DNA from: Siphonodentalium dalli | Taxonomy: Eukaryota > Mollusca > Scaphopoda > Gadilida > Siphonodentaliidae | DNA length: 64,000 nucleotides | Direction: 5' to 3' | Assembly: GCA_032622095.1 (NCBI GenBank) | Contig: CP136068.1 | Coordinates: 123,571,989 to 123,635,988 of the forward strand | Part shown: positions 1 to 64,000 of the stretch, one piece after another | Layout: each line of letters opens with the position of its first letter | Position numbering within the stretch: position 1 is the first letter of the stretch | Translations under genes and position numbers: made by a program | Notes under the pieces: generated by a model | The model's database searches: none | What the model was told of the DNA's origin: nothing | The model's input: the letters and a program-made list of their open reading frames with translations, nothing else

Positions 1-574
1 TTCAATTAACATTTTCGGCAGCGATTACTCTGAGTTCTTTATTTCGGATGTCGAAAAGTACCGGACATATTTGGATACCCTGTTTTACAGTTTAATATCC
101 AACGGACAGGTTAACGATCGTTGATCGTGCAAAGATATTTGTAACGCATGGTGCTCATTACTAATTACCGGCTTTCCTTCTCACGAGACAGTAACGATTG
201 CTCTCGCACCCGTATGCACTCGCAATTTTCTATTCACGGGTGTTCACCATTTGCACTTGTCCACCTGGTCACAATCAATATTAAAATATGTGAAGATATA
301 TTTAGCACATTTCCCCATCTCCGTTAATTTATGGGCATGTGAAAGTGTCAGTGGACTTGGGTATATCACACAATGAACTTTGATTTGAGATAACCCCAAC
401 TTACAATTATATTACCGGTGCAATTACACCCTACTAATCAACAAAACTGTATTTTTTGTCATGGGAAGGACTGTCTCTGTTGTTTCTGATACAAATGATG
501 CACATGTGAATATTATGCACTACTTCCTCTGTCCTTGCTATTAGATACGCTTCATCGATTCTAATCTAGTATTG

Positions 575-1900
575 ACTATCGATTATCAAGTTTAATGGAC
601 GTGGCACCTTCTCTTGATTCCTCCATTAACTTGGAGACTCCGCTGGAGTTGGTTGGTGGACATGCCTCCTCCCTCAGGGTCGCGGCGTCCATAGCCCCCG
701 CAAAGAAGGGCAGCGATGGGGTCCAAGCGCAGCTACCTTTGGTCCTGCCTCCGGTTCCGCCGGGTTCGTTCCGTCGCTGCACCAGCCGGCCACTTGCTAC
801 AGCTACCACATCAGTGGTCCGTTTAGCTCGCAAGGCGGTGCCCTCGGCACATTGCCTGCCTACGCAGTTCAATGTGTCAACTGCCACTGCTTCCACTCCA
901 GGGGATTTTACCGCACAGGTTCTGACCTGTCCTCCATTTTTCAAAGTCTTTTCCGGCATCCGTCCCTCCCGGTTTTTGGGTGGGTATGTATCCCTATTAT
1001 TCACCTGTGTTCTTTCCTCCACCAGTGTGGCCTTGCTGTGTACAGTTTCTGGCCTCATTTGGGCTCCTAGGCCTGAACTTAGACTTAGTTTCCTTTCCGA
1101 GGCTCCGGAATTTTTGCCTCATCAAACCAGGTGACCTGGTCGGGATACTTGCCCCTTCCCCCCCTCCCCCATCTCCTGGATGGACGGTGCTGTTCAGAGA
1201 CGAGGACGTGCTGTCGCAACATCCCCTGGATTTGGCAGCGTTTGATGCGTGTCGAAAGTTCGCCATGCCCATCCGAGATTGCCTTCCATGAGGGTCATTT
1301 CGGATGGGTCAGTCCTTCGGTCTTAGGATAACAATTGCGCACAATTTTGCATGCATTACCAACACGATACTAACAGCACAGAAAAAGGAAGAACAAGCAT
1401 GGCCCTTCTCTTGCTTCCTCCATTAACATGGAGCCTCCGCTGGAGTCGGTTGCGGGACATGCCTCCTCCTTATTGGTCGCGGCCTCCTGAGCCATCCACA
1501 GAGAAGTACGCCTGTCTTCCACAACCGAAGGGCTGGATGGGGCCCACATATCAAGAACAAAAACCAACGTGTGATGATTTTTCCTCTGCCAACTCAATAC
1601 AGCCTGCGCTGCAGGCTCAGAGTCTGTTAGTGGTCATGCCTCCTCTATTTGTAGTCGCGGCTTCCACAACCTTCGCAGAGACGGGCAACAATGAATTTTC
1701 CTCTGTCAACTCGGTACAGCCTGCGCTGCAGGCTCGGAATCTGTTGGTGGTCATGCCTCCTCTATTTGTAGTCGCGGCTTCCACAACCTTCGCAGCGACG
1801 AGCAGCGATGGAGGTTCTGCAACATCTACCGCTGGTTCTGTCTCAGTCCATCCAGGTTCATGCTGTCAGGGCACATAGCGGTTTTTCCGAACCCTTTCTT
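575..1900 (+). repeat. GC-rich segment with a degenerate 117-bp tandem repeat
   Basis: GC content is clearly higher than in the surroundings. CATGCCTCCTC followed by GTCGCGGC(G/T)TCC recurs near 661, 1458, 1637 and 1754; the last two copies are 117 bp apart (39 codons). Plus-strand open stretches at 595-1134 (179 codons) and 1351-1878 (175 codons) cross it but match no family I know. The protein-level repeat is in frame only in the second one. Could be a decayed transposon gene; I do not call a product. Confidence 0.5.
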
Positions 1901-3172
1901 GCCTTGGCTACCTCATTGTTCCTTGTCGCCGACAAGTTGCATTCATTTGACTGAGTGTTTTGTACAATATTACCTTCGTTCTTTTTACTTTGAGGTTTCC
2001 TCTGTCAGTCTGCTTTCTGCCATATCGCATTGCTCTGGCTATGTGCCGCATTCCGGAACTGCTCCTGAATAAGTTTATTTCGCCTCCATTCTCACCTCCG
2101 TTCTTATCCCATCGGGGTATTCCAGGTGTTGTAGAGACCTGTCTTTATAGTTTTGGGCCTTCTAATCTGTTAGATTTTTATTCAACAATTAGGTCACTTT
2201 TATGAGACAAACCTAGACGTATTATGGACTTGATCGTGTGTGTGAACCTGATAAGTTAGTATGCGGGTGCTATATCTCACAGGGGACTTTAGCGCTCTAC
2301 TCACTTAGCCGAATATATCATGAATATCGACCGTTCAGCTCCATAGACACTATCGTCTGAACTACACTCATTTTCAATTTTACTTCTAGATTTGGGATGT
2401 ATCTTTCAGTGACCACCTAACACCATAGGATTTCATCATATAGCGTATCAGCATTTCATTGGTGTCTAGGCGTCATGCATGTAGTCCATTTTGTTATCGT
2501 ATTTGTCACAGCACCGACTTTGCACCAAGAATATTTTCCAATTCTATGTTATCACTCGTGCCGAGTGTTTAACATCACTTGGCAGGCGTGATTCTAATTC
2601 TAATCCGATTTAGCGATCACCGATTCTCACCTTTGCGACATTTCACAATTATTGCCGCTTGCCCATCGGTGCTTGAGCATACCAGTTGGCGGGTTATCAC
2701 AGTTTTTGTAACTTTCTGCTAACCTACAGGATGGGTTCCCTATACCACCACCTGACGAACGATAACTAAGTTCCACATTTATGTTGAAACCATGTAGGCC
2801 GGTTCATTGCATCACAGATTGGCCGTATGATCAGACAGTGTTCCATTAGTGGTATTAGTTCCTCTCCTTGGTTGACCGTACACTTCAATTTCCAGTTACT
2901 TGGCTTGGTGTACCAGAGGCAGGCAATCTTTCCATCTTGGTCCCCTCCCTTATGTGTATGTTTTTTCTTTCCATGGACATGATTTCCAGTGCTCAACTCA
3001 GTCATGTTTTCCTGGTGTATCCTTGGTCCCCCTATTGGTCTGGGCCCAACGGTTTCTCATATCTCCCCTGGGTCTCTCGGTCGGGCTCAAATTACTGTCA
3101 AGTCAGTCATACCACACTGAGCATTGACTCATTTTGTGAGATCCATTCTGAGTATTGATTCAGCTTTTCTGG

Positions 3173-3200
3173 CGGGGGGGGGGGGGGGGGGGGGGGGGAG
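3173..3200. repeat. Poly-G tract
   Basis: Run of about 26 G, a comparable C-run at 5357-5388. Length is probably polymorphic and error-prone in sequencing. Confidence 0.9.
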
Positions 3201-3609
3201 GGGGTGGGGGTGTCATAACTGTGTTTTCCCCTCGGTGCCCCTTTTGCATGTATTGTGGTGCTAGTGCTGCTTCATCCTCTAAGGAGGGGGGGGTGGTAGA
3301 TTCCTTTATCCTATTAGGTACATGAATGAATGAGTTATCTCCCTTGCCTATGACCAATGTTTATCCTGGACACCTTCACCCTGTGATCGTTACTAGTAGG
3401 GCACATGAAGTTTGTGGTGTTTCCTTTTAGGAGGCTCAGTTGTTTTTGAGTTTATCTGAACTATTACATATGGGACACAATGATCTATTTTTTGGCACAT
3501 GTCTACCAAGAAATCATTTTGGTACAGGATGCAGGTCTTTTCTGCTTCAGCAGGTGGGTTTCATGGACATAGTCGGATTATCTGCCTCGTGGCCTCCTCC
3601 TCTTCAAGA

Positions 3610-4015
3610 ATTCTAATTATAACCATTAGTTTCAGTGTCCAAGATATATTTGACGGAGATATAATATTTTTTTACCCAAAATATCTTGGACACTGAACAC
3701 AGTAAGGGGCCTCCCAGTTGGGATCAACATTCCCGCCCGTGCACTCGGTCAAACACATCAAACACACAGGAGGAAGAAATTAAAAAGAATGGATCTTACC
3801 TTTCGTTCGCTTCTATAGCGAAAGGATGAACGCGATTGGTCCAAAGGGATAAATGGAATTTTTGACAAGTGCGCGTACTCTAGGTACTGCGTACCGAATT
3901 TTAAAACGACTTCTTCTAGAATCTTGCAAGCAAGAAATATATAACCATTAGTTTCAGTGTCCAAGATATTTATTATAGGAGATACATATTTTGGGTAAAA
4001 AAATATTATTTACTG
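3610..4015. repeat. Pair of related ~90-bp repeats
   Basis: AACCATTAGTTTCAGTGTCC at 3620 and 3944, each followed by AAGATAT and, further on, TACCCAAAATAT or its complement. The first copy is a near-palindrome (3637-3700). Probably termini or copies of one element; the interval has no gene. Confidence 0.55.
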
Positions 4016-4699
4016 GTCATTTATTGAACAAAACATCGTCATATTTAACATAGTTTATTGAAGAAAAACAAGCACCTGATTATCATTTAGATAATCGGTA
4101 ATGCCGATGTTGAAACCCAAGTGCCGATTGTCATCCCATGGGCCATAATCGGCCGATTCTGATTGTCATTTCTGATCATCGGCTCATCACTACACAAGTG
4201 TGTGAACTGGTTAATGTTATTGCACGAGTTTGTTGTGACGCGATGGTAAAACACAAATTCGCAGCATGACAAGCGATTACATTAACGTTAGTACATGTAT
4301 GTTCACACAATTGTGTTCTGTTTTTATTGCACACTCGGAAGACTGTAACTTGTAGTATACTGATATCTAGTTTGATATTGCTTCATTTAATTCAACAAAC
4401 TTGTGATGTATGTTGACTATACCTAATAGTTTAATGAAGACATTTTCTATCATGTAATTTGTTTGGATTAATCAGTTTGGATTGTCCAAGGACAAAGCAA
4501 ATGTTTTTTATTAAAGATACGGGTGGCCTTCTCTGTGGGTATATCTGTTAAAATAGTCACATCCGCTAAAATCGCCATAAGGCCAAAAACAATATATACC
4601 TGTGTTTCCGGTGACCCGCCGGACCCTATTTCGGAGCTCCCGACGGTTTTCATTTCATTTGTTTTTTTTTAATACAAATACTAGTACACGCTCTAAAAT

Positions 4700-6430
4700 T
4701 GGATATATATCATATGTCATATCTATTTAAAAGGGCAGGATTTATTAAAGTGATGAAATTTTTTCAGAAATGTAATAAAACTTCAATTAAACTAGTACAG
4801 GATGGAAATATATCCATTCTATTGCGAGATACATGTCCTGTTAGAAGCCAAGATACTGCATTTCACGGGTTTAGATTTATAATTTATCTCACGATGTGAG
4901 GAACCATGGTTGGCACGCCGTGTCTGATGTCCCCAAATTAGACCACCCCAATTTAGGTTGGAAAATTTCAACTGATGACAATATTTATCTAGTTCGGTAC
5001 AAAACACATCGTTTAATAACATGTATGCTATTAAATTAATCGTGAAATAGTGCAGGCGTACATAGACTGTAATCATGCAAATGTTAGTTTTTGTGCTCTC
5101 TGTGTTTCTTTAATGTTAAATTCACTGTATTATTATTATTATTCAAATACCACAAAGTTATTTTACTGTTTAAATAATGTTTCCTTGCTTTTATAATAAA
5201 ACAATAAATTACACTATATTCTAATAGAATCTACTTAGTTTTATTATTTTATAGTCAATTACAAACAAGGAGAAGTTGGCTTGGTGGTCGCATTCAAATT
5301 TATTTCGAGCAAAGTTAAAAATAAAATGAAAAAAATATAATAAAATAAAAAGCCTCCACCCCCCCCCCCCCCCCCCCCCCCCCCCCCGCCCCTATTTTTT
5401 TCTTGCATGTCACCAGAAACACAGGTATATATTTTTTTGGCCTAAACAGAAAGAAGATTATATAATAGACAGATTTTCTTATACCAATCATAAATATTGT
5501 CACGTTTGTATGCTTTGTTATGTAAACAAACATCAAAAACGTTACAGAACCATTAGTTTATAGATCGTACAATGAAAATGTTAAGATAAATTTTTTGGCG
5601 CCATTAACAATCGCATTCAAATCACACCAAATTTTATTTTAATCGACCCATTTTACCCGCTGTCAGTTCAAAATCCAGTAATCAACATTACTTCATGATT
5701 GGGAAATGATCAGACAGAAAACGTTTACATAATATAATTGTTCTTGCTAAGAGGTGAATATTTTTCAATCCAGTTATTATTTTCTCCTATTAAACCTATA
5801 TATAGTAATACATACCAAATAAGGAATTTACTATGATAGTATTGTGAGTTGTAAGTTGTAGTCGCACCATATTAGGGGTTTTAAAACCGATGTATAATGT
5901 GCGCGAATTTAAATAAGGAAATGATGCAATATCAACTATTCACTGCACTTTTTGCGAGAAACTAAACAGCACTCGACCTGCATTTTCTCTGACACAAAGC
6001 GTGTTTTGTGAATAATATTTGCATTTATATCATAATTATGCTATACCATTAGTATAATCTAGAGAAAATTATCATAATTTGATAAATGTTATTTTAAAAT
6101 TATAACCTACAATGAAGGCTGCCTAAACATTTAGAAATATTTTGTATTTAGTTGTTTTTTGCAATAATAAACCAATGGGTGCGCAATTAAAAGCTATATC
6201 AAATATAGGACAAATATATATAAGTATTAAAGTTAGTTTTATAAAACAATTGTGACATAAATGATTACCATGCCAAAGTATTTTTAGAATGCCATGTTAT
6301 TTCCAGAGATAATCTGTTTTTGTTATGTCTTTTGTAAATTTTGAGTGGATATGACATTGTGGTAGCACACCAACAATATTTTGGTATGTTTTCATATACT
6401 TTCAGACTAATTTGAGTGCATTCAGGGTAA
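4700..6430. other. AT-rich stretch without a recognised gene
   Basis: No exon-like or repeat signature beyond the 5357 C-run. Upstream SIDT exons could be hidden here but none matched. Confidence 0.5.
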
Positions 6431-6599
6431 CAGTTGAGTCTCATTCATCCAATTATCAAGACCCTGTGCTTGTGGTTGTTAAGCAGCACCAGGCAGTCTT
6501 ATCATGGAACATTCCACTTATACTTGACAATACGTGAGTTCTACTTAATTGTTATTAATACGATAGAACCTTCTGAGTACTTATTCTTGGCAGTTTTTA

Positions 6600-7180
6600 G
6601 CTCACCTGAGACGAAGTCTCCGTGGAGCTATAGTCATCACTCCTCGTCCGTCGTCCATCCGTCTGTCGAGCCGTCCGTCTGTCTGTCCGTCCATCCGTCA
6701 AGAATCATCGTCTCCGCCAAAACTGTAAGACGGAACGGGTTCATATTTGGTGTGGATGTTCCCTAGGTGAATCACATTCAGATTTGTTCAAATGAGGTCA
6801 TCAGGTCAATTAGTTGAGAAAGCAGGGCCACAACTCTATTCCTTCATATTAATTCTTAGAACGACTTCTTTTCCAGAACTATAAGGCCCAATGGGTTCAT
6901 ATTTGGTGTGGATGTTCCCCAGGTGACTCACATTCAGATTTGTTCAAATGAGGTCACCAGGTTGATTAGTTGAGTAACCAGGGCCATAACTCATAGTAAT
7001 TCTTAGAATGACTTCTTCTCAACAAATATTGGGCTGATTTAGCTAATATTTGGTATGGAGGGACATTGGGTGACTGGGGTTCAGATTTGTTCAATGGTCA
7101 ATGGTCAATGGGTCAAATAGGGGCAGAGCCAGGGACATAACTCTAAAAACAAAAAATTACATTTTTGCATTTTGACCTTT
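6600..7180 (+). mobile_element. Pearl-like element, AGCTCACCTGAG family
   Basis: Starts after a T-run with the hairpin AGCTCACCTGAGACGAAGTC ... GGTGGAGCT type, then (GTCC/GTCT)n, then tandem units with GATTTGTTCAAATGAGGTCA about 150 bp apart. Tail decays into A/T-rich sequence. Structure recalls bivalve pearl and Helitron-like HINE elements. Confidence 0.8.
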
Positions 7181-7732
7181 AATTTTTTTTTTAGACACAT
7201 CACATCCTCATATTTCTTACCTAGATTTTTCTTTGCACATTCTTCATCTGTATGGATTTTTGTATCAGTTATTTAACCCTTTCCTCTCTTGTTTTTATAT
7301 ATAATTCATCCAAGACAGGATGAATCAAACATTTTTCATCTGATCAACACCAAATTTGGTTTATGAATTGTTGACACCTATATACAGATCAAGTTCAAAT
7401 GTGGGTTTGATCCCATATATTTTAACAGAGTTATGACCCTTTATAATTCACACCTGTAATTGCCAAGCCCTAGGAATTTTAGAGAGAACATCACACAGCT
7501 GAATGCTGTATTATTGAGGAAGCCAATTTATCACTAGGGACACTTGATACTATGGGGAGAGACTCCTTGCTTGCAGACATGTTTACCATTTGTTAAGCTT
7601 TGATTGATGACACTGTATTCCAGTTCTCTGTGCAATATTAAGTTAATCCACCTGTTGAAACAGGTTTGTGGCATTTAGTTAAACACCTATTCTGCAAGAA
7701 TAAATAGGAAAAGTCTATTGTTCATTTCCTCA

Positions 7733-8160
7733 AGCCTGGACATAGCGTGTCTGACATTTGCAGAATGAGGTCCCCAGAGGGTGAATTTAGTGCTGCTACC
7801 CGGTACAGCAGGCTAGCATCACCAAATACACCCTCCAGGGACCTAATTCTGCTTAGGCCTCATCTTCTGGGAAGTATCCTAAGTATCAAATTTTGTTTTA
7901 GTTACTTTTTGACTTTTTCCCACTTCAGTTTCAATGTCCCCCTACTTTGCAGAAGATAAAATGCATAATTGAGGTGTTCAATGGTTGTGCATCACCAACA
8001 TCAACTGTAGAACTTCAATCCTAGGTTTCTATTGGCCGTTGAGGACTAATCAGACCGAGGATGAATTGGTGATGCTGGCCCACCTTTCCGAATAGTGTCA
8101 TTAAATTCACCTTTTGGGGACCTTATTCTGCAAATGTCAGACACACTAAATTCAGGCTTG
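7733..8160. mobile_element. CAAGCC-ended MITE, full-length copy
   Basis: Begins CAAGCCTGG, ends CAGGCTTG. Interior GCAGAATGAGGTCCCCAGAG hairpin segments and AGATAAAATGCATAATTGAG. Flanking 8-mers no longer match. Confidence 0.8.
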
Positions 8161-8348
8161 GTGGTTTCATATTATTTTCTTAACCACCACTTATCCAAAT
8201 GAAATCATACCAGGGACATAACTCTTTTAAAAAAAAGTTGTTAAATTGTAATCTTTGCTCAATTTAAAAAGAAAAGAATGAAAAAAATTCAAATTTAAAA
8301 TGAAAAAAAAAAAATCAGAATTTTTTTTCATTTAACCTTTAATTTTTT

Positions 8349-8745
8349 TAGCTCACCTGTGACGAAGTCTCCGGTGGAGCTATAGTCATCACTCCTTGTA
8401 CGTCCATCCATCCATCTGTCCATCCATCAACAATTCTTTAAACTTCTTCTCCTCTGGAACCATAGGACCGAATGTGATCATATTTGGTGTGGATGTTCCC
8501 TAGGCGACTCATATTCAGATTTGTTCAAATGAGGTCACTGGGTCAAATAGTTGCAAAGCCAGGGCCATAACTCTTTCCCTCCATAGTAATTCTTTTAAAC
8601 ATCTTCTCAAATACCATCAGGCCAAATGGGTTCATATTTGGTATGAAGGATCCTTGGATGACTGGGGTTCAGATTTGTTCAAATGAGGTCACTGGGTCAA
8701 ATGTGGGCGGGCCAGGGACATAACTCCAAAAAATATTAATTTTTT
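8349..8745 (+). mobile_element. Pearl-like element, AGCTCACCTGAG family
   Basis: Second copy: AGCTCACCTGTGACGAAGTC head, (TCCATCCA)n, two units with GATTTGTTCAAATGAGGTCA about 146 bp apart. Confidence 0.8.
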
Positions 8746-9280
8746 TTTTTATTGGCTCTTTACTCAAGTTCACTGCTTCTGCCACCCTGGTTTCAAAAAT
8801 AATATTTACTAAAATTCTTGACAGAGCATCATTAATAAGAAGCATTTACTTTGGCTCTAATTGTATGTTGGGTATGCCTACACATGTCAAGTGAAATCTG
8901 ACATTTTTATAAACATTCCCTGGAGATCTGTTAGAGGTCATTAATTCCCAATTACAACAACAATCTATCATATGTATTGTTCAAATCTTTCATAAGGACA
9001 TTGAACACATCCACTACTTCACTAGAACATAATTGGCAAACTTGAAAAGTGTTCTTTGAAAGAACCACCATGTCTATTTAGCTCAGATCAGTAGTGAGCA
9101 GTTGGTAAATTCGAGGTAGATATTCACCGATCTACATACATGAAGTCTCTCTAGCCACCTATCCTGTTTAGATCTACTTCTTTTAAAGTGATTATGAAAA
9201 GTTCTGACTGTTGTGGTCTCCAGAGTCCCAGTCTGATCAGTCTTGGCAGTCTGGTGAGCGACCCCACAGTCTTTGACTGT

Positions 9281-9620
9281 CTTGTTTATGTGTACGTATA
9301 CCATGTATGGTACACATAATGCCGACATCCAGATCAACCATCCATCGTTCATCTCTATCTGTCCGTAGACACTTTCTATCTGATGCGATAACTCAAGTAG
9401 TTTTTCTCGAATCGTGTTCATATTTTATGTGCATGTTTATGATGACACACCCCCCACCTGTATAGTTTTTGGTGTTTATCGGTTCAGGAATAATTAACAC
9501 CAATAGACATGTTATATACGATGCAATAACTCAAGTATTTTTTGTCCGATCGTGATCATTGATTATGTGCAGGTTTATGATGACAATCCCCGTACCTGTA
9601 CAGTTTTTGAATATTTACAT
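9281..9620 (+). mobile_element. Pearl-like element, TGTACCATACATGG family
   Basis: Head palindrome around TGTGTACGTATACC ... GGTACACA, followed by GACATCC and two units containing GATGCAATAACTCAAGTA (9387, 9519). A relative is at 54175-54330. Confidence 0.65.
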
Positions 9621-10019
9621 GTCTCAAATATGACTGATTGATTCAACAGGGCAGAACATGTTAAATTAACCCTGCTACTTTTAAACAGATTCATCAATCA
9701 GAGCTCCGCATTTCTTTGGGTGCCATTCTCCCAGTTTGATAATGTTCTATTTACTCTTTATAGTAGGAATTCATGAGCCTTATTGAGCAATGGTTAGTAC
9801 ATGTACTTATGTGGATATAGCATACAGCTCATGGTCCACCAGATCAAAACCTGGGAATTTTTTGATGTTCTGAAAGGTAACTTCATAATATTGAAAAATA
9901 ATGCAGCTAATATATATCTTATTTCTTCAGTTATGAATTTTACAAAATGTAAAGGTCCCAACTCAATTGCATGCTTTAAGTGACATCTGTGAGCCTATTC
10001 ACTCTGCGTCACTTAAAGT

Positions 10020-10390
10020 GATGTGAAACACTCTGGTAGGGTGACCAAATAGAAATGGAGAATAATCTTGTTCAAAGTACTTATTTTTACAAATATTATA
10101 TCTTAATTGACAACACACTCCGACATTCTTATTTATTATTTAAATGCAGTGACTGCCAATGGCGAAATCTTTATTAGTTTATCGCCGATAGAAGCGTCCC
10201 TATTCGAGTAGTAAATATTTACAAGTTAGGCTAGTTCAGGCAATGTTTTCTATAGAGTGGTATGGTCGATTTGCTTGAAATTTTCGGTGATGTTAGTAGA
10301 ATGATACATTCCTCCAGTTGGCATAGCACCTGGATACTAACTTATCAGTTTCACGCACCCGAACAAGTACATAATATGTCTTTAAAATCA
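10020..10390 (-). repeat. Dispersed repeat, inverted relative to 43975-44330
   Basis: GTGAAACACTCTGG ... GAGAATAATCTTGTTCAAAG ... AACAAGTACATAATATGTC is the reverse complement, with divergence, of 43975-44330. A more decayed plus-strand copy is at about 2245-2380 (CATAGACACTATCGTCTGAA). Nature unknown; no coding capacity seen. Confidence 0.8.
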
Positions 10391-10500
10391 TGAAATTTGC
10401 CCTAGGTAATCAATTCCTTGTTTATTGTGAAATCGGCTCTCAAAGTCTCCAAAATCATGCAATCTCTAGCTGGGACCTTCATCTGCTGTAAAATACTATA

Positions 10501-10915
10501 TTAAAGGTACTCAATCCGATCAGACACTCCTAAATTACTATTTCTTTGGCTTCGGGGGTAAAAAATGTTTGATTCGAGTCGAGGAACCCATCCATAAAAG
10601 CTCAGGGTGATTAGATATAAATTTTTGAAGTTTGCTATTTCTATTGTTTGTGGACCAGAAGCACGTGGGGTCAAATGGACGAAGATGCGGATGCAGATGG
10701 ATAACTAAAAAATCAAGTGGTATCCATCCGCATCTTCGTCCATTTGACCACGTGCTTCTGGTCCACAAACAATATAAATAGCAAACTTCAAAAATCGATA
10801 TCTAATCACCCTGAGCTTTGATGGGTGAGTTCCTCGACTCAAATCAAACATTTTTTACCCCTGAAGCCAAAGAAATAGTAATTTAGGAGCCTCTGATCGG
10901 ATTGAGTACCTTTAA
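10501..10915. mobile_element. TTAA-bounded fold-back element (415 bp)
   Basis: Near-perfect palindrome: arms of about 200 bp around a short centre near 10706-10720. Both ends are TTAAAGGTACTCAATCCGAT-type, so TTAA borders either side as with TTAA-targeting (piggyBac-like) elements, though the termini are not CCC. A related, non-palindromic element occurs at about 57686-58117 and again in the duplicate at about 60419-60850. Confidence 0.85.
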
Positions 10916-10952
10916 GGAACATGCAGGTATTGACTAATATTACAATATTAAT

Positions 10953-12231
10953 ACCGTACTGACCCGGTTCAAAGCCCATGCCCGTGTTTAAGCCCACCCA
11001 TATATTTTGGCCAAATTCCATGCACAGGGGTATATTCGTGTTTAAGCCCACCCCAAATTTTGTTCAATTTCAGCAGTGGTAAGTAAGTATTTGCTAATGA
11101 TACTCCCCAAATAAATAATTCCAAGAAGTATATTCACAAACGATCGGTGACGGCGAGAATGCCACGAAAAATGGAAAGTTATAATTTGTAGGTAAGTGAT
11201 AATATTAAATGAAATAAAATAAAGTGAATCTTAAATTCACATTTCTTTATTCAATTATACTTCCCTGCGGAAACCAACGTTTAACAGACATAAAATACAA
11301 TAGAACCCACTTGCTAACAGCGTATAGCTTTAAAAGCCATGTGCGGCTATGCGCGTGAAATACTTTTAAGTTTAATCACAGCGCACCTGTTCCAACTACA
11401 GTACCGGTACTGTAAAAACATATTTTTCGTGTTCAGTGACAAAGAAGACCTGTGTGTTCCTACATGTGGCCAAACACAAAGAACTGGCCTCTTGGTTATG
11501 TAAACACACAGTGGGTATCATAATGTCAATTAACAAAAACTGTGTCAACTTTATTCACTCGAAACCAAAATATTCAAACACGTGCGTTTGTATACGTTTT
11601 TTTTATACGTTTTAGCATTCGGCAAACCTCGTCAGATTCCGTCACCGTTTGCCCCCAGAGGTCACAGGTCGAGGATTTCAGAATGCCGTTTTAGTAGAAA
11701 TACAACTGCCTTGTCAGTGCTGTTAAATAATTACACTCACTGGCTTTTGTTAAACATGCAATTAGTCGCCATTGTAACATCCTCTATGTAGACAATGGAT
11801 CACGAATAAAGCGCCGGGCTTATTGTTTTCATAATCGGATTAAATCTGAACATTGATATAAACTATAGTCAGACTATAGATAACCCACACTGCCGCTTAC
11901 ATAATAACCAGGGCATTCCTGACTCCAAGCACACACTTTGGGAACAAGACGGCTGTCAGTCAAGACTACTTACATAACAGTGTCATTTCAACATGGGAAT
12001 GTTGTCCAATAAAACTACAATACTTAAAGTGTTATTATAATATTTTAATATTCACATTTAATTGAAAAAATTCCCAAATAATCGGCGTTAGATCGGCATT
12101 CATCAGTTTTACTGTCCCGATTTCTTAGGATTTTTGGTTTGCAAAGGGCCATATCCGAGTTTAAGCCCACTTGGATTTTTGAGCTCAAATAAAACAAAGG
12201 CCCCCTGGGCCTAAACGCGGGTCAGTACGGT
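10953..12231. mobile_element. Probable hAT-like element with ACCGTACTGACCCG ends
   Basis: Left ACCGTACTGACCCG and right CGGGTCAGTACGGT are inverted repeats. Flanks atattaat and attgtaat match at 6 of 8 bases. Subterminal GTTTAAGCCCAC words recur at both ends. About 1.28 kb, no transposase. Confidence 0.75.
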
Positions 12232-12410
12232 ATTGTAATTTTTACAATGTTATAAATATCCCCATCAGAAATTCAAAAAGATTCCAGGTTTTGAACTGGT
12301 GAAAAATCCAAGTTTTGAACAGGTGTAGTCAGACTAGAAATTCATGGTATATCTATAATGTGGATTGCCGACTCTAAGAATCAATAGAATGAATTTGAGT
12401 CATGGGTGTT

Positions 12411-12659
12411 TTAATCTTTTCTATACTAATTACTAATTGACGAGTTGTTTCCTTAGGAAATGTTCAGATAATAAGTTCAACTAACTTATTATCTGAACAT
12501 TTCTCTCCAATAAATAGGACTCCTTCTGCACTTTTATAATCTGCCGTGCAGTGCTGTGTGCTTATTTTTCCTGAACACCCCTCCAGATGAACAATAGACC
12601 ATTCCAATGTATACTTTTATAACTGAGTGGGAAAATCCATTCAGTATAGAAAGGGTTAA
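12411..12659. mobile_element. piggyBac-like MITE, CTATACT family
   Basis: TTAA at both borders, with inner ends TCTTTTCTATACT and AGTATAGAAAGGG. The interior has the diagnostic words GAAATGTTCAGATAATAAG and CAATAGACCATTCCAATG. Non-coding. The TTAA target plus CCCTTT-type ends suggest mobilisation by a piggyBac-type transposase; no such gene is in the window. Confidence 0.85.
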
Positions 12660-12704
12660 ATGCTGAAGGACTGGGTATTGAAATGTTTTGATTTTTATTT
12701 ACAG

Positions 12705-12881
12705 GCATCCATTTCAAAACGTGAGTAGGACACTATGTCCAGAAGGTACTAGTAAAAGTGTCAGCCGCAGAGATGATTCTACGGATAGTATTGAATATGT
12801 CCTCGTGGAGGTCTCGACCATGGCAAGCCAGCCAGCTAACTTCACACTGATAACAGAATTATTGGATAATTTTCTCCTCAG
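12705..12881 (+). CDS. SIDT: SIDT exon A, extracellular domain
   Basis: Acceptor tttacag, donor gtaagt. Encodes [14 protein letters not shown] ... [10 protein letters not shown] ... [12 protein letters not shown], matching the family segment with VERTLC and FYVDVSTL. It starts on the last base of a codon, so at least one more exon must lie upstream. It ends in phase 2. This is the most upstream exon I can support. Confidence 0.9.
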
Positions 12882-15800
12882 GTAAGTAAATTGAGTGTCT
12901 GTCATTTGGAGAATGAGGTCCTCAGAGGGTGAATTTAGTGATGCTATCCTGCACAGCATTCTGCTTAGGTCCATAGTCTCAAATTAACATTGTTTTAGGG
13001 TAGTTGTTGGGGGGGGGGGGTGTTAACTATTTCTATACTAAAGCATCATTGGTGAGTAGTTAATCCCATAGGAAGTGTTCAGATAATAAGTTCACAGGGA
13101 CCCGCCGAGGGGGCGAAGTGGGCGAAGAAGTCTCCCTATTCTTGCTCACTTCGCCCTAATTTTGCAGCCGGGCGAAGTTTAAGTCGCCCTGAAATTTCCG
13201 AAGATTACCTTAGAAAATCGGCAAAATATTCACCCACTGTTTACTGCCAACATTGATTGAACCCAGTTATCCATTGACACTGTCGTAGATAACACAATAG
13301 TTACTATTAACAGCTGTATTAATCCGATTTGGGAGCACATTCACACCTGAGTGTTGATTGCAGACAGCTGTGAATACATCGTCAGGTGTCCAGTGACTTG
13401 TGATTTTGAGATTATCACACCTGAAGATTACAACTCTACACCTTATAGCATATCATCACCCCTTTGGTAAATTTATGTAAAGGCCAGATTAGCTTTGAAA
13501 ACAAGTTCATTTTTGCAACATAGTAATATCTGTACCCATGTTAGGGACTTTTAATGAGTGAAAATGGTCAAGATTTCTATCGTTTTTTTCGTATTCATAA
13601 GCATTGTCAAATTTTTATTTCTTTTTGTATTCATAAGCGGTCGTAATTCTTATTTCTTTTTGTATTCATAAGCGGTTGTAAAAATGCCGTTCTTTCAAAA
13701 CCATTCTCTCACAATTATATTTGGACATTATTCATAGTTATTAGTGTGATGATTTGAACATAAAGCTTCCACATTTGAACCATTGTTTCCCCATTTTAAT
13801 TTAAATATTACATATCTCCTATTTTCTTTATATAGCCTTTTTATAGGCGACTACAGTGCGAGCCGATTTCATATAAATTTTCAATTTTGCCAACGCATTT
13901 CGCCCTGGAAATCTCCCACTTCGCCCTATTTTTGTGACAGGGAGAAGTCACTTCGCCCTGAAAATCAGGCCTAGGCTGGTCCCTGTAAGTTCAACATAGG
14001 TCATTTTTGTCCCCCGAAAAAAATAATTTTTGGGGGACTATAGAAAGGGCTCTGTCCGTCCGTCCGTTCGTCCGTCTGTCCGTCTGTCACACTTTTGAGT
14101 ACCTTCATGGTGTAATCATCTCCTCCTACAGATTGCATCCCAGAGATTTGAAACTTCAGAATATTGTTGCCCATATATTGAAGATGTGCAACATGTATAT
14201 AGATGACGGAAAAATTAATTTTTGACTGAGTTATTAACCCTTTTCTACTTAGAAAATTTCAACATTTTTTATAATTTTCTGTATGAGGGTACCTTCATGG
14301 GTGTAATCAACTCCTCCTACAGTTTTGATCGTAGATATTTGAAACTTCAGAGTATTGTTTCCCACATATTGGAGATGTGCAACATGTATATAGATGACGG
14401 AAAAATAATTTTTTACAGAGTTATTAACCCTTTTCGACTTAAATTTCTTTAACAAAGTGGTATCGACTTGCCACATTGTTTGGGGGACACTGGTCGACTG
14501 ACCTTTTATTGAACTTATTATCTAAACATTTCCCTCATTAAATAGGGCTCCTTCTGCATGTTTATTTATCTGTCGTCTGCTTTTATCACTTTAACATCAC
14601 TCCAAATGAATAATAGACCATACCGATGTATATTAATAATAATAATAATAATAATAATAAATACTGTCCATAGACGGATTACCAGGCAAATATATGCCAG
14701 TGTGTGCGTACCATAACACTATTTTCGAAAGACCCATTTGATCTTTCACATAAAGGGTTAAATTATCACATTTTACAACTAATTCATGTCGTCATGGGTT
14801 ATTTCCCTGTAATTTAGAATTAGCAAAAATGAAAAGTGTGTTAAAAGGGTCAAAACATTTTCAGCTGTTATTTCCTTTTTTTTATTTCAATTTAGCTGTT
14901 CATTTTTAATTTCTAGATGTTATTTTATCAATGTGAATTCTAAAACATGCTTATCATTGTTTAAATGTAACTTTTTAGTTGTATTGTTTTTTGAAATTCA
15001 AAAACAAAATATTATTAGAAGCAAAATATCATTTATTATTGAAATTAGAATGCTGCAAAGACATTTAACTTGGAACACAAAAGCAGGAGAAACAATAGTT
15101 AAAAATTTTACAAATTCCTCAAGTTAAATAACAAGATGAAATAAAAAATAGGATGTTAAAACTAAAAATGAAATTAGACATTAGAAAAGATGTATAAGAA
15201 TTAAAATGTTGAAATGAAATTAAAAAACTGAAGCTAGAATATTGGATTAGAATTTTGACCCTTCTTACCCTCCATAGGAATGACGCCCAATGTAACTACT
15301 TTCTGTGTTTTATTAGTCGAGTTTTTTTCCAAAACTCGACTTATAGTTTGATGAGGGACGGCGGGCGGCGGGCTGGCGGGCGGGCGGGGACTGCGGGCGG
15401 CGTGTTTTGCTTATAACTCAACCGTTTATTGACGGATTAATTTTTTTTTTGCTGTGTGAGTACATATCCATGCACGTAAGCTGCAGACAAAATCGGGTTC
15501 GTCCGCACATTTATTACAGAGTTATGGCCCTTTGCCATTTTTCACTGATTTTAGGCTCGTTAGCGCAACAACTTCAACAAACGTTATCTGATTCAATTGA
15601 AATTTGGGATATAGGTGTCTCCCAAGAATATCTCGGAAGAGTTCGAAAACCGGCCTGGTCCGATAAAATTTGATAGAGTTATGGCCCTTAATTAGTCATT
15701 TTTCACGAATTTTGAGCTCGTTAGCGCGATAACTTCAACAAACGTTATCTGATTCGATTGAAATTTGGTATATAGGTGTCTCCCAAGAATATCTCGGAAG

Positions 15801-18800
15801 AGTTCGAAAACCGGCCTGGTCCGATAAAATTTGATAGAGTTATGGCCCTTAATTAGTCATTTTTCACGAATTTTGAGCTCGTTAGCGCGATAACTTCAAC
15901 AAACGTTATCTGATTCGTTTGAAATTTGGTATATAGGTGTCTCCCAAGAATATCTCGGACGAGTTTGAAAACCGGCCTGGTCCGATAAAATTTGATAGAG
16001 TTATGGCCCTTAATTAGTCATTTTTCACGAATTTTTAGCTCGTTAGCGCGATAACTTCAACAAACGTCATCTGATTCAACCAAAATAGTCTTTTTTGTGT
16101 GCAAATTTTGAGCTTGTTAGCACGATAACTGCCAAGCCCAGATGAATACATAAGGATTGCTGGAAAAGGTTAGTATAATTCAAATAAAGTAAATGTTTTT
16201 AGCCATTGTTAATCCTTAGATGTGCTTGCATGCTTTTGTCCTGTTGTTCAAATGGTGCCAGACTAAATCTGAGATGTTCTCAACTAAATGGTGTAATCTA
16301 AATGTTGTAATCATTTAATGGACTGACAGAAAATATGTATTTTTTTATGAAGCCTTGTTCAAATTGTGCCAGACTAAATCTTAAATGTTTTTAGGGACGG
16401 TGGGCGGGCGGGCGGCGGACGGACGGGCGGGCGGGCGGGCGGGCGGGCGGCGTGTTTTGCTTATAACTCAACCGTTTAATGACGGTTTAAAAAAAATTTG
16501 GTGTGTGAGTACATATCCATGCTCGTAAGCTGCAGACAAAAAATCGGGTTCGTCCGCACATTTATTACAGAGTTATGGCCCTTTGAATTTTCAGCTTGTT
16601 AGCGCGATAACTTCAACAAACGTTATCCGATTTGATTGAAATTTGGTATATAGGTGTCTCCCAAGAATATCTCGGATGAGTTCGAAAACCGGCCTGGTCC
16701 GATAAAATTTGATAGAGTTATGGCCCTTAATTAGTCATTTTTCACGAATTTTTAGCTCGTTAGCGCGATAACTTCAACAAACGTTATCCGATTTGATTGA
16801 AATTTGGTATATAGATGTCTCCCAAGAATATCTCGGATGAGTTCGAAAACCGGCCTGGTCCGATAAAATTTGATAGAGTTATGGCCCTTAATTAGTCATT
16901 TTTCGTGAATTTTTAGCTCGTTAGCGCGATAACTTCAACAAACGTCCTCCGATTTGTTTAAAATTTGGAATAGCCATACTTGCCAAGAATATTTCGGACG
17001 AGTTCGAAAACCAGCCTGGCCCGATAAAATCTGATGGAGTTATGGCCCTTAATTAGTCATTTTTCACGAATTTTTAGCTCGTTAGCGCGATAACTTCAAC
17101 AAACGTCATCTGATTCAACCAAAATAGTCTTTTTTGTGTGCAAATTTTGAGCTTGTTAGCACGATAACTGCCAAGCCCAGATGAATACATAAGGATTGCT
17201 GGAAAAGGTTAGTATAATTCAAATAAAGTAAATGTTTTTAGCCATTGTTAATCCTTAGATGTGCTTGCATGCTTTTGTCCTGTTGTTCAAATGGTGCCAG
17301 ACTAAATCTGAGATGTTCTCAACTAAATGGTGTAATCTAAATGTTGTAATCATTTAATGGACTGACAGAAAATATGTATTTTTTTATGAAGCCTTGTTCA
17401 AATTGTGCCAGACTAAATCTTAAATGTTTTTAGGGACGGTGGGCGGGCGGGCGGCGGACGGGCGGGCGGGCGGGCGGGCGGGCGGCGTGTTTTGCTTATA
17501 ACTCAACCGTTTATTGACGGTTTAAAAAAAATTTGGTGTGTGAGTACATATCCATGCTCGTAAGCTGCAGACAAAAAATCGGGTTCGTCCGCACATTTAT
17601 TACAGAGTTATGGCCCTTTGAATTTTCAGCTTGTTAGCGCGATAACTTCAACAAACGTTATCCGATTTGATTGAAATTTGGTATATAGGTGTCTCCCAAG
17701 AATATCTCGGATGAGTTCGAAAACCGGCCTGGTACGATAAAATTTGATAGAGTTATGGCCCTTAATTAGTCATTTTTCACGAATTTTCAGCTCGTTAGCG
17801 CGATAACTTCAACAAACGTTATCCGATTTGATTGAAATTTGGTATATAGGTGTCTCCCAAGAATATCTCTGATGAGTTCGAAAACCGGCCTGGTCCGATA
17901 AAATTTGATAGAGTTATGGCCCTTAATTAGTCATTTTTCACGAATTTTTAGCTCGTTAGCGCGATAACTTCAACAAACGTTATCCGATTTGATTGAAATT
18001 TGGTATATAGATGTCTCCCAAGAATATCTCGGATGAGTTCGAAAACCGGCCTGGTCCGATAAAATTTGATAGAGTTATGGCCCTTAATTAGTCATTTTTC
18101 GTGAATTTTTAGCTCGTTAGCGCGATAACTTCAACAAACGTCCTCCGATTTGTTTAAAATTTGGAATAGCCATACTTGCCAAGAATATTTCGGACGAGTT
18201 CGAAAACCAGCCTGGCCCGATAAAATCTGATGGAGTTATGGCCCTTAATTAGTCATTTTTCGATTTTACCTATTAATTAGTCTACCGATACTGATGCACA
18301 CCAATTGGCGGTAGCCACCGGCGGTAAGCCACCGAAAACGAGACACAGCATCTCTGATGCCACCTCTTGTATTGTATATGTGGATCTTACATCATGATTT
18401 TAATGCTTGATTTAATTTAGGTTAGTTCCAGTGGAATAGTTTCCCTTCACAAGCATCTGCAAAGTATGGTTACTTACTGCCTGCTGATTACATTAACTTT
18501 CTTTTAGCCAATATTTCTAATGATGTTGAATCTATCAACGGGTAATGGCGGGTATTGACAATAAATCGGGATACCACCCAACACTAGTTACTTTATAAAG
18601 CCACTCTCGCCAGTTTAAATAATAAAATGCATTTCGTTTCAGTATTGATGCTGTACAGAGAACAGTGGTATCTCCCTCCCAGCCACAGTATTATCGCTTC
18701 AAATTTTCCAAAGGCGTTTCCACAGTCATTGTTAAAGCAACATCCACTAATGATGTCTGTGCTGTTTTTTCCATTCAAGATATGGAGGTAAGTGGACACT

Positions 18801-21800
18801 GACTTGTCAGGATGAAAATGAAATGAACTGGATCCCTAAAAATAACTGGTAGCTGATGTGCTACATACACCTTTTGTGAATGTATTTGACAGGAGCAAGC
18901 ATATAGTGTGTCTGACATTTGCAGAATGAGGTCCCCAGAGGGTGATTTTATAGGGGGGTAATGATACAGGGTATGGGGTGTATCAATGTTTATCGCGATT
19001 TAGATGTCATGATATGATACATATCGCGATTTTACTTACCTAAAAGTGTAGTGATATTGCTGATGCTTCATACGGACTGTATATATACTGATATATATCG
19101 ATAACGAAAGGGTGGGTATATATGCTTGCATGGCTACAGGTACATGAACTCGCTAAAATATGTGTACTAGATGTTCATATAAAATCTTTGTTGTTGCAAC
19201 TTGTGTTGTATTGTCTAAGAAGAAATAAAACTAATTAAAACCTCATCGATGTGTCTACTATCTGTGTTTTCCCGTCTGACTGGAAATTATAAAGACCCCG
19301 ACATTAGTGATGGGCAGTTTTTAAATTTTGTCTCGTGAAAACAGTTTCGGTTTCAGTTTGGACTAAAAGAGTTGACTCGGTTTTCGTTTCGGTTTTTTAA
19401 AGTACATTGCTTATATGTGTTTGAGAAGAGAGCTCAATGTGCCAAGAATAGGTAGATATTAATCAAGTATGAATACAATTGTGCTGAGATCAATGGGATC
19501 GTGCGATATTGCAGCTAATTTGTGACAACGCAATTAAGTTATTAATGAAATACTACGTATTGTTATTTACCTTTCAGTATTATGTGCATTTTGAACTACT
19601 TAATCTGTGGACAGTCGGAATTCAAACCTAAACCAAGTTGTTTTCTCAGTTAACCACCCATCACTAGCCAACATGAGCCCATTGTTGCTCTACATTGTCT
19701 GAACAAAACTAATTAGAGAATACAAACACTACCTGTTGACCAATGAGGAACGTCGTCTCCGTATTTCTTTCAGTCAATGTGAGATTGACAGTTAAATGGG
19801 AGGGGCTTTATATTAATAATTCATGTCAAGTTCTGGAACAGGGAGGGTTTATTGTCTGTTGACAAGTTCAATCCAGGAAATTTTACGATTGCTCAGCGAC
19901 CCATGTGAGCCAGTGCACAGAGTGCAGTGTTGTGTCTGTTGACGTGACGATGGGGAAAGACATAGAATCATGCAGATTTATATGATATAGGTTGAGACCA
20001 CAGTGGTTGCATCACTCTGGTTAACAGTGACATAAAATTGTACCATAATAGGAGTAAGACGGATATCAAAGGTTTGCCTCCGGCTGTGAACAGGTTATTG
20101 ACAAAGTTGCTCATTGGCTGCATGACGTGTACTATTGAAATAGGTCATTAACATTGAGGTCACTCAGGTCAGGTCCGTACTTTGATCAGTGGATCACTAG
20201 CGACTGATTGTTCTATTAATACAGTGTGTTTCATGAAGATGGCCTCGGATTGTCTAAACATGTAAATTGATACAAAACGGTGTGTTGGCCTCACTGTTAC
20301 TCCATGATAACTGCAGAATGGTTATTTTATTATTTATTGTTGGGGATTGCCTTAATTTTATGTTAGATACTGATTCAACATTGATCTTTTTCGTTCATTG
20401 CGACCACTGCTTACTTACCTTAATAGGTAATAACAACATACAATTTGTCTATCGAGATACGCATCGTTTGAATGCCTGTATCGTCAGTGCTGTATCACGG
20501 ACGCATCAATACCTTGATGTATTGTTACACCCCTATGATTTTAATGATGCTATCCCACGTCATAGCGTCACTAAATTCACCCTTTGGGGACCTCATCTGC
20601 AAATGTCAGATACACTAAATCTGAGCTTGAATCCTCCCCTTGTTTTATGTGCTCTTTTGAAAAGTCAATTTCCCGTTTCTCAGGACAAAAATATTTGAAA
20701 AGCATGGGAGCGCGTGGTATTTAATTATATTTTTGGGGCACACGTCCACATGGCCATTATTACCCGAACAGATGTCCAAAGAAGTTAGTTGATACATTCC
20801 AAGGGTTTATTTCGTCAAAATCACTCAATGAAGTATCATTTACATTTTACTGAGTTTTCAGATGCAATAAATCACATGTTTTACACATGTTTAAATCTAG
20901 TTTCCAATTACAGTAATGAGTCAGAAATTTGAATCCGGGAAACAGGAGTATTTGTATAAAAAACATACCACAATTATTTTGAACGGATAAAAAATGTTCC
21001 CGATAGATTGAACGCGAATTTAAATAGGTTGTATGTGCGGTTTTTCAGGATCATGCGCTTGGTCCTGAGAAACGTGAATTTGACATTGCGCAGCCTTATG
21101 GGTATTTTATGTTGATTTTTTTACAGTGTCCTGTATACGATCTAGGAAAGAATGTAAAATTTACTGGAATATATCAGACCATGTCAACTAAAGCAGCCAT
21201 GACCGTCCAGGTATGCATATGTTTTGATATCACAATTTTGTGCCCTTCCACATGGCGTTCATCGTTCACGATCCATGCTAGAGCTAACATGTAGCGATTG
21301 AATGATGCAAATTGTGCGATTCACAGCAACCCCAGTGAATCACGCGAAATACAATGCAATTTTATGGTATTCTGCAGGATTCGATGAGATGCGTAATTTG
21401 CCAATGGCACACAAAAGGCAACCGACTATTTGATTGTTTGATTGTACTACATTTTGTGTGGTCAATTCTAGTTTTTCTGCCAAGGAGAAGCCCTCAACTG
21501 AACTATATGGATGGATTATTATCCTCGGCCTTGTGTTATCAGGAGGGTTAAAATTTATTGTCCGTTTATTGCCTACTCCGTTTATTGCGTCTCGTGTAAC
21601 TCTCGCATGAGTCTCGCTTCTAACAATCCATCTAGTCAGTTTTTAATTCCTCCTCCAGCTATCGGACGTGGTTAATTTTAAGGAAGTATTATTCTGTATT
21701 GCGCATTATCAACTCAATATTTATTGTTGATAACAACTTGCAATTTATCCGTTGCTTTCCCAGTCTTTTAATAAAAAATTTACGAACTCGCAGAAACTCT

Positions 21801-24800
21801 TCGTTTCATTGTATGCGCGAATTCCGTGTTTTTTATTGACACATTTCGTCTACGAATTTGTGATTGAATTTGACAAAAACACCGTTGGAATCACGTTGGC
21901 ATATTCGCCATTTACGGCCATTTTGACTCAGATGCACATCGTTTACTTATGGCCAACCTATATTGCATTATTGTGCAACATATACAGTGGCATGACTCGT
22001 CGAATTTCGGAATCCACGTGGTGCGGTATGCGGAGTAGCCTAATTTCGCGCTACACATTCTATTTCCTGACGTTGAATCTTCGCCCCGTTCAGGTTATGT
22101 ATACTGCCATATCATATATGCAACAGCTATGTTAGTGCGCAGAACGTTATCCAGGACAGAAATATCTCCTTTGGCACTAATTTACATGAATATATAACAA
22201 AGATAGAACTTGTTACCTGATGTAATTTCTTTTGCCTCAACTAATTGTATTTTGTAAGTTGACGTTGAGCAACTGGAACTTCATCGACGTTTGGGAAATG
22301 ATTATCGAAGAACATCATTGTACATATACATTATGTCATTATCATTAATTGTGCTTAAGCGATTAATATTTGCAAATCTTAGCTAGCCCGAATGTCTTAA
22401 CATGAGGGCTTGTATTTGGATACTTGGAACGTTGGCGCTGATGTTAGTGACTTCACAATATTTATTTGACAATCCTGACTCTGTTCTTGCGATTCCATTC
22501 ACTTTCCATCATTGTATCAATGGAATAATAGTTAGAAACAAGGCGATTCTGTTCGTTATACATCTAGTATTATATGACCTGTGTCAAATAATGCTGTAAT
22601 ACTATAATAGTCTCTTTCTTTACGTACATGTATAGTATTAGTAGTATGAGTTGACAGTGTCCGTTGCTACGACTCGTGCAACTGGTTTGTTTGGGGAATA
22701 GGATTATCAGACACACGATTTGACAACAAGGATTTTCGTTTCTAGTTTACATTATCGAATGGCGATCTCCATCAAATCATAATCTGACTTTCTCTCGGTG
22801 ACAATTGTGTCCGTTTCTTTGAAATTACTTACTGTATTTTGCTGAATGGGTTCCCCTGTTCCAAGACTGCACAGCCATGCAAGCGCAGTAGCCTGAACCT
22901 TCAGCTATAGTTTGCTTACCTATACAATGTTAATTCCGTCCGTGGTCAGAACTCTTTGGTGACATTTTGGATGAGTTCCTTGTTGCGAGCCTACTGGCCT
23001 ACTTGTGGCAAGTCGCCTTATCCGATGTGACCTGGTATGAACTGTTATCCTCAGACATTAGTGTTTATCGATACATTCAACATTCATTGGTCCATTAATC
23101 AGGACTAATATGGTATCAGTGCCTCATCGCCACAAAACCGGTCAAATGGTGAGCATGACACATGTATGGCCAGCCGTAATAGTTCCATACCAATGGTCTC
23201 AGTGCCTTAAATGCTCAATGACATAAGAACTGACTATGTCAATATGGCGACAATTTTTTCACCGATACCGACATACTTCGGCGCTTTCAATCCGTGAATA
23301 GTAACGGCGAACTACTATGCATATATATTGTCACCTGCTCCAGATGCATTGCCAATAGCCTTTCCCACTGAACCCATCACTTGGCTCTCAACCTTCTATT
23401 TCCACATATCGAAAGATCAAATGTGAAATAGCATTCACTCACGTATAAAGCACAGTTCCATAACATTCATTTATATTGCGCAGGGCCGCTGCCACTATAA
23501 TTTTCAACAGAGACCAACACATGGCTCTTTTCTTTCTATTGCCTCATATCCAATTGATTATCGGGCAAATAACAAAAAGGACAGCATTTGTATTGTCACA
23601 CAAATTAAGTGCGTTTACATGAACAGCATTTAGATTTATATTGCGCACGACCATGGCAGGCCTGCGTATTGGAGGCACACGACGGTTCGGTTCACATGAC
23701 GGTTGCAAAATCTAGGTTGCACCAAGGCTGTGTGAGTCTCTCGCGATACTGATTATAACTGTTGCTGTAACTTATGGGTACCTAAGGACAACCAGACAGC
23801 CGACACATACTAGTATGTTACTGCTTGCGCATATTTTGCATTCCGCAGACCTGCCAGTGCCAATTTCAGAAGAGTCCAAAACATATCTCTTCTCCTTCTA
23901 TTACTAAATATCCATATGATTATCTGGTGAATAGAATACCTAAATGACTAACACAAATGACAGCTTTTGTATCATCACACATATACAGCGCCGTTCCACA
24001 AGAAGCCTCTATATCGTGTATGACCACTGCCCAGTACCAGTGACTGGCGGGGTGCTACTATCGTTGATTCGGAAAACCAATCTTCATGGGCGCATGCCTC
24101 AGCACCTGAGCCTTAGGGTGGGGAAGACTCGTCATGTGCCGCTGACAACGCACCATCCAACCAGCCTTCAGTTCTTCCCAGCTCTCATTTTCTCTCACAA
24201 TTCAGAAGACGGATGTAATTGCATCTGTAATATAATCGTTCGTTGTGTTTCTCTCAAATCAAATGTCTTTGTGGGATAGACCTCGATACATGCATGTTTA
24301 GTTGCACTTTCACATTCCCATACTTTAACTGCGATGGGACCAGTTTTTAAATATACCTCCAATAGTTTAAAATTGAATCAACGGTTACTGTAACCATGGA
24401 CATTTTGTCAAGCGGGAAGAGGGCAAAGTTTAATGCTCGTGAATTAGAGAATTACAAGTGCATACGGGTGCGAGTACAATTGCTCCTGTCATCTGGGAAG
24501 GACTGAGACTTCTGACTCTTCCCCACGGTCCATGGCCCACTCCATTACGAGAGTGGGTCTTGTCCCCCTGGAATCATTCTCCCTCGGGATATGTACAGGC
24601 CTGCTCTACCTTCGGAGGACTTTCCGTATGCATATAAAACATTCTCCTCACCGTAAGCAAGGGCACCACGAAAACTGTTCTTGCACAGGAGAAATCGGTT
24701 CTCATCGTCCTCTTCGCCGAGAAGTGACAGTATCTTACCTGCAGTTTAATTTCTAGCAGGTAAGACCACGTGGCCACATAATGAATGGAATTTACCTTAT

Positions 24801-27800
24801 TAACATTATTTTGCATTCACTAACAAAATGTTTTGTGTATTACGATTGCTAATAACTAACAGAATGTCTTTTCTTGCTTATAGTCGACGAGATTCGACTT
24901 TGATGGCCACACACTGTGCGGGTTGCTCAAGAAATAAACGCGGCAATATGCGGTATTGTCATTGGTGGATGAGGGCCCGTTGGTCCATGGTTAAACAATT
25001 TGAGCAAACGTACCAGTCTTACCTCGGGCAGGACCAGTTCGGCCCCCCCTGGTCATGCATCAGCAGACTTTGGGTGGCAGCGTGCAGTTCTCGGAGATTC
25101 GGGCAACCAATCCTCCAGAACACCCGCACACCCGCCTTTGGAGGCTGTTCTGGGTGGGGAAGTCTCGATGTCCAGTGCCGCTCAATGCGCTCCAGCCAAA
25201 AGGCCTTCTGACGCTTCCCCACGGCACTGTGGCCCACCCCATTACGAGGGTCGGTCTTGTCCCCCTGGAAACGTCATCCCACGTGATACGTCCAGGCCTG
25301 CTCCTCTGCCGTCATGGGATCCTAGTGGTATGTCATCGACGTTTATTCCAGCTTGTCTGGACCACCTGCATTCGGGAGATTCGGTGGGGGGGTTTTCTCT
25401 GGTCAAATGGATCCTTCTAATTTTATCTTTTTGCTGACCTTCTGGCATTGGGGTGGGCCAAAGCACCTTAACTTCAACGTCGAGAGCATTTATACCTCGT
25501 TCGAGCCATTCACTGAGTGGGCTTCCCTATAGTACCTTATCTTAACCTGATGCAGGGTGTTCTGTTGCTGTGGTCGATACTGACATGCTTCCTATACTTC
25601 TCATGGCGTCTGATGGCTTTGACGACGATGGGCAAGAATAACGGAAAAGAGAAATAAGAAGAAAAAAGAAAGCCGATGGTGGTTCCCACTGTCGGTTGAG
25701 GATTCTGTCGTTCCTAAAGAACTCGATTTGCGTATGGAAACGACATGGGTCGATCTCTTGTACAATACTTCATCACAGGATATGTGTCAACTGACTTACA
25801 CAAACTTTGCACAACTGTACCAGTCTTTACCTCGGGATGAACCAGTTCGAGCCCCATGGTCCTGCACCAGCAGTCCGTGGCAGGCGGGGTGCCGTTCTCG
25901 GAGATTCGGGCAACCAATCCTCCAGGACAATCGCACCCGAGCCTTTGGAGGCTGTTCTGTGTGGGGACGACTCAATGTCGCATACTGTCAATAGCGCTTT
26001 CTATTTTGGAAGATATCTACAGAAATCACTCTCATCACATGAAAACGAGAAGAAGATGCAGTGAAGTCAGCAGCAGAAGAAGAAGTCTCTACTTGCTCGG
26101 TTTCTAGCTGGCGTGTATGGTGTGGCACTGCCTGGGACGTTTCTTCCTAAAACCAGGGGGGGGGGCAGGTACAAGCTTGAGCAATACTGGAATCTGAATT
26201 TATGAGCTCTTTCACATAACATATCAAGGCTGATTCATGACTAAATCACATTTACATGAAATCTGCTTTCGGAAGAGTACATTCCCGTCAAACTGGGATA
26301 TTAAATTTATTGCTCGTTGCCTCCTCCTGGGCTTGCATTCTAATCCATATAGTTCAGTTGAGGGCTTCTCCTTGGCAGAAAAATATAATTTTTTAAAGTA
26401 AAATTACTTTTTCCTTAAGGGAAGCCCGAAACTGAACTATCAGAGATCCCTCCCATGGCGGTGCCGTTCCCAACCCCGCGACTCGCAAATCCTATGATTC
26501 GGTCGGAAAATTAAAAACTGACTAGATGGATTGTTAGAAGCGAGACTCATGCGAGAGTTACACGAGACGCATTCATGCGTAGCTAATCCCGAGCACTGAC
26601 TTTCCCGAGTAGGCAATAAACGGACAATAAATTTTAACCCTCCTGATAACACAAGGCCGAGGATAATAATCCATCCATATAGTTCAGTTTCAGGCTTCCC
26701 TTAAGGAAAAAGTAATTTTACTTTAAAAAATTATATATTGTACCACAAAACTACATCAACATGTCCATGAGACCACAGACTACTGGCTATTCAGGATGAA
26801 CCTTGCAGGTCTTTAAATATGATGAGATTCAGAATCATGATTCTCAATTTGTTTCTCACAAAAGTAGCCAATCACTGTAGAAATTCGATATTTTGATTAT
26901 CGCAACACTTTATGGATTTTATGGATGCCTTGCAAGCAGCTTTAGGCAATATCATACGGTATTACAATTTAAACTAAACAAATAATGTATGTAAATGAAA
27001 TCCGTTTCTACCTAAAAGTATGACACAGCAGGTTACATCACCTCTGGTCGGCGCCCGACAATGAATGGCTAAGTAGATCTCTATTTCATGATTATAGATG
27101 TTCATCCTTTAACCGCAAAAGTGGTATATCACACACTTTAATCGGTGGCTCCATTCATTGTTTCGACCTATTATTTATTGATCCGGTCATCATCACCAGG
27201 GCACTGGTCAATCTGTGAGTACCATATGTACTAGCAAAAACTAGTAACATCAGCCGATCCCAGAAACAAGTTTACGAATAAAGTTTACCAATCAAATTTC
27301 AGCATAGACAGTGTACTTTATTGATGAATATATAGAACAAATGAATGAAAATTGCTCTTCCTCTTTTCAGAAATCAAATTATCCCAACGGATTTTATGTT
27401 GTGTCAGTTGTTTCACCAACAGACTCAGATTGCGCCAACATCGAGAAAATTCGACCAAATCGCCACAAAGACATAGAGATTTCATTTCAGAGGACTATCT
27501 CAAGTAAATACTTCTACAATTTATAACATATAAAGCACTCGTCCCACTGCTTAACCCTTTCTATACTGAATGGATTCTGCCATTCAGTTATAACATTATA
27601 CATTGGGATTGTTTATTATTTGTTTGGATGACAGATAGACAAAAAGATACTGTTAAGTGCACAAGGAGACCTATTTATTGGAGGGAAATTTTCAGATAAT
27701 AAGTTCAACGTTTGTTAAATTTATTACCTGAACATTTCTTAAGGGCACTACTCGTCAATGATTATTTAGTATAGAGAGGGTTAAACTCACTACCCTCTCT

Positions 27801-30800
27801 TTACTAACTACTCATTGACAATAATGCCCTTAAGAAATGTTCAGATAATAAATTCAACAAAGGTATATTATTGAAGATCGTGGTTAAATTATCTGTATAG
27901 ATGATGAATAATCAATAATATGATTAATCATGGTAGCTCTAATCTAATAGCAGATAATATTTTATCAACTGTTGAAGAGAATTATTTTGCCTCGATCTGC
28001 CTTGATTATTTGTTTTGACAACTAAATTTAGCATTTTTAGGTCAGTGAAATTTTTTTAGCTGATCCTCCGAGGTCTCTTTATATTGTCAGTAAGTTGACA
28101 GTGTTTGGTGTAGGGTTGCAACTATTCAAACCTTCACGATGCGATGCGAATCGTGAATTTTACTATCACAATGCGATGCTCATCACGATGCAAATTTTGG
28201 CAACTGACTTCTGTGAAAACTAGATGAATCACTTAATCATTTTCAGTTATGTATATTCTGATCAGTGTTCACCTCAGCATATTCATTGAAATAAATTACA
28301 AGACCTAATTAAAATTACCAAAATGCATGGCCAGGTATTAGAAGTAGACTATAACAGCTAATACAGTCCCCAGATCTGCCCAGATGGGAAGTTTTGAGTG
28401 GAAAAGTTTGATAACTCTGCAAACATGAATTGTTTTAGCAACCATCGCACCCTCCCAATACAATGCATTGCATCGTGAACTTTAACCCTTTGAGTGCCAG
28501 GTCCGATTTTTGTATCAACCCATATACCCTGTGCCAATGCATTCTCTTATATATGCGAGTCGACCATAGGTCGCCTCGCATATATAAGAGAATGCATTGG
28601 CCTAACAATTTTTCATCATTTGTTATTATTTTTTACAATTTTTTTACAATTTTAATAATTTGTTCTTATATTCTTTAACAGACTTATTTTGTAGGTTTAG
28701 TGCCAGGGAATCTCACGTTTTTCATGGGCATCAAAATTATTACTATGAATACTTGGTGATAGTTTTGAGTTATAACATGCCCTAAGGTGTTATCCAGTTT
28801 GTTTTTAAATTCGCTATAGCATGCTTAAGCATACCCAAAACAAATTCAACCCCAAAAAAAATTAATTTTAGGGCCGATTTTACACACCGTAAATTAGGGC
28901 CGATGAGATCGGCCCGTGGGCACTCAAAGGGTTAAAACGTGATGTTTCTTCATTCCTGTTCCTTTATATTGTCAGTAAGGTGCAGGCCTACATATTTCAA
29001 AATGATGCGTAACCTATTTTTCGTTCGCCTGGTTTGTGCTTAGGTAACTTATAGGTTACCAAAATAGTTACACAAACTGTTATAATCACTACAACTGGTA
29101 TTATTAACTATTAATGGGCTACTCATTGAACTAACCATTTTGAATGTCTCCTTTTGGGAAATTATTGACCGATAATTAAAGTGAGAATCAGTGATCGCAA
29201 GACCTACAGAAAATTTGGCGCGACCTGTTTTTCATTCACGGCATTTTCATTTTTGGTAACCTCCAGGCGAATTGAACGATCGTTCACCTCAAATTTGCAG
29301 GCCTGAAGGTGACATTGTTTGTGAATCATGATTCTTCATTCCTGTTCTATATATTCTAGGTAACCAGTATCTGAATGGGATATTCGGAGCAGTTGGAGTT
29401 TTTCTATCTTTTTACTTGGTTGCACTCCTGATAGGCATTTGTTATCATGGAAAAGGAAAGTGAGTATTGTTTAACCCTTTCATGATGGGAGCTGCGCTGG
29501 TGCAGCATTGAAGATCCTGTGCCAGTGCATTCTCCTATATATGCAAGTCCCCCCATAGGGAGTCTCACATATATAAGAGAATGCACCGGCTTACAAAGTC
29601 AAGGTAAATATTGTTAGGCCAATGCATTCTCGTATATATGCGAGGCGCCCTATGGGTGACTCGCATATATAAGAGAATGCATTGGCACAGAGTTTTCACA
29701 ATATTTCATGAAGCTCCAGTCTTGATAGGGTTAAGTTCAGTTCTGTTTTTTTTGGGTGAAATGTTTGCTTCTTTTGGCTTAAAAAAAATACCTTTGTTTT
29801 CGCTAACCCGACCGACCGTATTATGAACCCTATTTATTTTGTTTAGTTTACGTCTATTACAACACGTCTTTTGAGGAGTTAAAGCCTGTCGTGCATCAAT
29901 TTAAACTCTTTAAAATGGGGTCTTGTAGATTAAAACTTGGAAGATATGGAACTTGAGCATTATTTAACTTTTAAGAGAATTAAATGATGTTGATCTTGTT
30001 TGAAAATTTAATCTGATTTGTGGGAAAGGGAGTGACGAGTCCAATAAAACAGTATAATGTGTATGATATGACTTCATCAATTTCCCCATGTGACTATGTC
30101 TCTACTTCATCTAACTGGATTATTCCAAACAAAGACAAAATGGTTTGTGAAAGAGTTGATTTTTATTTATATGTTGTATTTACCAGCATGTTGGTGCTTG
30201 GTGGTTAACAATTTGGGGGGGGGGGGTGTGAACATTATAGCGCCCGCTCTCCGAGGCAAAGCCGCGGAAGTGAAGCGACCTAGGGTATACGTATGCGAAT
30301 ATGAGATATACTAATTGACTTTTTCAACCCACTCTAAAAATAGATTAAATTACCTAAAGTAGAATAATTTATTCATAATTCAAAGGTCAGCGGAGTCCAA
30401 AAATGATTGTTGGCGACGGCCGCCATTTTGTATTGATTAATGCCACCTCGAAATGTGTAATTGGGCAAAATGCTCCAGGGCAAAAATAAAAAACCTTGAT
30501 TTAGCAACTGTTAGCTATACTTCATCATATGTAGGAACATCATGCTCCTAAAGCCAAATATATTTTCAAAAAGTGAATGTAAATTGAACAAAAGCTCTAC
30601 AAAAAGTTAAATTGCATGAAAAAGTTTTGTTTACATATTTCATAAAATTATTAAAATATTCACCCCGAAAGAGGAATCTAGCGACCTTGCTGGCCGTTTA
30701 CATATTATCTTCAATTTTCTAACGGTATTTCCTCCTAAAAGATTGATGAAATATTCTCAAAGTTCAAGGCCGACAAACGGAAACTTTAAGTTCCGATTGA

Positions 30801-33800
30801 AAGATCGCAGAGTCATTTTAAGATTGCTTCTTGGGAAACCAGGAAAGGCATCATGATATCAAGACGTACATCATGATGTCACTACCTACACCGGCGCGCA
30901 AAATTCCAGACAGGACTGCGTCGATGGCCAGACAGCTGAGACTCTTATTACATGGCAGGCTAAATATCCACATTTACGTTATACATGTATGTGATTATTT
31001 ACATACATTGTATATATCATTTTCTTGTGTCCCGTTATAAGGGTGGATACACACATGCATGTTATTTCTGTATGTAAAATACATGTATTTTACATGGCCA
31101 CACCAATAATTGACAACATTAATCACCTGCGCGCGAGCGGTTCATTGTTAACAGGCCAGACAAGTGAGTAGTGCTAAGCGAAGTCAAATTGTCTTCTATC
31201 AGTACATTTATGGCCAGTCCAAAACATGTCTTCTCTTACGGATGCGGAAATTAGTCAAGTCTGTGTAATATCAGGCATTTTATTAATGCACGAACACCAG
31301 AAGCCATACGTCTGGCATATACAGGCTTGATGTAGAACATTTTCAACCATGATGCTTGTTTGGGTGGGGTCTCGAAAGCTTCAAATCGCTAAGGGACTTA
31401 GTTGAATGTATCGGTCGGAATAATCTGGGCAAGAAGGTACAATATGATATGTTTTACTTAAATAGATCAGAGTTAGCCACCCCCTCCTGGTAGCTTTCGG
31501 GGTCATATATAGCCCCTGCATGCGTTGGGGAAATCCTAATCCACCACTGCTATAAATAAGAGAGGACTGGTAATTATTTAAATAGAAAGTCTACCATATG
31601 GGTTATCCCACGACCAATTATTTTAAGTGGCCTGGCGACTCGGTCCATGATAACGGCTTATCTACATTCCGACTTAATTGGAACTAGAACTCAGTGCGTT
31701 CAACACGTAGGCAATGATTGGGTTGTCAGTGGACACATATTACATCGTCTGTATGATCCATGTAAAACGCCAAATACACGATAATTACAGAGATTACATG
31801 CATGTGTGTACATGTATCCACCCTTAGGGTTTATCATCAAATCCTTCTATACAGATAACAATTCATCCAATAATCCCATGAACAGTAACAAGTGGGCGCA
31901 AATTACGTTTACGTACATGATCATATTAATTTTGAAATAATTGCGATTGAAGATATTGAGAACAAAAATCAAAAATCAAATTTTACCAATTGACCATATT
32001 TTTTTCAGTCCATTAACGGAAACAAAAGTATTTTTTTAGGCCTTGAGATGTAGGTGAGATCAAATGATCTATATTGCCAGATATATTTTAGATAGCATGA
32101 CCAGCAGGTATGATGTAGAGTTATTTAAATGGCCATAGCTCATACGAAATCCCATAATTATGTATACATAATATGTTAAGAGGTATCTCAAAACATAATT
32201 ACGAGGAAGATTTCTGAAATAATTTCGTGGATATAGAAAATACTTGTTTTTTTTTCTTATATTGTTTGATAAATTTGAGATCGTTTCAGTGATTCAGGTT
32301 TGAATTTTTAATTAGCAGTATCATTAAAAAATACACATATAGATGATTTAAAAAATCTAGAGCTGTCTTTGCTTTGAAACATTTATGGTACTACTTAATT
32401 TATATGATTAAAACAAAGAGAAAGCAGCACGGGAAGTTTTTCAATAGTTTCATGTTAAGATAACCAATATTATACAGTTTCCGGACATTTCATTTCCGAT
32501 TCCAGAATTCTGATGAATACAAATGGCACTGTTTTTTTACGGGCCGCGTACATTTTGTTTGAAGTTTTTTTTATGACTTCAAATTCTTCAATGCGTCTTT
32601 CTGTGACACATAAATGCTCATAGAAAGGTAGTTCAGGTATTTATCAACCTATTTCGATATCGGGGAAAAATTCAAAAGCGAATAATATTAGGTGTATTTT
32701 GGAGTGCAAACTGCCATGTGGCTTTTAGGAAACTACAATGATTTGGAGACTTACATGTATTCTTATATGATTTAAAAAAGATACTAGGTGACTCTAGTAG
32801 TTAACTTGCACAATTAGCTAGCTATAAAGTTAATTTCCATGTGTCATATAATAGGACATGCCCGTGTACATATATGGGGCCGATCGATGGTTCGAGGATA
32901 AATTCCTTAAAATTTAGTACAAGATAGTGCATTGGCACATGTTTTTTGAAAAATTTAGGAAGCTCCAGTCATGAAAGGGTTAACCCATTATTTCCTTTTC
33001 TTTCACATGTGTAGCTGTAATATCTATGTTGGGAATCAGAGTTCTAAAGATGGTAAGTTCTCATATTTTCTGCATTAGGGACAGTGTTAGGGATGGGAGA
33101 TATGGTTTGTGTCACGATACAATATGTATCTTGATACATGGTTCACGATATGGATATTTACCATGTCTCCATTTCAAATCAACCAATCAGTGACCACAAT
33201 TATACACCTTATATTAGACCAAGTCTTCTAGGTCCACAACGGCTTGGGATATCGGTTGGGTTGATGCTGTTTTGGACCATGTCCCATCCCGTAACTCTTC
33301 TATGACGGACTTTATGCCCAGAATCGTGGGCGGGAGTTATCTTGCTTGTATGTCTTCAGATTAGGTCAAATGGATGCTTTACATATACATGTATGAAAAT
33401 AGAGGGCAGCCTATCCCAAGCATGATAATATCAAACATGCATATATCAGAGGTATGCTAAATCTCAAAGCAACAAGATTTATAAGGAAACAAAGCCTTGT
33501 TTTACAGAGAATTTTGATTTGTTGCTCTATCAAAAAATGCTTGTGAACCATACATTAGTTGATTGTGTCATTACTGTACCTTTTTCTATCACAATAAATG
33601 ATATATCATTTTGAAGACTGATTAATCATGGACATGTCAGATGGTTAATCACATTCAGGTGTTTACATCAATGCCTGGGCTCCACATGTACACGTAGTAA
33701 TTCTTTTGACACTAAAAACTTAATGACAGAATGGAGAATTAAAACTAGTTTTGTTGACGATTTTCGTAAGCTACTCGGTAAAATTGAAGCAAATTAAATC

Positions 33801-36800
33801 TCTTGTGTTTGACTTGCAATGCGTGTTGTTGTGACAATGTCGTCCATGTGCATTTAGACTTTTGTTTTGATAAAATAATCATAGAACAAAATCACACCAT
33901 TTTGCAATATAGTTCTTTGGTTCTAGTGGGACTTTCCAAACTTAAGGTACAAAATTACACAAATTGTTTTCGATATTTTGTGTGTTTAATAAGGGCAACA
34001 TGTTGATCTGTTCGCTTCATTATATATCTTACTACCGCTGATATCCACCAAATGTGGGTAAATGTCACCGGTGGCAGCGGTCTTACTGAATCATCAAGGG
34101 AGGTAAACCATGCATGGAGTTTGGGAGAATCCAGGATCGCAGATGCATGAAAATTTGAAAAATTGAACACTATAAATATGATATACATCGGGAGCCTTTA
34201 TTGACCATCAGAGGGGCCTGCTGCCCCTGTGTGCGCTTTGCGCACATGACAGACATATCCTATTCTTTTATATATAGAGATACTATTCATTATGCTACTT
34301 CAATTTATTCGCGTCCAAATAGGTTCATATTGGGCATAAATATTGACATTGGTTCATACTGGACTAAACCCATAGTGAACTTATACCTGTTATTCTGGTG
34401 GATGGTGTGGGCCACAGCAGGCCTCAGCCTAGGGGTTCAGAACAGGGAGACTTGAAGTCTCCCTCCAGGAAATTTAGGGAGACTTCAGGAAATTTAGGGA
34501 GACTTCAGGGAGAAGTGGAGACTACCGAAAATTGACAATTTTCAACTATCGCTTTATTTTATAACATCAATAAAAAAAATTAAAACATAAAATAAGAAAT
34601 AAAACTAAAAAAAATTGACTTTATCTGAAATTAGCCTAATTAATTGTTATTTTACATTTAAATTTTTTGGAAATGTTTTGTGTAGCTATCATTTAAGCAA
34701 GACAATTATCAAGTTACAGTAGTAGTTAATTTTTTAACTAAATGGAAGAAGTATTATTTCCTAGACTGCAGCATGGAAGATACGTTTGTAGTATTGACTA
34801 TTGTCAGATTGTACAGTCTGAATCATGATGCATGTACCGGTAAGTTGTAACTTTGTAAGTTTAATTTGGTCACGGCTGTAATGTGGGTGTCAGCTAAAAT
34901 AAACAATAAGGATTAACTAACAAAGGAGTTGCAAAAGCTTTTATGTGAGTGAGTGGTTCGGGGGGGCTAGCCCGGGATTCTCGAAAGGGCCGAGGGGCAC
35001 CTTTCCTTAATCCCTAAAAGCTTTTAGTTTTATTGCTAAAGCTTTTATTAATTAATGGCCTCCATTAATTAATGCCAACATCACTGGTATAATCCGATTA
35101 AAGCAATAAACTTGACATTTATTTATTTACGGAAGCGGTCTCTTCAAAAAGTGTGACGCGGTCTCTTCAAAAAGTGCAACGCGTTACCGAAACGAACTTC
35201 CGAAGCACCTGGTACATACTCTAATAATGTCGTATTTGTTTTATATCTGAAAAGCGGGACAGTGGTCTTTTAAGTTAATTAAATCATTTATTTGTGACAC
35301 TCACGATGGTCAATAACAACACAGATGCTAACATCTCATCGTGTTTTCAGCGTGTCAAAACATTCGTGATTAACATTCATTACCGCAAAGAGAACAACGG
35401 CGACTGAATAACAACACAAAACAATAGGTCATATTTTATTTTAAACACTTGGGACTTTGTCTCTGCATCGTCCGTTTCTTTTTGGGATGGCCGCCACAAT
35501 TAATCTATATACGGACATGTCTGAAAAAAAACTAGAAAAAAAATTAAGGAAAAAACAAATTCCCCTTAAAATTGAAGGCGACTTCGATTTCGCCTTAGAG
35601 CGACGATAGGGCGAAGTCAGCCACAGTAAGGCGAAAATCTCGCCTGAGTCGCCTTGTGAGCTGAGACCTGGGCCACAGTGAAAACACATATACATGTATT
35701 TAAATGCATACATCTGGTGCTGCAACATATCCTCATACAAATAGGTTCGACCTTATATATACATAGGTTCATATTGGGACTTATTTGATTCTGAAATAGG
35801 CCCATAGTTAGCTTATTTAAAAAAAAAATTATTAGACGAGTTTTTTTCCAAAACTCGACTTATAGTTTGATGAGGGACGGTGGGCGGCGGACGGGCGGGG
35901 CGGGCGGCGTGTTTTGCTTATAACTCAACCGTTTATTGACGGATTAAAAATTTGGTGTGTGAGTACATATCCATGCTCGTAAGCTGCAGACAGAAAATCG
36001 AGTTCGTTCGCACATTTATTACAGAGTTATGGCCCTTTGAATTTTCAGCTTGTTAGCGCGATAACTTCAACAAACGTTATCCGATTTGGTTGAAATTTGG
36101 TATATATGTGTCTCCCAAGAATATCTCGGATGAGTTCGAAAACCGGCCTGGTCCGATAAAATTTGATAGAGTTATGGCCCTTAATTAGTCATTTTCATGA
36201 ATGTTTAGCTCGTTAGCGCGATAACTTCAACAAACGTTATCCGATTTGATTGAAATTTGGTATATAGGTGTCTCCCAAGAATATCTCGGATGAGTTCGAA
36301 AACCGGCCTCGTCCAATAAAATTTGATAGAGTTATGGCCCTTAATTAGTCATTTTTCACGAATTTTTAGCTCGTTAGCGCGATAACTTCAACAAACGTTA
36401 TCCGATTTGATTGAAATTTGGTATATAGGTGTCTCCCAAGAATACCTCGGATGAGTTCGAAAACCGGCCTCGTCCGATAAAATTTGATAGAATTATGGCC
36501 CTTAATTAGTCATTTTTCACGAATTTTCAGCTCGTTAGCGCGATAACTTCAACAAACGTTATCCGATTTGATTGAAATTTGGTATATAGGTGTCTCCCAA
36601 GAATATCCCGGATGAGTTCGAAAACCGGACTCGTCCGATAAAATTTGATAGAGTTATGGCCCTTAATTAGTCATTTTTCACGAATTTTCAGCTTGTTAGC
36701 GCGATAACTTCAACAAACGTTATCCGATTTGATTGAAATTTGGTATATAGGTGTCTCCCAAGAATATCTCGGACGAGTTCGAAAACCGGCCTGGTCCGAT

Positions 36801-39800
36801 AAAATTTGATCGAGTTATGGCCCTTAATTAGTCATTTTTCACGAATTTTTAGCTCGTTAGCGCGATAACTTCAACAAATGTCCTCCGATTTGTTTAAAAT
36901 TTGGAATAGACATACTTGCCAAGAATATTTCGGACGAGTTCGAAAACCAGCCTGGCCCGATAAAATTTGATGGAGTTATGGCCCTTAATTAGTCATTTTT
37001 CGATTTTACCTATTAATTAGTCTACCGATACTGATGCACACCAATTGGCGGTAGCCACCGAAAACGAGACACAGCATATCTGATGCCACCTCTTGTTTTA
37101 TTTATTTATTTAATTAAAATCAAAATTTTGAAAAACTAACGCCATTATAACCTCCGCCAGGGTACCCGAGTCACCACACCAAATTGAATACGGACCAGCA
37201 GTCTGGGACAAAAATCGAGACAGAGAGACATATATATACATACCCTTTTATATATAGACTCTTTTATATATAGAGATTTCCATTTTAGATGAACAGGAAT
37301 CTATTACTCAGTCTATTGAATCATCGGGAACATATGGCACAATATCATCAAATACAGGTAAGTGTCGATTGTACTCAAGCCTTGAAATAGTGTGTCTGTC
37401 ATATGCAGAATGAGGTCCCCAGAGGGTGAATCACTAAATTCACCCTCTGGGGATCTCATTCTGCTTATGCTTCATCTTCTGAGAAGTATCTTTAGTCTCA
37501 AATTAACATTGTTTTTAGTTACTTTTTCCCTTCTGTTCAGTTTCTATATACCCTAATATGCAGAAAATAAAATGCATAAACGAGGTGGCTAATGGGCAAA
37601 CATCAATCACCAACTTCAACTGGGGATTTTCAATCTGATTCTATGTCTCCCATAGCAGTTGGCATCCATTGTCCGTGCGTGCATGCATCTAGCCATGCGT
37701 GCATGTGTCCTTCTGTCCATCGGTCCATCAACAATTTCCTTTGACTCACTCTACTGGTCGCATTCCCTCATCCGATCATCACCAAACTTCATATGGATCT
37801 TCGGGTTGACCCCTAGATGGGAGCCATAAATTTTTTACGAAATTTGTTAAAAAAGATGGCCGTGAGCAGCCATTTTGGATTTCAAATTTGAATCCATTGG
37901 CACGTGTAACCTGTAGCCCACATTTATTGGAGAAATATTTTGAAAATTTGCAGGCATGTTTAGGATCACCTCTAGATGGGAGCTATCAAATTTTAGTGAT
38001 TTTCGATGAAAAACATGGCCGCAGGCAGCCATCTTGAATTTTACTCTTTGCATGACTAAATCCTTTGGCATACCAACAGACCACATTCCTCATTTCATCG
38101 CCACCAAACTTCAAATTGATCTTCGGGGTGACCTCTAGATGGGAGTCATTGATTATTTCTGAAATTTGTTAAAAAACATTGCCACCAGCAGCCATCTTGG
38201 ATTTTACTCTTTGCATGATTAAATCCTTTGGCAGACCATACAGGCCACATCCATCATCCGATCATCATCAAACTTCATACGGATCTTCGGGGTGACCTCT
38301 AGATGGGAGCCATTGATTATTTCTGAAATTCGTTAAAAACATGGCCACCAGCAGCCATCTTGGATTTCAAATTTGAATCCATCGGCACACTCTGCAGCCC
38401 GCATATATCAAAGAAATGTTTTGGAAATTTATCGGTCTGGAGCCTGGAGCCATCTTGATTTCACATTTGAATCCATTGGCACACATTTAGTGGAGAAATG
38501 AAATTAATTTCATTTACACAATAAAATCCATTTACTGAAACTTTTTTTCCCCTTCTTTATCATGCTCAGCATAAAATTATTAACGCCTCCCCAAGTTGAG
38601 CTACAGTGTCACTGACACTTTCATTATTATATACGCTTTCGTTATTGCAATTTACAATGATTGCTCTCACGCGATTGTTTTGCTGAATTAAATGTAGACA
38701 AAAACGAATCAGCTGATCGCCAACTGATAGACTCTTCTCTGTCTCATGGATATAACACTACACGTAAGCTCGATATCGCTCTGTAACATGCTAATGTGTA
38801 AGGCTATTACGAAAAGCTAATATCATTTTGGTATTAGCTCGCTGGGACAAGCGATTGATACGCCATTAATTTCCCGACTGTTTAGAGCTATTTCACTGTA
38901 GAGCATATAATAATAAGTTGTATGAGGATTATATATTTTTTCAATCTGAGTCAGTCTGAGTACTGAAATAAAAGCCAATAAAAATTACTTGTGGCAACTT
39001 TACATTCTGTGAAGCAAATCTAGAAGCTGAAATTGCTCAAGGTTAAAAACACCTTTCAGGCATATTTTATAAACTGTATGCGCTGGCAGGGTTCGCACTG
39101 CCACTTGCCAAATTTGCCAATGGCAAAAATAATTCACATTTGGCAAAAAATATTTTCATTTGGCAAAAGTTTGGCAAGTCAATATTTAATTCCTCAAGAA
39201 AGTTGAAAAATATTGGTCAATCAATATCATTCATTTCAGGAAACTCTTACAATATAATTATATTAGTTGTTTTTTTAGGTTTAGAAAAAGCTAACACCTC
39301 GGTACTAATGCATTTAATCTCATAGCATTAGTACCGACGGTTGGAGGGATTACTAGTATTTAGTGTGGTGGTAGTGTTTACATAGCTAATTCTCCTGTGA
39401 TTTGCCCTTATTATGAAGAAACCCTTCTACCATTGTATTGTTTGGTGATTGGCTTATTATACCCCCACTTTCGAAGAAAATGGGGGGTATACTGGATTGA
39501 CTGCGTCGGTCCGTCCGTCCGTCGGTCCGTCCATCACGCTTTCTCCGTCCGTGTGTCAGTCCGTCCGTCCGACATCATAACTCGAACAACTATGAACCGA
39601 TTTCAATAAATTTTTGTATGCAATCTCCTTGGGACTGCCTCTCCGCATTATGCTAATTTTTTTAAGTTACGCCTCATTTTCGACTTATATTGACTTAGAA
39701 AATTCTATCCGACTTCATAACTTTAACAAATATGAACCAATTTGAATAATGTTTTCTGTACAAGCTTCTTGTGACACCATATCGATATTATTAGTCCGAA

Positions 39801-42800
39801 TTTTTCTTTAAAGTTAAAAATCTTTTTTGTTGGGTTTATGGATAATGCGGGTTGAATTTGCCATGGTGGGGGTATGCTAGCACTCGAGTCCACACCTCTT
39901 GTTGTTATATGATTCATGCGAGTATAATTAAGTATTAACTAACTGCTTTTCTATTCATATCAAAAGTCGTTCAAACCACGAGTGTCGAAACATAAGACAT
40001 ACGGTTGCAGAAAATGATACTATCAGGGATAGCATTTGGCAAATGCTAAAATAATTTGGCAAAAAATATTCTCATTTGGCAAATTATTTGGCAAAAGTAA
40101 ATTTTGGTCCAGCGGGGACCCTGTGCGCTGGTTGTATCTGCCATCCGTAGTTTTGCATTCAGTTTTGGTTTATTGCAGCCGTGAGAACTCTTGGAGGTGT
40201 GAGCCACAGAGAAGTCACCCCAGAACCTAATGACATCAATGATGATTCTATAGAGACAGACGAGATAGACTTCTTACGAGATGCAGAACATGAAAGCGAA
40301 ATACTTAGAACCAAGGTAAATAATTTTATCATAACCAGACATATCAGGCCTTTGGACATCAACATTATACTGAGACCTTGCTTCAATTTAACATCGCTTT
40401 ATATATTAACCCTTCCATGACTTGAGATTCCTGAAAATTTGCGAAAACGCTGTGCCAATGCATTCTCTTATATATACGAGTCTCTCATTGGGAGCCTCCC
40501 ATATATAAGAGAATACATTGGCCTGACAATATTTACATTGACCTTGTAAGCCAATTCATTGTCTTATATACATGTGAGGGTCCCAATGGGAGATTCACAT
40601 ATATAAGAGAATGCACTGGCACAGGATATCTAATGCTGCACCAGCACATTACCAGTCATGAAAGGGTTATGACTTTGATATACATTTTCTTTTATTTTAT
40701 CACTGTTTAATGCTAAATGGTTTCTCCCATTCAGTTATAAAGGTATATATTGGAATGGTCTATTATTTATCTGGGTGGGGGGTTCCAGGAAAAATAAGCA
40801 GACGACAGATAATACAAGTAGAGAACAAGTCATAATTTTTGCAGGGAAATGTTCAGATAATAAGTTCAACAGATGGCTATTCAAGCCTTGAAATAGTGTG
40901 TCTGTCATTTGCAGAATGAGGTCCCCAGAGGGTGAATTTAGTGATTCTACCCTGCATAGCGGGCTAGCATCACAAAATTCACCATCTGGGGACCTCATTC
41001 TGCTTACACCTCAGCAGAATGAGGTTTCCAGAGGGTGAATTTGGTGATACTAGCCCACTATGCGGGGTAGCATCACTAAATTCACCCTCTGGGGACCTCA
41101 TTCTGCAAATGACAGACACACTATTTCAAGGCTTGTGGCTATTTATTGATCTTATTATCAGAACATTTCCAAAGGGATAACTACTAGTCAATGAGTATTT
41201 AGTATAGAAAGGGTTAGAACTCTCAGATTATTATTTCTGCGAAAGATATGACTGTGTATTAACCCTTTCATGACTGGAGCTGCTCTGGTGCTAATGTATT
41301 CTCTTACCGTATAGATGCGAGGGTCACATATAAGATAATGTATTGGCACAGGGTTCAGTGTTCATATTCTCTTCTTTAAATTTATTTCAGATTTATATTT
41401 CTGTGAAAGATTTATCAAGAAAAGGTAGAAAGAAGTTAAACAAGACATACAATCTCTATTTTTTGTGAGTCTACATAGAGCTAAAGATAAATCGAACACG
41501 CCTGTAGGCTTTGCATATTCAAAGAGAATAATCTTGCTCATCGTTTATATCGAGTTATTTGTAGAACCTCTCACTGATGGAATCAATTTTACTTTTTGTC
41601 AGGGTCCATTTCAATCTAAATAATTGGTTAAATAATTAAGATTTTATTTTATTTCAAAGTTTAGTTGTTTAGCTGTTCATCAAGTTTGAGCTATTGCCAA
41701 GGTTGCGTCCGTCCATTCGACCGTCCATTCATCTGTCTGTCACAAATTTCTGTTATCACACCCTATAGGTCACATATCTCATCCGATCGTCACCAAACTT
41801 CATATGTTTCTTCAGGGTGACCTAAAATGGGAGCCATCGAATTGTTCTGAACTTCGTTAAAAAACATGGCTGCCAGCAGCCATCTTGGATTTCAAATTTA
41901 CAGGCATGTTTAGAATCACCTCGAGATAAGAACTATAAAATTTGAATGATTTGGTCAGCATCCATTTTGGATTTTTCTCTTTTGCATGACTAAATCCTTT
42001 GGCACACCCTACGACTACATCCATCATCCTGTCATCACCTAACTTCATATGGATCTTTGGGGTGACTTTTAGATGGGAGCCATAAATGTTTTCCTAATAT
42101 CTCTGAATATCGTTGAAAAACATGGCCTTCAGTGGATATCTTGGATTTTACTTTTTGTATGACTAAATCATTCGGCACACCCTTCAGACGACATCCCTCA
42201 TCTGATTATCACCAGACTTCATATGGAACTTCGGGGTGACCTCCAGATTGGAGCCTTCAAATATTTCAAAATTTTGTTAGATTTTAATTTACATATATCT
42301 CTTTATGTTCACATCTAGTATCACTTAGACATTTATCTAATCGCTCCATTGACTGTAACCATGAAATTATCCCCTCTCCAAGTTGAGCAACAGTGTCAAT
42401 GACACTTTCATTTATGTGGTACGAAGCATGTGGTTTTGTAATCTTCAGGATAGAGTACTAGTTGTATATTCAAGCCTGAAATTAGCGTGTCTGACATTTG
42501 CAGAATGAGGTCCCCAGATGGTGAATTTAGTGACGCTATCCCGTATGGCAGGCTAGCATACCAATTTTACCCTCTGGGGACCTCATTCTGCTTAGGCCTC
42601 ATCTTTTGGGAAGTTTCTATAATTCCAAATTAACATTTTTTTTTTTTGTTGAGTTTCTGCTGAGTTCTATATCCCCTAATTTGCAGAAGATAAAATGCAT
42701 AATCAAGATGACTAATGAGTGAACATTACCAACTTCAACTGGGGAACTTCAATCTGATCCTAGGTCTCCCATAGCAGTTGAGGCCTAAGCAGAAAGAGGT

Positions 42801-45800
42801 CCCAGGGGGTGAATTTGGTAATGCTAGCCTGCTTTTTGTCATTCTTCAAATGTCAGACACACTAAATTCCGGCTTGTGTATGTTACATGAGTGCTGAACT
42901 ATTGAGTTTGAAACTGAGATAAGTCACAATGTGCGATCAAAGTTTGTTGAATTTATTATATTTATTATATTATTGTATAAACCATTAAGGAAATAGATGA
43001 CTAAACTCATTAGTGAGTAGTTTATGTTAGCTAGTTAGTTAGGTAATGTTCAGACAATATGTTCAACAAACAGCTTAAAGCCATGTAAGTTTGCGCTAAA
43101 AAATAAACCTAATAAAATTCGCTTTTGAATTTTTCCTGGTATCGAAATAGGTTGATAAATACCTGAATTAACCTTCTACGAGCATTATATGTCACAGAAA
43201 GATGCATTGAAGTCATCAAAAATACAACTTCAAACACATTGTTTGGGCCCCAAATAATAACCGTGCCATTTGTATTCATCGGAATTCTGGAATCAGAATT
43301 GGAATGTCTGGAAAAGGTATATTGCTCTATCTGAACATGAAACTATTAAAAAATTTAAAGCTCTAGATTTTCTTCGGACAATCTGCGGTTTACGCGACCG
43401 CTGACTAAAATAAATAATATAATTGAACAGCTACAAACAAAACGGTCTCAAATTTATCGTAAAATATAAGAAACAAAACAAGTGTTTTCATTGTTACATG
43501 TATATCGAATAATTTGATTTTAGTTTGGTCATTGAACTTATTATCCGAATATCCTCACCAAATGAATGAAAAGATCCTATGACTTATGTTTCTATCGCTC
43601 CAAACGAATAATAGAACATTGTAAACTTTTCTTACTGAAGGGAGAATCTATTCTTTAAAATTTCTTTTTCTTTTCTTGTAGTAACCTGTTAACGATCATA
43701 ATTTTCTATGGATTACCTGTGATACAGCTGGTACTTACCTATCAGCAGGTGCTGAACGCCACTGGCAATGAAGATATCTGTTATTATAACTTTGAGTGTA
43801 CACACCCCCTCGGCCTGCTGAGTTCATTCAACAATGTCTTCAGTAACATTGGTTACATTCTTCTTGGGATTCTATTTCTGATCATTGTTGGAAGAAGGTA
43901 TGTGCTAATAGTTCACACTTTAACCCTTTCATGACTGTCACTGGAGCTGCGCTGGTGCAGCATTAACCCTTTCAACCCTGACGTCCTGAATGTTAAAGAC
44001 ATATTATGTACTTGTTCGGGTGCGTGAAACTGATAAGCTAGAATTCAGGCACTATGCCAATTGGAGGAATGCAACATTCTACTAACACCGCCGAAAATCT
44101 GAAGCAAATCGACCATACCGCTCAATAGAAAACATCGTCTGAACTATGCTCAACTGTAAATATTTACTACTCGACTCGGAACGCATCTATCGGCAATAAA
44201 CTAACGAAAACGATTTCACCATCGAGAGTCACGACAGTTTGTGTTTTCAATTCAGATATAATATTTGTAAAAATAACTACTTTGAACAAGATTATTCTCC
44301 ATTTCTATTTGACCACCCCACCGGAGTGTTTCACAACTTTAAATGGTCCCCACCCGAGGCGCCTGATGTTTATATAGTGTTTCCGACAACGTTACTCATA
44401 ATGCTCTTAACTGAGAAGTATATACTTGTATACACGCTCAATTATATGGCAATCTACTAACTGAACTAACTGAACTGCTAACTGAACTAGTGTGTGGTGA
44501 AATATGTCACAAGGTATTTCAACGAGACAGTCTATTTCACGTTCAATATACATCTTGATTTTGGTCGCGCTATATATTTATAACGAAATTGTTATCCTTT
44601 GCTGATGATATTGCTGATAAAAGGCGTTTCTCAAAATGTACCTGTGTGCATGCGCAAAGAAACTGACCCCTTGTCACCAATTTGGCTGCTAAAGTCAGAG
44701 GTATGAAATTCGCACAAAGTAGAAGCACAATTCTAGTTAATTTGTGCTTTGATCATGAAATTTCTAATGAAATACTTCCCCTTTTCCAACGATAAAAAGC
44801 CATTTTATTTTGCTCAAAATAGGCCTCTGCGCATGTGCGAAGAAACTATCAAACTCACGTGGGTAAACATGTGACGCATATCTGCAAAGTAGAAGTACAA
44901 CTCTAGTTGATATGTGCATTTATTCTGCTGTAATTTCATGATTTCGGACCGGTATTCTGGTCTCCCGGGATGTAGGAATATAAGGACTGGTATTCCGGTC
45001 TCTCGGGTTCAAAGGGTATCCCATAGGGAGCCTCGCATATATGAGAGAATGCACTGACTTACAATGTCAAGATAAATATTGTTATGCTGGTGTATTCTCT
45101 TATATATGTGAGCGCCCTATGGGAGACTTGCATATATAAGACAACACATTGGCACAGGGTTTTCCCAAATTTCAGGAAGCTCCAGTCATGGAAGTGTTAA
45201 TTGATCTCCAATCTGGAATGTAATTCATAAAGTTTATTTAAATAATAAAGAGAAAAAATAAGTGTTAATTTTCTACAAAATAAAACACACGATACGAAAT
45301 ATTGTGGAAGTAAATATATATGGAGTTTATCTTAGGAAGCCTCAATTTTAAGAAATATTTGCTAATGTCAGTGTTCAATATTTCAAATATAATGTGCAAT
45401 GTTATAATTAGTGAACTTAATATTTCAATAGCCACATTTTTGTTCCTCAAAATTTTCAGAGGACTTTTGTAATCAGCCACATCCATCCATTTTAGCATCC
45501 ATCTGTACATCTGATTCCTTGTCTGGACATTAACTCCAGTTCCTATTATATACCAATCGAAACAAAACTTTGTATGAGGAATAACCATCACATTATTGAA
45601 GTTTTATATTGGTCATGGTTCGAGTAATTTTGATGGAGCTATGGCCATTTTTTTTATTGAGAAATCACAGTTTTAGGTTGCCTAATTATGATGAATTGAG
45701 CAATCTTCAAAAGAATTCTTGATATTTTGGGTGTGGTTTACATTTTTTGAGAACACGCAGTCATCGTCAAGTTGGAATACATTTTTGTTTTCCAAAATTT

Positions 45801-48800
45801 TTATTCCTTTGTTTATAAAAAAAGCCAACATCACAAAAAGGCATGTGGGTTCTGCAACCTTTTATTAAATGTTAAGTTTTCTTATTTATATTATACTGAC
45901 AGGCCTTAAAATGTTTATAGTTTTACTGTTCTTTTATTGCAGAGATATCTTGTACAGGAGGGCTGTTGCTAAAAATCCTGAAATAGAGACTGTAAGTTTT
46001 AACCCATTCTACACTAAATGGATTTTCCCACTTATTATAAAAGTACACATTGGATTGGTCTATTATTGATTTGGAGGGTTGTTCAGGAAAAAATAAGCTG
46101 ACGACAGATAATAAAATTGCAGAAGGTGTTCTATTTATTGGAGAAAAATGTTCAGTATGGTATACCCCAGATTTATGGACTGTTCTATATTTCCAGGAAT
46201 ATGGTATACCTCAGTTTTATGGGCTGTTCTATGCAATGGGAGCTGGTCTCTGTATGGAGGGCTTCATGAGTGGATGCTATCATGTCTGTCCAAATTATTC
46301 AAACTTCCAATTTGGTGAGTAGGTTGAAATATTTACAAATCAAATCAATCATATTAAATTTAATAAAAGACCTCATGGTCACACATCCTCCGAAAAAGGT
46401 GGCTCTTTATGGACGGTGGCTTTTTTAGATGCAAAAAATTAATTTATGACAACAATCATTGGATTAAATTTTGATTCCAACTGTCTATGTTTTTAACACA
46501 ATAAGTAAATTCGAAGTCTATAAAATAATATCAAATTCAAGTTATCGGCCGGACAACAAAATAATCAGAAAATTCTAAGTCAAAAAGGGTGTAACTCTGT
46601 CAGACCAGACCCAAATTTGAACTTGACTGGGACTTGATCATTAAAAGACCACATACCAAGTTTCAGAAAATTCTATGAAATAATTTTCAAGATATTCTCA
46701 GAACAAACATTTCGGATGGATGGACAAACGGGCTGACAAATGGATGTATGGACACCGCTCATTTCTATATACAACACCGATTCTGACTACTCTTATTTAT
46801 TGTTGCTTATATATATACACTGCAAACTTAATATAATGTCAGTCATATTTGCTGTCAACCATGTATATGTGTATCATATTCTTGAAAGTAGCTAAATCCC
46901 GTAATAACAAAGTCACTCTGTAAGCTGTTTCACAATGCTATACAACTCTTTGAGAGAAGACGTTTTTCTTATGTCTCTGTGTTTGTGTTGCATTATTTTT
47001 GTAGTTTGTGTCCCCTCGGTGATTGGTATGTTGCTCACCAAAACTGTCAATTTGATCAGAATTGTAAATTTTATATACCTCTGTCATATCACAGCACTTT
47101 CTCTGACATTTAAAAGAAACCAGCTTCAGAATGATAAGGCACTATCGTGAACACCTTATCATTCTGAAGCTGGTTTCTTTTAATATCAGAGAAAGTGCTG
47201 TGATATGACCGAGGTATATAAAATCCTGAAAATAGTTAATTATTTTTCATTCTTTTGATTTATATGAAATGTTTTCATTTTTCAGATACTGCTTTCATGT
47301 ACATTCTTGCTTGCCTATGCATTCTAAAAATCTACCAGACAAGACATCCAGATGTCAATGCAAAGGCTCACACAGCATACCTGACAATGGCTTTGGTGAT
47401 CTTCATTGCTGTTATTGGCGTGGTATGCTATAAGTTAAATCTTTTGTGAAGTGGAACTCACATGATGAGATCTAGTAGTGTTCGAATTGTACAATACAAT
47501 CAGACCAATGAAAAAATTGCTACGATTCTCGTCTTCACATGACTTTTTTTGACAAATGTATTTGTGAAAAGTTTCTTAAAGCATTATAAAAATGACTTAG
47601 CGAGCACAGTACAAGTGACCTTGCCTGAGGGTCACAACCTGGCGCGAGATTTGAAACAGCGTGTGGCTCTATATAGCACACACCGCTTAATCCGGCCAAG
47701 CCACTATTGCGGAGACGATAGTTCACCGGCAGGCGCGAACTCACACTGGTGCATTAACACCATTACCAGTCCGATACTCTAACCACTGGGCTACCACTGG
47801 GATGTGAATGATCTTTTGCATACTAACAATGGAATGAAGGGTATCTACATGCTACATGTTTTGTAAAGTCGTCACAGGCCAGATTAAAACATCTTTCGAA
47901 TTAACCCGTTCTATACTAAATACTCATTAATGAGTAGTTACTTAAGGAAATGTTCAGATAATAAGTTCTTCGGGGTGACCTCTAGATGGGAACCATCAAT
48001 TTTTTCCCGAAATTCGTTAAAAAACATGGCTGTCAGCAGCTATCTTGGATTTCAAATTTGAATCAATCGGCTCAGCATGCAGCCCACATTTATTGGATAA
48101 TTGTTTTGAAAATTTGCAGGCATGTATAGGATCACCTCTAGATGGGACCCATCGAATTTGAAAAATTTTCGATGAAAAACATGGCCGCCAGCAGCCATCT
48201 TGGATTTTACTCTTCAAATGACTATATCTTTTGGCACACCCTACAAACCATATCCCTCATCCGATCATCACCAAACTTATATGGATCTTCATGGTGACTT
48301 TTTTTTCTCAAAATTTGTAGAAAAACATGGTTGCCAGCGGCCATTTGGATTTTACTCTTTGCATAACTAAATCCTTCGGCACACCCTATGTGCCACATCC
48401 CTCATATGATCGTCACCAAACTTCATATGGATCTTTGGGGTGACCTCTAGATGGGAGTCATCAATTATTTCCAAAATTCATTATAAAACATGGCTGCCAG
48501 CAGCCATCTTGATGATTTCAAATTTTAATCCATCCGCTCACCCTGCTGCCCACATTTATTGGTGAAATGTTTCAAATGAAAATAATTTCATCTACACAAT
48601 ACAAGACCTTGACTAACTTTTTGGCTTTCCTTCTGCTTTATCATTCTATTCATTGCTCAGCACAAAATAAACTCCTTCCCAATTTCAGCTACAGTGTCAT
48701 TGCCACTTTCATTTACCTATGGCCATAGAGACAAGAAATTTCTGAAGGGTCCAACTAATCGAATAGTATTTGATTACCTCTGTCGACTAGTCCTTAACTG

Positions 48801-51800
48801 TTTGAACACTACATTTGTTTGTTTATCTGAACATTTTGTGAGGGAAGTGATATTTGATTTATTTTATTTTATTTTGCAGATTTATGGGTCAAAGAAGAAA
48901 TTTTTCTGGATAGTTCTATGCGTTCTTCATATCTTATTCTCATTGTTCATAACAATAGAGATTTACTACTTGGGGAGATGGAAAGTTGGTAAGTTATAAA
49001 CACTGCACTGTATGATTTCACACTTACAGTTATTTCTTCCACACCGATAATCAGGCTTCCAAATATGGTGCTGGACATTTGCAGAATGAGGTCCCTTGAG
49101 GGTTAAGTTAGTGATACTATCCTGCACAGTGGGCTAGCATCACTAAATTCACTGTCTGGTTACCTCATTCTGCTTAGGCCTCATCTTCTCTGGAAAGTAT
49201 TTTTATTATCAAATTAAGTTTTTTAGTTTCTTTAGAAAGTTTCTTTTTACATAACCGCGGTACTCAATGGGTGCACATCACAATCTTCACCATCTGAGAA
49301 CTTAAATCTGTGTCTAGATCTCCCATTGCAGATGAGGACATGCATAATGAGGTCCCCAGAGGATGAAGTTGGTGATGCTAGCCCGCTGTGCAATGAATGA
49401 TTTCAATATACGAAATTTCGTTATTGGAGAATTGCTAATAATGGTAATAAAAACAAAATTGATGTATTTTTTATATGTCCTTGTTGATGAAAGTTTGTTT
49501 TACATACTTTTTTTTAATTTGATATTTCGCATGAACCCACTTCGAATCCTTGAGTCACTTTAAACAAGTTATAGAATATAAAATGCCTATTAAATCTTTT
49601 TTGATTCATAAGATTAGTATTGATTACTTTATAAACTATTTCCAGATACGGCAGTGTTTAAGCGGATATGGTGGACACTGAAAACAGATTGTTTCAGGTG
49701 TTCCAAACCCCTACATATGGTGAGTATTGAGCAATCAACAGCCATTATATAACAACATTGAGCCTTCTTAGAAAGGCACACTGTTTATTCAGAGGCAATG
49801 AATTTTATTTCCATTATCACATTGACAGAATAGTACCTTTGTAACCATTTGAAGCAATGTCTATTTTAGTTCATTAACTTCCAACATATGCCAAATATTA
49901 CTAGAATGGGTTTAGTTATATACCCTCTCTCGCGACCATCCAGACATTAGCCATCCATTCCGTCTGTCTGGGCAGATATCTCAAACACCGGTTATTGGAT
50001 CTGAATGAAATTTGGTGTGGATGTTCATTAACATGAGGGCATTCAACAGGGTAATATTTTTTTCCAGATTTTCCGTTCTAGAGTCATTCATCTTTGTTTA
50101 TCTGGAAATGTTTTTTTTGTCCATCCAAGCAGATATCTCCACCACAGGATGACAAATCTCAAGGAATTTTGGTATGGATGGACACTACTATGAAGGTATT
50201 CAACAGATTGTTCTATCGTTTTTTCTGGATTTTACAGTTATTCATCTTTGTTATCGGAAAATGTATTTTTTTTTTCTCCATCCAAGCAGATATCTCCACC
50301 ACAGGTTGACAAATCTCAATGAATTTTGGTATGGATGTTCACTACTATGAAGGTATTCAACAGATTGTTCAATCGTTTTTTTCTGGATTTTACAGTTATT
50401 CATTTTTGTTATCTGAATTTTTTATTTTTTTTGGTCCATCTGAGCAGATATCTCTGCCACTGGTTGAAGAATCTCATTGACATTTGGTATGGAAGTTCAC
50501 TATTATGAGGTCAATCATTAAATGTTCAATTGTTTTTTTATTTCCAGTTTTCCATTCCAGAGTTATTCATATTTTTTGGTTTGTTTTTTGTCCGTATCTC
50601 CACCACCGGTTGACAGATATCAATGAAATTTGGAATGGATTTTCACTACTATGATGACAATCGATTGAGTGTTGAATCGTTTTGTTCATGTTTTCCGTTC
50701 TAGAGCAACCTCTTGTTTTCTCTAAAAGCCAAGTTCAGGGGTGGCAGAAGAACACAAGGGCAAAGGGGCACAACTCAAAAAGGAAATTTTTTCAGTCAAA
50801 TGAAATGTCATAAATGCCGAATAAGGAAGAGTGTTGGTACCAGAGCTGTTAAGTTCCACGGATTGTCCGTGAGACTCACGGATTTCCACGGCAATTCCGC
50901 AAACACGGATAACCCCCAATTTCTCACGGATTCGTCAAAACACCACATTGAAAATCCCAAAACGAATTTTTTTTATTTTTTAAATTCGTGCATTTACGGG
51001 AATTCCCCAAATGACAGTGACTTCCTTATTTCCGGTACCGTAAATACCCACACATTAACATTCACAGAATGTACCGTTGGTAACTGATTGAAGACTCAAG
51101 TTGTGGTGAACTGTGACTAATATTAATTGATTGTCACACTCTGGTGAAGCCACACGAAAAAGGGTGTTGTTTTAGTAAACAATACGTATAATCACAAGTG
51201 TGCAAAGTTCTGTATTGTTAGGCCTCATTGATGAACATTTCTTAGTAACGGATTAGTGGCATGAATTGCTGACGAAATAAATACGTTTAATCACAAGTGT
51301 GCAGCTGTATTGTGAGGCCCCATTGATGAACATAAGTAATGGATACTTTATGATTTAAGTTCACTGATAGTGGTATGCATTGAGAACGGAATGTGTCTTT
51401 TATTTTGCGGGTAAAACTTTTAAGACGGGTCATTTTGTACTTTCGGTTTCACGCATACATGTCCGGTTGTAACCTGTGTAACTCGGGTTCGTTTTGACTA
51501 ACTTTAAACAAAGTTTCTGCTTCTTAAAAAATTTTAATAAATGGTGGAATGTGTGCATTTCTTTTGTGGGTCAAACCGTAAGACGAGTACATTTTGTCGT
51601 TGTTTACGATGTTGTACTTTCGGTTTCGCGCATATCCGGCTGTATCCGGTGGAATTCTGAGTATTTTTACGAAGTGTGATCTGCTTCTTTCTTTTGAATA
51701 AATGGTGGTATCTCCCGCACAGAGCAGCTCTATTACAATTACCAACAGGACATTCATTGCCATTTTATTTAGATCTATATACTTTTATTTATAAAATAGA

Positions 51801-54800
51801 AACTCATAAAAACTATTCAATCTTCATCATAAAAAATATTTTTGGAACATGAACATCTTTGGGCATACCTCCCGCAAAAATCTCACGGATTGACATTTTC
51901 AAAACTTAACAGGTCTGGTTGGTACTCATCTCATACTGTATTATAAAGCACATGACAGGGCCAAGCACATATTAAACACAAATGGTGCCTGCTCCCCCTT
52001 GCTCCAGTGTTACTGGCCATGTTTAATTACAGTCAAGAATGAGTGCCAACACCAGAAATCATATCTCATGAACTTTTCATTCTCTGTTTGAAATATGAAA
52101 TAGTTATTATATTTAAGAATTGAATCGCCTCTTTTATGCCATTTTTATATAAAAAAAAATCCCTAGCAGAGACCCCTTCTAATATTAATGCTCTTGGATG
52201 GTGCTTTATATTATGTAGGAAGTTGCCCCCACCCCTTTGTTATATCTCGATCTACCACTATTTTTTGATGATTTATACTTGAAGCCAGTTATAGTGTTTT
52301 AGGTTGATATTCCTGTCTCTTTTACGGACAATTCCTTTATCATTTCAGGGGAGGTTAGCCATATTAATACTGGGAAACCTGTTTAACTGGTTCATGTAAG
52401 TAATTCAGAATTAATTGTGATCAACTGTTAGACATGACTTCTCATTGATTTAAAAGTAATGGGCCCATTTTATTATCCGAAATGAATTAAATTTAATGAT
52501 GATTTCTTGTTAAAAGCCCATTCTACTGAGATTCAAAGTTGTGGTGCAGGGGTATTTTGGAATCTGCTGTAAGTCCGTGTTTAGTGGATATAAATATTGA
52601 CAGAACTTGACAGAACTCAAAATCCTTCTATTTTTCGTCATTTGTTTTGAAACTTAGTGCACATATTATCCTACCCATGCAACCTGTAATTTTGATATTA
52701 TAGCAGAGTGATTGAATTTTTTTAATGCAGATATATATAGCAACCTTATTTTTGGACAAGAGTACCTGTGTTGTGTGTCTTGAGTTCTGTGGAACAGTCA
52801 CGCTTCAAATTGTTTTTGATTTGTTATACCCTCACTTTCGAAGACAATGGAGGGTATACTGGATTGACTGCGTCTGTCCTCACACTTCACACTTTCTCCC
52901 TCTGTGTGTCCATCCGTCCGTCCGACCTCATAACTCGAACAACTATAAACCGATTTCAATAATATTTTGTATGCAATCTCCTTAGGACCGCCTCTCCGCA
53001 TGATGCTAATTGCGGTGCGGTCCGACTTTCATTTTTTAAGTTACGCCTTACTTTTCGACTTATTTTGACTTAGAAAATTCTGTCCGACTTAATAACTTTA
53101 ACAAATATGAACCGATTTCAATATTTGTTGGTATACATGCTTCTCACAACACCCTCTCTACATGGTGCGGCTCAGGGTTGGCTCGGACTGTTTTTCCTAA
53201 CATTACACTTCATTTTTGACTTAGAAAATTTGGGGGGGTTTTTTTGTGGATGTTTTTTTCCCTGGAGTTGTGTGCCTTCTTAGCAGAAGTTTGGTTTGAC
53301 TGACGAAACACTCAACAAAAGCCATCTTAGATGTTAAGGTTGCGTTTAATTTTCTACCCTTTTTTGGGTTTCTGCAATCATTCGAACAAATATGAACCAA
53401 TTTGAATATTTGTTTCTGTACAAGCTTCTTGCGACACCATATCGATATTGTTAATCCAAATTTTTCTTTAAAGTTAAAAATCTTTTTTGTTGGGTTTACG
53501 GATAATGCGGGTTGAATTTGCCACGGTGGGCGGTATGCTAGCACACGAGTGCACACCTCTTGTTCTATTTAGCATACTTTGCCCAATTATAAACAGCCAA
53601 TCACAAAGAAGTTAGTATAATGCACAAGTGATCTGGAAATTCTTGTAGGTAAACTTACTCACCTGGAATTTTCAAAACATTTTCTTACTGAATTATGATC
53701 CCCAATTTGATTGTACTCATTATCATGTTTGTTGTCAGAGGTTATTATCTCATCTGTTGAAATGTAGAATTGCAAAACAAGTAAGCCATTCATTTTCAAC
53801 TTTGATTTTATAGGGCCATATATGGAGCAGTTACCAGACCAGTGGATTTTGCGACATATTTCCTAGCCATATTCATTGGAAATTTGGGTCTTTACACAAT
53901 ATTCTACATACTGATGAAGGTGAGTTGAGTATAGTGATTCCACTTGGCCAGATTACAATTATACTATCATCTATCGGCAGGTCATGCAAATTGATGGGTA
54001 GTCATCACTGGTCATGACAATATATGGGTTCCCATACCTACCATATCTATAAATACTAGTATGAAAGCCCTACATATTCATATATACTTCTGTAAACCGG
54101 TGTCCTGACAAATTTACCTCCTTAATTCGGCGGTAAAAGAGTTAAAGTGGCAATCCCGTTTTCAATTTTGATTTACTTGTTTATGTGTACCCATGCCATA
54201 GTATGGTACACATAGTGTTGATGTTTGGATTTACCACTCATCGTTCTTCTGTCTATCTGTTTGCTGTCTGGGGCCAGAATCCTCATCATATTATAGCTGT
54301 ATAAACATTGTATAGATAACACTTTTGTAAGGTCTAAACCAGGGTATGGACTGTTCACTTTGAGAATTTGTGTTATTACATTTGTCTATACATGTACTTC
54401 TTTATTACATGACATTATACTCTATAATTCATCATCAAAACTCTAGATTATGATTCCGATCATAGCTATTATCTATCGCCAAGGGAAGGGTTAAACATCT
54501 GCTGATTGTGATCGGCCTCTCGTTTAAATTATATTTTTACTCGTTTTGAATGATACGCCCATTTGGCATAATTATGTCAAGATGTTTTGTTTTAAATTGA
54601 TCAAAGATGACGCTTGGACTGTAAAACAATGGAAATTTGACTCATTGTCTTGAGAATAAGGATTTAGGTGTTGGGATTTGACAGGTTTGGCATTATCATA
54701 GAATTCATTTAAAACAGATAGATTAATTTACAATATGGCATATATTCCAATATCAAACTTATCATCCACATTAGGAAACTCTGCGTTATATCGCAACTCA

Positions 54801-57464
54801 CCTGTGTGAACTGTTTAACACAAGACAACAGATTTAACACTTTCTGCTAAACCCTATTTAATAGCGAACTTTGATTCTAGGTATTGGAAAGTTAATGCAA
54901 AATCAATGGAATCATTGTATGATAATGAGATGTGTTTTTTTGGTGATCCTATTTACGTGATCCTAGCCCGCTGTGTGATGTAGCATCACTAAATTCACCC
55001 TCTGGGGACCTCATTTTTATAAGTGTCCAGCACCATATTATAAGGCCTGGGAATTATGCTGCATACTGGATTGTTTGCCAGTTGTCTATTTCTCGACGTA
55101 AGCGCGAGAACTTAAACAAATGTAATCTAGTTTTGACCAAATTCTGTTTGTTTCTACTTAAACACAGATTTGTTAACCCACAACTTGACCACAGCATCTC
55201 CAATGTATACCTCTTTTTTACAGTTGTTGAATAAGGAGAAGATATTGCCATTAACAATCCTGTGCCTTATTCTGGCCTCTGTGACATGGGGAACTTCCTT
55301 CTATTTCTTCTTCCAAGGCCTCACATCATGGCAGGTAAGCACTTTGTTGTAATTAACCCATTTTGCGGATGTAAAATAAATTTAAAAAAAAAAAAAAATT
55401 CAATTATTTTGCTCGAAAGTGTTTCTGTTTTATTCATTGTTTAGAAACATTTTCAACTTCATCTCAGACATTTTCCAGTAATATTTTATTGATGAACAAC
55501 TAACTAATTGCAATGGCAGGTGTGTGAATTGTTTACTATTAACACAAGAAACTTGTGAATTGATTGTTTGAACAAAAGATCTTATGAAATCATCTTAACC
55601 CATTTCGGCTATTATCTTTCAACCTTGGAAGCACTAGGGGTGGATACAGGCCCCATTTCCAAAGAGGTAATTTTTCCCAATTTCTAGTCCCAAATTTCCC
55701 AAAAAGAGTGCTTTTAGTACGAGGACCTTAAGATTTATTTTAAAATTAGCCAATTATAAATGATTCATTTATGGGTTGGTACACATAACTCAAACAGATT
55801 AGTTTTTATACGCCCTTTTGAAAAAATGGTCATATTATGTAATGAGTCCGTCCGTGCGTCGTTCCGTGCATTTGGCCGTCTGTCCGTCCATTCGTTTACA
55901 TTTTTGCTTTCTGATCGATAACTCCAGTTTGGATTATTTGATCTGAACCAAAGTTGGTGTGTGTATTTCCCAGCTAAAGATACAGGCAAATTTTGAATAC
56001 GGGTTTCGTCCAATTATTTTTACATGAGTTACGGCCATTTTTCAACTTAGAATTTGACTGTCGGTTAACATTTTTGGTTTCTGACAGATAATTCCAGTTT
56101 GGATTATTTGATTGAAACAAAGTTGGTATTTGTATTTCCCAGCTAAAACTACAGGCCAAGTTCGAATATAGGTTCTGTCTAATTATTTTCACATGAGTTA
56201 CAGCCATTTTTCAACTTTTTTCAAATTTGACCACATTTTGGCATTGATATTAGGGGTATATCAGATATTCTTCAAATGTAAGCTCGAATTATTATTTTGT
56301 TCTGTGGTAGTACAATTCAAAATGGCTGAATGGCATATTTTGCATGCCATTTTGAATCTTTTGTTGTTGAAAATTCCCAATTGAATTGGACCTCTGTTGC
56401 ATTAATTTTTCCCAACTACAGGGGCCTGGTACCTAATGCCATTCAGGATGGGATAATCAATGCAATTTTTTTCAAATTTTTGTAGAATAGCAGAAAATGG
56501 CAATAACTGTGTTTCTCAGAAAATGTTTCGTTAATTCTGTTTCTCTCACCAACATATTTATTTAATCATTACACAGGTCTCTCCGGCATCATCAAGGAAA
56601 GGCAACAAACCTTGTATTCTGCTGAACTTCTACGACGCCCATGATGTTTGGCATTTCCTATCTGCGATCAGTCTCTTCTTGTCATTCCTGGTGAGTGGCA
56701 GTCTTTGTTAACCCCTCTCTATACTAATGGATTCTCCCATTCAGTTATAAAAGTAAACATTGGAACAGTTTATTATTCTTTTGGAGGGGTGTTCAGTTAA
56801 TGAAAGCAAATGGCAGACATGCAGATTAATGACATGAAAATACAGATGAAGTTCAAATTTGAGTTTGTCTGCCATTCCTGATGTAGTTGTGCCCCATTTG
56901 GACTTAGAAATTGCTGATTATTTTGATGATGTCTGGTAAATTCAGCTATTGTTATTTGATTGTCGTAAGAATATATATTTGCTCTGGTGTCTGAAATATA
57001 TGTTAACAACATACAGTAATGCTCTAATTAATCAACTCCTTAACTACAGCAGAATTATGGGTAACTTTTCAGGATTTAGTCGGAAATATGGCTTGTTGCC
57101 ATTCATTGGAAAGCTCTTGGGGAGAGCTTTCCGATGAATGGCAATAAGCCATATTTCCGACTAAATCCTGAAAAGTTACCCATAATTCTGCTGTAGTTAA
57201 GGAGTCGATTAATTAGAGCATTACTGTAGACTATTGGTACAAAGTTTTGTTTAGTGATTCTTCCCAAAATCAAATTTAGCCAGCGCTAAAATAAAGCCAC
57301 CTTTTTCGGTTGACATGTGGCCTAGCGGCCTTTTATTATTTAGCAGCATATGATCATCAAAGTGGAGGAATAATTTTAAAAGAGATATTTATCTTTTGCA
57401 GATTTACTTGACTCTGGATGATGATTTAGCTATGAAGAAGCGAGACCAAATTAGTGTGTTCTGA
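12705..57464 (+). CDS. SIDT: SID-1 transmembrane family gene (SIDT1/SIDT2-like), 21 exons, 5' end missing
   Basis: This is a multi-pass membrane protein of the SID-1 family, whose members take up or move double-stranded RNA (C. elegans SID-1) or act in lysosomal RNA/lipid handling (vertebrate SIDT1/2). The 21 exons listed separately join in one frame: 721 residues, all with AG acceptors and GT donors. Order: extracellular domain (ERTLC-like [27 protein letters not shown]), first helix ([18 protein letters not shown]), acidic serine-rich cytoplasmic loop, then the polytopic core ([80 protein letters not shown]). The Ser of SNIGY and the His residues of CYHVCPN and HDVWH match the metal site proposed for the CREST superfamily. 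Vertebrate homologues have about 830 residues, so roughly 100 N-terminal residues including the signal peptide are not accounted for. Introns are packed with mobile elements. SIDT1 versus SIDT2 cannot be decided, since invertebrates usually have their own set. Confidence 0.96.
13095..13985. mobile_element. Non-autonomous hAT-like element, TSD taagttca
   Basis: Termini CAGGGACC...GGTCCCTG and a perfect 8-bp target duplication, taagttca at 13087-13094 and 13986-13993. Subterminal GGGCGAAGT / ACTTCGCCC words occur several times at both ends, as expected of transposase-binding repeats. No ORF of note. It is inserted in a TTAA-type MITE. Confidence 0.88.
13591..13680. repeat. Short tandem repeat, ~36-bp unit x3
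   Basis: GTATTCATAAGC at 13591, 13627 and 13662, inside the 13095 hAT-like element. Confidence 0.75.
14006..14490 (+). mobile_element. Pearl-like element, CCCCCGAAAA family
   Basis: Head hairpin GTCCCCCGAAAAAAAT / AATTTTTGGGGGAC, (GTCCGTCC)n, two units of about 190 bp with ACTCCTCCTACAG and GATATTTGAAACTTCAG, end GTTTGGGGGACAC. Inserted in a CTATACT-family MITE. Confidence 0.82.
14632..14661. repeat. (AAT)n microsatellite
   Basis: Uninterrupted AAT/ATA run inside a MITE remnant. Confidence 0.9.
15318..18367 (+). mobile_element. Complex pearl-like element with 161-bp tandem units, ACTCGACTTAT family
   Basis: Head hairpin CGAGTTTTTTTCCAAAACTCG, a (GGCG)n microsatellite, then 161-bp units (ATGGCCCTTAATTAG at 15681, 15842, 16003), ending GATGCCACCTCTTGT. 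A block of about 1035-1039 bp, including the microsatellite and a spacer starting TGCCAAGCCCAGATGAATAC (16130, 17169), is itself duplicated in tandem. It fills most of the intron between SIDT exons A and B. Confidence 0.9.
18643..18787 (+). CDS. SIDT: SIDT exon B, extracellular domain
   Basis: Acceptor tttcag, donor gtaagt. Joins exon A in phase 2 (codon AG|T, Ser) to read [20 protein letters not shown]...[21 protein letters not shown]. This corresponds to the [20 protein letters not shown] stretch of vertebrate SIDT proteins. Ends in phase 0. Confidence 0.95.
19305..19666. mobile_element. Probable hAT-like MITE with TAGTGATGGG ends
   Basis: Left TAGTGATGGGCAGTT and right AACCACCCATCACTA are inverted repeats. 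Flanks cccgacat and gccaacat match at 6 of 8 bases. 362 bp, non-coding. TTTCGGTTT words occur near the left end. Confidence 0.7.
21127..21210 (+). CDS. SIDT: SIDT exon C, CPVYDL motif
   Basis: Acceptor tttttacag, donor gtatgc; 28 codons in phase 0. Reads [28 protein letters not shown], nearly residue-for-residue the family signature CPVYDL...YQTMTKKAAITVQ. Confidence 0.97.
21470..21660. mobile_element. Partial relative of the 26383 MITE
   Basis: Sequence from GCCAAGGAGAAGCCCTCAAC through the CTCGGCCTTGTGTTATCAGG segment matches, in reverse orientation, the interior and flank of 26340-26690. Only one end is present. Confidence 0.75.
23370..24130. repeat. Degenerate repeat array
   Basis: Related segments with CCTTCTATT...ATATCC, then ATTGCGCA and (C)TGCCA, occur near 23393-23510, 23534-23665 and 23897-24045. 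Spacing is irregular (about 140 and 360 bp). Probably an old dispersed or tandem repeat. Confidence 0.55.
24500..25990. repeat. GC-rich degenerate repeat cluster
   Basis: Two block types recur. CCCATTACGAGNGTNGGTCTTGTCCCCCTGG is at about 24538 and 25237. ACCAGTCTTACCTCGGG through GGAGATTCGGGCAACCAATC is at about 25010 and 25819. Open stretches on both strands exist but none gives a recognisable protein. It may be remains of a retroelement or of a GC-rich transposon; unassigned. Confidence 0.55.
26383..26736. mobile_element. MITE with 58-bp terminal inverted repeats
   Basis: The left end 26383-26440 and right end 26679-26736 are reverse complements over about 58 bp (ATATAATTTTTTAAAGTAAA inward to GAACTAT). 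The interior has no coding capacity. An inverted, partial relative is at about 21470-21660, sharing the AAGCCCTCAACTGAACTATA end and the CTCGCATGAGTCTCGC interior. Confidence 0.85.
27371..27503 (+). CDS. SIDT: SIDT exon D, end of extracellular domain
   Basis: Acceptor ctcttttcag, donor gtaaat. Reads [24 protein letters not shown] ... [12 protein letters not shown], matching the FPSNSFYVVVVVKTEDQAC segment before the first membrane helix. Ends in phase 1. Confidence 0.94.
27551..27784. mobile_element. piggyBac-like MITE, CTATACT family
   Basis: TTAACCCTTTCTATACTG at the left and AGTATAGAGAGGGTTAA at the right. A second, inverted fragment of the same family abuts it (27785-27863). Confidence 0.85.
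28482..28935. mobile_element. piggyBac-like MITE with 69-bp internal hairpin
   Basis: TTAACCCTTTGAGTGCC ... GGGCACTCAAAGGGTTAA borders. Contains the recurring palindrome at 28533-28601 (GCCAATGCATTCTC... ...GAGAATGCATTGGC). The interior near the right end has GGGCCGAT words. Confidence 0.88.
29360..29459 (+). CDS. SIDT: SIDT exon E, first transmembrane helix
   Basis: Acceptor attctag, donor gtgagt. Phase 1 in, phase 2 out. Reads [33 protein letters not shown], a hydrophobic helix followed by basic residues, equivalent to GGMLFCLGIFLSFYLLTVLL in the family. Confidence 0.95.
29471..29734. mobile_element. piggyBac-like MITE with two internal hairpins
   Basis: TTAACCCTTTCATGATGGGA at the left, CTTGATAGGGTTAA at the right. 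Palindromes at 29521-29590 and 29618-29686 share the GAATGCATTGGC-type stem and TATATATGCGAG core. It begins 11 bases after SIDT exon E. Confidence 0.88.
29760..32200. other. Intron without recognised elements
   Basis: Part of the intron between SIDT exons E and F. A run of G at about 30217 and AT-rich sequence; I see no gene and no repeat with defined ends. Confidence 0.5.
32210..32710 (+). repeat. Dispersed repeat, inverted relative to 43085-43500
   Basis: The segment with TTCCAGAATTCTGATGAATA and TATTTATCAACCTATTTCGA is found in reverse complement at 43085-43500 with moderate divergence. Both copies lie in SIDT introns. Confidence 0.85.
33015..33052 (+). CDS. SIDT: SIDT exon F (short, probable), cytoplasmic loop
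   Basis: A 38-bp candidate between gtgtag and gtaagt. Reads [14 protein letters not shown] when joined in phase with exons E and G. The loop is poorly conserved, so support comes from splice sites and phase, not similarity. Skipping it would break the frame (phase 2 to phase 1), which favours it. Confidence 0.65.
34418..35670. mobile_element. Non-autonomous hAT-like element, TSD ggccacag
   Basis: Termini CAGGCCTCAGC and its complement (CAGGTCTCAGC), flanked by a perfect 8-bp duplication ggccacag (34410-34417 and 35671-35678). Subterminal GAGACTTC / GCGAAGTC words recall the 13095 element. About 1.25 kb, no transposase visible. Confidence 0.87.
35835..37096 (+). mobile_element. Pearl-like element with 161-bp tandem units, ACTCGACTTAT family
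   Basis: Complete copy: CGAGTTTTTTTCCAAAACTCG head, short GGCG microsatellite, units at ATGGCCC 36174, 36334, 36495, 36656, 36817 and 36978 (160 or 161 bp apart), end GATGCCACCTCTTGT. It ends about 190 bp before SIDT exon G. Confidence 0.92.
37289..37357 (+). CDS. SIDT: SIDT exon G, acidic cytoplasmic loop
   Basis: Acceptor cattttag, donor gtaagt; 69 bp, phase 1 both sides. Reads [20 protein letters not shown] plus SNT, resembling the Ser/Gly/Tyr-rich stretch (YNYGSFENGS) of vertebrate SIDT2. As a phase-preserving exon it could be optional. Confidence 0.82.
37660..38625 (+). mobile_element. Pearl-like element, AAACTTCATATGGATCT family
   Basis: CCGTGCGTGCATGCATC and GTCCATC words, then repeated units with CATCACCAAACTTCATATGG and GGGTGACCTCTAGATGGGAG spaced by about 164 bp or twice that, end GAGCTACAGTGTCACTGACA. 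It runs up to within about 75 bp of SIDT exon H. Confidence 0.8.
38698..38763 (+). CDS. SIDT: SIDT exon H, cytoplasmic loop
   Basis: Acceptor aatgtag, donor gtaagc; 66 bp, phase 1 both sides. Reads [20 protein letters not shown] then TT. Like exon G it is acidic and serine-rich and could be skipped without a frame change. Confidence 0.78.
39087..40123. mobile_element. Non-autonomous hAT-like element, TSD tgcgctgg, carrying a nested pearl-like element
   Basis: Termini CAGGGTTCGCACTG / CAGGGTCCCCGCTG with a perfect 8-bp duplication tgcgctgg (39079-39086, 40124-40131). Both ends carry arrays of TTTGGCAAA words. The 39457-39902 pearl-like element sits inside. A one-ended relative with TTGCCAAAT words starts near 59616 and is copied at about 62349. 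Confidence 0.9.
39457..39902 (+). mobile_element. Pearl-like element, ATACCCCCACTTTCG family
   Basis: Head hairpin ATACCCCCACTTTCGAAG / TGGGGGGTAT, (GTCCGTCC)n, two units starting CATAACT...ACAA(C/A)TATGAACC about 140 bp apart, end CACACCTCTTGTT. Nested in the 39087 hAT-like element. Confidence 0.88.
40179..40315 (+). CDS. SIDT: SIDT exon I, acidic loop before the core
   Basis: Acceptor tattgcag, donor gtaaat. Reads [20 protein letters not shown] ... [24 protein letters not shown]. The cluster of Asp/Glu ahead of a basic RTK matches the [24 protein letters not shown] region of SIDT2. Ends in phase 0. Confidence 0.9.
40406..40670. mobile_element. piggyBac-like MITE with two internal hairpins
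   Basis: TTAACCCTTCCATGACTTGA at the left, CAGTCATGAAAGGGTTA at the right, so the right TTAA is damaged. Palindromes at 40453-40522 and 40544-40620. Close downstream of SIDT exon I. Partial copies: 32920-32983, 41258-41352 and 43921-43966. Confidence 0.85.
40700..41217. mobile_element. CTATACT-family MITE interrupted by a CAAGCC MITE
   Basis: Left part with CCATTCAGTTATAAAGGTAT and TTCAGATAATAAGTTCAAC; right part TTAGTATAGAAAGGGTTA. The 40882-41135 element and its 8-bp duplication lie inside. Confidence 0.8.
40882..41135. mobile_element. CAAGCC-ended MITE (GAATGAGGTCCCC family), TSD tggctatt
   Basis: Ends CAAGCCTTGAAATAGTGTGT and its complement, with a perfect 8-bp duplication tggctatt (40874-40881, 41136-41143). 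Interior repeats of GCAGAATGAGGTCCCCAGAG in both orientations form smaller hairpins. It interrupts a TTAA-type MITE. Confidence 0.9.
41391..41464 (+). CDS. SIDT: SIDT exon J, basic juxtamembrane segment
   Basis: Acceptor tttatttcag, donor gtgagt. Reads [20 protein letters not shown] plus NLYF, equivalent to [24 protein letters not shown]. Phase 2 out. Confidence 0.93.
41669..42425 (+). mobile_element. Pearl-like element, AAACTTCATATGGATCT family
   Basis: Same family: GTCCGTCCATTCGACCGTCC microsatellite, units with TCACCAAACTTCATATG and GGGTGACCT, end GAGCAACAGTGTCAATGACA. Confidence 0.8.
42471..42876. mobile_element. CAAGCC-ended MITE, longer copy
   Basis: Same family as 40882-41135, with ends CAAGCCTG...CCGGCTTG and flanks tgtatatt / tgtatgtt (7 of 8). 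The interior includes a segment (AAGATAAAATGCATAAT) missing from the short copy. Confidence 0.85.
43085..43500 (-). repeat. Dispersed repeat, inverted relative to 32210-32710
   Basis: Reverse-complement partner of 32210-32710 (TCGAAATAGGTTGATAAATA, TATTCATCGGAATTCTGGAA). The two could pair in the SIDT pre-mRNA. Confidence 0.85.
43682..43897 (+). CDS. SIDT: SIDT exon K, membrane core with CYYNF and SNIGY signature
   Basis: Acceptor ttcttgtag, donor gtatgt. The largest exon found. Reads [21 protein letters not shown], then [40 protein letters not shown] and FLIIVGRR. It holds two membrane helices and the conserved Ser of SN(I/L)GY, a proposed metal-site residue of CREST-type proteins. Phase 2 in and out. 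Confidence 0.98.
43975..44330 (+). repeat. Dispersed repeat, inverted relative to 10020-10390
   Basis: TACTTGTTCGGGTGCGTGAA ... CATCGTCTGAACTATGCTCA ... TTGAACAAGATTATTCTCCA. Pairs with 10020-10390 at long distance in opposite orientation. Confidence 0.8.
45005..45203. mobile_element. Decayed double-hairpin MITE
   Basis: Half of the first hairpin (about 45013-45060) and a complete second one (about 45086-45155), followed by the family right end AGCTCCAGTCATGGAAGTG. Flanks are degraded. Confidence 0.75.
45440..45690 (+). mobile_element. Decayed pearl-like repeat
   Basis: CATCCATCCATTTTAGCATC words, then a single unit with AACTCCAGTTCCTATTATA and GATGGAGCTATGGCC, the same layout as the other families. 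No clear ends. Similar weak remnants are at 7300-7475 (AGAGTTATGACCC) and 46560-46780 (opposite strand). Confidence 0.5.
45943..45991 (+). CDS. SIDT: SIDT exon L, short inter-helix loop
   Basis: Acceptor ttattgcag, donor gtaagt. Reads [17 protein letters not shown], filling the position of REINHNRALLRNDLYALE in vertebrates. Phase 2 in, phase 0 out. Confidence 0.9.
45999..46155. mobile_element. CTATACT-family MITE fragments
   Basis: TTTTAACCCATTCTACACTAAATGG and AAAAATGTTCAG mark a partial copy. Other partial copies are at 42905-43080, 43538-43660, 47900-47968, 56708-56800, and about 58118-58318 with its duplicate at about 60851-61051. Several lie within 200 bp of SIDT exons. Confidence 0.7.
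46197..46314 (+). CDS. SIDT: SIDT exon M, GLFYAMG and CYHVCPNY motif
   Basis: Acceptor atttccag, donor gtgagt. Reads [39 protein letters not shown]. The His of CYHVCPNY is invariant in the family and is a likely metal ligand. Phase 1 out. Confidence 0.98.
47070..47223. repeat. 154-bp inverted repeat in a SIDT intron
   Basis: Arms 47070-47147 and about 47153-47223 are complementary with only scattered mismatches, with a loop of a few bases. Located between exons M and N. It has no terminal motifs of the MITE families here, so it looks like a local inverted duplication. Confidence 0.9.
47286..47422 (+). CDS. SIDT: SIDT exon N, membrane core
   Basis: Acceptor ttttcag, donor gtatgc. The split codon gives Asp; reads [46 protein letters not shown]. 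Matches [25 protein letters not shown]. Phase 0 out. Confidence 0.98.
47535..47803 (-). mobile_element. tRNA-derived SINE
   Basis: Read on the minus strand from 47803, it begins GTAGCCCAGTGGTTAGAGTA (A-box TAGCCCAGTGG), followed about 40 bases later by GAGTTCGCGCC (B-box-like). A tRNA-unrelated body follows to about 47535. It could belong to the molluscan V-SINE-type families, but I cannot compare it here. Located in the SIDT intron after exon N. Confidence 0.85.
47968..48715 (+). mobile_element. Pearl-like element, AAACTTCATATGGATCT family, 5'-truncated
   Basis: Starts mid-unit (TTCGGGGTGACCTCTAGATG) directly after a MITE fragment, keeps several units, and ends AGCTACAGTGTCATTGCCAC. No microsatellite head remains. 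Confidence 0.75.
48880..48988 (+). CDS. SIDT: SIDT exon O, helix with YLGRWK
   Basis: Acceptor attttgcag, donor gtaagt. Reads [36 protein letters not shown]. Matches FWIVFSIIHI...QLYYMGRWKL. Phase 1 out. Confidence 0.97.
49053..49391. mobile_element. CAAGCC-family MITE, diverged copies and fragments
   Basis: CAGGCTTCC...TTTGCAGAATGAGGTCCC followed by the family interior. Further fragments of the family are at 12891-12975, 18895-18950, about 20530-20632, 37376-37640 and 54958-55052, recognised by GAATGAGGTCCCC or its complement. Confidence 0.75.
49646..49719 (+). CDS. SIDT: SIDT exon P, loop with conserved Cys
   Basis: Acceptor atttccag, donor gtgagt. Reads [20 protein letters not shown] plus KPLHM, corresponding to [24 protein letters not shown]. 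Phase 0 out. Confidence 0.95.
49925..50716 (+). mobile_element. Pearl-like element with ~157-bp units, CAGATATCTCCACCAC family
   Basis: CATCCATTCCGTCTGTCTGG head remnant, then five units marked by GCAGATATCTC at about 49974, 50129, 50286 and 50444, plus a diverged one near 50589 (spacing 145-158), end GCAACCTCTTGTTT. Confidence 0.82.
50841..51917. mobile_element. Non-autonomous hAT-like element, TSD gttggtac
   Basis: Termini CAGAGCTGTTAAGTT / CAGACCTGTTAAGTT with a perfect 8-bp duplication gttggtac (50833-50840, 51918-51925). Subterminal CACGGATT / TCCGTGAG words at both ends. About 1.08 kb without a credible gene. Confidence 0.9.
52349..52395 (+). CDS. SIDT: SIDT exon Q, start of a helix
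   Basis: Acceptor catttcag, donor gtaagt. Reads [15 protein letters not shown] with a split Met; corresponds to DRMVLLVMGNVINWS. Phase 2 out. Confidence 0.94.
52826..53567 (+). mobile_element. Pearl-like element, ATACCCCCACTTTCG family
   Basis: Head ATACCCTCACTTTCGAAG / TGGAGGGTAT, (GTCCGTCC)n, three or more units with ATGAACC, end CACACCTCTTGTT. In the intron after SIDT exon Q. Confidence 0.87.
53814..53919 (+). CDS. SIDT: SIDT exon [12 protein letters not shown] helix
   Basis: Acceptor gattttatag, donor gtgagt. Reads [20 protein letters not shown] then [16 protein letters not shown]; corresponds to AAYGLIMRPNDFASYLLAI. Phase 0 out. Confidence 0.97.
54175..54480 (+). mobile_element. Pearl-like remnant, TGTACCATACATGG family
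   Basis: CTTGTTTATGTGTACCCATG ... GGTACACATAGTG head palindrome, the same head as at 9281, followed by CTGTCTATCTG words and decayed sequence. Confidence 0.6.
55224..55334 (+). CDS. SIDT: SIDT exon [10 protein letters not shown] helix
   Basis: Acceptor cttttttacag, donor gtaagc; 37 codons in phase 0. Reads [37 protein letters not shown]; corresponds to SVVWGFALFFFFQGLSTWQ. Confidence 0.98.
55805..56225 (+). mobile_element. Pearl-like element, ATACGCCCTTTTG family
   Basis: Weak head palindrome (ATACGCCC ... GTCATATTAT), GTCCGTCC-type words, two units about 170 bp apart with CCAGTTTGGATTATTTGAT. Confidence 0.75.
56577..56690 (+). CDS. SIDT: SIDT exon T, HDVWHFLS catalytic-type motif
   Basis: Acceptor ttacacag, donor gtgagt; 38 codons in phase 0. 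Reads [38 protein letters not shown]. The HDxWHFLS motif is the most conserved block of the family and supplies two His residues of the proposed metal site. Confidence 0.98.
57013..57228. repeat. 216-bp inverted repeat (hairpin) in last SIDT intron
   Basis: Two arms of about 105 bp, with few mismatches, around a 5-base loop near 57118-57122. It lies between exons T and U. The left boundary of the 2733-bp duplication falls in the loop. Confidence 0.93.
57402..57464 (+). CDS. SIDT: SIDT terminal exon U with stop codon
   Basis: Acceptor cttttgcag. Reads [20 protein letters not shown] then TGA, the canonical C-terminus of the family (LTLDDDLDTVQRDKIYVF). It lies wholly inside the first copy of the 2733-bp tandem duplication, so an identical exon exists at 60135-60197. 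Confidence 0.98.
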   Translation: MYLTLDDDLAMKKRDQISVF

Positions 57465-57542
57465 TGTGTATGGTGCTGGATTGTGAATTGGAGTTCAGAC
57501 AATGATTCCATGAATTTAACTGGTGAATGCAGCTTGATTGAG

Positions 57543-57548
57543 AATAAA
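57543..57548 (+). terminator. Candidate poly(A) signal AATAAA of SIDT
   Basis: AATAAA lies about 80 bp after the stop codon and is followed by a T-rich stretch. An identical copy is at 60276-60281 in the second duplication unit. A short 3' UTR is implied if it is used. Confidence 0.55.
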
Positions 57549-57685
57549 ATCACTATTTTCTTTTTACTCAAATGAGCCATCATTCTTCATGATTGGCAAG
57601 AACAGTCTGTGTAAACATAAACTGTCATACTGACAGCGTAAACATAAACTCATACTGACATACTCAGTCTATCTTAGTCTCACAG

Positions 57686-58117
57686 TAAAAGGTACTCAAT
57701 CTGATTCGATGGTCCCCATATAATCAGGTTCCAACAAGAAAATTTTTAGAAATGCCACTTCAGTTATCAGAATCGATTAATTGCTCAAAAATAATGCTAA
57801 TCACTTTCAACTGTAGTATAAAATTGTCCTAAACATGTTATTTGTTCGATGAAATTTGGCCTTATTATCAACAGATAGCCTTTTGATTTTAGAGTTATCC
57901 ATATTCATCCGCAATTTGGTCTGAGACCGTCGGCTCTTTGACTTTTACTGGGCCACTAATAATTCTCGAGGGTGAAAAATAATAGATTTAAAAAATCGAT
58001 ATCTAATAACTATGAGCTTTGGTAGGTGGGTTCCACGACTCAAATCAAATATTTTTTTACCCCCAAATCCAAATAAATAGTAATTGAGGGGCGCCTAATC
58101 GGATTATGCATCTTTAA
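57686..58117. mobile_element. Relative of the 10501 fold-back
   Basis: Begins AAAGGTACTCAATCTGATTC and ends with the same terminal ~120 bp as the right arm of 10501-10915 (CGATATCTAAT, TGAGCTTTG, TTTTTACCCCCAA, CATCTTTAA). The interior is not palindromic, so it may represent the longer parental form. Repeated at about 60419-60850. Confidence 0.7.
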
Positions 58118-58314
58118 TAAGTTCAGCAAATGCTCATATCTGAACATTTTTCACCTATGAGTAGGAAATCTTTCTTGTATTATCATTTCGTATGTCCGTC
58201 GTCTGCGCATGCAAATATCCTGAACATCCTTCCAGTTGAGTAATAGATCATTCCAATGTATCATTTTATAAATTATTGTGAGAATCCATTTAGTAAACAA
58301 AGGGTTAACCCTTT

Positions 58315-58771
58315 ACCCAACAGAACGGCCCTGTTCCAATGCATTCTCTTATATATGCGAGTCGACCATAGGTCGCCTTGCATATATAAGAGAATGTATT
58401 GGCTTAACACATATTAAAAATGATAAAATTGTCAAAGAATGTAGATAAATATTATAAAAATTGTTAAAAAATGTAAGAAAAAATTATAAAATTGTTAAAG
58501 AATGTAAGAAAAAAATGGTAAAAAGTGTTAAAAAAAAGTATTTTTTTAGGCCAATGCATTCTCTTATATATGCGAGGCGACCTATGGTCGACTCGCGTAT
58601 ATAAGAGAATGCATTGGCACAGGGCATAACTGTAACCATCACAATGTGGCCAATGAATCGGTTCCAATGATATCCATATTTGTATGGTGTTATTGAGACA
58701 GACCGAAGATATTTTAGGCTGTTGAAGCTTTATTTGGGCGTTTTTGGCCGTTTTGTTGGGTAAAGGGTTAA
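58315..58771. mobile_element. piggyBac-like MITE with two hairpins
   Basis: TTAACCCTTTACCCAACAGA ... TGTTGGGTAAAGGGTTAA. Hairpins at 58336-58403 and 58550-58618. Its left TTAA is shared with the right end of a neighbouring CTATACT-family copy. An identical copy lies in the duplicated unit at 61048-61504. Confidence 0.9.
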
Positions 58772-59850
58772 CGGACCAATAATACCACAACATCATGTTC
58801 GTCGGCTGATATTCTCACTCCCTGAAAAAGTTAAATTAACGACCTGCGAATATGATGTCATAATTTTCTTGGTTTGTTCACGATACTCCGATATGGTTAG
58901 TTGCAGATCAAAAATACTCAGGAACGTTGATTTGCATACACCCAATAGTATAGGTGCATCCACATTTCATTTGACACGCCATGAATCTCATAGTTCTTGG
59001 CAGATTGCTTTGAAACTTCAAACTATTTGATTCAAATCTTAAAGGCCCATTTAATTTTCAAGTCACGGACTATTTTTTTATAGTGCTTTGATAGACGGTT
59101 TTAATAACAATTTGTGACATAAAATATGATTAAAATACTATATTTCGTCACTGTTTGGAATGTCTGTTTAAGAAGGTGCCCATAAAGTACTAGAAAATAG
59201 CTGAAATCATAGAAAACATTTCCCCCAGAATGCAACATAATACAAATTAAGATATAGAGTTATCCCCTTCCATTGAAAATAATAGACTTTGCAGTACTGT
59301 CCAGATGAAACTTGAGCACAGAAAAACATCCGCACCTCCACAAAACAAGATGTTCAAACTTTATTACACCGTATAAATTGATAATACAATGTTTTGGTGC
59401 TTCCTCTTTCAAATGGTATATAATATGGTATATATTTAATATAATGTGATCTGGGGGGTTAGAAATTTAAGTGGGCCTTTAATTCTTGGTCAGTGCTAGA
59501 TTCTTTATCCACACCTGCCCGAGATATTGAAGATTTTCATTCAATGTTCCCAATATTTTGCTAAAAACTTACTTTGTAAATTTTAGTTTACAGTGCCTTT
59601 GATATGGTCCCGCTTCCAGGGTTGGCGCTGGAGCGGCTGGACCCAAATTTTCTGTTGCCAAATATTTTGCCAAATGAATTTTTTTTGTGCCAAATTTCAA
59701 AATGATTTGCCAAATTTAATTCAGGGTATATGATTGGGTAAATTGAAGGAAATTCTCATATTTTTATTGTCCTAGGATATCTTTCCCCCCACCCTGGATA
59801 TCTTCCCCCCCATGTACGACTAAGAAATAATTTCACTCATATGATATCGT

Positions 59851-62583
59851 TGGGGAGAGCTTTCCGATGAATGGCAATAAGCCATATTTCCGACTAAATC
59901 CTGAAAAGTTACCCATAATTCTGCTGTAGTTAAGGAGTCGATTAATTAGAGCATTACTGTAGACTATTGGTACAAAGTTTTGTTTAGTGATTCTTCCCAA
60001 AATCAAATTTAGCCAGCGCTAAAATAAAGCCACCTTTTTCGGTTGACATGTGGCCTAGCGGCCTTTTATTATTTAGCAGCATATGATCATCAAAGTGGAG
60101 GAATAATTTTAAAAGAGATATTTATCTTTTGCAGATTTACTTGACTCTGGATGATGATTTAGCTATGAAGAAGCGAGACCAAATTAGTGTGTTCTGATGT
60201 GTATGGTGCTGGATTGTGAATTGGAGTTCAGACAATGATTCCATGAATTTAACTGGTGAATGCAGCTTGATTGAGAATAAAATCACTATTTTCTTTTTAC
60301 TCAAATGAGCCATCATTCTTCATGATTGGCAAGAACAGTCTGTGTAAACATAAACTGTCATACTGACAGCGTAAACATAAACTCATACTGACATACTCAG
60401 TCTATCTTAGTCTCACAGTAAAAGGTACTCAATCTGATTCGATGGTCCCCATATAATCAGGTTCCAACAACAAAATTTTTAGAAATGCCACTTCAGTTAT
60501 CAGAATCGATTAATTGCTCAAAAATAATGCTAATCACTTTCAACTGTAGTATAAAATTGTCCTAAACATGTTATTTGTTCGATGAAATTTGGCCTTATTA
60601 TCAACAGATAGCCTTTTGATTTTAGAGTTATCCATATTCATCCGCAATTTGGTCTGAGACCGTCGGCTCTTTGACTTTTACTGGGCCACTAATAATTCTC
60701 GAGGGTGAAAAATAATAGATTTAAAAAATCGATATCTAATAACTATGAGCTTTGGTAGGTGGGTTCCACGACTCAAATCAAATATTTTTTTACCCCCAAA
60801 TCCAAATAAATAGTAATTGAGGGGCGCCTAATCGGATTATGCATCTTTAATAAGTTCAGCAAATGCTCATATCTGAACATTTTTCACCTATGAGTAGGAA
60901 ATCTTTCTTGTATTATCATTTCGTATGTCCGTCGTCTGCGCATGCAAATATCCTGAACATCCTTCCAGTTGAGTAATAGATCATTCCAATGTATCATTTT
61001 ATAAATTATTGTGAGAATCCATTTAGTAAACAAAGGGTTAACCCTTTACCCAACAGAACGGCCCTGTTCCAATGCATTCTCTTATATATGCGAGTCGACC
61101 ATAGGTCGCCTTGCATATATAAGAGAATGTATTGGCTTAACACATATTAAAAATGATAAAATTGTCAAAGAATGTAGATAAATATTATAAAAATTGTTAA
61201 AAAATGTAAGAAAAAATTATAAAATTGTTAAAGAATGTAAGAAAAAAATGGTAAAAAGTGTTAAAAAAAAGTATTTTTTTAGGCCAATGCATTCTCTTAT
61301 ATATGCGAGGCGACCTATGGTCGACTCGCGTATATAAGAGAATGCATTGGCACAGGGCATAACTGTAACCATCACAATGTGGCCAATGAATCGGTTCCAA
61401 TGATATCCATATTTGTATGGTGTTATTGAGACAGACCGAAGATATTTTAGGCTGTTGAAGCTTTATTTGGGCGTTTTTGGCCGTTTTGTTGGGTAAAGGG
61501 TTAACGGACCAATAATACCACAACATCATGTTCGTCGGCTGATATTCTCACTCCCTGAAAAAGTTAAATTAACGACCTGCGAATATGATGTCATAATTTT
61601 CTTGGTTTGTTCACGATACTCCGATATGGTTAGTTGCAGATCAAAAATACTCAGGAACGTTGATTTGCATACACCCAATAGTATAGGTGCATCCACATTT
61701 CATTTGACACGCCATGAATCTCATAGTTCTTGGCAGATTGCTTTGAAACTTCAAACTATTTGATTCAAATCTTAAAGGCCCATTTAATTTTCAAGTCACG
61801 GACTATTTTTTTATAGTGCTTTGATAGACGGTTTTAATAACAATTTGTGACATAAAATATGATTAAAATACTATATTTCGTCACTGTTTGGAATGTCTGT
61901 TTAAGAAGGTGCCCATAAAGTACTAGAAAATAGCTGAAATCATAGAAAACATTTCCCCCAGAATGCAACATAATACAAATTAAGATATAGAGTTATCCCC
62001 TTCCATTGAAAATAATAGACTTTGCAGTACTGTCCAGATGAAACTTGAGCACAGAAAAACATCCGCACCTCCACAAAACAAGATGTTCAAACTTTATTAC
62101 ACCGTATAAATTGATAATACAATGTTTTGGTGCTTCCTCTTTCAAATGGTATATAATATGGTATATATTTAATATAATGTGATCTGGGGGGTTAGAAATT
62201 TAAGTGGGCCTTTAATTCTTGGTCAGTGCTAGATTCTTTATCCACACCTGCCCGAGATATTGAAGATTTTCATTCAATGTTCCCAATATTTTGCTAAAAA
62301 CTTACTTTGTAAATTTTAGTTTACAGTGCCTTTGATATGGTCCCGCTTCCAGGGTTGGCGCTGGAGCGGCTGGACCCAAATTTTCTGTTGCCAAATATTT
62401 TGCCAAATGAATTTTTTTTGTGCCAAATTTCAAAATGATTTGCCAAATTTAATTCAGGGTATATGATTGGGTAAATTGAAGGAAATTCTCATATTTTTAT
62501 TGTCCTAGGATATCTTTCCCCCCACCCTGGATATCTTCCCCCCCATGTACGACTAAGAAATAATTTCACTCATATGATATCGT
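59851..62583. repeat. Tandem duplication, unit 2 (2733 bp)
   Basis: Direct repeat of 57118-59850. It starts with the right arm of the palindrome but lacks the left arm, so the palindrome pre-dated the duplication. It ends where sequence switches to the unique TTGGTTCTGAAATGG stretch. Confidence 0.97.
60135..60197 (+). pseudogene. Duplicate copy of the SIDT terminal exon
   Basis: Same bases as the terminal exon, including the cttttgcag acceptor and TGA, carried by the second unit of the tandem duplication. It can only be used as an alternative last exon encoding the same 20 residues. If spliced in, it would change the 3' UTR context but not the protein. It could be an assembly artefact. Confidence 0.9.
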
Positions 62584-62729
62584 TTGGTTCTGAAATGGCC
62601 AGAAAAATGTTTTTGGAGATTAAAAAAAAAAAAGTGACAAAATTAGTTTTTTCACGAATTTGATTTCTGTTCATGAAATGACCAGATTTTTTTTTTTTTT
62701 TAATTCAAATTTTTTCTTTTCTTTCAAAC

Positions 62730-63361
62730 GTCCAGGCTTGGATATTCCACCCCCCCCCCCACCCCGCACCTACATGACAAAAAAATCATCTTATGGTTTT
62801 ATCGCTTATTTTGCTTTATATAGTAATGAAACAGCGAGAAATTAGCTTCTCCAAGAGAAAGTTGTTTGAGTCAGGGTTTGGGGTGGGGGGGGGGGGGGGG
62901 GGAGATGTCCAGGTCAGGATATCCCCCCCCCCCCCACCCAGCACCTACATGATAAATAAATCATTTATTGCTTGTTTTGCTTTATATATTCATGAAACAG
63001 CGAGAAATTAACTTCTTCTGAGAAAAAGTTTTTGAGTCAGGGTTTGGGGGGGGGGGGGGAAATGTCCAGGTCAGGATATCTTCCCCCCACCCAGCACCTA
63101 CATGACAAAAAAATGATCTTATGGTTTTATCGCTCGTTTTGCTTTATATAGTAATGAAACAGCGAGAAATTAGCTTATCCAAGAAAAAGTTGTTTGAGTC
63201 AGGGTTTGGGGTGTGGGGGGGGGAGATGTCCAGGTCAGGATATCCCCCCCCCCCCCACCCAGCACCTACATGACAAATAAATCATTGTATGGATTTATTG
63301 CTTGTTTTGCTTTATATAGTCATGAAACAGCGAGAAATTCACTTCTTCTGAGAACAAGTTT
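62730..63361. repeat. ~165-bp minisatellite with G- and C-tracts
   Basis: Four units marked by TTGCTTTATATA at 62811, 62976, 63139 and 63306. Each unit carries a poly-C run before CACCCAGCACCTACATGA and a poly-G run after GTCAGGGTTTGG. The tracts could form G-quadruplexes or hairpins with each other. The last unit is cut by the 63362 pearl-like element. Confidence 0.88.
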
Positions 63362-63765
63362 TTAGCTCACCTGAGACGAAGTCTCCGGTGGAGCTATAGT
63401 CATCACTCCTCGTCCGTCGTGCGTCCGTCTGTCCGTCTGTCCGTCTGTCCGTCCGTCCGTCAAACTTTTTTTAAGCATCTTCTCCTCTGAAACCATCATA
63501 CCGAATTGGTTCATATTTGGTGTGGATGTTCCCTAGGTGACTCTCATTCAGATTTGTTCAAATGAGGTCACCAAGTCAAATAGTTTTGATGTCAGGACCA
63601 TAACTATTTTTCCACATAGTAATTCTTAAAACGACTTCTTTTCTGAAGTTGTCGGGCCGAATGGGTTCATATTTGGTATGAGGGTACCTTGGGTGACTGT
63701 GGTTCAGATTTGTTCAAATGAGGTCACTGTGTCGAATGTTGGCGGAGCCAGTGACATAACTAAAA
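63362..63765 (+). mobile_element. Pearl-like element, AGCTCACCTGAG family, inserted in a minisatellite
   Basis: Head AGCTCACCTGAGACGAAGTC, then (GTCCGTCT)n, then two units. It begins exactly within the AAGTTTTT|GAGTCAGGG unit of the 62730-63361 array. Confidence 0.85.
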
Positions 63766-64000
63766 AAAAAAAAAAAAACCCCAAAAAAAATATTCAGATT
63801 TAACTCCTTGCTCAATTTAACACACAAAATTTTTTTAATAATTTTTTTTTTATAACATGTTATAAAATTTGAAAAACTCACATAATTATAACATCCTCTG
63901 AGTTATGAAACTTCAGTCTTCAATGAAATCACAGAAACTTTCCATTACCCACCCCCCACCCTCACATGACCCAGGACCCCACCCTGCCAACAGCCCCTTC

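Follow-up and report, generated by a model that had tools for sequence, protein, structure and literature searches.

The last coding exon of an animal SID-1-family gene lies within a near-perfect direct tandem duplication, the left breakpoint of which falls at the tip of a long intronic palindrome. We favour, with moderate confidence, a recent and real duplication that began with a cut at the hairpin tip of this palindrome and was completed by end joining or a template switch.

Extent and content of the duplication

Sequence comparison within the window (the whole 64-kb stretch of DNA analysed) gave a maximal match of 2735 bp, pairing 57117-59851 with 59850-62584 at an offset of 2733 bp with no indels. 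As the first-pass annotation had proposed, the two units (Table 1) are identical save for one change, which we place at one of 2733 positions. This offset ranks first among exact 60-mers repeated inside the window (n = 2616); the next, 1039 (n = 389) and 1196 (n = 349), both lie within a region of 161-bp repeats. A duplicate pair of such length and identity is far beyond chance. The two direct copies differ by a substitution but by no indel, so the five homopolymers listed in the unit agree in length between them.

Table 1. Features of the duplicated region (window coordinates).
Feature	Position	Strand	Remarks
Exon T (next-to-last SID-1-family exon), coding part	56574..56690	+	3' end placed at donor CTG/GTGAGT, read from sequence
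Left arm of intronic palindrome (putative foldback MITE)	57012..57117	+	106 bp
Palindrome loop, TGGGG	57118..57122	.	5 nt
Right arm of palindrome	57123..57228	-	Complementary to left arm at 103/106 positions
Unit 1 of tandem duplication	57118..59850	+	2733 bp
Last coding exon through stop codon, unit 1	57402..57464	+	Acceptor and spliced reading frame
Sole inter-unit difference	57738 = G, 60471 = C		3' of stop codon
Junction	59850..59851	.	TT common to both breakpoints; spanning 40-mer found once on window + strand
Unit 2 of tandem duplication	59851..62583	+	2733 bp, one substitution
Unit-2 right arm of palindrome	59856..59961	-	No left arm adjoining
Last coding exon copy, unit 2	60135..60197	+	Identical to unit-1 exon

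Each unit holds the acceptor, the last coding exon and downstream sequence of the gene. The family assignment comes from the region of exon T, which matched Pfam PF13965 (profile positions 536-575 of 594, aligned to residues 14-53 of window:56535-56708; E = 3.1e-18) and SIDT2 in the PDB (E = 3.6e-13). Both last-exon positions given previously, 57402 and 60135, were recovered; splicing to them from exon T (introns of 711 nt to the near and 3444 nt to the far acceptor) yields the same predicted protein C terminus, and the sequence bears out the earlier description of the two last exons and their poly(A) signals as equivalent. The duplication would therefore be expected to be close to silent, with no change of product. 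RNA reads that connect exon T with 60135 would be ambiguous inside the exon, since its two copies are identical.

The palindrome and the breakpoints

The left breakpoint coincides with the left edge of the loop, between 57116/57117 and 57118/57119 and 1.5-3.5 bp from the palindrome centre; the shared TT, with which the maximal match reaches 2735 bp, leaves the edge uncertain by 2 bp. The edge, previously placed in the five-base loop, is at the start of the loop, and the arms begin at 57012 (57013 in the earlier annotation). The presence of the right arm alone in unit 2, also noted before, would follow from any simple tandem duplication whose left breakpoint fell in the loop. On folding, the palindrome forms a single stem (DNA MFE -118.3 kcal/mol, versus a shuffle mean of -17.9). 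Its arms differ at 3/106 positions and the units at 1/2733 (Fisher p = 2e-4), so that the palindrome probably came first and the duplication later. It is possibly an older foldback MITE within the intron; the TA on its outer flanks, which is suggestive only, may represent a target-site duplication.

Two palindromes with arms longer than 100 nt and a loop of at most 60 nt occur in the 64 kb, and one of them carries the left edge; 15 inverted repeats were found in the window, or 13 after the two unit-2 copies are dropped. Taken post hoc, the probability that either of two breakpoints would lie 3.5 bp or less from a centre is about 5e-4 (two palindromes) to 3e-3 (13 inverted repeats). At the second breakpoint (59850), folding revealed no hairpin (z = 0.92; 168 of 200 shuffled sequences folded just as well). 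Microhomology of at least 2 bp arises at 17.7% of random joins, and the junction therefore favours no particular repair route.

Proposed origin and comparison with known systems

A hairpin-tip cut plus a second break is the simplest account of the duplication. The palindromic hairpin in the last intron would be cut at its tip. End joining, with no more than 2 bp of microhomology, would then link the exposed right-hand end (57118 onward) to a second broken end at 59850, for which the sister chromatid is the simplest location; alternatively, a template switch into the single-stranded loop may have made the duplication. We infer that the cut was made at the tip in vivo, that a sister chromatid took part and that the assembly is correct at the array. 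The first-pass annotation had pointed to a fold-back or template-switch event, or to an assembly artefact at a hairpin. The junction does lie at the palindrome tip, and either a palindrome-linked event or an artefact may be the cause. Fold-back synthesis, however, yields inverted copies; the units form a direct repeat, and fold-back is not needed as a cause.

The second unit may instead have been created by an assembly error within one haplotype. A figure legend on PATRR8 states that sequencing coverage can fall at the palindrome centre (PMC4940405), so an artefact would sit at the same place as a true breakpoint, and some false duplications are reported to have gapless joins that arose through incorrect gap filling (PMC9516828). 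That the units are misplaced alleles is unlikely at a heterozygosity of at least 0.5%, and not unlikely at about 0.1%.

If real, the duplication is of a known kind, and its edge is unusually neat. It differs from the translocations in PMC4940405, in which both partners are palindromes, in that its second breakpoint has no hairpin; and, unlike the PATRRs, its palindrome is not enriched in AT (62.7%, versus 62.4% for the window).

Duplicated units and their junction

Unit 1 and unit 2 of the tandem duplication differ at one of 2733 positions and by no indels in a self-comparison of the window shifted by 2733 bp, which bears out the near-identity described in the first-pass annotation. At the sole difference 57738 carries G and 60471 carries C (AAGAAAA versus AACAAAA). 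The maximal match covers 57117-59851 (2735 bp); the two breakpoints therefore have TT in common, which leaves three possible positions for the cut. On the + strand, the window contains a single occurrence of a 40-mer spanning the junction and of each left-flank and right-flank word tested. Among repeated exact 60-mers in the window 2733 is the most frequent offset, followed by 1039 and 1196, both of which map to the 161-bp-repeat region at 15.5-18.3 kb. As assembled, the arrangement is that of a tandem segmental duplication, with two adjoining direct copies and a single novel junction.

As was also noticed at first, the left edge lies in the 5-nt loop of a near-perfect palindrome, 1.5-3.5 bp from its centre at 57120, and unit 2 carries the right arm only. 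A plain tandem duplication whose left breakpoint falls in the loop would give just this arrangement, the palindrome being complete at the start of unit 1 and reduced to its right arm in unit 2. We considered and rejected the unit as a transposable element with ends of its own: its first and last 20 nt form no terminal inverted repeat (at the three possible edges 1, 4 and 9 of 20 positions pair), and the 10 nt outside the array show no evident target-site duplication.

Coordinates of the duplication, the gene parts and the repeats in the window
Feature	Position	Structure	Flanks or remarks
Unit 1	57118-59850	2733 bp	whole palindrome at its start
Unit 2	59851-62583	2733 bp	right half of palindrome
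Palindrome in last intron	57012-57228	arms 57012-57117 and 57123-57228, loop 57118-57122	
SID-1_RNA_chan match	53806-53925		E 1.8e-9
SID-1_RNA_chan match	56535-56708		E 3.1e-18
Last coding exon	57402-57464	20 codons and stop	copy at 60135
Second long palindrome	40882-41135	arms 123 nt, loop 8	exact 8-bp direct repeat TGGCTATT on both flanks
Spaced inverted repeat	10501-10915	arms 168 nt, 94% complementary, 79-nt spacer	TTAA on both sides after 4-nt trim
161-bp-repeat arrays	15518-18261 and 36039-37001		
Inverted repeat inside unit	58328-58625	80-nt arms	copy at 61061-61358

The palindrome, the gene and other repeats

The arms of the 217-bp palindrome pair at 103 of 106 positions around the loop, and its single-stranded DNA folds as one stem of -118.3 kcal/mol, compared with a shuffle mean of -17.9. 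A trim of 2 nt leaves CAGTAATG...CATTACTG between TA and TA, with ends CAGT...ACTG. Because TA is its own complement, and could be the end of the arm itself, the flanks are only suggestive of a target-site duplication. Long inverted repeats, CAGT...ACTG ends and TA flanks are features that we take to recall foldback MITEs of the Tc1/mariner kind; the window palindrome differs in having no second copy in the window by BLAST, save for the right half in unit 2. Its sequence is suggestive of a putative Tc1/mariner-like foldback MITE. Two palindrome patterns gave no matches in viral contigs and one gave none in prokaryote contigs, where none would be expected in either case.

A scan of the window for inverted repeats with a loop of at most 60 nt returned 15, of which two are unit-2 copies and were dropped; of the 13 then counted, some of them nested, two have arms of more than 100 nt. 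The palindrome at 40882-41135 has the flanks presumably expected of a hAT-like foldback MITE, and a sequence with a similar end is seen directly before and within 37400-37469. The third long inverted repeat, at 10501-10915, has a spacer beyond the loop limit of the scan; its TTAA flanks, which we assume to be as in piggyBac-like MITEs, are only suggestive because TTAA is its own complement. The array at 15518-18261 consists of three blocks in which exact stretches of up to 425 bp recur at offsets of 1035, 1039 and 1196, and it, too, could be of recent origin or difficult to assemble; a search of viral contigs with one pattern from the 161-bp arrays found no matches, a miss that carries little weight. 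The arms of the inverted repeat inside the unit match sites near 28.5, 29.6, 40.5 and 45.1 kb, and it likely belongs to a separate MITE family.

The Pfam domain SID-1_RNA_chan, found above its gathering score in two of six translated pieces, places the gene in the SID-1/SIDT family, and the piece at 56535-56708 also matches solved SIDT1, SIDT2 and SID-1 chains (16 distinct sequences). The end of exon T, the next-to-last exon, was placed at 56690, directly before GTGAGT, and on this placement it stops at profile position 574 of 594. The next acceptor, ttttgcag, ends at 57401 and opens a last exon that fits the profile length left over and whose sequence presumably resembles vertebrate SIDT C termini. 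Its copy in unit 2 is identical in sequence and reads the same predicted protein, the 284 nt preceding position 60135 are identical in both copies, and the predicted introns would be 711 nt to the near exon and 3444 nt to the far one. AATAAA first occurs 79 nt after the stop codon, and the same set of five AATAAA/ATTAAA sites is present in both units; the earlier claim of two equivalent last exons and poly(A) signals therefore stands at the level of sequence. We infer that splicing uses the near last exon and leaves the second copy mostly as downstream DNA. The predicted C terminus is the same whether the array is real or an artefact. In the pre-mRNA of this dsRNA-channel-family gene, 57012-57228 would form a near-perfect 106-bp hairpin (RNA fold -184.0 kcal/mol).

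Real array or assembly artefact

The 64-kb window contains no N, so there is no gap between the copies, and this argues for a real array, as do the cleanness of the junction and the fact that the units differ by nothing but a substitution. The typical raw long-read error is an indel, and the nature of the single difference speaks against a same-haplotype artefact (homotype false duplication), in which one unit was written twice, its overlapping ends (start at 57118, end at 59850) being joined end to end and not merged where reads or contigs stopped at the tip of the hairpin. We regard such an artefact as possible, if somewhat unlikely. The near-zero divergence suits it, and the hairpin tip is a likely artefact site because coverage is low at the palindrome centre in a case illustrated in a figure legend (PMC4940405). 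Excerpts of a survey of false duplications (PMC9516828) document adjoining ones of genes and exons and state that false duplications are mostly separated by gaps and sometimes joined through incorrect gap filling. Near-identical adjoining copies within a gene are common to those homotype cases and to ours, whereas the copies in the window have no assembly gap between them; this counts against the artefact, although a gap can also be closed by wrong filling. The same excerpts also describe a tandem duplication that is real, allele-specific and at haploid depth (PMC9516828).

A haplotype artefact (heterotype false duplication), with two alleles of one unit set side by side, seems to us extremely improbable, even though heterotype exceeds homotype duplication in five of the six assemblies tabulated in PMC9516828. 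Reported heterozygosity ranges from 0.11% to 3.20% in bivalves (PMC10729735, in part) and is about 3% in a pearl oyster (PMC9646362, in part). Under assumed rates, which include bivalve figures and may not be those of this species, 0.5-3% heterozygosity predicts 14-82 differences between the units (P of at most one, <=1.7e-5), while 0.11% predicts about three (P = 0.20). The case against misplaced alleles depends on the species because of this last value.

The arms of the palindrome diverge at 3 of 106 positions (95% interval 0.6-8%) and the units at 1 of 2733 (0.001-0.2%; Fisher p = 2e-4). Because the arms diverge more than the units, the palindrome is probably older than the duplication, barring homogenization of the units by gene conversion or a copy made by the assembler.

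Proposed breakage at the palindrome tip and known systems

We judge a real, palindrome-linked tandem duplication to be the probable origin of the array. The palindrome tip would have been cleaved and then joined to an unrelated break, either by end joining or by template switching, and the event is of a known, ordinary kind with an unusually neat edge. The link to the palindrome made in the first-pass annotation keeps its support in the edge at the tip, while its fold-back step would not be required for a direct repeat. Fold-back or snap-back synthesis of unit 2 is rejected, the units being co-oriented and the arms more diverged than the units.

Coincidence of a real duplication with an uninvolved palindrome is very unlikely in our view. 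With two breakpoints, the chance that one falls within 3.5 bp of a centre is about 5e-4 for two long palindromes to 3e-3 for 13 inverted repeats, a post hoc figure for which the palindromes were counted after the case was seen. On the other side, the right breakpoint lies in unstructured sequence: the 217 nt around it fold no better than shuffles (z 0.92), and the scan with loops of at most 60 nt found no inverted repeat there. The shared TT is no more than chance would give either, microhomology of at least 2 bp arising in 17.7% of 20,000 random joins.

A real array would be a clean tandem duplication of very recent origin, one edge of which lies at the tip of a hairpin that probably derives from a transposon, and enrichment of duplication edges at the centres of palindromic MITEs would become a question that can be counted genome-wide. 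A wider reading, which we put forward as speculation and consider distinctly unlikely, is that palindromic foldback MITEs in this animal act as standing break points whose tip cleavage repeatedly seeds kilobase tandem duplications from the MITE centre; part of the population would here carry a dsRNA-channel-family gene with its last exon and 3' region doubled and as yet unchanged. Should the array instead be an artefact, it would show that false duplications without a gap can arise at hairpins within genes.

Our literature search, judged by titles and the beginnings of abstracts, found no account of tandem duplication at a MITE tip. In PMC7999016 'tandem duplication' occurs once, within a reference title, and in PMC11707139 the terms for palindrome centre and tandem duplication refer to a binding site and a protein domain that was engineered. 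Excerpts on the transmissible cancer of Mya arenaria (PMC10663159) describe somatic tandem duplications whose modal size is near 11 kb; we draw no link from these to the window. According to excerpts of PMC7999016, palindromes carry greater risk when their arms are longer and more similar and the spacer is short or absent. The closest comparison is with human palindrome-mediated (PATRR) translocations, in which the break lies at the centre and tip cleavage with end joining is implicated (PMC4940405, in part). Those translocations join two palindromic partners, whereas only one breakpoint is palindromic here; the product here lies on a single chromosome, as a direct tandem duplication, and the palindrome is no AT-richer than the window (62.7% versus 62.4%). 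What the two would share is a near-perfect palindrome broken at its centre, followed by end joining.
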